From contig CAMBVX010000014.1 of NCBI GenBank assembly GCA_945871085.1, forward strand, positions 1-41,036: a stretch of 41,036 nucleotides of DNA. Reading direction: 5' to 3'. Position 1 is the stretch's first letter. Each line of letters starts with the position of its first letter. The notes under the pieces are model-generated. The model saw only the letters and a program-made list of their open reading frames with translations, was not told the origin of the DNA and made no database searches. The position numbers and the translations under genes are program-made. Source of the stretch: Opitutus sp. GAS368. Lineage in GTDB: Bacteria; Verrucomicrobiota; Verrucomicrobiia; Opitutales; Opitutaceae. Positions 1-41,036 of the stretch are shown in pieces.

Positions 1-212
1 CCCTGCCACGCGTAGTTGATGCCGCCGCGGCCGGGATCGTAGCTGAAACCCAGGTTCGGCCCGAGGGCGACGGCGAACGATGACGGACCGCAGTCGGGCA
101 GCATCGTGCGATGGACGAGCACGGAGCCGGTCGAGGGCGGAGCGGCCGGGAGCGGTCGCGCGAGGGCGAGGAGAAGAGCGACCAGCAGCCGCGCCCGGAA
201 CCGCGCGGGCAC
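1..212 (-). CDS. Secreted protein, N-terminal fragment (runs off the window)
   Basis: Only the first 70 or so codons are inside the window; the gene continues past position 1. From the GTG at 212 the product begins with a plausible Sec signal peptide (a few arginines, a run of Leu/Ala, then an Ala-rich cleavage region). The mature start ends in a segment reading SYDPGRGGINYAWQ. That pattern resembles the N-terminal region of secreted verrucomicrobial proteins found next to cytochrome or azurin-like proteins, but I cannot assign a function. The frame stays open upstream to an ATG at 335, 22 bases after the receptor stop. Starting there would put residues encoded by a palindromic repeat (236-300) in front of the signal peptide, so I prefer 212. 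It is probably co-transcribed with the receptor at 358-3882. Confidence 0.5.
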   Translation of the reverse strand, partial: MPARFRARLLVALLLALARPLPAAPPSTGSVLVHRTMLPDCGPSSFAVALGPNLGFSYDPGRGGINYAWQ

Positions 213-235
213 GGCTGGCCGCGAGAGACGAGACC

Positions 236-300
236 TGGGAGCGACGGGCTCCAGCCCGGCCTTGGTGCGCGACCAGCCGGGCTGGAGCCCGGCGCTCCCA
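236..300. repeat. 65-base near-perfect palindrome (25-base arms)
   Basis: The left arm is 236-260 and the right arm 276-300, with a 15-base spacer. The arms differ at one position and each contains the string GGGCTCCAGCCCGGC or its complement. The element sits between the receptor stop (358) and the likely start of the next gene (212). It could form a very stable RNA hairpin that attenuates or terminates transcription or protects mRNA ends. No T-rich run follows it on the minus strand, so a classical intrinsic terminator is not supported. Confidence 0.8.
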
Positions 301-357
301 GGGGCGGCCGTGGCGGAGTCGTCGTGTTCGGTCATGGGAGGCAGGCTCAGACTTCGA

Positions 358-3300
358 TCAGAACGTGCCCTTCACCCCAATCGCGAACTGCGTGCCATTG
401 TTGTTGTCGACGCGGAACTTCGCGTACTCGGGCGTCTGCGGGCCGTAGGCCCAGTCGGTGAAGTATTCGTTGAAGACATTGCGCACGTTGGCGAAGAGAC
501 TGAGCCGCGACCGGAAGAGATACTCGATGTTCAGGTCCATCGAGGTGCGGGCCTGCCGAAAGGTGTAGGCGCCTGCGCCCATCGTGGCCACGGGGGCCCT
601 TTGCGATTCGCCCTGGTAAGTCCATTGGGCCATCACGGTGAACGGCCGGCGGGCGAAGGTGAGGCCCCAGTTGAGCGACTCCGGCACGAAGCCGCGCCAG
701 TCCGCCTCGCTGTTGCCCTTCAGCTCGAGCTTGGTGCCGTTGACGAAGGCCTGGAACTGCCGGCCCCAGTTGCCGGCGAAGGCGAGGGAGTGCCTGACGT
801 TGAATTCCATGCCGGACACGCGGGCATCTCCGGCGTTGACCCGGGTGTTCAGCGTCCAGCCGAGGAAGCGCGGATCGAGGCCGAACTGCTCCAGGTCGGC
901 CGCGGTGGCGATGCGGGCGATTGCGCCGAAGAAGCCGGAGATATCCTTGCGGAACGCGCCGACGCTGAAGAGGCCGCCGGCGTCGGTGTAGTATTCGAAG
1001 GAGAGGTCGAAGTTGTCCGCGGTCCACGGTTTCAGTCTGGTATTGCGGATGCTGATACTGCCGGGAATCGCCAGCGGATTGGTTTCCAGGTCCACGTCCG
1101 CTTCGCTGATCGTGGAATTCGGGATGATTTCGGTGAAGTTCGGGCGGCCGTAGGTCTTCGCATACGCGAAGCGGGCGAGCAGCTTCTCCGTGGCGTTGAA
1201 GGTCAGGTGCGCGCTGGGGTAGTAGCCGTCGTAGGACCGCGACGCCCGGTAGCCGCGTTCCGCGCGGGTGAGATTGAGTTCCTGCATCGAGCCCACGTCG
1301 CCGGCCTCGGTCCTGCGGATCCGCGCCCCTGTGGTGGTGCGGGCGAAGGTGCCGTTGGCGTTGCGCACCCAGACCGCCGCGGGATCGAGGAGCGGGCCCA
1401 CGCCGTCGGTCTCCGTGTTTTCGTAGCGCACGCCGGTCACGAGCTGCAGTCGGTTCTGGAAGACCCGCACCGTGCCCTGGACGTAGCCGGCGGTCACTCT
1501 CTCCTCGATCGCCTCCGACGTGGTGATTTCGGACGTGCGGTTCGCCACCTCCTGCGCGGGGGTGGACGTGAACAGGCTCCGGTTCTTCTCCCACGCCTGG
1601 TAAGCGATCTTCGGCGAGGCCCACGGGATGTTCCGGTCCGCGAACGGCGAACGGGTGGAGTAGATTTGCGCGGCGAACGGAGCGGGGGACAGGCTGCCGC
1701 CCTGGCCGTTGTAGGTGTACGTGTAGGTCGGCCGCCGGCTGTCGCGCTCCTGCGAGCGGTACGCGCCGCCGAGTTCCAGCGAGGCGGGCACCGGCAGGAA
1801 ACCGAGCGCGCGCCGGACGCCGAGGTCGGCGCTCTTCATGATGTCGACGTTGTTGCGGATCTGGCCCGTCGTCGCGGTGTTAAGCTGATAACTGTTGATG
1901 TCGTGCAGATCGACCTCCTGGTTGGCGGCGTTGAACGCGCGGACCGTGTCGGGTCGAGGGGCGCCGAGGCCGCTGAAGACGAGGCGGACGGGCTGGGCCA
2001 GCGTGATGCCGAGATTGTTGAAATGCGGGTAGCTCTCGATCGCGTTGTTGTAGCCGTGGGATTTCGAGTGGGCCGCGCCGGCGACGATGCGCCAGGTGCC
2101 GTCGTCGAGCCGGTAGCGCAGGCTCTCGGACAGCAGCGTCTGCGTGATGTGGTGATGGCCGCCGGCCATCGCGACCACGCCGCGCCCGAAGGCGCCGTTG
2201 GTGCTGTCGGGCGTGAAGGTCAGCGGCGCGCCGCCCGCGACGGTCGAGGTGCCGACCGTGCCCGCGTTGAACGTCCAGTTGTAGTTGGCGTTGTCGTCGC
2301 GGAAGCGGCTGGCGAGCAGATTGAACGTGAGCACCGAATTCGGCGTCACGCGCCAGTCGACCTTGCCCGAGGCCGCCTGGCGGTGGATGTACTTCGGGGC
2401 GTCGATGAACTGATATGATTGCAGATAGGGCCGTTCCGGCGTGGCGCCGGTGCCGGTGCCCGTGCCGCTCCACGTCATCGTATCCAGATCCTGGACATTG
2501 TAGGCGATGTTGCTGGCGGCGTTGAGGACAAAGCCGAAGTTTTCGTTCACGGGCTTCGTATAGGTGATGTCGAGGCCCGGGATCGCCTTGAAAGTCTTCT
2601 CTTCGTAGGGAAACGGCGTCCGCTTCAGGGTGAAGTCCTCGCCGTTCATCGAGAGGTAGGTGCGGTAGCGGAACTCGGCGCGATTCAGCTCGAACGCGCT
2701 CTTGCTGATCATGTTCACCGAGCCGCCCATCGAGTCGGCCGGCGAGGAGGGCAGCGGCACCTTGGTGATCTCGACGCGGGCAATGCTGTTGATGTTGACG
2801 CCCTTGAAGTCGAAGGCGCGCGTGTTGCCGGCGTTGGCGGCGTGCGCGACCTGCGCCCCGTCCATGCTCACGTTAGTCAACGCGGCGTCGAGGCCGCGCA
2901 CCGCGACTTGGTTCGCGTTGCCATCGCCGCCTTCGACGATGGTGATGCCCGGGATGAACTTCATGAGCTCGGCGACGTTGCCGGCGGTCACGTCGCCATG
3001 GGTGTCGGAGGAAACGACGTTCTTCAGGTTGGCGGCGAAGCGCTGTTCGTTGATCGCGAGCGCCTGGCCTTCCATTTCGCGCGAAGTGGCGACGACAAAA
3101 GAGTCGAGCCGGACCACGCCAGGGTCGGCGCCGTAGCGGGCGACGTTGGTGAGCCCGACGTTCAGGGTGGCGGGTTGGGCCGGCCGGATGTCGACCGGCG
3201 ATTGTTTCGGGTCGAGGCCGGTATAAACCACTTCGACCACGACGGAGCCGGTCGGGACGCCGGCCAGCGAGTAGCGGCCGGTTTCGTCGGTGAAGGCGAC

Positions 3301-3882
3301 GAGGTCGGTGCCCCGGACCGTGACGCGGGCGTTGTTGAGGTACTGGCCGGTGGCGCTGTTCTGCACGCGGCCGGAAAGGGTGCCGGTGTTGACGGCGGCG
3401 GTGGCGTCGGCGGCCTGCGCGCCGGCCGCCGGACCGAGCGCGAGGGCGAGCCAGGCGCCGAATATGCCGAGAGGATTACGGTTACGCTTCATGGTGGGGG
3501 AGGAATCTTCAGCTTGCGGGTTCGGTCGATGATCAGAGGGGGAAGAGGGGGATGGGCGGCGACGGCTGACAATCAGGGCGCCGCTCGCGGCGTCCTGCGC
3601 GGCCTCAAGGGCCGAGCCCGCAAGCATCCGGTCGAGCGCGTCGCGCGGCGTGAACTCGCCGCGCACGGCATTCGTCGTCTCGCCGCGGACGCGATCGACG
3701 AGATAGACGATCGGCGTGCCGGCGGCGGCCGCGAACTGCTTGAGCGTGTCGGCGGCGTCGCCGCGGGGGAGGTTGAAGGCCCGCTTCTCAGCAGCGGCGG
3801 TCGCCGTGGTCGTCGCGCCAGAGACGGCGCTGCCGCAAAGGGCAACGACGGCGAGGGGCGCGGAGACGTGGGGTGACAACAT
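358..3882 (-). CDS. TonB-dependent receptor with in-frame N-terminal STN domain
   Basis: An outer-membrane receptor of 1174 residues from the ATG at 3882. In order: a weak signal segment; an STN (secretin/TonB N-terminal) domain at about residues 33-107; a Pro/Ser-rich linker; then at residue 131 (ATG at 3492) a second, textbook signal peptide beginning MKRNRNPLGIFGAWLALALG. Next come a carboxypeptidase-regulatory-like beta-sandwich (about 170-265), the plug, and a 22-strand-type barrel ending in a terminal Phe. From 3492 the product is 1044 residues. The frame is open back to 4020, but that part is encoded by a dispersed repeat. The paralogous locus at 21503-25377 keeps STN and receptor as two overlapping genes, so translation here may start at 3882, 3492 or both. 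It lies downstream of its sigma/FecR pair but behind a terminator-like hairpin, so it probably has its own promoter. The ligand is unknown. Confidence 0.9.
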   Translation of the reverse strand: MLSPHVSAPLAVVALCGSAVSGATTTATAAAEKRAFNLPRGDAADTLKQFAAAAGTPIVYLVDRVRGETTNAVRGEFTPRDALDRMLAGSALEAAQDAASGALIVSRRRPSPSSPSDHRPNPQAEDSSPTMKRNRNPLGIFGAWLALALGPAAGAQAADATAAVNTGTLSGRVQNSATGQYLNNARVTVRGTDLVAFTDETGRYSLAGVPTGSVVVEVVYTGLDPKQSPVDIRPAQPATLNVGLTNVARYGADPGVVRLDSFVVATSREMEGQALAINEQRFAANLKNVVSSDTHGDVTAGNVAELMKFIPGITIVEGGDGNANQVAVRGLDAALTNVSMDGAQVAHAANAGNTRAFDFKGVNINSIARVEITKVPLPSSPADSMGGSVNMISKSAFELNRAEFRYRTYLSMNGEDFTLKRTPFPYEEKTFKAIPGLDITYTKPVNENFGFVLNAASNIAYNVQDLDTMTWSGTGTGTGATPERPYLQSYQFIDAPKYIHRQAASGKVDWRVTPNSVLTFNLLASRFRDDNANYNWTFNAGTVGTSTVAGGAPLTFTPDSTNGAFGRGVVAMAGGHHHITQTLLSESLRYRLDDGTWRIVAGAAHSKSHGYNNAIESYPHFNNLGITLAQPVRLVFSGLGAPRPDTVRAFNAANQEVDLHDINSYQLNTATTGQIRNNVDIMKSADLGVRRALGFLPVPASLELGGAYRSQERDSRRPTYTYTYNGQGGSLSPAPFAAQIYSTRSPFADRNIPWASPKIAYQAWEKNRSLFTSTPAQEVANRTSEITTSEAIEERVTAGYVQGTVRVFQNRLQLVTGVRYENTETDGVGPLLDPAAVWVRNANGTFARTTTGARIRRTEAGDVGSMQELNLTRAERGYRASRSYDGYYPSAHLTFNATEKLLARFAYAKTYGRPNFTEIIPNSTISEADVDLETNPLAIPGSISIRNTRLKPWTADNFDLSFEYYTDAGGLFSVGAFRKDISGFFGAIARIATAADLEQFGLDPRFLGWTLNTRVNAGDARVSGMEFNVRHSLAFAGNWGRQFQAFVNGTKLELKGNSEADWRGFVPESLNWGLTFARRPFTVMAQWTYQGESQRAPVATMGAGAYTFRQARTSMDLNIEYLFRSRLSLFANVRNVFNEYFTDWAYGPQTPEYAKFRVDNNNGTQFAIGVKGTF

Positions 3883-3928
3883 GCGGAGGAGCAGAACTAC
3901 TCCAGTAACGCAGCGGCGGACGAAAAGA

Positions 3929-3960
3929 CCTAGTCGCGACGGAAAGATTTTTTTCAGGGC
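3929..3960 (+). promoter_or_regulatory. Recurrent AT-rich motif (site 1, ahead of STN/receptor)
   Basis: Reads CCTAGTCGCGACGGAAAG followed by a run of seven T on the plus strand. It aligns with sites at 25366-25397 (plus), 26658-26690 (minus) and 5809-5840 (minus). The shared core is TAGTCGC, a 3-4 base gap, then GGAAA-AT-TTTT. It lies 47-78 bases ahead of the ATG at 3882. A sigma-dependent promoter or an operator is an inference. Confidence 0.4.
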
Positions 3961-3971
3961 GCGAAACGCGC

Positions 3972-4020
3972 GGGGGGGGGCAGATGGATCGCCACGTCGC
4001 TGCGCTCCTCGCGATGACAA
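3972..4020. repeat. G9 tract plus half copy of the dispersed palindromic repeat
   Basis: Nine consecutive G (3972-3980) are followed by 3986-4020, which is a single half-unit of the repeat family found elsewhere in the window. It reads GGATCGCCACGTCGC and ends CGCGATGACAA. The second half of the palindrome is missing here. Confidence 0.65.
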
Positions 4021-4050
4021 TGAGGGAAGGGCGCGCTGCGCGGGGGTCCG

Positions 4051-4085
4051 AAAGAATGCAAAAGCACGGGCTGAAGCTCCGTGCT
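4051..4085 (-). terminator. Hairpin terminator after the sigma/FecR pair
   Basis: Seven-base perfect arms AGCACGG/CCGTGCT (4063-4069 and 4079-4085) enclose a small inner GCT/AGC pairing. On the minus strand they are followed by the T-rich TTTGCATTCTTT (4062-4051). It lies 36 bases after the FecR stop codon. A sequence-related hairpin follows the receptor at 6319. Confidence 0.6.
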
Positions 4086-4120
4086 ACGGTGGGGGCCACG
4101 CTGGGGTTGCATGGCGGAGA

Positions 4121-5161
4121 TCAGCGGGCGCGGCGGAGGTGGATTTCGGTTTCGCCGCGGCGCTCGCCGACGATTTCGCCGTCGCGTTCGAGGAGGCGCA
4201 CGAAGACCTCGGCCTCATCGAGGGCGAAGGTGCCGCCGATGCGGCGATCGGCGAGTGGTTCGTCGGCAATCAAAAGTTGGATACGGCTGCGGGCGTTGAA
4301 GCGGGCGATGACGTCGGCGAGCGGGGCTTCGGCGAAATCGGCGAGGCGGCTTTGCCAGGCGAGCGCGGCGCGGAGGGTGGCGGGATCGACTTGCTCGACG
4401 GTGGGAGGGGGGGCGTGGTGCGGGAGAACGATGCGCTGGCCAGCGGAGACGAGGGGCGCGGATTCGGCGGCGGAGGAGGCCGGGCCGGATTGGCCCACGC
4501 GGACTTTGCCCTCGGTGACGGTGACCTCGATGTCGCCGCCGGCGATGTAGCGGACGTTAAACGCAGTGCCGACGGCGCGGACGGCGATGCCGCCGGCGCT
4601 CACGATGAAGGGGCGCGCGGTGTCGTGGGCGACGGCGAAGTGAGCTTCGCCGGACTCGAGTTGCACGTGGCGTTCGGCGGCGGTGAACTGCACGCGCACG
4701 GCGCTGGCGGCGTTGAGTTCGAGCGTCGAGCCGTCGTCGAGGCGCGCGCGTTCGTAGCCGGCGACGGTGGTCGTGAAATGGATTTCGGGCGAAGGCTGCA
4801 GCGCGCGCCAGCCGACGAAAGAGCCGAGCGCGAGCGCGGCGGCGAGGCCGGCCCACGCGAGGGAGCGCGACCGGCTTCGGGGCGCCAGCGCTAGAGCGGG
4901 TTGTTCGGCGGTCGCCGGTGGAAACGCCACGACGGGAGCGGCGCGGTCGAAAGCGGTGTTGATGTCCATGCGAAACTCGGGGAGTTCGCCGAGGAGTCCG
5001 AGCGTTTGCTCCAGGCGGGCGACGGTGGCGGCATGGCGGGGATCGGTGCGGAGCCAGTGGGCAAATTCGCGCTCGCGGGCGGGCGAAAAACCGTCGTCGC
5101 GCGCGGTGAGCCACGCGATCGCGGCGTCTTCGATGGCGGCGGAGGAAGAATTGGTTTTCAC
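4121..5161 (-). CDS. FecR-family anti-sigma factor (full length)
   Basis: 346 residues with the whole FecR layout. A cytoplasmic N-terminal DUF4880-type domain (about 8-70, with the motif FAHWLRTDPRHAATVARLE) would bind the sigma factor. A Pro/Ala linker leads to one transmembrane helix near residues 103-118 (LAWAGLAAALALGSFVGW). The periplasmic FecR domain (about 125-230) contains the hallmarks SGEAHFAVAHDTARPF and VRAVGTAFNVR, and an STN-like C-terminal segment ends the protein. The start ATG overlaps the sigma stop (ATGA, 5161-5158), so translation is coupled. It would hold the sigma factor inactive until the receptor's STN domain signals that substrate is bound. This is the intact comparator for the truncated FecR at 25417-26031. 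Confidence 0.93.
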   Translation of the reverse strand: MKTNSSSAAIEDAAIAWLTARDDGFSPAREREFAHWLRTDPRHAATVARLEQTLGLLGELPEFRMDINTAFDRAAPVVAFPPATAEQPALALAPRSRSRSLAWAGLAAALALGSFVGWRALQPSPEIHFTTTVAGYERARLDDGSTLELNAASAVRVQFTAAERHVQLESGEAHFAVAHDTARPFIVSAGGIAVRAVGTAFNVRYIAGGDIEVTVTEGKVRVGQSGPASSAAESAPLVSAGQRIVLPHHAPPPTVEQVDPATLRAALAWQSRLADFAEAPLADVIARFNARSRIQLLIADEPLADRRIGGTFALDEAEVFVRLLERDGEIVGERRGETEIHLRRAR

Positions 5162-5718
5162 GAGGGCTCCTTCATTGCGGGTGCGGCGTCGACGAGGCCG
5201 CGGGCTTCGAAAAAGCGGGCGCAGTCGCGGACGCCCTTGAGTAAGTGGCCTTTCACGGTGCCGAGGGAAATATTGAGGCGGTCGGAGATTTCCTTGCCGG
5301 AGCAGCCGTCGAGGTAGCGGAGGAGCATCACCTCGCGGCAGCGTTCGGGGAGGGCGCGCATCGCCTCCGTGAGGGTTTCGCGGCGGTGGCGGCGCTCCAT
5401 GGTCTCGACGACGGTGGGTGGGGCGTCGAGGAGGGGGAGTTCGATGAGGTCCTCGTGGTCCGTGAGGGATTCGTGGGGGTGGACGTTGCGACGGCGGAAG
5501 AGGTCGATGGCGGCGTTGCGCGCGGTCGTGAAGAGAAAGGCTTTCGGGTGGGTGAGCCGGGCGGGGTCTGCGACGCGCAGGACGCGCACGTAGGTTTCCT
5601 GCACGAGGTCATCGTGGTCGGGGAGCGAAGGGAAGCGCTTCGAGAGATAGGCGCGGAGAGCAGGCTCGTGGGGTTGCACGTGCTCGGAAAACCAGCGGGC
5701 CTGTTCGGCGGAAGACAT
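5158..5718 (-). CDS. ECF RNA polymerase sigma factor, FecI-like
   Basis: 186 residues. Region 2 contains DDLVQETYVRVLR and FLFTTARNAAIDLFRR; region 4 contains LPERCREVMLLRYLDG and a helix-turn-helix ending in GTVKGHLLKGVRD. Length and motifs are those of FecI-like ECF sigma factors. A GGAGG lies about 11 bases upstream of the ATG, one of the few Shine-Dalgarno-like sequences seen in this window. Expected targets are its own operon and the receptor at 358-3882. It is a clear paralogue of the sigma factor at 26028-26576. Confidence 0.95.
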   Translation of the reverse strand: MSSAEQARWFSEHVQPHEPALRAYLSKRFPSLPDHDDLVQETYVRVLRVADPARLTHPKAFLFTTARNAAIDLFRRRNVHPHESLTDHEDLIELPLLDAPPTVVETMERRHRRETLTEAMRALPERCREVMLLRYLDGCSGKEISDRLNISLGTVKGHLLKGVRDCARFFEARGLVDAAPAMKEPS

Positions 5719-5808
5719 TCGGGGTTGTGCCTCCGGCGGGGCCGAAGGTTCGGCTGGTTTTATCGGCCGCGGCGCAGTGGCTGTCGAGTGGGTTTACGGG
5801 TGAAAACC

Positions 5809-5840
5809 GGCTCAAAAAATTATTTTCACATGGGACCAGG
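5809..5840 (-). promoter_or_regulatory. Recurrent AT-rich motif (site 2, upstream of ECF sigma gene)
   Basis: On the minus strand it reads TGGTCCCATGTGAAAATAAT and continues into a T run. The AT core is roughly 96-108 bases ahead of the sigma ATG, close to the 90-100 base spacing of the matching site before the second sigma gene (26658-26690). GAAAATAATTT resembles -35 regions reported for FecI-type promoters; the assignment is an inference. Confidence 0.4.
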
Positions 5841-5873
5841 TCCGAATCGATGGAGCTGCGTCTAAGCGCAGGC

Positions 5874-5889
5874 GGGGGGGGGGGGGGGG
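5874..5889 (+). repeat. Homopolymeric G16 tract
   Basis: Sixteen consecutive G in the non-coding region 156-171 bases upstream of the ECF sigma ATG. Long G tracts are prone to slippage and can change promoter spacing. A sequencing-length error is also possible. Confidence 0.85.
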
Positions 5890-5928
5890 TGGCCCATGCG
5901 CATTAACCGAAAGAAAAACACCCCCTGC

Positions 5929-6172
5929 TTGTCATTGCGCGGAGCAGGCAGAGCTTGCGTGGGGGAGGCGATGAACACCTAGGATTGTCGTCGCGAGGAG
6001 CGAAGCGACGTGGCGATCCATCTGATTTTTCAGTTGGATTGCCAGGCCCGCCGAGTCGGGCGCGCAATGACAAACCCGATGAGTTCATTAGCGGCGAGCG
6101 CAGCGACGACGCAATCCATCGGGAATCCTCCGTGGATTGCCGCGGTCGGCTGAGCCTCCCTCGCAATGACAA
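5929..6172. repeat. Cluster of dispersed palindromic repeats (about four half-units)
   Basis: Four half-units can be read. They start or end with TTGTCATTGCG or its complement CGCAATGACAA, and have GGATTGCC or GGCGATCC at the inner end (for example 5984-6020, 6052-6075, 6100-6172). The same family occurs at 3986-4020, 35204-35304, 37788-37865 and, degenerate, at 26927-26982. The pattern matches REP/MITE-like elements common in many bacteria. No coding sequence is supported. It fills most of the gene-free stretch 5719-6318, together with site 2, the G tract and two hairpins. Confidence 0.75.
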
Positions 6173-6243
6173 TCAACAGGCGCGGCTTTAGGTCAGCGCA
6201 TAGGGGTGGTAGGCCCCTGGGATTTCGGAGGAACGACACAAGA

Positions 6244-6269
6244 ACGCCCGTCCGGTGAAGGACGGGCGT
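6244..6269 (-). terminator. Perfect 10-bp hairpin after the receptor gene
   Basis: ACGCCCGTCC (6244-6253), a 6-base loop, then its exact complement (6260-6269). It lies 50 bases after the stop of the receptor at 6319. On the minus strand it is followed by the weakly T-rich TCTTGTGT. It is probably a terminator or mRNA-end stabiliser. Confidence 0.55.
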
Positions 6270-6281
6270 GGTGGGATCGAA

Positions 6282-6304
6282 AGCACGGGCTGAAGCGCCG
6301 TACT
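6282..6304 (-). terminator. Second hairpin, related to the one at 4063-4085
   Basis: AGCACGG and CCGTACT arms (one mismatch) surround GCTGAAGC, nearly the same sequence as the hairpin after FecR at 4063-4085. It lies 15 bases after the receptor stop and is followed on the minus strand by TTTCG. The pair suggests a small family of 3'-end palindromes in this genome. Confidence 0.45.
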
Positions 6305-6318
6305 ACGGGAGGGCGGGA

Positions 6319-8994
6319 TCAGAGATCGAGGCTGGTGGTGAAGACAAATTTGCGGGGCTCTATGTAATAGAAGCCGTCGCGGTAGTTGCGGCCGGCGAGC
6401 GTGCGGATGCCGGTGTAGTAGGGATCGTTGTAGTCGAGGAGGTTGTTGATGTTGAGTTGGAGGCGCACGTTGCGATTGCGGAGCTTGAGGTTGTAGCCGG
6501 CGGTCGCGGTGACGGTGTAGTAGGCGGGGGCTTTGAGGTAGTCGAAGGCGTTGGTGACTTGATTGCCGATGATGCGGCGGCCGACGAGGGAAGCACCGCC
6601 GCCGAGGCTGAGGCCTTTGACGCGACCGGATGTGAACGAGTAATTGCCGAAGACATTGGCGGTGTAGTCGGCCTGATTGTTGAGAGCACGGCCTTCGTTG
6701 CCGCTTTGGATGCGGGTGCGGAGCGCGGCGATGTCGGAGTTGATCTGCCCGATGTTGGTGGTCGTGGGCGCGGTGAGCGCGGCGGTCCAAACGGGGAGGT
6801 TTTCGGTGAAGTAGGCGATGGTGTCGGGGAGCGCGTTGGACTGTTTCGTGGCGGGGGTGCCGAAGCCGCCACGGAGGCGGAAGTTCTTTGTGAGATTCGC
6901 GACGAGATCGAGTTCGTAGCCCTGCGAGGAAATGTCAGACGTGTCGCGATAGGCGGTGGGGAAAGTGCGATCGGTGCGCTGGATGTTATTCCAGATGCGG
7001 TTGATTTCGGTGACGCCGAAACCGGTCACGCGATTTTTCTCGGTGGTGTCGTAGTAGCCGAGAGAACCGACGATGGTGCCTTCGCGGAGGCGGAAGCGGA
7101 GGCCGCCGGAGTAGCCGAGGCCGCTGGTCTGATCGAATTGCTTGAGGAAGAGACTCGGGTCGCCGGCGCCGATGGGGTTGAAGGTTTCGGAGACGTTGGC
7201 GTAGACGCCGAGCGACGGGATCGGGAAGTAGGTGAGGCCGCCGGAGAAGACGTCGGTCTTGAGGGTCTTCTGGAGGATGGCGGTGGTGGCGGGGCGGCCG
7301 GTGGTGGCGCTGAAGGAACCGACGGCGTATTCGTAGCTCTGGTAGCTGTCGCGGCGGAGGCCACCGACGACGGTGATACGCTCGTCCCAGATCTTCGCGA
7401 CGGTCGCGAGCTGGAGCGTGTCGAGTTGCTGGCGCTGGCTGCGGTAGCGGGTCGGGACGTTTTCCCAGGTGATCGTCGCGGTGTCGGCGGGGCGCTGCGG
7501 CACAGTCCGGAGATTGTCGATATACTGACGGAAGAAATATTGGTTGGCGCCGTTGGTGAGGAGCGGGACGGCGGCGTTGTTGTTGCGCATCCAGCGTTGA
7601 TCGAGGGCGTAGAAGTATTCGACGCGACGGCTGGCCATGGCGTTGACGGTTTGTTTCCACCAGGAGATCGGCAGATCGTAGGCGGTGACGAGGCGGTTGT
7701 CGTAGTGGCGGTTGTCCTGATCGGCGGTGGCGGGGCCGACGTCGGCGTAGAGTTTGCCGAACTGGGGATTGGTGGCGCCGCCAGGGAGGGTGGAGTTGAT
7801 GTCGCGCTGGAGCGTGCCGAAGCTGGGGGCGAAGGTGAAACGCTTGTAAGTGGCAAACTGGGACGCGAACTCGGAGAAGAGGCCGGGCGCCCACTGGTGC
7901 TGATAGAAGCCGGCGAAGAGGTGGCGGCGGGTGTCGCCGTAGGCGTTGGAGGGCTGAAGGCTCAAGTCGCGCGGGATGACGGGGAGATTCGCGACATAGT
8001 CGGCCTTGCGCGGATCGATGGTGAAGCTGCTGCCCTGGGTCTGGCCGAAGTTGAGGAGATTCACGAAGCCGACGCCGGGGAGATCTATGAGGCGGTCGGT
8101 GGTGAAACGGCTGACGCCGACGGCGCCGGTGGGATTGGTGGTCTGCGCGCCGGGCCAGGCGACGCCGTTCCAGAGGGAGAGGCTGTCGGTGAAGTTTTGG
8201 CGCGCGTAGTTTTGTTTGAGGTCACCGGTCTCGACTTCGAGGCGGAGCTCGCCGCGTTTCCACGGGCGGTAGGTGGCGGCGACGGTGCCGCCGACGAGAT
8301 TGCGGAACGAGGTGTCGATCCAGGTGCGGTCGCCGGATTTCACGAGGTTGACGCGGAGGGCGGCGTCGCGACCGAACGAGTAGTTGGCGTCGACGGTGCC
8401 GCGGAGGGAGCCCGCGGAGTCGCTGCGGAGGCTGAGCTCGACGAAGCGGCGGCCGGGCTTGGCCTGCTTGGTGACAGTGTTGATGACGCCGCCGACGATG
8501 CCATCGCCGAAGAGGAGGGCGTTGGGGCCGCGGGCGCTCTCGACGCGTTCGACGTTATAGAAATCGAGCGTGTTGTTGTGCTTGAAATAATTGCGGGTGG
8601 GGAAACCGCCGCCGAGGCCGCGGAAGTTGTTTTGCGCGCCGAAATCCTGGCCGGCGGGCATGGTGGCGTACGTGTTGGTGAGGTAGGCGGACGCCTCGAG
8701 GTAATCGGTGGCGCCGATGTCGTTGATGAAGTCGCGCGTGAGGACGGTGATGTCGCTCGGGGTTTTGAGGAGTTCGGTGGAGAGGCGACCGGCGAGGAGG
8801 GAATCGGCAGCGATGTAGCCCCGGTCCTTTTCGGTATTTACGGTGAAGGGCGAGAGCACGAGGGTTTCCTCGGTCGCGGCGGGTGCGCGGGTCGCAGTCG
8901 GCGCGGTCTGAGCGCAGAGTGCGGCGCCGGTGGCGAGCCAGGTGGGCAGGGCAAGGAGGCGGCGCAGGCGCGCGCCGGGGTGGCGGGTGGTCAT
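6319..8994 (-). CDS. TonB-dependent receptor (SusC-unlike, single-signal type)
   Basis: 891 residues from the ATG at 8994, which is followed by a signal peptide (TRHPGARLRRLLALPTWLAT, then an Ala/Gln cleavage region). The frame is open further upstream to 9273, but that part has no signal-peptide character and overlaps the LacI gene, so it is excluded. The mature start carries the TonB-box-like TLVLSPFTVN seen in Opitutaceae receptors. The plug follows (about 60-175: ITVLTRDFINDIG, NNFRGLGGG, VERVESARGPNALLFG, GGVINTVTK), then the barrel ends in KFVFTTSLDL. There is no STN or carboxypeptidase-like domain, so no transmembrane signalling through FecR is expected. It is divergent from a LacI regulator across 142 bases, the likely controller. 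The ligand is unknown. Confidence 0.93.
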   Translation of the reverse strand: MTTRHPGARLRRLLALPTWLATGAALCAQTAPTATRAPAATEETLVLSPFTVNTEKDRGYIAADSLLAGRLSTELLKTPSDITVLTRDFINDIGATDYLEASAYLTNTYATMPAGQDFGAQNNFRGLGGGFPTRNYFKHNNTLDFYNVERVESARGPNALLFGDGIVGGVINTVTKQAKPGRRFVELSLRSDSAGSLRGTVDANYSFGRDAALRVNLVKSGDRTWIDTSFRNLVGGTVAATYRPWKRGELRLEVETGDLKQNYARQNFTDSLSLWNGVAWPGAQTTNPTGAVGVSRFTTDRLIDLPGVGFVNLLNFGQTQGSSFTIDPRKADYVANLPVIPRDLSLQPSNAYGDTRRHLFAGFYQHQWAPGLFSEFASQFATYKRFTFAPSFGTLQRDINSTLPGGATNPQFGKLYADVGPATADQDNRHYDNRLVTAYDLPISWWKQTVNAMASRRVEYFYALDQRWMRNNNAAVPLLTNGANQYFFRQYIDNLRTVPQRPADTATITWENVPTRYRSQRQQLDTLQLATVAKIWDERITVVGGLRRDSYQSYEYAVGSFSATTGRPATTAILQKTLKTDVFSGGLTYFPIPSLGVYANVSETFNPIGAGDPSLFLKQFDQTSGLGYSGGLRFRLREGTIVGSLGYYDTTEKNRVTGFGVTEINRIWNNIQRTDRTFPTAYRDTSDISSQGYELDLVANLTKNFRLRGGFGTPATKQSNALPDTIAYFTENLPVWTAALTAPTTTNIGQINSDIAALRTRIQSGNEGRALNNQADYTANVFGNYSFTSGRVKGLSLGGGASLVGRRIIGNQVTNAFDYLKAPAYYTVTATAGYNLKLRNRNVRLQLNINNLLDYNDPYYTGIRTLAGRNYRDGFYYIEPRKFVFTTSLDL

Positions 8995-9125
8995 AGGGAG
9001 TTCAGGCCGTCGCGAGCACGAGGACCACGCGGAGTGCTGGGTCTTCGGGTTCGGGGTGGGCGCAGGTTGGGTGTTCAGGGCGGACGCTAACGGACCACGG
9101 TTGACGGCGGAAGGGCCATGAAATT

Positions 9126-9141
9126 CACATCGTTCGATGAA
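9126..9141. promoter_or_regulatory. Possible autoregulatory operator overlapping the LacI start codon
   Basis: CATCG-TT-CGATG (9128-9139) is an inverted repeat that includes the ATG of the LacI-family gene, with partial extension on both sides. A TTGACG at 9101-9106 could be a -35 element, but no good -10 follows. Autoregulation is common for LacI-family genes; this site is only a candidate. Confidence 0.2.
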
Positions 9142-10180
9142 AACCACTGCTGCCACGATGCGGGACGTTGCCGGGCGGGCGAAAGTCTCCACCTCGACGG
9201 TGTCGCTGGCGCTCCGCAACAGTCCGCTCGTCGCGGAGGAAACCCGGGCCCGGATCCGGGCGGTGGCCGACACTCTGCGCTACAAAACGCACCCGCTGGT
9301 GGCGGCGCATATGCGCAGCCGGCGCAAACCCAACGCGGGTGCGTCTGCCCCGGTGCTGGCGATCGTGGATACGCAACGGCGGCGCCATGGCTGGCGGGAC
9401 AATCGCACGTTCATGGTGCGTCAGATGCTCGCCGGAGCCAAAGCACGGGCCGCGGAACGGGGCTATGAGACGCGGGAATTCTGGCTGCACGAACCGGGCC
9501 TGTCGCACGCGCGCTTCAGCGAGATGCTGCACGCACGGGGGATTCATGGAGTGCTCATGGGGCCGAGCGGCGATCTCCAGTTGGAACTTGAGCTGACGTG
9601 GGAATGGTTTTCGGTCGTGCGACTCGGCTCGGCCCGCGTGACACCGGCTTTGCACCGGGTGGTGGCCGACCAATTTCACGCCGGAATGCTCGCAGCGCAG
9701 AAAGCCTACGAGGCCGGATTTCGCCGACCGCTCTTGCCGGTGCGCGAGGCCTTCAGCGTCGCGCACGACCGCCGGTTTGAGGGTGGGTTTCGAACCGGGT
9801 GGTCGAATTTGCCCGGCACGCGGGCGGTGCCACGCACGGTGACGGAGGGATTTCTCGACGCGGCCACGCTCACGCGCTGGATGCGGGAGTATCGGCCGGA
9901 TGTGATCGTCGATTCCGACGAGCGTCATGTGCTGGATCTGCTCGCCGCGGGCGGATGGCGCGTGCCGGAGGAGGTCGGAGTGATCTCACTGTGCGTCGAC
10001 CGGCAAGGCGGACCGCTGAGTGGCTGCGTGCAAAATGGCGGGGCGATGGGGCTCGCCGGGATCGATCAACTCGTCTCGCTGGTCGAGCGTAACGAAACCG
10101 GCCTGCCCGTGGCGCCCGTGACGCTTGCGACGAATGTGGCCTGGAATGACGGCACGACGGTGGCCATCGGACTGCGGTGA
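9137..10180 (+). CDS. LacI-family transcriptional regulator
   Basis: 347 residues. The N-terminal helix-turn-helix is classical for the family (about residues 7-27: MRDVAGRAKVSTSTVSLALR), followed by the hinge (about 45-60) and a periplasmic-binding-protein-like effector domain. In the effector domain, segments such as HRVVADQFHAG and RPDVIVDSDERHVLDLL take the places of the usual sugar-binding loops. Divergence from the receptor at 6319-8994 suggests that it controls that receptor in response to an imported carbohydrate. No other gene of a utilisation operon follows it; the next gene is convergent. The effector is unknown. Confidence 0.92.
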   Translation: MKTTAATMRDVAGRAKVSTSTVSLALRNSPLVAEETRARIRAVADTLRYKTHPLVAAHMRSRRKPNAGASAPVLAIVDTQRRRHGWRDNRTFMVRQMLAGAKARAAERGYETREFWLHEPGLSHARFSEMLHARGIHGVLMGPSGDLQLELELTWEWFSVVRLGSARVTPALHRVVADQFHAGMLAAQKAYEAGFRRPLLPVREAFSVAHDRRFEGGFRTGWSNLPGTRAVPRTVTEGFLDAATLTRWMREYRPDVIVDSDERHVLDLLAAGGWRVPEEVGVISLCVDRQGGPLSGCVQNGGAMGLAGIDQLVSLVERNETGLPVAPVTLATNVAWNDGTTVAIGLR

Positions 10181-10440
10181 CGGGGCGAGGAGGGGCGAAC
10201 GCCCGATATTGCTCTGCTGTTGTCGAAACACCACGCGCTCACGCTCGCAGCTACCGGCAGTCAAAAACTCAACTGACGTTGGTATAATACCCGGGCGAAG
10301 CAGGCGCCGGATGGATTCGTAAAGAAGGGAGCGAACGGGCGTGACGGCGGGAAAATCACCATCGAGGTGCAATGCCACGCGATCCGCCGCCGACGAACTT
10401 TTTTTGGCGCCGAAAATGGTTCGACGGAATGGGGGAGGCG
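10181..10440. other. Convergent intergenic region
   Basis: 260 bases between the LacI stop and the end of the last sulfatase. It contains a small GGGCG-AA-CGCCC hairpin shortly after the LacI stop and the near-palindrome GGTATAATACC at 10281-10291. An imperfect stem pairs the CCGTCGAAC and GTTCGTCGG arms near 10390-10430 and carries a T7 run in its loop. None is a clear terminator, and no gene is supported. Confidence 0.4.
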
Positions 10441-12027
10441 CTACTTTAGCTTGGCGGCGGCGCGGGTGGGCCGGATCGTTGGGTCGGGGGTGCCGGCTTG
10501 TTCTGCTTTTTCCGCTTTGCCCCCTTGGTTTTTGGCCACGTCGGGGGCGAAGGAGGCGGGGAACGAAGCGGCCAGCCGCTTGAGCTGGGTACGGATTTCC
10601 GGATCTTTCGAGGTTGCGAGGTTGGTCCATTGCAGGGGATCGCGGGCCATGTCGTAGAATTCTTCGGTGCCCTCTTTGTAGCGGATGAAATACCAACGCT
10701 CGTCGCGTACGGAGGCGTTGCCGTTGCCATTGACCGTAATGGAAACGTGCGGCCAAGGCCTCTGCGGATCGCGGAGCAACGGCGTGAGGCTGCGGCCGTC
10801 GATCTCGGGCTTGGCGGGCAAACCACACGCGTCGATGAGCGTGGGGAAAAGATCGATCAGATTGACCACGCGCGGGCAGTCTTGCTGCGATTTCATGCCG
10901 GGCATCCGGATGATCAACGGCAGCCGGGTGGATTCCGCCCAGAGCGTGGCTTTGCGGAAGCGGAGCTTCTCACCAAGGTGCCAGCCGTGGTCGCCCCAGA
11001 TGACGACGATCGTGTTGTCCCGGGCCGGACTTTTTTCGAGCGCGTTGAGGACGTGTCCGATGCAGTCATCGGCGTAACTCGTGGCCGCGAGGTAGGCCTG
11101 CACCGCGCCTTTGTGCAATCGGGGGTCTTGCTGCACCCACTGGAAATCGGAGGACGGTTTTTCCGTTACACGCCCCCTTGCGTCGACGATGTCGTTCAGA
11201 TCGTCGAGTCGGAATTCGGGGAGGGTGATCGACTCCAAGGGGTGCCGGTCAAAATACTCCTGCGGCACGTAAAAGGGCAGGTGCGGCTTGGAGATGCCAA
11301 GCGCCATGAAGAACGGTTTCGCCGATGGCTTTGCCAACGCGGCGGCCGCCCACTCGGCCGCTTTCCAGTCTTTCGAATCTTCTTTGGGGCCCTTGGTGGG
11401 CCCCCAGCTAAATTCCGTGCCATCCGAATCGCCCGCTTTTAGGCCCTCGCGCTTTACCTCGGGCCGAGGGAGGGGTTTTCCATTGAGCAGATTCTGTCGG
11501 CGCGAGGTGATACGCTCCGGGTCGGGCCGTGAACCACTGCCGCCGGCGGAATCGTCCCATTGATCAAAAGCCCAATGGCCTTCGTCGCCCGGATGTTTGT
11601 GGAAAATTTTCCCGTTTGAAAGGGTGTGATAGCCGTGCTTCGAAAAATATTCCGGCAGCGTGAGGTGGGTCTTCACCAATGCCGCCCCGCGCATGTTCTG
11701 CGCGTTGCCGTAGACCCCGCTCCGGTGTGGCATGAAGCCCGAGAGCAACGCCGAGCGCGACGGACCGCAGACCGGGCCCGCGCAATTGGCCTGTTGAAAA
11801 ACGACGGAACCGTTTTTCGCGAATTGGTCCAGCTTGGGCGTGGCCGAGCGTTTTTGCGGAGCCCCGCCGAAGGCGCCGACCCAGTCGTTCAGGTCGTCCA
11901 CGGCGATGAAAAGGACGTTGTAGGGTGCGGCGGGCGGCTTCTCGGCGGCGCGCAGAGCGACGAAAGCCAGGCAAAGCGAAGCGAGGGCGAACGCTCTTCG
12001 AGCGAGTAAAAGTTGGCGATAGGACAT
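10441..12027 (-). CDS. Exported sulfatase, iduronate-2-sulfatase-like
   Basis: 528 residues. The signal peptide spans about 1-27 (RRAFALASLCLAFVALRA). The alkaline-phosphatase-fold metal motif is IAVDDLND (residues 41-48), and the formylglycine site is C87-G-P-S-R followed by SALLSG. Further signatures are GKIFHKHPG, DHGWHLGE and ISKPHLPF. This combination is usual in the S1 subfamily that includes iduronate-2-sulfatase. Cys in the CxPSR motif means a formylglycine-generating or anaerobic maturase must act on it; none is in the window. The start is 5 bases after the stop of the sulfatase upstream, so it is the last gene of the long minus-strand array. The true substrate cannot be read from sequence. 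Confidence 0.93.
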   Translation of the reverse strand: MSYRQLLLARRAFALASLCLAFVALRAAEKPPAAPYNVLFIAVDDLNDWVGAFGGAPQKRSATPKLDQFAKNGSVVFQQANCAGPVCGPSRSALLSGFMPHRSGVYGNAQNMRGAALVKTHLTLPEYFSKHGYHTLSNGKIFHKHPGDEGHWAFDQWDDSAGGSGSRPDPERITSRRQNLLNGKPLPRPEVKREGLKAGDSDGTEFSWGPTKGPKEDSKDWKAAEWAAAALAKPSAKPFFMALGISKPHLPFYVPQEYFDRHPLESITLPEFRLDDLNDIVDARGRVTEKPSSDFQWVQQDPRLHKGAVQAYLAATSYADDCIGHVLNALEKSPARDNTIVVIWGDHGWHLGEKLRFRKATLWAESTRLPLIIRMPGMKSQQDCPRVVNLIDLFPTLIDACGLPAKPEIDGRSLTPLLRDPQRPWPHVSITVNGNGNASVRDERWYFIRYKEGTEEFYDMARDPLQWTNLATSKDPEIRTQLKRLAASFPASFAPDVAKNQGGKAEKAEQAGTPDPTIRPTRAAAKLK

Positions 12028-12032
12028 CAGGT

Positions 12033-13460
12033 TTAAGGAGCCGAATTTTTTTCCAAGCCGGAGCGGTTGATGAGGCCGCCGAAGGGGTTGTTGCCGAAGG
12101 CGGGGGCGATGAGGCCGCGGTTCCAGGCGGCGGCGGCGGCGGCGAGGCGGGCGGCGATTTCGGGCCGCGCCGCGGCGAGGTCGCGGGTTTCGCCGAGGTC
12201 GGTGGCGAGATCGTAGAGCTGCGGCGCGTTGTGATACGTGTGTAACCATTTCCAATTTCCCTCGCGCACGGCGAACGCCTCGCCTCCGTCCATGCGCCAA
12301 AAAAGGCGCGCGTGGGGTGCCGCGGTGTTTTTGCCGGTGAGAAATGGCAGGAGGTCGACTCCGTCGAGGGCGGCGAGTTTGGCGTCGCGCGTGGTCCCGG
12401 CGGCCGCGAGGGCCGTGGGCAAAATATCGAGTGAGATGATCGGCTGAGAGTAGGTGCGGCCAGCGGGGATACGGGCGGGCCAGGAGACGAGGAACGGCAC
12501 GCGGATGCCGCCTTCGAAGACGTCGCCCTTTTGGCCACGCAGAGGGGTATTCACGGAGGCGTTGGCGTTGCGCTTGGTCATGGGGCCGCCGTTGTCGGAG
12601 ATAAAAAAAATGAGCGTGCGCTCGCGTTGGCCGGTGGCCTCGAGTGCAGCGAGCATGCGGCCCACGGCTTCGTCGATGGTGGCGACCATCGCGGCGTAGG
12701 TGCGGCGGCGTTCGTCGGTGATGGTGGCGAAGCGGGCGAGTTGATCGGCGCGGGCTTGCAAGGGCGTATGCGGAGCGTTGAAAGCGAGGTAGAGGAACCA
12801 AGGTTTCGCGTCGCGAGCGTAACGGGTGATGGACGCGGTGGCCTCTTCGCCGAGGCGTGTGGTGAGCTCGCCGACCTCGGGCACGGCGGTGGAGTTGCGC
12901 AAGATGGGGGAGTTTTGTTCGGCGTCGCCACTGACGGTCGCCTTCTTGCCGGCGCCGATTTCGACTTCGACGACCGAGCCGGGGAAATAGCGGTGGCCGC
13001 CGCCGAGGAAGCCAAAAAAATCATCGAAGCCGCGGCGATTGGGGTGGAACTGCGGATGCGCGCCGAGGTGCCATTTGCCGATCGCGCCGGTGGTGTAGCC
13101 GGCGGTGCGGAGCCCATCGGCGAGGGTGGTTTCGGAGAGCGGCAGGCCGTGGGTCAGGGCGGTGGCGTCCCACTTCGGATTAAATTCGTAGCCGAAGCGC
13201 TGCTGGTAGCGGCCCGTGAGAATCCCGGCGCGCGAGGGACTGCAGACCGGATAGGAAACGTAGCCGTCGGTGCAGCGGAGGCCGGAGGCGGCGAGGCGGT
13301 CGAGGTGGGGCGTGGGGATGTCGCGGGCGCCCTGAAAGCCGACGTCGTTGTAGCCCAGATCGTCCGTGACGATGAGGAGAATGTTGGGGCGAGGTTCGGC
13401 GCTGAAGGCGATGGTCGGGGCGACGGCGAGGAGGAGAGCCAGGAAGAAGGAGCGACGCAT
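12033..13460 (-). CDS. Exported sulfatase, arylsulfatase / GalNAc-6-sulfatase-like
   Basis: 475 residues with a clean signal peptide (1-21, ending FSA). Signatures are LLIVTDDLGYNDVG (metal-binding Asp), C73-S-P-S-R with AGILTGRYQQRFGYE, AIGKWHLG, NAPHTPLQ, and FFISDNGG near the second metal site. This is the usual arylsulfatase layout of the S1 family, cysteine type. It is located 9 bases after the DUF1592 gene and 5 bases before the next sulfatase. The C-terminal domain is short, typical of secreted verrucomicrobial sulfatases. The leader before the ATG is C/T-rich, with no Shine-Dalgarno sequence. Confidence 0.93.
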   Translation of the reverse strand: MRRSFFLALLLAVAPTIAFSAEPRPNILLIVTDDLGYNDVGFQGARDIPTPHLDRLAASGLRCTDGYVSYPVCSPSRAGILTGRYQQRFGYEFNPKWDATALTHGLPLSETTLADGLRTAGYTTGAIGKWHLGAHPQFHPNRRGFDDFFGFLGGGHRYFPGSVVEVEIGAGKKATVSGDAEQNSPILRNSTAVPEVGELTTRLGEEATASITRYARDAKPWFLYLAFNAPHTPLQARADQLARFATITDERRRTYAAMVATIDEAVGRMLAALEATGQRERTLIFFISDNGGPMTKRNANASVNTPLRGQKGDVFEGGIRVPFLVSWPARIPAGRTYSQPIISLDILPTALAAAGTTRDAKLAALDGVDLLPFLTGKNTAAPHARLFWRMDGGEAFAVREGNWKWLHTYHNAPQLYDLATDLGETRDLAAARPEIAARLAAAAAAWNRGLIAPAFGNNPFGGLINRSGLEKNSAP

Positions 13461-13469
13461 GGGGAGAAG

Positions 13470-15989
13470 TTATTTTGAGCGGAACGTGGGGCTGAGGACG
13501 ACCTGTTCGAGGAGGTCGCGGAACGGGTAGTCGGCGGGTTTGGTGGCGGCGAGGATGGCGTCGATGGCGGGACGGTCGAGGGGCTCGACGCGGCGGCCGC
13601 AGGCGTAGGTGAGGAGACGCTCGGTGAGCATGCGCGCGAACTGGGGTTTGCGCTCGACCAGCACGCGTTTGAGGCCGGCGACATCGGCGAACCGGTGACC
13701 GCCGGGGAGTTCGCCGGAGGTGTCGATGGGCGCTTTTTTCTCGTAGGTTTCACGCCACGCACCGATGGGATCGAATTTCTCCAGCGCAAATCCCAAGGGG
13801 TCGATCTTCCGGTGGCATTCAAAACAGGACGGGTTGTCGCGGTGTTTGGTGAGAATTTCGCGCATGGATTTCGCGCCGCGGATATCGGGATCGATGGGCG
13901 GAACGTTGTCGGGCGGCGGGGCGGGCGGGGTGCCGAGAATGTTTTCGAGCAGCCAGACGCCGCGAATGACAGGCGAGGTTTCGATGCCGTTCGCACTGAC
14001 GGTGAGGACACTGGCCTGACCGAGCAGGCCGCCGCGCTGCGTGGGGTCGACGGGGATACGGCGGAATTCGTGGCCGGTGGCGCCGTCGATGGCGTTGGGC
14101 AGTCCGTAGAGCCGGGCGAGGGGGCGGTTGGCGAACGTGTAGTCGGCGTCGAGGAAACGGACGATGCTGGCGTTGCGGTCGAGGAGGTCGCGCGGGAAGA
14201 GCTGCGTCTCGCGCTTCATCGCGGATTGGAGATCCTCGGCGTAGTAACGCAGGAAGGTGCCGCGATCGGGTGCCATATCGCCGAGCGTGCGCAGATTGAG
14301 CCAGCTATCGAGGAGACCGTGGATGAAAGCGTCGGCGCGGGGGCTGGCGAGGAGGCGGCGGGTTTGCGCGAGGAGCACGTTGGGCTGAAGAAGTTCGCCG
14401 GTATTTGCACTGCGGGTGAGTTCGGGGTCGGGCGTGGTGGACCAGAGGAAATACGAGAGGCGTGCGGCGAGGGCGTGGGCGTTGAGCCTGCGATCAGCGG
14501 GGGCGGCGGATGCGGCGGACGAAGGTTCGGCGAGGTAGAGGAAAGCGGGGGAGCAGAGCACGGTTTTGAGGCCGTCCTTCAGAGCGTCAAAAGGTGTTTG
14601 GCCGGATTGCTGGCGGCGAGCGACCACGGCCAGGAGGCGGTCGACTTCGTCGGGGAGGACGGGGCGACGGTAGGCGCGCGTGGCGAAGGTGGTGAGGATC
14701 TCGCGCGTGCGGTCCGGCGTGAAAGGCTGGTCGCCCAGAATCGCGCGTTGACTGGCGGTGGGCCACGCGGGGTTGAGTGGACCGCGGATTTCGACCTCGT
14801 GAATGCGGATGTGCGGTGGGAAGCCGTGGCGTTGGACGACCTCACGGGCAACCACAATGCCGGTGGTATCGCGCAGCTCGGCGGGGAACGAGGAGTTGTA
14901 TTGGCGGAGAATGCGGTTCCACGTGGTGCGGATGCTGAGCGTGCCGTTCGGGAACGTGAAACGCGGCGTGAAACCGCGGTCGAGCCAGACGCGGAACGTG
15001 TGCCACTCGGCGACCTCGTCTTTGACGATCGTTTCGCCGAGTTGCGGTTCGATGGGCTGCGGTTGGTGGAGCGGGCCGACCTTGGCTTGACCGGCGACGA
15101 CGCCGAGACGGAACGGCATGGCGGGGTCGGTCCCAAAAATCTTTTGGTCGTAGGGATGCTGGCGATTCTTCGCCTCGGCCTTGACGCGAATTTCGTAGGT
15201 GCCGTCGGCGGGCACGCCTTGCGCGAAGGCGAGCAGCGGACCGTAGGCGCCCTCGTGTTGCGTGGATTGCGCCGACTCGTAGAGGCACATGTAGCGAAAA
15301 TTTTGGACCCGGCCGTGCGAGTAGCGGAGTTCGGGTTGCTGCTGGAAATTATCGGTGAAGCGCCAGGTGTGTTCGGCGGGCGGCTGGGGGGTGGAGAGGG
15401 CTTTCTCGACGATCTGGTCGGCGGCGTCGACGTATTGCGCGAGGAGGTAGCCGGAGGTTTTCAGGGCGTCGCCGATGTTGTCCATGTGTTGGACGGACTG
15501 GTCGCGGGGAAACTTCGTCGTCGGGTCGAACATCGCGAGGTTGAGCGCGAAGAGATCGCTGACGGTATTGAGATATTCGCGACGGTTCAGGCGGCGGAGG
15601 ACGGTTTGGCCGCCGGTGCTGGCGAGACGCGTTTGGGCGTCGGCGGCGAGTTGGGTGAGGTGGGCGACGACGGCGGCGACTTCGGCGGGCGCGGGGTGTT
15701 TTTTCGCTTTCTCCGGCGGCATCTCACCGAGGTTGAGCTGATCGATGATGTCTTGGATTTCGAGCAGGGTGTCGGCTTTGACGACGGGTAACGCGAGTTG
15801 GTCGAACCGACGCTCGGCCTTTTGTTTTTCGGGACCGTGACATTCGGCGCAATAGGTGCCGAGGAAAGTGCGAATCGCGGGCGTGGCGGTGTCTGGGGCC
15901 CCGCGCGTGGGTGGGACGCACGCGAGGGCGGAGAAAAGAGCGCCTGCAAGCAGGCGGCCTACCGGGGAACGGGCCGACGGACGAATCAT
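13470..15989 (-). CDS. DUF1592-family secreted c-type cytochrome (short form)
   Basis: 839 residues. After a signal peptide (about 1-31) comes a planctomycete-type cytochrome domain with heme motif C47-A-E-C-H and a later MPP that may supply the axial Met. The order is then the DUF1587-like segment (TVLRRLNRREYLNTVSDLF), a beta-rich carbohydrate-binding-like middle, DUF1595/DUF1592 (AYRRPVLPDEVDRLL, LSYFLWSTTPDPEL), DUF1588 with a second heme-type motif CFECH followed by RKIDPLGFALE, and DUF1585 at the end. The reaction is unknown; members are very numerous in Planctomycetota and Verrucomicrobiota and are nearly always paired with DUF1552 proteins. The start is one base after the DUF1552 stop. 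Two heme motifs point to an extracytoplasmic redox role. Confidence 0.93.
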   Translation of the reverse strand: MIRPSARSPVGRLLAGALFSALACVPPTRGAPDTATPAIRTFLGTYCAECHGPEKQKAERRFDQLALPVVKADTLLEIQDIIDQLNLGEMPPEKAKKHPAPAEVAAVVAHLTQLAADAQTRLASTGGQTVLRRLNRREYLNTVSDLFALNLAMFDPTTKFPRDQSVQHMDNIGDALKTSGYLLAQYVDAADQIVEKALSTPQPPAEHTWRFTDNFQQQPELRYSHGRVQNFRYMCLYESAQSTQHEGAYGPLLAFAQGVPADGTYEIRVKAEAKNRQHPYDQKIFGTDPAMPFRLGVVAGQAKVGPLHQPQPIEPQLGETIVKDEVAEWHTFRVWLDRGFTPRFTFPNGTLSIRTTWNRILRQYNSSFPAELRDTTGIVVAREVVQRHGFPPHIRIHEVEIRGPLNPAWPTASQRAILGDQPFTPDRTREILTTFATRAYRRPVLPDEVDRLLAVVARRQQSGQTPFDALKDGLKTVLCSPAFLYLAEPSSAASAAPADRRLNAHALAARLSYFLWSTTPDPELTRSANTGELLQPNVLLAQTRRLLASPRADAFIHGLLDSWLNLRTLGDMAPDRGTFLRYYAEDLQSAMKRETQLFPRDLLDRNASIVRFLDADYTFANRPLARLYGLPNAIDGATGHEFRRIPVDPTQRGGLLGQASVLTVSANGIETSPVIRGVWLLENILGTPPAPPPDNVPPIDPDIRGAKSMREILTKHRDNPSCFECHRKIDPLGFALEKFDPIGAWRETYEKKAPIDTSGELPGGHRFADVAGLKRVLVERKPQFARMLTERLLTYACGRRVEPLDRPAIDAILAATKPADYPFRDLLEQVVLSPTFRSK

Positions 15990-15990
15990 G

Positions 15991-17313
15991 TCAGGCGAGT
16001 TCGAGGCTGCGGAGAGTGCCGGTGCTGAGCGCGAAGCGATTCGTCTCCACGCCGAAGCGCTGCAGCAAGCTGAGGTAGAGATTCGAGAGCGGCACGCGGC
16101 CGGAGCCGGTGGTGGGATAGGCGCGGTGTTCGCCGTGTTTGAAGCCGCCGCCGGCGAGAATCATGGGGAGATTCGAGTTGGTGTGGGCGTTGGCGTTGCC
16201 CATGCCGCTGCCGAAAAGGACCATCGTGTGGTCGAGGAGACTGCCGTGGCCGTCTTCGAGCGATTTGAGTTTCGCGAGGAAGCGGGCGAATTGCTCCATC
16301 TGGTATTTTTCCAGCTTGAGGAGACCGTCGATATTTTCCTGCACTTGGCCGTGGTGGGAGAGCGCGTGATAATCTTTGCGGAGGCCGAGGGCGGAGGCTT
16401 CGAAACCGCCGGCGATTTCCAGCGTGGCGATGCGGGTTGAATCGGTCTGGAGCGCGAGGGCGATGAGGTCGTAAAGGACCGGGAGGTCGGAGACGAATCC
16501 CGTGTTCGCCGGCTCGGGCAGGCCGGCCGCGGGCTTCGGGACGTGGGCCCAACGTTTGCCGAGTTCCATCTGGCGTTCGACGTCGCGGACGGACGTGAAA
16601 TATTCGTCGAGTTTTTCGCGGTCACGGGTGTCGAGCTGGCGGGTGAGTGATTTCGCGTCGCCGTGGACGGCGTCGAGAATGGAGCCGTGGAGATGGAAGC
16701 GATCGGCGGAGCGGGCGACGTCCTGGGCCTTTTCGGTGCTGAACAGTTTTCGGAAGAGTTCTTTCGGACCGGGGATGGGCGGAACGCGGGTGCCGCTACG
16801 GGTCCAACACATTTGGCAACCGCCGTGCAGACCATCTTCGGAGCCGATGGTGAGGGCGGAGAAACGGGTGGCGCCGCCGATCGTTTCCGCGGCGCGTTGA
16901 TCGACGCTGATATTACCCTCGGGCATGGATTTGGCGTCCATGCTGCGGATGCCGCTGAGGTAGGAGTGAATGGCGAAGTGCCCACCCTTGAGTCCGTGAT
17001 CGAGCCCGGAGAAGAGCGAGAAATCGGGCCGATGCGGAGCGAGGGGTTGGAGGAGGGAGGGCAGCGCGAAATCGCGACCGGTGGCGGTGGGAAAGAATTC
17101 CGGTTGGTAGAACCCGAGCATGTTGCCGATGGCGACGAGGCGCTTCGGGCGGGTGGCACCGACGGCGGCTCCGGGTTTGCCCGCGACGGCGAGACCCGCG
17201 CCGAGCACGCGGGTCGAGAGTGATTCGAGCAGTGGGAGCGCGAGCGAAAGGCCGGCGGCGCGCAGGAAAAAGCGCCGGTTGATCAAACAAGGAGACGATT
17301 TTTTGTGATGCAT
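15991..17313 (-). CDS. DUF1552 twin-arginine-exported protein
   Basis: 440 residues. The N-terminus carries a Tat-like signal (INRRFFLRAAGLSLALPLLES). The body has the DUF1552 signatures RPKRLVAIGNMLGFY, DHGLKGGHFAIHSYLSG, EYFTSVRDVERQM, DSTRIATLE and the histidine-rich YHALSHHGQ. These recall the alkaline-phosphatase/sulfatase-like fold of the related DUF1501 proteins. Family function is unknown; Tat export suggests folding or cofactor loading before export. It sits directly between a sulfatase (15-base gap) and its DUF1592 partner (1-base gap). The partner order is opposite to that of the second pair at 27138-31849. Confidence 0.92.
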   Translation of the reverse strand: MHHKKSSPCLINRRFFLRAAGLSLALPLLESLSTRVLGAGLAVAGKPGAAVGATRPKRLVAIGNMLGFYQPEFFPTATGRDFALPSLLQPLAPHRPDFSLFSGLDHGLKGGHFAIHSYLSGIRSMDAKSMPEGNISVDQRAAETIGGATRFSALTIGSEDGLHGGCQMCWTRSGTRVPPIPGPKELFRKLFSTEKAQDVARSADRFHLHGSILDAVHGDAKSLTRQLDTRDREKLDEYFTSVRDVERQMELGKRWAHVPKPAAGLPEPANTGFVSDLPVLYDLIALALQTDSTRIATLEIAGGFEASALGLRKDYHALSHHGQVQENIDGLLKLEKYQMEQFARFLAKLKSLEDGHGSLLDHTMVLFGSGMGNANAHTNSNLPMILAGGGFKHGEHRAYPTTGSGRVPLSNLYLSLLQRFGVETNRFALSTGTLRSLELA

Positions 17314-17328
17314 GGGGATGGGTGAAGT

Positions 17329-18840
17329 TCAGCGTTGAGGGGTGGGTAGTGGCTTTCCGCGTGGTCGCGCCGGTTCCGCGCCGCTGGTGACCCGGGGCGA
17401 AGGATAGTGATCGAACAGGTCGCCTTGGCCCAGCGTGCGCGGGTCCTGCTGGCGTTTCAGTTCGGCCGTGAGTTGACCGCGCAAGGCGGCGGCTTTTGTG
17501 GCGAAGGAGGGATTGGTGGCGAGGTTGACCACGCAGTCAGGATCGGTGCTGAGGTCGAATAACTGTTCGGCGGGGCGTTTGCCGTAGGCGTGTTGCCAGA
17601 ACGGATCCGCCTCGCCGCGCGCGGTCACGAGCGTCTTGGACGGACTCGCGTCGGTGTCTTTCAGGCCGAGCTCAGGGTTGCCGCAGGGCCACCGGTCGGG
17701 CGCGAAATTTTGCACGTAGAAGAACGAGCCCGAACGGATGGCGCGCGCGGGATAACCGAGGCCGGCGAAGGAACCGGGACGTGCCAACACGTCGTTACGC
17801 TCGCGTCCGACGAGCACAAATTCGCGGCTGACTTGGGCCGCGCCGCCCAACAAATCGGTGAAGCTACGGCCGGTAATCGGTGCCATGCCTTGCGCGGTGC
17901 CGTTGACGCCGAACACTTCCAGCAAGGTCGGCGCCAGATCGATGAAGCTGATGAGGTCGGCGACCCGGCGACCCGGTTGAGCGACCCGCCCAGGCCACGA
18001 AACGATGAAGGGAATATGGTGCGCGTCGTCATACGTGTGCCCTTTGACGCGGGGAAACGGCATGCCGTGGTCCGACGTGACGATGATCAAAGTGTTTTTG
18101 GTTTCATCGCTCTCCTCGAGTGCGGCGAGTAGCGCTCCGATCTGCGCGTCGTAGGCTTCGACCTCGACCGCATAGTCCAGCATGTCGCGGCGCACGACGT
18201 CGTTGTCGGGCCAATACGCGGGCACGCGGTCGATGTCGGTGGGTTTCTTGCCGGCGGCGAGACCGGAGTCCGGCGGGTAGCCTCGATGGGGATACTTACT
18301 CCCGAACCAATAGAAAAACGGCTGGCCGGGGGTGCGGGTGTTGAGAAAAGCCCGGAGAGCGCCGCCCGGATCCCGGTCGTTGACTGAGCCATTGCCGCGC
18401 AGGGCAAAATTTCGCGGGGTGCCGTCGGCGTGTTTCGCCTCGCCGGGCCCCCAGGTTTTGCCGGCGGAACCGCAGGCGATGCCCGCTTGGGCCAACGCTT
18501 CGCTGAAGGCCATGAACTTCGCCGGAAAACGGGGCTGATGATTCGCGGCTTCTTCCAACTGCCAGGGATTACGGCCGGTGAGGATGGCGGCGCGGGACGG
18601 GGCGCACTTCGACGTCGGGGTATAGGCGTGGTCAAAGACGAGACCGTGTTTCGCCAGACGATCAATGTTCGGCGTCTTCACCCAGGTGCAGCCATACGCT
18701 TCGCCGAAGTGGCGCGACGCATCATCGGCGATAATGAAAAGGACATTGGGCCGCGCCGCCGTCGCCGCCCGCAGGGAAAGCGTGGCCGCCACAGCAAGGA
18801 ACAGGGCAAACGGGATGCTGAGAGCGAGTCGGGTGATCAT
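17329..18840 (-). CDS. Exported sulfatase, heparan N-sulfatase-like
   Basis: 503 residues. Signal peptide 1-29. Metal motif FIIADDASRHFGEAYG, formylglycine site C79-A-P-S-R followed by AAILTGRNPWQLEEAANH, then FYWFGSKYPHRGY and IVTSDHGMPFPR. The CAPSR-LTGRNPWQLE pattern is typical of the sulfamidase (N-sulphoglucosamine sulphohydrolase) group of S1 sulfatases in marine and soil Verrucomicrobiota and Planctomycetota. The C-terminus is a proline-rich tail. It is preceded by a 192-base gap after the PhoD-like gene and followed closely by DUF1552, so an internal promoter ahead of it is possible. The substrate preference is inferred by family only. Confidence 0.92.
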   Translation of the reverse strand: MITRLALSIPFALFLAVAATLSLRAATAARPNVLFIIADDASRHFGEAYGCTWVKTPNIDRLAKHGLVFDHAYTPTSKCAPSRAAILTGRNPWQLEEAANHQPRFPAKFMAFSEALAQAGIACGSAGKTWGPGEAKHADGTPRNFALRGNGSVNDRDPGGALRAFLNTRTPGQPFFYWFGSKYPHRGYPPDSGLAAGKKPTDIDRVPAYWPDNDVVRRDMLDYAVEVEAYDAQIGALLAALEESDETKNTLIIVTSDHGMPFPRVKGHTYDDAHHIPFIVSWPGRVAQPGRRVADLISFIDLAPTLLEVFGVNGTAQGMAPITGRSFTDLLGGAAQVSREFVLVGRERNDVLARPGSFAGLGYPARAIRSGSFFYVQNFAPDRWPCGNPELGLKDTDASPSKTLVTARGEADPFWQHAYGKRPAEQLFDLSTDPDCVVNLATNPSFATKAAALRGQLTAELKRQQDPRTLGQGDLFDHYPSPRVTSGAEPARPRGKPLPTPQR

Positions 18841-18992
18841 GGTGGGCTTACTCGGAAGAAATTTTATTGGTGGAGCGTGGAGGAGCCGCGTGGGCTCGGT
18901 TCTTCTCCTGACGGCTAAGATTGGTTTGGGGAACGCCGGTTGAGGGCAAACGCCACTGCTGGGAGAATATCAGGGGTTGGGCGTCAGGGTTT

Positions 18993-19026
18993 GCGCCGTT
19001 TTTCGCGCCCGCGAAGGCGTCGGCGC
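18993..19026 (-). terminator. GC-rich nested hairpin after the PhoD-like gene
   Basis: Outer arms GCGCCG/CGGCGC (18993-18998, 19021-19026) enclose inner arms TTCGCG/CGCGAA (19002-19007, 19010-19015). It lies 7 bases after the PhoD-like stop. No T run follows on the minus strand, so it may only attenuate transcription between the first and second halves of the array. Confidence 0.35.
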
Positions 19027-19032
19027 ACCTCG

Positions 19033-21399
19033 TCACTCGAGGCGGTTCAGGCCGCGATTTTCCGCCTGCTGGATTGTCACGGGCCAACCGGGAAATTGGT
19101 TGGACGCTTTTCCGTCGGTGGGATCGATGAGGAAGCGGAACGAATCGATAGCATAGGTTTTTTTCGCCGGATCGAAGGTGATGAACCCGAAGCCGCTGCC
19201 CTTTTCGTGGGCCTTGTCGTAGCGGTTCGGCGCTTTACCGACCGCGGGATTCCCCACGGCGTAGACATAGACTTTGTTGCCGAAGCCATCCAGGAACTCG
19301 CCGGTATGGGCGAAGCCGTGACGGGGGCGTTTCGCGTGCGGCACGCCCACGTCGTCCGGGCGCCACCAGCGTGGATAGCCGGCGGCGATGGCGGGCGTGC
19401 AGAAGGACCACATGCTGTCGCGCTGTTGACCAACGCCATATTGGGCGAGGGTCGTGAGGTGCTGGTCGCCGTTGATGTGTAGAGCCATCGCCGGGCGCAG
19501 AATTTCGATGGCTCGATTGCGCGGAGTTTGGGGCCACGCGCCCGAGTCGAGATCGCCCTTGAGGTAGCCGTCGTAGCTGCCGTGGTGAGTGGCGACGGCG
19601 GCAAAGACGGTCTGGCTCAGCACGGCCTTAAGGGAGTGCCCACGCCAGTCCTGCGCCCATTTTTTCAGAAACTCCTCTTGGCGCTCGCCGAGCAGGGCGA
19701 GCCCCGGTTGGTCGAGGGTGCTGGTGTCGAACTTCGGATCGACCACGTGGTCGGCCCGGGAGCCACCGGTCTTCACGCGTTCGGGGCCGCTCTTCCACTG
19801 GCGGTCGGCGATGATCGCAAAACTGACGCCGCCATAAACCATGTCGCCGTGATAGACGCTGATGTCCTGCTGGCTCGGCGTCGGATCGAACGGGTCGGGG
19901 TGGTGCGAGACGTTGGTGCGATGCACGGCGTTCACCATTCGGGCCGGTTCGATGTAACCGCCCTTCGAGGACGCGCCGGGATCGGCGGTGGAGATGAGCA
20001 TTTTCGCGCCACCTTCGCCCCAGATGTTGCCTTGGAAAACGTCATGATCGTCCGGCAGGCAGAGCGTGGGCGCGTGCCGCATCACCTCGCGGAACGCCCA
20101 GCCGAATTGGTAGAATTTCCGCAGGTAGTTGAGAATCGCGGGCGCGGCCGGCTCGCGGATGATGCCAAAGCCGCCGTGGCTCTCGTAAATTTGGTCGCCG
20201 GAAAAGAACACCAGATCGGGCTGTAGTTTCGCGACGTTGCGGGCCACCGGCTCATAGGGGAAGCCGTAGTCGTTTTGGCACGTCATCGCGGCCATGCGCA
20301 GCGGCCGACCGACGGGATTGGGCAAGATTGTGCCGGTCCATTCGTCGGGGGTCACGGTGCCGTCGCGGTGCTTCTCGCGATAGACGAGCTTGTAGGGAGT
20401 GACTTTTTTTTCGTCCCACTGCGGAATGCGGAAGGTCGCGACCCAGGCGTCGGGATCGAGCTTGGCCTCGCCGAGCGATTGCCACGCGCCGCCGCGCTGC
20501 ACGTGCAGTTCCACCCCGTGGCTGTCGTCGCGGCCCATGGGGCCGGTCAGCGCGCTGATCTTCATGACCCAGCCTTCGGGGGTGCGTGAATCGCTCAGCG
20601 AATACATGGACCACAGCAACGGGCCAAATCGCTGGGCGCGATTGATCGTGAAGGCGTCGCCGGACATTTTCCAGTCGGTGAACCGATAGCGCGCACCGCC
20701 CTGACTCGGGGCTTTGGAGGCTTTCTTGGCCGCGTTTTGAGTTCCCTCCGGGCCGTAGTGGCTCACGAGGGCCACGTTGCCGAGGAGGCTTTCGGCCGGC
20801 ACCGTGTGGATGAGTTTGCCCAGGCTCGCGCCGGTGCCGCCTGCGCGGGCTTCGAGCGTGAGCGTGACGTCGGCGCCGCTGCCGACCCCGGAGAGCAGCA
20901 GGCCGATGTTCTTGGGATCAGCGGTGGCGGCCAACGGGGCCGACTTCGGGCCCAGCACCAAGTTTCCGTCGGCCACGCCGGCATTGAGACCACGGGCGAC
21001 GAAGCAGTTGCTCCGGTATTCGTTGAGTTCACTTCGCACGCCGAGGCGAAACCCGCCGCCGGCATCTTTGCCGCGCACTTCGAGCTGCGCAAGATGCACC
21101 GACAGAGTGAAGCCCTTCGCCGGGCTCGTGAGTTGGTGCGTGAGCGAGTGGATGCTGCGATTGCCGCCGAGGCTCCGGCACTCCGCGCCGCCGTCGGCGA
21201 TTTGCCAGTCTTCCATGGGATTCGCCCAATAGTCGCCGCCGAGCCAGACGCGGTCGTGGGTCCGGCTCCACGCATCGCCGGTCTTGCCGTCGCGCTCGCC
21301 GGTCGCGGCAGTCGCCGTTTTCGTCGCGGAAGCCGCGCCGACGACGGTGGCAGTGGCGATCAGTTTTAGGGCCGTGCGGCGGGAGATGGTCTGCTTCAT
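19033..21399 (-). CDS. PhoD-like alkaline phosphatase/phosphodiesterase with long N-terminal domain
   Basis: 788 residues from the ATG at 21399, which starts a Tat signal (QTISRRTALKLIATATVVGA). The frame is open to 21486 but lacks export features there. Residues of about 35-300 form an extra beta-rich region that I do not recognise by motif. The C-terminal half carries the calcineurin-like metal ligands of PhoD enzymes: FFSGDQIYE, PDDHDVFQGN, ATHHGSYDGY and HINGDQHLTTL. PhoD enzymes use iron and calcium to hydrolyse phosphomono- or diesters outside the cytoplasm; usual lengths are about 450-600, so this is long. Placement between a receptor and a sulfatase suggests that its job is on the same substrate, not general phosphate scavenging. 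Confidence 0.88.
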   Translation of the reverse strand: MKQTISRRTALKLIATATVVGAASATKTATAATGERDGKTGDAWSRTHDRVWLGGDYWANPMEDWQIADGGAECRSLGGNRSIHSLTHQLTSPAKGFTLSVHLAQLEVRGKDAGGGFRLGVRSELNEYRSNCFVARGLNAGVADGNLVLGPKSAPLAATADPKNIGLLLSGVGSGADVTLTLEARAGGTGASLGKLIHTVPAESLLGNVALVSHYGPEGTQNAAKKASKAPSQGGARYRFTDWKMSGDAFTINRAQRFGPLLWSMYSLSDSRTPEGWVMKISALTGPMGRDDSHGVELHVQRGGAWQSLGEAKLDPDAWVATFRIPQWDEKKVTPYKLVYREKHRDGTVTPDEWTGTILPNPVGRPLRMAAMTCQNDYGFPYEPVARNVAKLQPDLVFFSGDQIYESHGGFGIIREPAAPAILNYLRKFYQFGWAFREVMRHAPTLCLPDDHDVFQGNIWGEGGAKMLISTADPGASSKGGYIEPARMVNAVHRTNVSHHPDPFDPTPSQQDISVYHGDMVYGGVSFAIIADRQWKSGPERVKTGGSRADHVVDPKFDTSTLDQPGLALLGERQEEFLKKWAQDWRGHSLKAVLSQTVFAAVATHHGSYDGYLKGDLDSGAWPQTPRNRAIEILRPAMALHINGDQHLTTLAQYGVGQQRDSMWSFCTPAIAAGYPRWWRPDDVGVPHAKRPRHGFAHTGEFLDGFGNKVYVYAVGNPAVGKAPNRYDKAHEKGSGFGFITFDPAKKTYAIDSFRFLIDPTDGKASNQFPGWPVTIQQAENRGLNRLE

Positions 21400-21502
21400 A
21401 ATTTGAAAAATGGGTGTAGAGGCACAGGGAACCCAAGTTATTTCCTCGGGCCGGAGCGCATTACGGACGGCCCCGGCCGAGCGCAAGGCGTTGTAGGACT
21501 TC

Positions 21503-24500
21503 CTATAGGTCGGTTTCGTAGGAGAAGATAAACTGGCGTGGGATCAATCTGACTGTGGTCAGTGAATTTCCGTTAAGGAAATCGCGGTTCCGGGTGTCGT
21601 AGCGACCCGGCGGGAAGGCGTTTCGGATATTCACGCCCAGACTATACCGCCGGTTGCCGAGCCAGGCCGATTTTCCGTTATAGCCGAAGGAGAAATCAAC
21701 GGCGGTTTCCGCCTTACCCTTTTGGATGATGCTTACGTCCGGCACGGCCACGCCATTGATCCGCTTCACGCCGAAGCCGATGGCCGCCGGTGCGCGCCAG
21801 CGATAGCCGACACCCACGCGCGAGCCCCGCAGGGCGCCTTCGCTGAACCGATACATGGCATTCAAATTCAGGCGATTGTCGCGGGTGAACTCATTCGGAC
21901 GTCCGTTATAGGCCTCCAAGACGGGAATGCCCGAGTTCCCATTGCGGACATTGGAGATCCAGTTCTCCCGCATGGTTTGGCCAGTCCATCCGCCCGGAAA
22001 GAGGTCGTCATTGCGGCCCCACGGTGTGTTATTGGCTCCGATGTTTTGGGGAACGGTTTGCCCGGCGCCGCTGCCGATCGGAATCGCGTTCCACGTATAT
22101 TTCCGGATGACACCGTCTCCATCCATGTCGAAACCCGCCGGATTTCGGTAAATGGCCTCGGTATCTCCAGGCACGTAACCTTCGGTGAACAGAGTTTTGT
22201 CCATGATCTTTTCAAACTCGTCGGCGAACTTGATCCACTGGGTGGCGATTTTGGTTTGGACGACTTGTTGGTGATTCCACGTGAGGCGAATATCCAGATT
22301 TCTGGTGGGTTTCCACTGCGCCGTGATTTCGCGGCCCTTCGCGGCGCTGTCGGCGCTGACGGCGTAGGGATCCAGATAATTGAAGAAATTCATCGTCTCG
22401 AATCCGCCGTTGTTCACCGAGGCAAAGGGGTAGGCCAACTTGGGATCGCCTTGGTCTTGCAGCGGCCAGACGGGGAACTTCGCCCTGAAATCCGCTTCGT
22501 TGACGACCATGGCGCGCGTGATGTCTTTCATCACGCCCCGCATGGCCGCCCGGATTCCAGCGAAGAGCGCCCCGAGTCTGGTCGGTGACGAGGACACCTC
22601 ATACTCATTAAATTTAAGGTTGAAGCTGCCATGGAACAGACCGAGGCGAATGCCTTGGTCAGTCCCATCGCCCTTCTCGCTCGCGAGAAAGGACCCATCG
22701 GGGTTTCGCGCCGTCGTATTCGGGGCAAACGTGTTCGACTGGGTGAACATGAACGAGAGATCGGCTCCCAGGGGAAGCTTCCAGCCCCAGTCCCGGAACG
22801 GGTGAACGACCATGCCCTTGAGCGTCGTCGTCCCGACCGCTTCGGTGGCCGGATCCATCTGTTCGAAACCATAGTGGTCGATGTGCGCCTGATAACCGGC
22901 GGACGCTGCCGAGATGATCTGGCCTGTTTCAGGATTCCGCCAGAGCACGGCCGGGGCTTGGGACCGGGCCGTGTTGTTCGAGTCTTCGCGGCGACCGTAA
23001 GTCAGCACGATCCGGTCCTCCAGCAGGTAGCCTTGATAGGAGAAGAGCTTGGTGCCGAATTTCGTGTGCGTTCCGCCTGTATTGCGACCCGTGATGAGGC
23101 GCTCGCCGTTGGTTCCGGTGCCCGCATTCATCGGATCAACGACCCAAGCCTCGCCGCTGTTGTCCTTGATCGTCCACGGTTTCCCAATCTCAAAACCGTC
23201 GACCCTCGGCACCCAGCCCAAGTCTGCGCCGACGTAAGAGCGGAAATTGACCACGCGGTTGCTGGAGGTCGCGGTGTAGCCGTTGCCCAACGGCCCGAGT
23301 CCGCGGCGTCCGTCAGTTTCGAGGGTGTAGTTCACCCCGCTAAACACCGGGTCGCGCATTTTGCCGTTCTGGATCACCGGCTGAATGTTGTAGCGGTATT
23401 CCTGGTTCAGGTTTTTCGAGACGATCCCGGAGACGATGCCGGCGAGGCGATGCCGTCCCAGCAACCGGATGAATCGATTGCGGGAACGCTCCTTCAAATC
23501 GAGTTCATAGGAGAGCGCGGCACGCCATTCGTCGCTTTTCGCCCACCCCTGATCGAACCCGGCTAATCCATCGAAATAGAGTTTTCCGGCGTAGGGATTC
23601 GGTGTGACGCCATCGGGAAGAAACCGGTTGGCATCGACGTTGAGATTGAGGCCGCCGTTGCCGCCGGCCATGTAACTCGCGCCGGAGTTTTTGTTCGATT
23701 CCCGCTGAACTCCGGCCTCGAAATGGAGGCCCTTGAGGATCTCCTGATTGAAAAAAAGATTTACGATCGAAGACTTCCGATCGCTGAAATCGGTGAAATA
23801 GTGGTAGCTGGCATCGCGAGGATAATAGTCGTCGTTCAGCAGGGATACACCCCGCGTGGTGCCCGCGTTGACCGGGTCAACGATCCCCGGCCAGCGCCCG
23901 TTGTCGGCGATGTTTTGCACGCCCACCGAATAGAATGAGCCCATCGCCCGCAGTCCGGCCGGATTGTTTCCGCCGATCACACTAATCGCGCCATCGCCCG
24001 ACGTGCTGAAAACCCGGTCGTCCGGGTTACTCTTCCCCGTCTGCCAGGCCGCATTGTTGTTGAAGAGAGGCTTGTTGCCGACCGCCGAGCCCAAATCACC
24101 GGCTTGATACCAGACACGAACTTTATCCAGCGGAGGAACCCGCGAAGGTGTCCGACTATGCCCTTTCGCGTATTCGTAGTGCGCACTGATCGAGGTCTTT
24201 TTGAAGGGAGTGTAGACGAGCGCACCATAGGCGCGGCGTTCCCGGTCGATCGAGGGGTTCGGCTGAAATTTTTTGTTGTCGGCGAGGAGCGCTCCACGGA
24301 AAGCCAATTGGTTTTTGAGCAGAGTCTGATTCAGGTGCAACTCGCCGCGGGTGCCGCCAAAGCTATCGAACTGCGTCTTCAATTGGCGGGTGTTCCGATT
24401 CATGATCGGACGGGCCAAGGTCGAATCAATGGCTCCGGTCGGAGCGCCAATCCCGAACATCATCGGGTTCGGACCGGAAGCGAGGGTGACGCGCTCCAGA

Positions 24501-24928
24501 TTGTAATTGTCCGACCGCGTGTCGGTGGCGAAAAACTCCCGGGTCCGGCGGGCTTGGCCGATGCCGCGCACGCGCAGGGTGCCCTCGCCGCCGCCCTTCG
24601 ACTCCACGTTGCTCACAAACTCGTTGCTGTTCTCGATATTGAGCGAGTAGACGGAGGCGGCATCGATGCTGGTGAAGCCGAAGTCTTCCATAAAATCCAA
24701 GGTGAACACATCGATCTGCGACGCGACGTCAGAGAGTTTCGTTTTGAAGCGAGTGCCCGCCAAAGTTTCAGTCGGCGCCCAACCCTGGTTGTCGCCGGCA
24801 TTCACTTGGAAGGGAGAAAGAACGATGGCTTCGTCCTTGGGTGGGTGGGCCACGGTTTGCGCCGTAGTGCCGGTGCCGAGGGCGAACCAGCCGACGAGGG
24901 CGGCGAGCAGGGTGAGGGAAGTTTTCAT
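21503..24928 (-). CDS. TonB-dependent receptor of the sulfatase array
   Basis: 1141 residues. Signal peptide 1-24 (KTSLTLLAALVGWFALGTG), then the DEAIVLSPFQVN box. The plug has GEGTLRVRGIGQARRTREFF and LERVTLASGPNPMMFGIGAP, and the long barrel ends IPRQFIFSYETDL. It is longer than the receptor at 6319 because of extended extracellular loops. The start overlaps the STN gene stop (ATGA, 24928-24925), so the two are co-translated. This suggests that the STN protein acts as the missing signalling domain in trans. Base composition is visibly lower in GC than the flanking sigma/FecR/STN genes. A 103-base gap separates it from the PhoD-like gene. It probably imports the desulfated product or binds the intact substrate. 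Confidence 0.93.
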   Translation of the reverse strand: MKTSLTLLAALVGWFALGTGTTAQTVAHPPKDEAIVLSPFQVNAGDNQGWAPTETLAGTRFKTKLSDVASQIDVFTLDFMEDFGFTSIDAASVYSLNIENSNEFVSNVESKGGGEGTLRVRGIGQARRTREFFATDTRSDNYNLERVTLASGPNPMMFGIGAPTGAIDSTLARPIMNRNTRQLKTQFDSFGGTRGELHLNQTLLKNQLAFRGALLADNKKFQPNPSIDRERRAYGALVYTPFKKTSISAHYEYAKGHSRTPSRVPPLDKVRVWYQAGDLGSAVGNKPLFNNNAAWQTGKSNPDDRVFSTSGDGAISVIGGNNPAGLRAMGSFYSVGVQNIADNGRWPGIVDPVNAGTTRGVSLLNDDYYPRDASYHYFTDFSDRKSSIVNLFFNQEILKGLHFEAGVQRESNKNSGASYMAGGNGGLNLNVDANRFLPDGVTPNPYAGKLYFDGLAGFDQGWAKSDEWRAALSYELDLKERSRNRFIRLLGRHRLAGIVSGIVSKNLNQEYRYNIQPVIQNGKMRDPVFSGVNYTLETDGRRGLGPLGNGYTATSSNRVVNFRSYVGADLGWVPRVDGFEIGKPWTIKDNSGEAWVVDPMNAGTGTNGERLITGRNTGGTHTKFGTKLFSYQGYLLEDRIVLTYGRREDSNNTARSQAPAVLWRNPETGQIISAASAGYQAHIDHYGFEQMDPATEAVGTTTLKGMVVHPFRDWGWKLPLGADLSFMFTQSNTFAPNTTARNPDGSFLASEKGDGTDQGIRLGLFHGSFNLKFNEYEVSSSPTRLGALFAGIRAAMRGVMKDITRAMVVNEADFRAKFPVWPLQDQGDPKLAYPFASVNNGGFETMNFFNYLDPYAVSADSAAKGREITAQWKPTRNLDIRLTWNHQQVVQTKIATQWIKFADEFEKIMDKTLFTEGYVPGDTEAIYRNPAGFDMDGDGVIRKYTWNAIPIGSGAGQTVPQNIGANNTPWGRNDDLFPGGWTGQTMRENWISNVRNGNSGIPVLEAYNGRPNEFTRDNRLNLNAMYRFSEGALRGSRVGVGYRWRAPAAIGFGVKRINGVAVPDVSIIQKGKAETAVDFSFGYNGKSAWLGNRRYSLGVNIRNAFPPGRYDTRNRDFLNGNSLTTVRLIPRQFIFSYETDL

Positions 24929-25377
24929 GGATTTAGAGTTTGGTTGCGCGTTGGAAGCGGGTCCGTCCTCACCGCCGCGCGGTACGGCTTCGGGGTGCGC
25001 TTCCCGCTGACGACAAGGGCTCCGGTGGCGTTGTCCTGCGCGGCCTCGAGGCCCGTGCCGACGCGCATCCCGTTCGAGCGCCTCGCGGGGCGGAACTCGC
25101 CGTGCACGGGGTTGGTCGTCTCGCCGCTCACTTTGTCGGCCACAAACACGAGCGAGCGGCCAGCGGCGGCGGCGAACTGCCGCAGCGTCGTCGGGGCCTC
25201 ACCGTGAGGGAGGTCGAAGCTCCGCTTCGCCTCCGCCGCCGCCACGCGCAAAGGCGCGACCGACCCGCGTGCGCTGCACGAGGCGAGTACGACGAGGGCA
25301 GCGGAAAACGACGGGGTGAGACGGAGCAGAGCCACTAACCCAGTTGCGCGGAAGCGGAGGAGTCTGTTTAGTCGCAA
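24925..25377 (-). CDS. Stand-alone STN-domain protein (signal transducer)
   Basis: 150 residues if the TTG at 25377 is used; a GTG at 25335 is an equally good start. A signal-peptide-like N-terminus (FSAALVVLASCSARG) is followed by one STN domain (about 52-125: RSFDLPHGEAPTTLRQFAAAAGRSLVFVADKV, ending GALVVSGKR in two stretches). The domain is clearly homologous to the N-terminal part of the receptor at 358-3882, where it is fused in frame. Part of it is degenerate: the usual RDALDRML stretch reads RRSNGMRV here. It overlaps the receptor start by four bases. Role inferred: a periplasmic signalling module relaying receptor occupancy to FecR. Confidence 0.75.
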   Translation of the reverse strand: MRLNRLLRFRATGLVALLRLTPSFSAALVVLASCSARGSVAPLRVAAAEAKRSFDLPHGEAPTTLRQFAAAAGRSLVFVADKVSGETTNPVHGEFRPARRSNGMRVGTGLEAAQDNATGALVVSGKRTPKPYRAAVRTDPLPTRNQTLNP

Positions 25378-25397
25378 GGGAAATATTTTTGCACCGG
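25366..25397 (+). promoter_or_regulatory. Recurrent AT-rich motif (site 3, ahead of the STN gene)
   Basis: Reads GTTTAGTCGCAAGGGAAATA followed by TTTTTGC on the plus strand. It shares GTTTAGTCGC exactly with site 4 (26658-26690), and GGAAA-AT-TTTT with site 1. It overlaps the possible TTG start of the STN gene, which favours the downstream GTG. Orientation relative to its gene is opposite to that of the sites before the sigma genes, so an operator may fit better than a promoter. Confidence 0.4.
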
Positions 25398-25416
25398 TTG
25401 GAATTCGCGGCCAACC

Positions 25417-26031
25417 TCACCGGCCGCCGGTCGTCCACGGTGCCTGCAACCGCGCGGTGTCGCCGTCGCGTTCGGCGCGGATTATGCCGTCACGTTCGAG
25501 CAGGCTCACAAATACCTCAACGTCATCCAGGGCGAACATCCCGCTGATCCGCCGCGCTCCGCGGGCAGGGTCGGCCGCGACGAGTTGGAGCGCGTGGTGG
25601 CGGCTGAAGCGCGCGGCGATCTCGGCGAGCGGCGTGTCGGAAAAATCCGGGACACGTTGCTGCCACGCGAGGGCGGTGCGCACGTCGGCGGGGGCAAGTC
25701 GCTCGACGCCGGGCCCAGCTGCGGCGGTGGGGGTGAGCGGAATCGCGAGGCGTTGGTTCGCGGCGATCAAGGTGGCGACGTTGTTGGATAGCGCCGGTCC
25801 GACCGCCACTTTACCTTCCGTCACCGTGCCCTCGACGGCGCCGGAGACGAAGCGAACATTGCAGGCCGTGCCTACCGCGCGCACGGTCACGCCGCCCGCG
25901 CTGACCACGAAGGGCCGCGCGGGGTTGTGCGCGACCTCAAAGGGCGCCTCGCCGGACTCGGCGAGCCGCGCGATGGCCTTCGCTGCGATGGCCACGGCAC
26001 CGGGCGTTTCCGGTTCCTCGGACGGCTTCAT
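25417..26031 (-). CDS. Truncated FecR: periplasmic part only
   Basis: 204 residues against 346 for the intact paralogue at 4121-5161. The ATG overlaps the sigma stop (ATGA, 26031-26028), so the start is certain. After about 27 residues (KPSEEPETPGAVAIAAKAI) the sequence goes straight into the FecR domain: SGEAPFEVAHNPARPFVVSAG, VRAVGTACNVR, VTEGKVAVG. It then runs through the C-terminal STN-like segment that aligns to the end of the paralogue. The DUF4880 sigma-binding domain and the transmembrane helix are both absent, and no signal peptide is visible, so the product would stay in the cytoplasm. It may be non-functional, or may act differently from known FecR proteins. The frame is intact and codon use matches its neighbours. 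Confidence 0.85.
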   Translation of the reverse strand: MKPSEEPETPGAVAIAAKAIARLAESGEAPFEVAHNPARPFVVSAGGVTVRAVGTACNVRFVSGAVEGTVTEGKVAVGPALSNNVATLIAANQRLAIPLTPTAAAGPGVERLAPADVRTALAWQQRVPDFSDTPLAEIAARFSRHHALQLVAADPARGARRISGMFALDDVEVFVSLLERDGIIRAERDGDTARLQAPWTTGGR

Positions 26032-26576
26032 GATTCGCCTTTCGCCAGTGCGGTGGAATCGAGAAAACCCCGCTCGCGGAAAAACTGCGCGAAGTTGCGC
26101 ACCCCTTTCATTAAGTGGACGCGCACCGTGGCGGCCGCGAGGCCGAGGTGCACCGCGATTTCCCGGCCGGAGAATCCATCCACGTAGCGGAGCAGCATGA
26201 CTTCGCGGCGACGCTCCGGCAGCGTCCCCAGCGCGGTGAGCATCGTCTCGTGTCGCTGCGCGTGGTCGATCGCGTCCGCCGCGCCCGGCGCCGGTTCGAG
26301 CAAGGCGATCTCGGCGATGTCGTCGAGGGAATCGACGGGCGTGCGGCGCGTGCGGCGGACGTGGTCGATCGCGATGTTGCGCGCGGTGGTGAAGAGAAAG
26401 GCCCGCGCGTGCACCAAACGCTGCGGATCGGCGCCGCGCAGCAGGCGCACGGAGGTCTCCTGCACGAGGTCGTCGTCGGGCAGGCTGGAAAACCGCCGCG
26501 AGAGAAACACGCGCAGCGCCGCCTCGTGCGGTCGCACGCTCTCGGTAAACCAAATGGCCTGATCAGGGGGTGACAT
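26028..26576 (-). CDS. ECF RNA polymerase sigma factor, FecI-like (second copy)
   Basis: 182 residues. Region 2: DDLVQETSVRLLRGAD and FLFTTARNIAIDHVRR. Region 4: LPERRREVMLLRYVDGFSGR and a helix-turn-helix ending AATVRVHLMKGVRNF. It is closely related to the sigma factor at 5158-5718 along its whole length, including the N-terminal stretch around WF-E-V-PHE-ALR. It is the first gene of the long array running to 10441. Its FecR partner lacks the sigma-binding domain, so this factor may be free of its usual inhibition. There is no Shine-Dalgarno sequence before the ATG. Confidence 0.94.
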   Translation of the reverse strand: MSPPDQAIWFTESVRPHEAALRVFLSRRFSSLPDDDLVQETSVRLLRGADPQRLVHARAFLFTTARNIAIDHVRRTRRTPVDSLDDIAEIALLEPAPGAADAIDHAQRHETMLTALGTLPERRREVMLLRYVDGFSGREIAVHLGLAAATVRVHLMKGVRNFAQFFRERGFLDSTALAKGES

Positions 26577-26657
26577 GGGGTCTTGCGCGGGCGGGGCCCG
26601 GACGAGTGTTGCATCACCGAGCCCCCGGTACCGTCGAGCGAAATCCCGCGCAATCGC

Positions 26658-26690
26658 GGATCGCGAAATTATTTCTCCCCGCGACTAAAC
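26658..26690 (-). promoter_or_regulatory. Recurrent AT-rich motif (site 4, upstream of the second ECF gene)
   Basis: Minus strand: GTTTAGTCGCGGGGAGAAAT followed by AATTTCGC. The AT core is about 90-100 bases ahead of the sigma ATG, nearly the same distance as site 2 before the first sigma gene. It is the best candidate for a sigma-autoregulated promoter or a shared operator. Confidence 0.4.
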
Positions 26691-26754
26691 GGCATTGCGC
26701 GTGGCACGTTGAGTATTGCGCTGTCACTTGCCCCGCGAAAATCACCCTGCACGG

Positions 26755-26777
26755 AGTGTAACCCAATAGGTTACACT
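26755..26777. promoter_or_regulatory. Perfect 9-bp inverted repeat, operator-like
   Basis: AGTGTAACC, a 5-base spacer CAATA, then GGTTACACT. It lies about 180 bases upstream of the second sigma gene. The spacing and symmetry fit the site of a dimeric repressor or activator better than a terminator, because no T run follows on either side. Confidence 0.45.
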
Positions 26778-26832
26778 TACTCTCAAATCGGAGGATGAAT
26801 CCGGGCCCAACATCACCGAGTAATATTAGCCC

Positions 26833-26849
26833 GGAAACCTTTGGTTTCC
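26833..26849. repeat. Short hairpin GGAAACC-TTT-GGTTTCC
   Basis: Perfect 7-bp arms with a 3-base loop in the non-coding region. It could be part of a leader RNA or another protein site; nothing more can be said from sequence. Confidence 0.4.
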
Positions 26850-26926
26850 TTCGGCGGACTACCGATACGGAAATTTCACACTCACGCGTGAAACCGCTAC
26901 ACCCTGTTACCCACCCACGCCAAGTC

Positions 26927-26982
26927 TGGTCATGGCGAGAGCTCACAGCAGACGGAGCCTGCGTGGTGGTGGTAATGACAAA
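26927..26982. repeat. Degenerate copy of the dispersed palindromic repeat
   Basis: Begins TGGTCATGGCGAGA and ends GGTAATGACAA, matching the ends of the family (TTGTCATTGCGAGG and CAATGACAA). The middle is diverged or shortened. It lies between the two operons. Confidence 0.45.
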
Positions 26983-27137
26983 CAGCGTGGGTTCATGAGC
27001 AGCCTCTTCCGCAGTGCTGCGCCGGGCCACGACGGGAAAGCAACAGAGCCCGTGTCCTTGAGAGCCGGGCCGTCCGCCCGTGCCACGGTGCCGCGCAAAC
27101 GTTTTCCTGCCGAGGACGACGACGGCGCAGAGGGCCC

Positions 27138-28490
27138 TTACAAGTCGGCCAGCCGCGTCCTGGCGTCGCCGAAGTGGTCGAGTTTTACGCCCATGCGATC
27201 CATCAGCGAGAGATGCAGGCTGCAGACTTTGCGGTGGTCATCGCCGGCCTCGCGATAGTCGAGGATGCGGCCGGTCTTCAACGAGCCGCCGCCTTTGCCC
27301 GCGAGGACGATCGGCAGTTGGCCGGCGCTGTGGGCGTCACCGTCGAAGAGGCTCGAGGCATACATCAGGATCGAGTTGTCGAGGAGCGTGGTGTCGCCCT
27401 CCTTGATGGCCTTCATGCGTTGGACGAGGTAGGCAAACTGCGCGGCGTGAAATTGGTTCGTCTTGAGATACATCGCCTCTTTGTCGACGGCCTTGCCGTT
27501 GTGCGTGAGGTCGAGGTGCAACGCGCCCTTTACGCCTGCGAGGAACTTGAAGTTCATCTGCGAAAGATCGTTGTTGAGCATCAGGGTGGCGATGCGGCTC
27601 TTGTCCATTTGGAACGCGAGCACCGTCAGATCGAGCATGAGTTTCATGTGATCGGGGACGTGTTGCGGGAGCTCGTTTTTCGGGCGGGGCAGGTCGGGCT
27701 GGGCGAGGGTGGGGCGCCAGCCTTCGAGCCGCTCAGCCTTCGCCGCGCGCTCGATGCGGCGCTCGATGTCGCGGATGGATTCGAGATATTCCTCCAGCTT
27801 GACGCTGTCGGCGCGGCTGATCTTGGGCTTGAGGCTGTGCGAGTCCTGCCGCACTTCGTCGAGAATGCTGCGGTCGAGTTTGCGGCCGGTGCCATCGCCG
27901 ATGAGTCGGTCGAACGCGCGGGACGGATAAATTTCTTTGGTCGCGGGTTTGGTCGGGGAAGCCCACGACAAACTCGACCCGTAAATCATCGAGAGGCCAT
28001 CCTCGAGGCGCAGTTCGTTGGGTTCGATGCCGAGCACGAGACTCGGGACGGCTGTGCGGCCGCCGAGGTGCGCGGCGAGCACCTGATCCATCGTCGTGCC
28101 GACGCGGATCACGCCGGGGTCGAGGCTGACGGGCGCGCCCGAGAGCAGGTTCATGCGGCCGAGGTGCGGACTGGTGGAGGCGAGGGCCGCCTGGCTGTAG
28201 AGCCCTTGGACGAACACGAGGTCCTCGCGATGCGGCAGCAAGGGCGCGGCGGCGGGCCCGAGTTCCATGGTGGCGCCGGCGCCCTTGGCCCACCAGTGAA
28301 TCGGCTCCACGCCGTTCGAGAAAAAGACGATGCCGAGGCGCAGCGGTGGCGTGGTGGGCTTGGCGCTGGCGGTCACGGTCTGCCCGAATGCGGTGAGCGA
28401 TTCCATCCACGGTAAGGCGAGTGCGACGCCCGCGCCGCGCAGGAAATGGCGACGGGTAAGCTGAGGGGAGTTGGGGTGAGTGGGGTTCAT
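27138..28490 (-). CDS. DUF1552 twin-arginine-exported protein (second copy)
   Basis: 450 residues with a Tat-type start ([20 protein letters not shown]). Family signatures are [45 protein letters not shown] and [13 protein letters not shown]-like C-terminal segments (seen as [15 protein letters not shown]). It differs from the copy at 15991-17313 mainly at the N-terminal third and in the metal-site-like loops. It starts 2 bases after its DUF1592 partner, so here the order is cytochrome first, DUF1552 second, the reverse of the other pair. Function is unknown; the pair presumably works as one extracytoplasmic unit. Confidence 0.92.
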
Positions 28491-28492
28491 GC

Positions 28493-31400
28493 TTATTGGG
28501 AGCCGGGCGGGGCATCGTCGCGGCCCTGATGATGGCGGAACTGGCGGCTGGCGACAATTTTGGTCGCGAGATCGGCAAACGTGGCCTGGCCCCCCGCGGC
28601 GGTGAGCTCGTCGATGAGCGCGCGGTCGGAGCCGAGGACGGTGCGGCCGAGGGCGTAGCCGAGCATTTTTCGCGAGAGGGTTTTGGTGACCTGCGCGTCC
28701 TTGGACTTCAGATACTCCAAGAGGCCGGCGGCGCCGGCGATCGTGGACTTATCGGGAAACTCGCCGGTCGTGTCCACGGCGAGACCGTCGTCATAGTTCG
28801 AGCGGGTGCGGCCGACGGCGTCGAAACCTTCGAGCGGGAAACCCAGCGGATCGATGCGGAGGTGACAGCTGGCGCAGGCGGGGTCGCGTTTGTGCTCGTT
28901 GAGTTTTTCGCGCAGCGACTGGCCGCCGAAGGACTGGGGGTCGCCGGGCAAAGTGCCTGCGTCGGCCGGTGGTGGTGGCGTGGGTGTGCCCAGGATACGG
29001 CGCAGCAGCCAGTCGCCCCGCTTCACCGGGCTCGTGCGCAGCGGGGCGGAGGTGGTCGTCAACACCGCGCCGAGCCGCAGTGCGCCGCCACGGTTGAAGG
29101 CGGGTGCGCCCGTGACCAGCTCGACGGCGTCCGGCGATTTTACCTCGCGTGCAATCCCGTAAAATTTGGCGAGCGGCTGGTTGAGAAACGTGTAGTCGGC
29201 GTGGAGCAGTTCGCGCAAGGGCCGCTGCTGCCGCACGAGATACTCGAAGGTCGCGACGGCCTCGTCATACATGGCCGATTTTACTTCGTCGGTAAACTCG
29301 GGGAACCGGCTGGTATCGACGCCGCGAAATTCGTCGAAGCGGTAGAACCCGAGCCACTGGCCGAAAAATTCCGTCGCGAGGCGGCGCGCTTTGGGATCGA
29401 CGGTCATGCGCTTCACTTGACCCGCCAGCAGCGCGGGCGTGGCCAGCTCGCCGGCGGCGGCGGCGCGGCGCAACTCGTCGTCGGGGATCGAGGACCAGAG
29501 GAAGAAACTCAAGCGGCTCGCGAGCTCCCAGTCGTTGAGCGGGCGTTCGACCGGGGTCGGGGCGGTCTCTACGCGATAGAGGAAGGCCGGCGATACGAGG
29601 ATGCGGGCGAGCACCGCGCGGATTGCATCGTCGTGCTCCAGCTGGGTGGCGCGGGAGCGTTGGTAGAAGTCTCTCAGGCGCGTTTTTTCCTCGGAAGTCA
29701 GCGGACGGCGCCAGGCCCGGCTCGCGAAGGCGAGCACCTCCTCGACGTGGCTGGGTTGGGCGGACGCCAGCGCTTTCATCACCTCGGTGTGATGCGCGCG
29801 CAGGGCCACCACGTGCGCTTGGGCGTCGGCTGGCAGTGCCGCGATTTGTTCTTCGCCCAGATCCTGCAATTTGCGGCTCGTCGACTTCACGTCGTAGTGA
29901 TCGACCAACATTCCGAGATAGGCGTCGTGATAGGGCCACGCGCCAAAGAGGTCGTGCCACGCGTGGTTGAGCCGCACGCGGTCGGTGCCGTCGACGAGGT
30001 TGGCGGTGAAGAACGCGTCGGTCCGCTGATACTTTACCTTCATCACGAACGCGTCGTGCTCGGGGCTATTGTAGGTGTTGTCGAACGGCGCGGGCACCGG
30101 GTCTTTGTCGGCGGGGTTGGCCTCGCCGTGGGAGTTGGGTGGCAGTAGCGAAACATATTCCGCGAGGCCGGCGCGCCACGTGCGGTAGCCGGCGCTCGCG
30201 GTGTCGCCGAGAAAGACGCGGGCCCGCGCGCCGCGCGCCGGTACGGCCTCGGTGTCGGCCACCACCACGCGCACGACTGCGTGGCGATCCGCGCCGAGCT
30301 CGGCGTCGACTTGCAGTTCGGCCGTGGTACCGGTGGCGGCAGCGGGCAGTTCGAAGGACACCGTGGCCGGTGTCGCGAAATCGTCCGGGCCGAGCGGCGT
30401 GCCGTCGGGGCTCGTGCCAAACGCGAGACGCGCGACGACGTCGGCCGGTAGCGCGGAACGGAGAGACTGGGTGGAGAGAATCGGGCCCGAGGGGCTACGA
30501 CCGCGAGCGGCGCCCGCGGCAACGACGGTCGTCTCGGCCGCAGCGGGATCGGAGGCGGCCGCACCCGGTGTGCTCCGGCCGCGGCCGGCGGACGCGCTGC
30601 GAGTGATCACCCGGGGATTTCGCCAGATCACGACGGGGCGCGCGCTGGCGAGCGGGTTGATGTTGGCGACATTCAGAACCACCTTGATTGGTGCGGTGGA
30701 TGCCGGGGCCGCGGGGCCGCGACCGCCGCGACCGAAGCGGAAGCCCAGGGGATAAGTGTAGGGGTGGGTCGCCTCGACGGCCAAGGCTTGGTCGTCAAAC
30801 ATCAGCGGACTCTCGTCACCTGCGCCGCCGGCCGCAGCGTCGCCGCGACCGAAGAACCAGCTCGGCCACGTCGTGAGATTTTTTTGGAGATCGTCGCACC
30901 CGGCGCGCGCCTGCGTGATCGCAGCTGGAATGCTGGACGGCGAGGTGGGTGTGGGCAGAGCCTGCCAGCGCGCGACGGTGTCCCGGCTGGGATAGCCGAG
31001 GGCAGGCTGTTTGACGACCGACCACACGTGTTCAGCGAACCGCCCGGTGATGCCTTCCCTCGCGGCGAGATCGCGCAGCGTCACCTGGGGTTCGCCCAAG
31101 GCCACACGATGCTGAAAAAACCACGCGACGAAAAACGCCTGGCTATAGCGCTCGAGCCCATACGGCAGCCCGCCCTCACCGGAGACGACGCGAAAACCGT
31201 GGGCCGCGTAGAGGGCGTTGATGCGGTGGAGGGCGGAGAGCTCCAGCCCGGTGCGGCCGGGGTCGGAAAAAAACTGCAGCGGTCCCGCGCCGATGATCGC
31301 GTGCGCGGCGACCTGTTTGGCGGCTTCGAGGTAGCGCTCGACGCTGGCGTCCTGCATGAATTGCACATCGCCGAAATTGGTAAAGCCCTCGCCGCCGACC

Positions 31401-31849
31401 GAGTCGGCCGAGGAGTCGAGGCCGACCTTGAGGTCGAGGCCGGTCAGGTCGCGAATCGCGTAGGCATATTCGCCGCTCGTCAAGCGGCGCACGGTCACAC
31501 GGCCGGGCTCGCCGGCATGTGCGCGGGCGTAGGTGTGCAGCGTGGTGCGGAGCGCGGCGGCTGCGGCCGTGCGCTCGAGCTCGGTCGGAATCGCCTTCGC
31601 GTCGGCCGGTGGCATCTCGGCCGTCTCCAGCATCGCGACGACCTTGTCCCAATCATCCGCGTGCGGCCCGACCGAGGCCTGGGCCAGAAGGCGTGCGAGG
31701 TTGAGGCCGGCCTTGGGTTTGGTTTCACCGTGGCATTCGACGCAGTAGGTTCTGAAAAACTCCGCTGATTTCGCCGGCGATTGCCCGGACGAGAGCGCGG
31801 CGGAGCCGAAACTCAAGCAGACGGCGAGGGTGGGGTGGAGGCGTTTCAT
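28493..31849 (-). CDS. DUF1592-family secreted c-type cytochrome (long form)
   Basis: 1118 residues, about 280 longer than the copy at 13470. Signal peptide 1-22, heme motif C36-V-E-C-H near the start, MPP at about 80, then the DUF1587-like [20 protein letters not shown]. The central region (roughly 330-580) is enlarged and includes Gly/Ala/Arg/Pro-rich low-complexity stretches (such as [15 protein letters not shown]). DUF1595/1592 follows ([32 protein letters not shown]), then DUF1588 with a second motif CASCH followed by [14 protein letters not shown], and DUF1585 at the end. It is a probable extracytoplasmic redox protein. It is grouped with an acetylesterase-like gene upstream (63-base gap) and a DUF1552 gene downstream. 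Confidence 0.93.
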
Positions 31850-31912
31850 CTGAAACTGAGCGCGAGAGGCACTGACGTGCCGCGCGGAGGAAAAGTGTGA
31901 TCGCGGTGCGAT

Positions 31913-33424
31913 TTATTTCCAGACGTCGGTGCGAAACGGCGAGGCGGGGAGGCCGGCGCCGTTGTAGAGATTGCAGGTCGGGAAGTTTTCCCAGGCGTAG
32001 CGGGCCGCGAGGGGTGCGGGGACATCGGGCGCGGAAACGACGAGGGTATTATCCACGAGGCGTGCTTGAGCGGGGGCCCACTTGCGGTCGGCCCCGGCGA
32101 CGACGAAGCCGGTGAGCGGGCCGCCTCGGGCGACGAGGCCGCCCTCCACGTGGCGGAAGCGCAAAATAATTTCGTGACCGCGGATTTCATGACCGGCGGG
32201 GAGTGGGCCGGACGTGGCGGCGACTTTTTGTGCGTAGACGCTGCCGAGGGCCCACTGCGCGAGACGGTGGCCGACGGTCTGTTTGTCTTTTGGGTGAATA
32301 TCGTTGGCCTCGCCGACGTCGATGGTGATGGCCATGCCGGTCTGCGGGAGGGCGAGGGTTTTGAGCATGGCTTCGCGCACGGTGGGCCAATCGCGGCCGG
32401 TGCCGATGAAGTTGGGTAGTTGGACCCACGCGAAAGGAAACTCGTGGCCCCAGCGCGTGCGCCAATCGCGGATGAGCAGAGCGAATTGGTGTTCGTAGAG
32501 CGGGGCCTTGGACGGAGTGGTGTTGGCTTCGCCCTGATACCAGAGGGCGCCACGGATCGCGTAGGGGATGAGTGGGGAAATCTTGCCGTTGAAGAGGCCG
32601 CCGGTGGTGGAGCGGGGCGCAGCGGCCTTGCTGGCTTTCGTGGTTTTTTTGGCGGCGTTTTTTTGTTTTTCAGCGGCCCCGGCTTTGGGCGCGGCCGGCG
32701 GAGGAGGGAGAGCAGCGGTGGCGGTGGGTGGAGTGGGCGGGAGTGCGGCGAGGGCGGCCTGAATTTCTTTGCTGCTTTTCTGCGCATCGGCGTCGATCCA
32801 CGCCTCGATCGGGGTGCCGCCGACCGAGGAGTTGATGAGTCCGACGGGGACGCCGAGTGTTTGGTGGAGTTCGCGGCCGAAGAAATAAAGTGCGGCGGAA
32901 AAGGTGCCGACGCTTTCAGGGGAGCAGAGCACCCAACGGCCTTTGCTGGCGGACTGCGGGGCCACGGCGTTGGGCGATTCCTCTTTGAAGTGGCGGATGA
33001 GGGGGAAGTGGGCGGTGCTTTTTTCGGCCTCGAAATCTTTGGCGCGGTTGACGGTCATCGCCATGTTGGATTGGCCAGAGCCGAGCCAGACTTCGCCGAC
33101 GAGGACGTCGGAGAATTTTCGATTTTCGATTTTGGATGCTCGATGGGAGGAGACGATCAGGTCGCGGGGAGCCGCACTGGCGGTGAGTGGATCGAGGTCG
33201 ACGCGCCAGCGGCCGTCCGGCGCGGCGGTGGCGGATTTTTTCTGGCCGGCGAACTCCACCGTAATCACGGTGCCCGCGTCGGCCGTGCCCCAGACGGGCA
33301 CGACGGCGTCGCGTTGGAGGACCATGTGCTCGGAGAAGATGGCGGGGAGCGAAATGTCGGCGCGGGCCGAGAGGGCGCAGACGGCGAGCGCGAGGACGAT
33401 AAGCAGGCGGGACGGAGTCTTCAT
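31913..33424 (-). CDS. Sialate O-acetylesterase-like SGNH hydrolase
   Basis: 503 residues from the ATG at 33424, with signal peptide MKTPSRLLIVLALAVCALSA. An N-terminal beta-sandwich (LPAIFSEHMVLQRDAVVPVWG) precedes the catalytic block GSGQSNM with nucleophile Ser119. The oxyanion-type motif is LINSSVGGTPIEAWID, followed by ALWYQGEANT. The Asp-His pair is in GEANDIHPKDK. Members remove O-acetyl groups from sialic acids or from xylan-type and other polysaccharides. Residues of about 228-272 are an unusual Pro/Ala/Lys low-complexity insertion inside the catalytic domain. The frame is open further upstream, but the signal peptide fixes the start. It is 19 bases after the DUF2293 gene. Confidence 0.92.
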   Translation of the reverse strand: MKTPSRLLIVLALAVCALSARADISLPAIFSEHMVLQRDAVVPVWGTADAGTVITVEFAGQKKSATAAPDGRWRVDLDPLTASAAPRDLIVSSHRASKIENRKFSDVLVGEVWLGSGQSNMAMTVNRAKDFEAEKSTAHFPLIRHFKEESPNAVAPQSASKGRWVLCSPESVGTFSAALYFFGRELHQTLGVPVGLINSSVGGTPIEAWIDADAQKSSKEIQAALAALPPTPPTATAALPPPPAAPKAGAAEKQKNAAKKTTKASKAAAPRSTTGGLFNGKISPLIPYAIRGALWYQGEANTTPSKAPLYEHQFALLIRDWRTRWGHEFPFAWVQLPNFIGTGRDWPTVREAMLKTLALPQTGMAITIDVGEANDIHPKDKQTVGHRLAQWALGSVYAQKVAATSGPLPAGHEIRGHEIILRFRHVEGGLVARGGPLTGFVVAGADRKWAPAQARLVDNTLVVSAPDVPAPLAARYAWENFPTCNLYNGAGLPASPFRTDVWK

Positions 33425-33443
33425 GGGGAACGGGGAGGGGTGG

Positions 33444-34145
33444 TCAACCGACCGTGCGCGTAGGTAACCACTGTTGGAGGGCGCGGTGCAAGGGGCATTG
33501 AGCGCGATCGATGGGCTGGCCGGTGCGATATTTTGCGAGGAGCTGCACGGAGCGTTGGGCGAGCAGGCGGCGAATTTCGCGCCGCCGACCTTTTTCCCGG
33601 GGAATAACCATGGTGTCGTAACCGGTTGTCTGATGACGGAGCCACGCGATGGTGGCGGCTTCGGCGCGTTGCTCGATGGGGATGCGCTCCGTGCGGGCGA
33701 CGGTGCCGCTGCCGACGGGCGTGGCGTGTTCCGTGATGAGGTTGGCGAGGGTGTCGGCTTCGAGACGGAGCGTGGGGTGGAAGGCGAGGAAGCGGACGAT
33801 CGCGTCACGGAAGTCCACGGCGTAGTCCTCTTCCTCGACCGCGCGGCGCTGGCGGCTGGCGTCAAGTTTTCGCTGATACGAGGGGTTGGCGCGTTCGACG
33901 ACGAGATCCGCGCGCAGGGCCTCGAGGCGGGCGGCGGGGGCCCAGATGCCGCGCGAGAAACGCTTGCGGCCTTTGAGCTCGATGACGGTGAGGCTGGGGC
34001 CGTCCTGTTTGATGCGGCGGCTCAGCGCGGCGTCGCCGGGCGGGAGGAGCGCCCAGTCGGAGGGCACGGCTTCGAGGATGCCGTGTTCGTTAAGGACGTG
34101 GCGGGTGAGGGGAGCGGGACGGACTTCGCGGGCGAGGGGGAGCAT
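33444..34145 (-). CDS. DUF2293-containing protein
   Basis: 233 residues from the ATG at 34145; an in-frame GTG near 34228 would add about 28 residues and reach almost to the divergent gene. The C-terminal half carries the DUF2293 pattern AEAATIAWLRHQTTGYDTM followed by a basic helix (REKGRRREIRRLLAQRSVQLL). The N-terminal half is basic and has no export signal. The protein looks cytoplasmic and possibly nucleic-acid-binding by charge, but its function is unknown. It is first in the group with the esterase and the DUF1592/DUF1552 genes; co-transcription is likely from spacing, not from function. Confidence 0.75.
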   Translation of the reverse strand: MLPLAREVRPAPLTRHVLNEHGILEAVPSDWALLPPGDAALSRRIKQDGPSLTVIELKGRKRFSRGIWAPAARLEALRADLVVERANPSYQRKLDASRQRRAVEEEDYAVDFRDAIVRFLAFHPTLRLEADTLANLITEHATPVGSGTVARTERIPIEQRAEAATIAWLRHQTTGYDTMVIPREKGRRREIRRLLAQRSVQLLAKYRTGQPIDRAQCPLHRALQQWLPTRTVG

Positions 34146-34238
34146 CGAATGGTGGAGGCGGGCGGTGGAGGAAGCGTGGCCGAAGGTGGACAAAGCGGAA
34201 GAAATACGTTCAAGGGTGACGGTCTCCACCACAATCCT

Positions 34239-35078
34239 ATGAAAAAAATTCCTACCCTTCTGGCGCTCGCGTTCACGTGCAGTCTTGCCGTTCAGGCCGC
34301 TGAACTGGTGAAAAAATGGGAGACTCCGGCCACCCTGTTTACGCCGGAGTCCGTGCTTTTTTCGGCCAACGACAAAGTGCTCTATGTTTCGAATATCGGA
34401 GCGGGCACCGATCCATGGGCGAAGGATGGCAATGGCTCGATCGCCAAGGTCGGGCTCGATGGAAAAGTCATCGCGGCCGAGTGGGTCAAGGGGCTCGATG
34501 CGCCGAAGGGGCTCGGATTGCGGGCGGGCAAACTTTACGTCGCGGATCTGAGCCGGGTGGTGGTGATCGATGTGGCCAAGGGAGCGATTGAAAAGACGAT
34601 CGAGATCGAGGGAGCGAAGGGCTTGAACGACATCACGGTTGATGCGGCCGGCGTCGTCTATGTTTCCGAATTCAAGGCGGGCAAGGTTTACGCGATCTCC
34701 GGGGGAAAGCCGGTCCTGTTCCTCGCTGGCCTGAAGACGCCGAATGGCCTGCTCGCGCACGGCAAGGTGCTCTATGTTTTGGACAGCGGAGGGTTGTCTG
34801 TGACGGGCGCGGGTCCGAGCAAGGCGCTGACGAAGATCGTGGATGGCCTGGAGGGTGGTACGGATGGGATCGAGCACATCAAGGGCGACGAATTTATCGT
34901 GTCGTGCTGGGGCGGCGTGGTCTACCACGTGAATGTGGCGACGAAACAGCAGCAGGTCTTGTTGGATACGCGCGCCGCGAAGGTGCACTCGGCCGATATC
35001 GGCTACGATGCGGCGAAGCGGATGGTCTATGTGCCGACTTTCTTCACGAACACGGTGGTGGCTTACGAGGTGAAGTAA
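34239..35078 (+). CDS. Secreted six-bladed beta-propeller (SMP-30/NHL-like)
   Basis: 279 residues beginning MKKIPTLLALAFTCSLAVQA, a clear signal peptide; the longer open frame upstream is not coding. Repeating propeller blades are visible: TPESVLFSANDKVLYVSNIG, GLGLRAGKLYVADLSRVVVI, GLNDITVDAAGVVYVSEFKA, PNGLLAHGKVLYVLDSGGLS and ADIGYDAAKRMVYVPTFFTN. The pattern is that of periplasmic SMP-30/gluconolactonase-like or NHL propellers common in this phylum. A calcium-dependent lactonase activity is possible but not shown by specific residues. It is divergent from the DUF2293 gene with a 93-base gap and is followed by a palindromic repeat. Confidence 0.88.
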   Translation: MKKIPTLLALAFTCSLAVQAAELVKKWETPATLFTPESVLFSANDKVLYVSNIGAGTDPWAKDGNGSIAKVGLDGKVIAAEWVKGLDAPKGLGLRAGKLYVADLSRVVVIDVAKGAIEKTIEIEGAKGLNDITVDAAGVVYVSEFKAGKVYAISGGKPVLFLAGLKTPNGLLAHGKVLYVLDSGGLSVTGAGPSKALTKIVDGLEGGTDGIEHIKGDEFIVSCWGGVVYHVNVATKQQQVLLDTRAAKVHSADIGYDAAKRMVYVPTFFTNTVVAYEVK

Positions 35079-35203
35079 GCGACAGGACGGGCGGCAATCT
35101 TCGGGCCGATGGTAGCGCGGGGTGCGCGAGGCGTGCGAGGCGTGCGGGGGTAACCCGGTTGGATGTCTTCTGCGCTACCCTTCTGCGCATGAGTGCTCCG
35201 AGT

Positions 35204-35304
35204 TTGTCATTGCGAAGGAGCCGAAGCGACTGCGGCAATCCATCGTGCGTGTCGCACACCGTGGTGGATTGCCGCAGTCGGCGGAGCCTCTTTCGCAAGG
35301 ACAA
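35204..35304. repeat. Full-length dispersed palindromic repeat
   Basis: The best copy in the window. The left arm starts TTGTCATTGCGAAGGAGC and reaches GGCAATCCA. A short spacer containing GTGCG-TGT-CGCAC follows, then the right arm begins TGGATTGCCGCAGTCGG and ends CGCAAGGACAA. Arms are about 39 bases with few mismatches. It lies between two convergent genes, where it may also act on both mRNA 3' ends. Confidence 0.8.
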
Positions 35305-35313
35305 GCGGGGCGA

Positions 35314-35333
35314 CGGCGGCTGGAAAGCCGCCG
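35314..35333 (-). terminator. 8-bp hairpin after the PQQ-propeller gene
   Basis: CGGCGGCT-GGAA-AGCCGCCG, perfect arms with a tetraloop, 20 bases beyond the stop of the gene at 35353. No T run follows on the minus strand, so termination is uncertain. Confidence 0.4.
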
Positions 35334-35352
35334 GTCCGTTGGGCTCGGTGCC

Positions 35353-36597
35353 TCAGGGGGCTTTGACGTCGAAGCAGTAGATCAAGTCCTGGTCGCGGAG
35401 GTAGAGTTTGCCATGGCTGATGACGGGGTGCGTCCAGATCTTGCCCTTTTCGCTGCGGATTTTCGTCTGCGGAGAGAGCGTGAAGCGGCTGATTTCTTTC
35501 CACGCAGTGGGCGACACCTCGGCGAGGACGAGCGCGCCTGATCGTTCATCGAGGCAGTAGAGCATGCCGTCGGCCGAAGTGATCGCCCCTTTGCCGAGGC
35601 TCTTGTTCATCCAGCTTTCGGCCCCGGTGGCGAAGTCTTGGCAGACCCAACCGTTGTCATTGTGCCCGTAGACGTGATTCCCGACGAGGACCACGCCGCC
35701 GTGGTGGTTCTTCATGACTTTATTTTCGTAGACCTCGGTGACTTGGTTGTCGGCGCCGATGCGGACGAGTTTCGAACCGGAGCCGTAACCGGCGGTGACG
35801 TAGACTTCGTTGCCGCGGACGATGGGGGTGGGGATGACGGCGGTGCGGCCGGGGAAGCCGGTTTGCCAGAGGAGCTTGCCGTCTTTGGGCGCGAGGCCGA
35901 AGACGGATTTTTCGTTGCGTTGGATAAGCTGGGGCTGGCCGTTGATCTGCGCGGGGACAATCGAGGAGTAGTGGGCTGGTTCGGTGAGCTCGTTGGTCTG
36001 CCACGCGACCTTGCCGGTGAGTTTGTCGAGGGCGGCGACGGTGCCCTGCGCGCCGCCGGGTGTGCAGAGGACATGCGGGCCGACGACGAGGACGGATTCG
36101 GAGTAGCCCCAGTTCGGGGTTTTTCCGCCGAGCTTTTTCATCGTGGTTTGCCAGAGAATTTTGCCGTCGGCCGTGCTGATGCAGACGAGGTCACCGGGGC
36201 CGCTGAGGGCATAAACGCGGTCGCCATCGACGGTGGGTGTGCCGCGTGGGCCGCCGCCCCAGCCGTTGTCGAGGATGCCGCCGAGCTTGGCGGTCCAGAG
36301 TTCTTGGCCGGTGTTGGCGTCGAGGACGAGGAGGATTTCAGAACCGTCGCGGGTGCCGATGGTATAGTATTTTCCCTTGGCGATGGCGGGACCGGAGTAG
36401 CCGTGGCCGGCATTTTCAAAGAGCCAGAGGCGTTTCGGACCTTCGGCGGGCCATGACTTGAGGAGACCTGTTTCCTTGGAAACATCGGAGCGATCAGGGC
36501 CGCGCCACTGCGGCCAGTCGGAGCCGGCAGCGAAGGTCGAGAGCGTCAGCGTGGAGAACGCGAGTAGCGTGGTGAGCGGGCGGAGTGAGGAGGGCAT
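35353..36597 (-). CDS. Secreted PQQ-like (quinoprotein-type) beta-propeller
   Basis: 414 residues with signal peptide (about 1-24). The mature protein starts SDWPQWRGPDRSDVSKETGL, a very common opening of planctomycete/verrucomicrobial 'PQQ-binding-like beta-propeller' proteins. It is followed by repeated tryptophan-docking blades: LDANTGQELWTAKLGG, ISTADGKILWQTTMKKLGG, LDKLTGKVAWQTNEL and APKDGKLLWQTGFPG. Catalytic residues of true PQQ dehydrogenases are not visible, so a structural, binding or complex-forming role is more likely. The proline-rich C/T leader before the ATG has no Shine-Dalgarno. It is divergent from the isomerase-like gene at 36846. Confidence 0.92.
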   Translation of the reverse strand: MPSSLRPLTTLLAFSTLTLSTFAAGSDWPQWRGPDRSDVSKETGLLKSWPAEGPKRLWLFENAGHGYSGPAIAKGKYYTIGTRDGSEILLVLDANTGQELWTAKLGGILDNGWGGGPRGTPTVDGDRVYALSGPGDLVCISTADGKILWQTTMKKLGGKTPNWGYSESVLVVGPHVLCTPGGAQGTVAALDKLTGKVAWQTNELTEPAHYSSIVPAQINGQPQLIQRNEKSVFGLAPKDGKLLWQTGFPGRTAVIPTPIVRGNEVYVTAGYGSGSKLVRIGADNQVTEVYENKVMKNHHGGVVLVGNHVYGHNDNGWVCQDFATGAESWMNKSLGKGAITSADGMLYCLDERSGALVLAEVSPTAWKEISRFTLSPQTKIRSEKGKIWTHPVISHGKLYLRDQDLIYCFDVKAP

Positions 36598-36845
36598 GGC
36601 GGGTGGATGGGTAGAAAAGATGGCGGCACGAAAACCGAAAGGGTGATTTGCGCAACTGTGGAGCGAGGTCTGCGTGGTGGACGGGGTCGGAGTGGGGGGT
36701 GGGAAATCAGTGAGTCGGGCGGACGCCGATACGTAAGACGCGGGAGCATTTGGCAGGATGCGGAGAATTGAGCGTCGAGTAAAATTCGTGAGTCGGCGTG
36801 GGGAAGGCTTGAGCTGGAAGGGAGTTTGGGCGTGGAGTGGAGGGG
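36598..36845. other. Divergent promoter region
   Basis: 248 bases between two divergent genes. A GGAG at 36834-36837 lies 8 bases before the ATG at 36846 and is the clearest Shine-Dalgarno in the window. No convincing -35/-10 pair or palindrome was found. Confidence 0.45.
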
Positions 36846-37760
36846 ATGAAAACGCCCCCGCCTACTCCTCGTCCAAAAACTGCGGTGTCCCGTCGGGAGC
36901 TCTTGCGTGGGGCGGCGGCGCTGGGTGCGGTAGGCTTGGCGGCGGGAGCGGTGACCGGACGCGCGGCCGAGCGTGAGGTGTATCGCGCGAAAAACGGAAA
37001 GGTGCGGCAGTCGGTGGTGCCGTGGTGCTTCAAGCCGATGACGTTGGAGGAACTCTGCGTCGTCGCGGTGCGGCTGGGGCTGCCTTCGGTCGAACTGACC
37101 ACGCCGAATAATTTTCCGTTGCTCAAGAAACATGGGCTCGTGTGCGCGCTGACGAGCAGCCACGGATTTTCCAAGGGCTTCGCGCACGTCGAGGAGCACG
37201 CGGAGTGCCTTAAAGTTTTGCGCGAGCGGATCGACGCCACGGCGGCAGCGGAATTTCCATCGATCATTACTTTCTCGGGGTTTCGCCGCAAAATTTCCGA
37301 CGCGGAGGGGATGAAGAATATGGTCGATGGGCTAAAAAAAATCGCGGGCTACGCGGAGGAGAAAAAGGTGACGGTGTGTCTCGAGATGCTAAATTCGAAG
37401 GACAAGACGGAGATGAAGGGCCACCCGGATTATTTCTGCGACGACATCGACCGCTCGGTCGAGATTTGCCGGCTGGTGGGGTCGGAGCGGGTGAAGGTGC
37501 TCTTCGATATTTACCACGTGCAAATCATGCACGGGGATGTGATCCGGCGCATCCAGCAGCACAAGGAGTGGATCGGTCACTACCACACGGCGGGCGTGCC
37601 GGGGCGCAATGAAATCGATGATACGCAGGAAGTGAACTATGGGCCGATCATGCAGGCGATCGTCGCGACGGGCTATCGCGGCTACGTCGGGCAGGAATTT
37701 ATTCCGCTGCGGGACAAGGTGGTTTCGTTGAGCGAGGCCGTGCGGATTTGCGACGTGTGA
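36846..37760 (+). CDS. Exported hydroxypyruvate-isomerase-like TIM barrel
   Basis: 304 residues from the ATG at 36846; an in-frame GTG lies 9 bases upstream. The N-terminus is a Tat signal (VSRRELLRGAAALGAVGLAA). The barrel matches the Hyi/sugar-phosphate isomerase family (AP endonuclease 2 fold). It has LEMLNSKDK (catalytic-type Glu, metal ligand), LFDIYHVQIMHGD (Asp and His ligands), GHYHTAGVPGRNEID (His/Arg ligands) and GYVGQEFIP (second Glu). All four key positions of hydroxypyruvate isomerase are present, so it should be catalytically competent, but outside the cytoplasm. The substrate is probably a sugar acid or keto sugar, not hydroxypyruvate itself. It is a single-gene unit by spacing. 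Confidence 0.92.
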   Translation: MKTPPPTPRPKTAVSRRELLRGAAALGAVGLAAGAVTGRAAEREVYRAKNGKVRQSVVPWCFKPMTLEELCVVAVRLGLPSVELTTPNNFPLLKKHGLVCALTSSHGFSKGFAHVEEHAECLKVLRERIDATAAAEFPSIITFSGFRRKISDAEGMKNMVDGLKKIAGYAEEKKVTVCLEMLNSKDKTEMKGHPDYFCDDIDRSVEICRLVGSERVKVLFDIYHVQIMHGDVIRRIQQHKEWIGHYHTAGVPGRNEIDDTQEVNYGPIMQAIVATGYRGYVGQEFIPLRDKVVSLSEAVRICDV

Positions 37761-37787
37761 TATCTCCGGCTGTTGGGTAGTCGACTT

Positions 37788-37865
37788 TTGTCATCGCGAG
37801 GTGCGCGAAGCGCGCCGTGGCGATCCAGCTGGATGGCTTCGTCGCTTCGCTCCTCGCCATGACAA
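37788..37865. repeat. Dispersed palindromic repeat (78 bases)
   Basis: Starts TTGTCATCGCGAGG and ends CTCGCCATGACAA, with GGCGATCCAGCTGGAT in the centre. It is the same family as 35204-35304, just after the isomerase-like gene and before the end of the sensor kinase gene. Confidence 0.75.
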
Positions 37866-38005
37866 TCCAAATATTTACAGACGTTGGGCGGCGGCGGCGG
37901 CGAGAGGACACGACTGCACATGACCAACTTGCCGCAGCTGAATCGGCTCAGCGGGAATTTCGCGGGAGTGTATGATGAACTGACAGACAAGCAGAATTTC
38001 CTCTG

Positions 38006-38024
38006 GGCACCGACGGTGGGTGCC
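38006..38024 (-). terminator. Short hairpin after the sensor kinase gene
   Basis: GGCACC and GGTGCC arms with a 7-base loop, 10 bases beyond the kinase stop. The flanking GGGCTTTAGCC is also self-complementary and overlaps the stop codon. No clear T run is present. Confidence 0.35.
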
Positions 38025-38033
38025 ACCAGGGCT

Positions 38034-40898
38034 TTAGCCGAGCCACGGGGCGAGGGCGTCGGCGCACGTGGCCCACGCGATTTTGGCAGCGGATAGGTTT
38101 TGTGCATCAGCGGCGTCCTCGAGCGCGCCGCACGCGGCGTAGAGACGCTCGTCATGGACGACGGCGGCGCTGTTTTTCAGGTAGTGGGCGCGTGACTTCA
38201 ACGCGGTCCAGTCGCGGTGAGTGAGCGCCTCGCTGGTCGCGCGGTGCTGAGCGAAGGCCTCGGCGCGAAAGAGTTGTTTGAGTTGTGATTCTAACGCTAG
38301 AAGGGCGGCGGCGGTGGGTGATGGGCCGGGTTGAAGGTCGAGCGCGGCGCCGAGTGCCGCCAGTTCGACAGGTTTTACCAGAAAATCGTCCATGCCGGCT
38401 GCGAGGGCGAGAGCGCGATCGGTGGCGCTGGCGTGGGCGCTCACGCCCACGATACGCAGCGGGCGACCGAGCTGCGCGCGCAGGCGCCGGGCGACTTCGC
38501 CGCCGTCGAGGCGCGGCATGGCAAGGTCTAGCACGAGTGCGGTGTAGTTTCCCGCGAGCGCTCGGGTGAGGGTTTGTTCACCGTCAATGGCGACGTCGCA
38601 GGTCGCACCTAGGCGGGTGAGGTGGGCCGCGAATAGTTCGCGCACCAGCGTGTTGTCGTCGGCGATGAGCACGCGTTGGCCGGTGAGTGTCGCCGCGCTG
38701 AGCTGCGCGAGGGGCGGCGGGGAGCTCGTGACGCGCACCGGCAGGCGGGCGCGAAAACATGCGCCGCTGCGGCCGTCACTCTCGAGGAGGAGTGAGCCAC
38801 CCGCGCTACGGCACAGGGCCTCGGTGAGGGCCAGCCCGAGGCCGGAGCCTTCGTGCTGAGCGGTCAGGTCGAGGCGCGAAAAGGGTTGGAAAATTTTCGC
38901 GTGATCGGCCGGCGCAATGCCGGGGCCGGTATCGCGGACGGCGAGTTCGACGGTGCACGATTCACCGTCCCGGGCTAGGACCGACAGGGCGATTTCCACG
39001 CCGCCCCGCTCGGTGAATTTGACGGCGTTGCCGACGAGATTGAAGACGATCTGGCGCCAACGGCCCGCATCGGTGGCGAGCCACGTTGGCACGTCGGGTG
39101 TTGACGAGAAATGGAGCGAGAGATTTCGGGCGGAGGCGCGCGGCCGGAAGCTCTCGACGCTTTGGCGGATGAGGTCGGCGAGAGCGGTGGGTTGGCTGAC
39201 GTGGCGGAACGCACCCGCCTCGATCGCGTTGAGGTCGAGAAGGTCGTTGACGAGGCGGAGCATGAGTTCGCCGTGCTGGCGGAGGGCGGCGAGGCGAGTG
39301 CGGCCGGCGGCACTGGTGATTTCGGACGCGAGGAGTTCGCTGTAACCGAGGAGGCCCTGCAGGGGAGTGCGCAGCTCGTGGCTGACCTTGGCGAAAAAAT
39401 TGGTCTTCACGCGGTTGGCTTCGGCGGAGACAGCGGCGGCGCGCAGCGCGGCTTCACGGGTGCGGGCCTGGCGGCGTTGCACGAAGGCACCAGCGATCAG
39501 GGTCAGTCCGAGGGCCGTAATGAGGAGGGGCGCAGCCCGAAAGCGGCGCAGGCTGCTCATGTAGGATTCGGTTTGAGTAAATTCGAGCCAGCCGAGCAGG
39601 CGGCCATCGGCCCCGGTGAGCGCGCCGCGGCAGTAAAAATGGCGGTCAAATTCGGGCACGGGGGCCGCTTCGACGTGAGACGCTCCGGCCGCCGCATTCG
39701 CCTGATCCTGCGGGGTCGCGGCGCGCAGCAGTTCCACGGTGCCTGATGGTCCGGGCGGTTGGTTGGAGGCGGCGGCGACGAGCCAGCCATCGCGCAGCAC
39801 CACGATGCGAGCCACCGAGAGAAAAGGCGTCGCGCGCACGATACGGGCAAGCTCGCGCACCAACGCATCGGATCGGCCATTCGCGAGACCTCCGACGAAG
39901 GCGGAAGCCGGGAGGGGCAGCGCCGAATTCGGGGCGGGGAGGACGAGTTGAAACTCCGCTGAGACGAGCGGTGCCAGGAGCGCAGGATCGATGGTTTTCG
40001 CCGCGGAGGCGGCGCGGCGCAGTCGATTCTGGAGCAGCTCTTCGCGCTGGTCAGCGGCGGTCCTCAGACTGAACGCCAACCCGACGGCGCACCCAATCAA
40101 GGCTGCCAGCAAGTAAGGGCGCGCCTCGGTCGCTCGCCACAGTGGCTCGCTGGGGCGGTCAGACTCCTGGCTTGGCCTCACCAGCGCGAGGATAGCCAGC
40201 ATGGCGGCGCCCGCCTGCCAGAGGGCGGCGAACAAACCAACGCAGGTGGGTGGGCCCGACCGTTGGAGGCTATCAGTCGCGACCGCGAGGGGGCCATAGG
40301 TGGAAAACACGGGGGCCAGGCCGATCGCTCCGATCGCCCATGACGCCGATATTTCGGTGCGCGATTGCCGGATGAGCAGGAGCGCGATGAAGACGGCACT
40401 GATCGCCAGTGTGCTGCCGCCCACGAGAGGATGGGGTGGGTGCAGGGCTAAGATTGCCAGGAGTGGAATGGGGGTGAACCACCGCAAGGCGAGTCCCCGG
40501 CGACCACCGAGCATTCGCCAGCCCCACGCGGTGAGCATGACCGCCGTCGTCGCGACGAGGGCCAGTTCGCCGGCCAGGTTGGGGGCGATCAGCGCCGGGG
40601 CGTAGGTGGAGGCAGTGCCAGGGACGAGCCGTGCGAAGAAAAATCCAAAGGGTGGATTGTAGAGACCGAATTGAATCGCGGCGCTGGTGACACCGGCCCC
40701 GGCGGCCCAAGGCAGCCAGGTCATTTCGCGGCTGTGCGGAGACGACCAGCGCCAGAGCACGAGCGCAAAACTCCAGCCGATCAGCGCGGTGAACCAAACG
40801 ATATCTTGATTCGCTCGCAGCCAGTCCAGCTCCGGCCACGGGGCGGCATCTCCGAGCATGGCGGTCGGATTGGAGAGATGGGTGAGGCCGAGAAACAC
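38034..40898 (-). CDS. Hybrid sensor histidine kinase with receiver and HPt domains
   Basis: 954 residues from a GTG at 40898; an ATG at 40859 is an alternative. About eight transmembrane helices form the N-terminal third (first WFTALIGWSFALVLWRW). An extracytoplasmic sensor region of about 180 residues and one more helix (LLITALGLTLIAGAFV) follow. Then come HisKA with phospho-His in AKVSHELRTPLQG; HATPase with NLVGNAVKFTE, DTGPGIAP and GSGLGLAL; a receiver domain with phospho-Asp in LVLDLAMPRLDGGE; and a C-terminal HPt domain with SRAHYLKNSAAVV. A complete phosphorelay is thus in one chain. It starts 19 bases after a LuxR-type response regulator, its likely output. The signal is unknown. Confidence 0.93.
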   Translation of the reverse strand: MFLGLTHLSNPTAMLGDAAPWPELDWLRANQDIVWFTALIGWSFALVLWRWSSPHSREMTWLPWAAGAGVTSAAIQFGLYNPPFGFFFARLVPGTASTYAPALIAPNLAGELALVATTAVMLTAWGWRMLGGRRGLALRWFTPIPLLAILALHPPHPLVGGSTLAISAVFIALLLIRQSRTEISASWAIGAIGLAPVFSTYGPLAVATDSLQRSGPPTCVGLFAALWQAGAAMLAILALVRPSQESDRPSEPLWRATEARPYLLAALIGCAVGLAFSLRTAADQREELLQNRLRRAASAAKTIDPALLAPLVSAEFQLVLPAPNSALPLPASAFVGGLANGRSDALVRELARIVRATPFLSVARIVVLRDGWLVAAASNQPPGPSGTVELLRAATPQDQANAAAGASHVEAAPVPEFDRHFYCRGALTGADGRLLGWLEFTQTESYMSSLRRFRAAPLLITALGLTLIAGAFVQRRQARTREAALRAAAVSAEANRVKTNFFAKVSHELRTPLQGLLGYSELLASEITSAAGRTRLAALRQHGELMLRLVNDLLDLNAIEAGAFRHVSQPTALADLIRQSVESFRPRASARNLSLHFSSTPDVPTWLATDAGRWRQIVFNLVGNAVKFTERGGVEIALSVLARDGESCTVELAVRDTGPGIAPADHAKIFQPFSRLDLTAQHEGSGLGLALTEALCRSAGGSLLLESDGRSGACFRARLPVRVTSSPPPLAQLSAATLTGQRVLIADDNTLVRELFAAHLTRLGATCDVAIDGEQTLTRALAGNYTALVLDLAMPRLDGGEVARRLRAQLGRPLRIVGVSAHASATDRALALAAGMDDFLVKPVELAALGAALDLQPGPSPTAAALLALESQLKQLFRAEAFAQHRATSEALTHRDWTALKSRAHYLKNSAAVVHDERLYAACGALEDAADAQNLSAAKIAWATCADALAPWLG

Positions 40899-40917
40899 GG
40901 AGTCGGCGGGGCGCGGA

Positions 40918-41036
40918 TCAGAACTGCTCCACGAGCCCGTGGAGGATCGCGTAACGGACGAGCCCGACGGAGTCGAAGATGTTGAGCTTGTCCTTCAAGA
41001 GGCTCAGCTGGTTGTTCACCGTCTTCGGACTGCTGC
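40918..41036 (-). CDS. LuxR-family response regulator, C-terminal fragment
   Basis: Only the last 39 codons are in the window. They encode the second half of a LuxR/FixJ helix-turn-helix (SPKTVNNQLSLLKDKLNI, then SVGLVRYAILHGLVEQF), typical of NarL/FixJ response regulators. The receiver domain must lie outside the window. It is directly upstream of the hybrid kinase and is probably the DNA-binding output of that relay. Confidence 0.85.
   Translation of the reverse strand, partial: SSPKTVNNQLSLLKDKLNIFDSVGLVRYAILHGLVEQF

Follow-up and report, generated by a model that had tools for sequence, protein, structure and literature searches.

The sigma factor gene, FecR remnant and STN reading frame ahead of a TonB-dependent receptor in Opitutus sp. 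GAS368 are likely, on the sequence comparisons given below, a degenerating cassette that is joined to a receptor carrying no such cassette in most of its relatives. The stretch analysed (the window, 41,036 nucleotides) is the whole of contig C14 in a draft genome of 7.37 Mb in 630 contigs that is 95.8% complete (G000), and its features are collected in Table 1. According to the history that we propose, the cassette probably joined the receptor gene by recombination within its first ~40 codons. A single in-frame deletion has taken from the FecR its anti-sigma domain, its membrane helix and half of the FecR domain. What is left would stay in the cytoplasm, out of contact with both the sigma factor and the receptor; signalling would be lost, the receptor would be expressed without it, and the sigma gene would be drifting, its product either inactive or active without control. 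Because the core of the switch is lost while the receptor stays well preserved, the arrangement looks like an add-on switch that is being lost and not like a new kind of signalling, unusual as a state but ordinary as an event. Against decay stand the open reading frame of the remnant and the predicted good folding of its C-terminal part, and the decay reading rests on one metagenome-assembled genome (MAG).

Table 1. Features of the sigma-FecR-STN-receptor unit in the window and of the intact paralogous unit
Feature	Position	Strand	Remarks
Sigma factor of intact paralogous unit	5158..5718	(-)	Pfam
Intact FecR paralogue P0002	4121..5161	(-)	DUF4880 and FecR 4-97 by Pfam; comparator in the original prediction
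TonB-dependent receptor	21503..24928	(-)	1141 aa; body conserved, purifying selection
STN signalling-domain ORF	24925..25377	(-)	TTG start; -1/+1 compensated indels, further -1 ends ORF at receptor start
FecR remnant ORF	25417-26031	(-)	204 aa; ATGA overlap with sigma ORF 26028-26576
Retained FecR C-terminal part	25417..25956	(-)	half FecR domain with Gly-Thr motif, STN-like end, 6-residue tail
Deletion joint	25956..25960	(-)	441-453 nt absent relative to five relatives
FecR stub	25957..26031	(-)	first 25 residues of anti-sigma domain, with W22R (codon 25966-25968)
ECF sigma factor gene	26028..26576	(-)	182 aa; Pfam Sigma70_r2 and r4_2 above cut-off

Like FecI-FecR-FecA of E. coli and the corresponding signalling of Pseudomonas, the unit comprises a sigma factor, a FecR (with a Gly-Thr motif and an STN-like C-terminal domain) and a TonB receptor with an STN domain, and it places an ECF sigma factor beside a regulator gene, as cell-surface signalling does. 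It differs from those systems in that its FecR is without the sigma-binding domain and the helix, and in that its STN domain is frameshifted off the receptor. In Pfam searches the remnant matched the FecR profile at positions 46-96 of 97 (30.9 bits), FecR_C below threshold (19.3 bits against a cut-off of 24.4), and DUF4880, the N-terminal sigma-binding domain, not at all; the NCBIfam FecR profile was matched at 149-294, likewise below its cut-off. Alignment with five close relatives shows 147-151 aa (441-453 nt) to be missing in frame, a loss that takes in the anti-sigma domain, the linker, the membrane helix and the first half of the periplasmic FecR domain, which is thus incomplete. Hydropathy agrees: the highest 19-residue value in the remnant is 1.29 and lies inside the FecR domain, as compared with 1.49-2.05 at residues 97-105 in 13 other FecRs, so that no single membrane helix is recognizable. 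The original prediction, that this FecR had lost its anti-sigma domain and helix and had kept its overlap with the sigma gene, is thereby confirmed; it was also right that the loss is in frame, but its figure of about 140 aa (420 nt) was slightly low.

The retained part is in better order. AlphaFold2 models residues 1-22 of the remnant with pLDDT below 50, then the strands of half a FecR domain, and is confident about the C-terminal part (block means of 91-96 over residues 131-200). The best Foldseek match is the signalling domain of PupR (6ovk; E 3.1e-11, TM 0.46), which supports an STN-like C-terminal signalling domain in spite of the sub-threshold FecR_C and NCBIfam scores. The Gly-Thr that is the predicted self-cleavage site (G198-T199 in P0002 numbering) is also kept.

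Conservation was read from a set of 46 FecRs (47 collected from hand-chosen candidates of 290-460 aa only, minus L018 and L132, omitted because their starts are doubtful, plus P0002). The Gly-Thr columns are constant in 46/46, as are four further sites that the remnant has changed or lost: W17, which is R22 in the stub; W36, which falls in the deleted part; and F201 and N289, replaced in the retained part by C57 and S143, respectively. The stub accordingly reads AIARLAE where eight relatives have AMAWLAE and one has SLAWLAE, and behind the joint the window has SGEAPFEVAHN as against SGEAHFEVAHD in the five relatives compared. The stop codon common to the relatives is gone as well, which adds six residues. 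In one alignment (A1) R22 of the stub falls in a column listed as invariant, which we read as R22 having been set on a C-side arginine; we rejected that placement because the last 15 stub bases before the joint are identical at 14 positions to the N-side of the FecR at G000:C591, a paralogue in the same host. The FecR deletion, W22R, the lost stop and the frameshifts in STN (below) are all disabling lesions that are absent from the relatives, as befits a pseudogene.

How the deletion arose can be narrowed down at its ends. In six of nine relatives the two sides have CGAG in common; the shared stretch shrinks to GAG in G006:C50 and is lacking in C591 and G087:C336, and across the 14 bases around the joint 7-9 are similar in eight relatives. 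The earlier proposal of a clean in-frame deletion between SGEA-coding homologies therefore holds for the clean deletion and fails for the homologies: SGEA, said to be frequent in the N-terminal domain of FecR proteins, is absent from residues 1-80 of all 46 FecRs (16 have it beyond residue 120), and because an N-side SGEA is thus missing and the joint sides have at most 4 nt in common, homologous deletion at SGEA was rejected. We infer a fairly recent, illegitimate event, by microhomology or slippage.

The deletion is peculiar to the window. Relatives of the FecR were sought in nine genomes of the genus and 252 of the family, and none of the ten closest, at 70-75% identity to the remnant (G005:C330, G005:C286, G006:C50, G008:C142, G000:C591, G000:C534, G084:C475, G089:C113, G078:C13 and G087:C336), has it. 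Eight of these FecRs are complete, with lengths of 347-362 aa; of the other two, G087:C336 lacks its 3' end (323 aa could be read) and G000:C534 lacks its 5' end but still has the helix. The intact sigma-FecR-STN cassettes of Opitutaceae MAGs (G000:C591, G005:C330, G005:C286, G006:C50, G008:C142, G078:C13, G084:C475 and G089:C113) belong to the same cassette family as that of the window, their FecRs having 69-75% identity with the remnant where the two overlap; they differ in keeping the N-terminal half of FecR and, apart from G089:C113, whose contig ends, in having STN and receptor in one frame. Within the host genome, which has 28 FecR matches, no match but the remnant begins as late as profile position 46; the one on C111 comes closest, with a start at 39. 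A separate gene for the missing half, which had been named as an observation that would overturn the deletion, was not found in this draft of 630 contigs and 95.8% completeness: all 17 DUF4880 matches (150 of 252 candidates scored) sit at FecR loci, and with the missing half of a relative as query all 17 matches (75 of 75 scored) again fell on known FecR loci.

Frame has been lost on the receptor side too. The STN reading frame, which matches NCBIfam FecA at positions 17-96 below the cut-off, has suffered a one-base loss, a one-base gain and another one-base loss that occur in the window only among seven aligned sequences (the window and six relatives), and it stops at the ATGA of the receptor, so that the unit has no receptor with an in-frame N-terminal STN domain. 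The two are in frame in 8/8 cassette relatives that could be read and in the other unit of the window, the contigs of G089:C113 and G087:C336 ending too early. A missing upstream start of STN was considered as a further lesion and dropped, since the start codon is at the same place in C591, where it reads ATG, and in the window, where it reads TTG. In all eight readable cassette relatives and in the intact unit of the window, where STN is continuous with the receptor, a second signal-peptide-like segment with a start codon (ATG; GTG in L161) opens the receptor behind it (L105, L106, L107, L108, L109, L110, L160, L161 and window 358-4020), and it is conceivable that such a dual start yields signalling and non-signalling forms of the receptor. 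Three units discussed below (G224, G225 and G232) are without this segment.

The receptor itself is well preserved, with orthologues in the genus at 93% (G005:C118) and 87% (G007:C94) amino acid identity and an omega of 0.054 on the window branch for its body (three taxa). Resemblance to G005 and G007 at the DNA level sets in at 24814, within the receptor gene, and the similarity of the window to other cassettes trails off where the receptor starts; the N-terminus of the receptor is probably derived from the cassette. Besides the window, the family has 17 matches to the receptor at E <= 1e-150, and the upstream region could be read for 16 of them, the remaining one (G085) being a fragment at a contig end. 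Seven relatives with receptors of 73-93% identity (G005, G007, G087, G078, G079, G067 and G086) have no candidate sigma, FecR or STN gene in the upstream stretch read, which is short in G067 (964 bases) and G086 (about 2.1 kb); in G007 there is a lone weak sigma match (26%) about 7 kb from the receptor. G224, G225 and G232, with receptors at 85-86% amino acid identity, possess a full cassette of a different type, whose sigma factor is about 42% and whose FecR about 40% identical to those of C591; these units resemble that of the window in receptor and in type of control unit, with STN fused straight to the receptor there. More distant orthologues (G188, two copies in G189, G129 and G014) have no cassette, and in G128 a sigma-FecR pair lies on the opposite strand, pointing away.

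Orthologues thus differ in what lies upstream, the receptor having been without a cassette, coupled to one type or coupled to another. The converse is seen in the cassette family of the window: measured against G008:C142, its FecRs have 72-91% identity, and the receptors behind it are 26-37% identical pairwise (alignments of more than 100 residues). In a search for bare receptors behind other cassettes, the receptor of G006:C50 had no match at E <= 1e-120 beyond its own genome among the nine genomes of the genus, and the best matches to that of G008:C142 are at 62-64%, so that the pattern is documented in detail for a single receptor. Recombination of the cassette onto different receptors would be the simplest reading of these comparisons. 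Tentatively, we suggest that the sigma-FecR-STN block is quite possibly a plug-in module that recombination sets whole in front of unrelated TonB-dependent receptors within Opitutaceae, with homology ending at the receptor start and with the same receptor, the one that we followed in detail, occurring bare, with one cassette type or, in the window, with another that is being lost. If this is true, receptor wiring turns over much faster than receptor identity. A receptor found in all three states suggests that control of nutrient receptors by signalling is gained and lost as a module.

The sigma gene is complete. Its product is one residue shorter than the 183 aa of the nine cassette relatives read, and is 77-81% identical to those of five cassettes in the genus (77% for G000:C591). 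In comparisons of ten proteins the window departs alone from all the others at 8 sites in sigma and 10 in FecR; C591 comes next, with 4 and 5. In a two-rate codon model fitted with our own script, omega of sigma on the window branch was raised to 0.584 against 0.118 with 10 taxa (2dlnL 11.73; omega = 1 costs 0.72), to 0.475 against 0.149 with 6 taxa (2dlnL 5.99; omega = 1 costs 1.68) and to 0.404 against 0.141 with 14 taxa (2dlnL 6.36; omega = 1 costs 3.27), three overlapping sets that are not independent tests. The point estimate is below 1 in all fits. Five other terminal branches gave 0.084-0.177 as controls (6 taxa) and C591 gave 0.159 (14 taxa), and the elevation fits a loss of function in the sigma factor.

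For the retained part of FecR, omega on the window branch (0.128, 0.130 and 0.125) was not different from background and was below that of C591 (0.248 and 0.200), which implies that the part was constrained over most of the history of the remnant and that decay is recent or partial. G000:C534 was in no fit, and the 13-taxon FecR fit was made without G087:C336 and without the 6-residue tail of the window. The fitted length of the window branch is 0.43 for sigma (14 taxa) and 2.07 for FecR (13 taxa), so the two genes may differ in history, as by gene conversion between paralogues, and this weakens the omega test. The 5' half of sigma (26327-26566) is 87-92% identical to the cassettes of G005, G006 and G008 and 78-83% to C591, unlike the FecR part; gene conversion between cassettes is a possible source of this pattern.

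What the loss of the domain would do to the sigma factor depends on whether FecR inhibits or activates. In the excerpted text of one source (PMC9249621), residues 9-59 of E. coli FecR bind FecI and convert it to an active sigma factor, fragments 1-38 and 19-85 do not bind it, the W19R mutant is induction-negative, and several N-terminal fragments of at least 59 residues are constitutive; by motif similarity, W22R of the stub would lie at the position of W19. The equivalent of the lost domain in E. coli being also an activator, the sigma factor of the window could equally be inactive. An excerpt on Leptospira (PMC13118517) has the N-terminal domain inhibiting and the whole protein needed for full activation. 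Loss of the domain can therefore free a sigma factor or switch it off, a choice that sequence cannot decide. That the sigma factor is intact and constitutive, freed of its anti-sigma domain, with the receptor and the gene array always on and this state selected, is unlikely in our estimation: the reading frame is complete with regions 2 and 4_2 above cut-off, and complete hydrolysis of FpvR in Pseudomonas gives active FpvI (PMC9249621, excerpt), but the raised omega, the lost residue and the 8 sole deviations speak against it, as does the need of FecI for FecR residues 9-59. We give slightly less weight still to control in trans, exerted by FecR from a paralogous host cassette (C591 or C534), which would make the local FecR dispensable. 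C591 does have an intact FecR beside its similar sigma factor, and FpvR is reported as one anti-sigma factor for two sigma factors, FpvI and PvdS (PMC4256889, excerpt); against this, omega of the sigma gene is raised, and the link from STN to receptor is broken too.

An assembly or consensus error, by which the missing bases and the STN indels would be unreal, is improbable. The genome is a draft in 630 contigs, which would favour such an error, but the at most 4 exact nt shared by the joint sides in nine relatives are far below an assembler k-mer, the deletion is exactly in frame, the adjoining 3.4-kb receptor frame is open throughout, and the substitutions at conserved sites and the raised omega of sigma are independent of any indel. 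It had also been suggested that a soluble FecR might work without its membrane segment, and this we regard as very improbable. The open frame, the translational overlap, the Gly-Thr, the PupR-like predicted fold and the low omega would all suit a working soluble signalling protein; against it count the absence of a helix by hydropathy, the loss of the sigma-binding region and of half the FecR domain, the changes at F201 and N289, the STN domain frameshifted off the receptor, and the restriction of the deletion to the window among its close relatives. Having no helix, the remnant would remain in the cytoplasm and be separated from the STN domain: judging by the model, it could fold but would sit in the wrong compartment. 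A cassette in decay is thus the reading that we retain, and its interest is also practical: a natural deletion of the sigma-binding domain of FecR beside an open sigma gene, with intact relatives at hand, makes the question of activator or inhibitor directly testable. In the literature we found no paper joining Opitut-, FecR and sigma factor, none, by titles and abstract openings, on a FecR pseudogene with a TonB-dependent receptor and a sigma factor, and none, among the entries listed, on a FecR lacking its cytoplasmic domain or transmembrane part with an ECF sigma factor.

Degenerate FecRs occur elsewhere in the genus (L019, L043, L059, L063 and L064), marked by in-frame stops, by what is probably a frameshift, or by the absence of the 5' half; the copy in the window differs from them in staying open and in keeping its overlap with the sigma gene. 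Screening 104 FecR loci (109 examined) for the helix passed 84 and flagged 20, namely nine without an anchor motif (including L064), six near the threshold, one at a contig edge and four that look degenerate. We claim no rate of FecR decay, because six loci were chosen partly for their short open frames and some sites were counted twice. In-frame stops or a probable frameshift mark L019, L059 and L064. At L043 (G001:C88:8727-12266) the FecR has an internal stop, and the preceding ORF, which we take to resemble a REP-associated (RAYT/Y1) transposase, runs up to the FecR remnant. L063 (G002:C202:1000-4500) is another loss of the 5' half: a FecR domain that lacks both the helix and the N-terminal half follows immediately on an ORF that is presumably sulfatase-like. 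In the window, three sulfatase ORFs and two pairs of DUF1552 (HXXSHH) and DUF1587/1588/1592/1595 genes flank the receptor (10441-18840 and 27138-31849), an arrangement that is partly rearranged in G007:C94.
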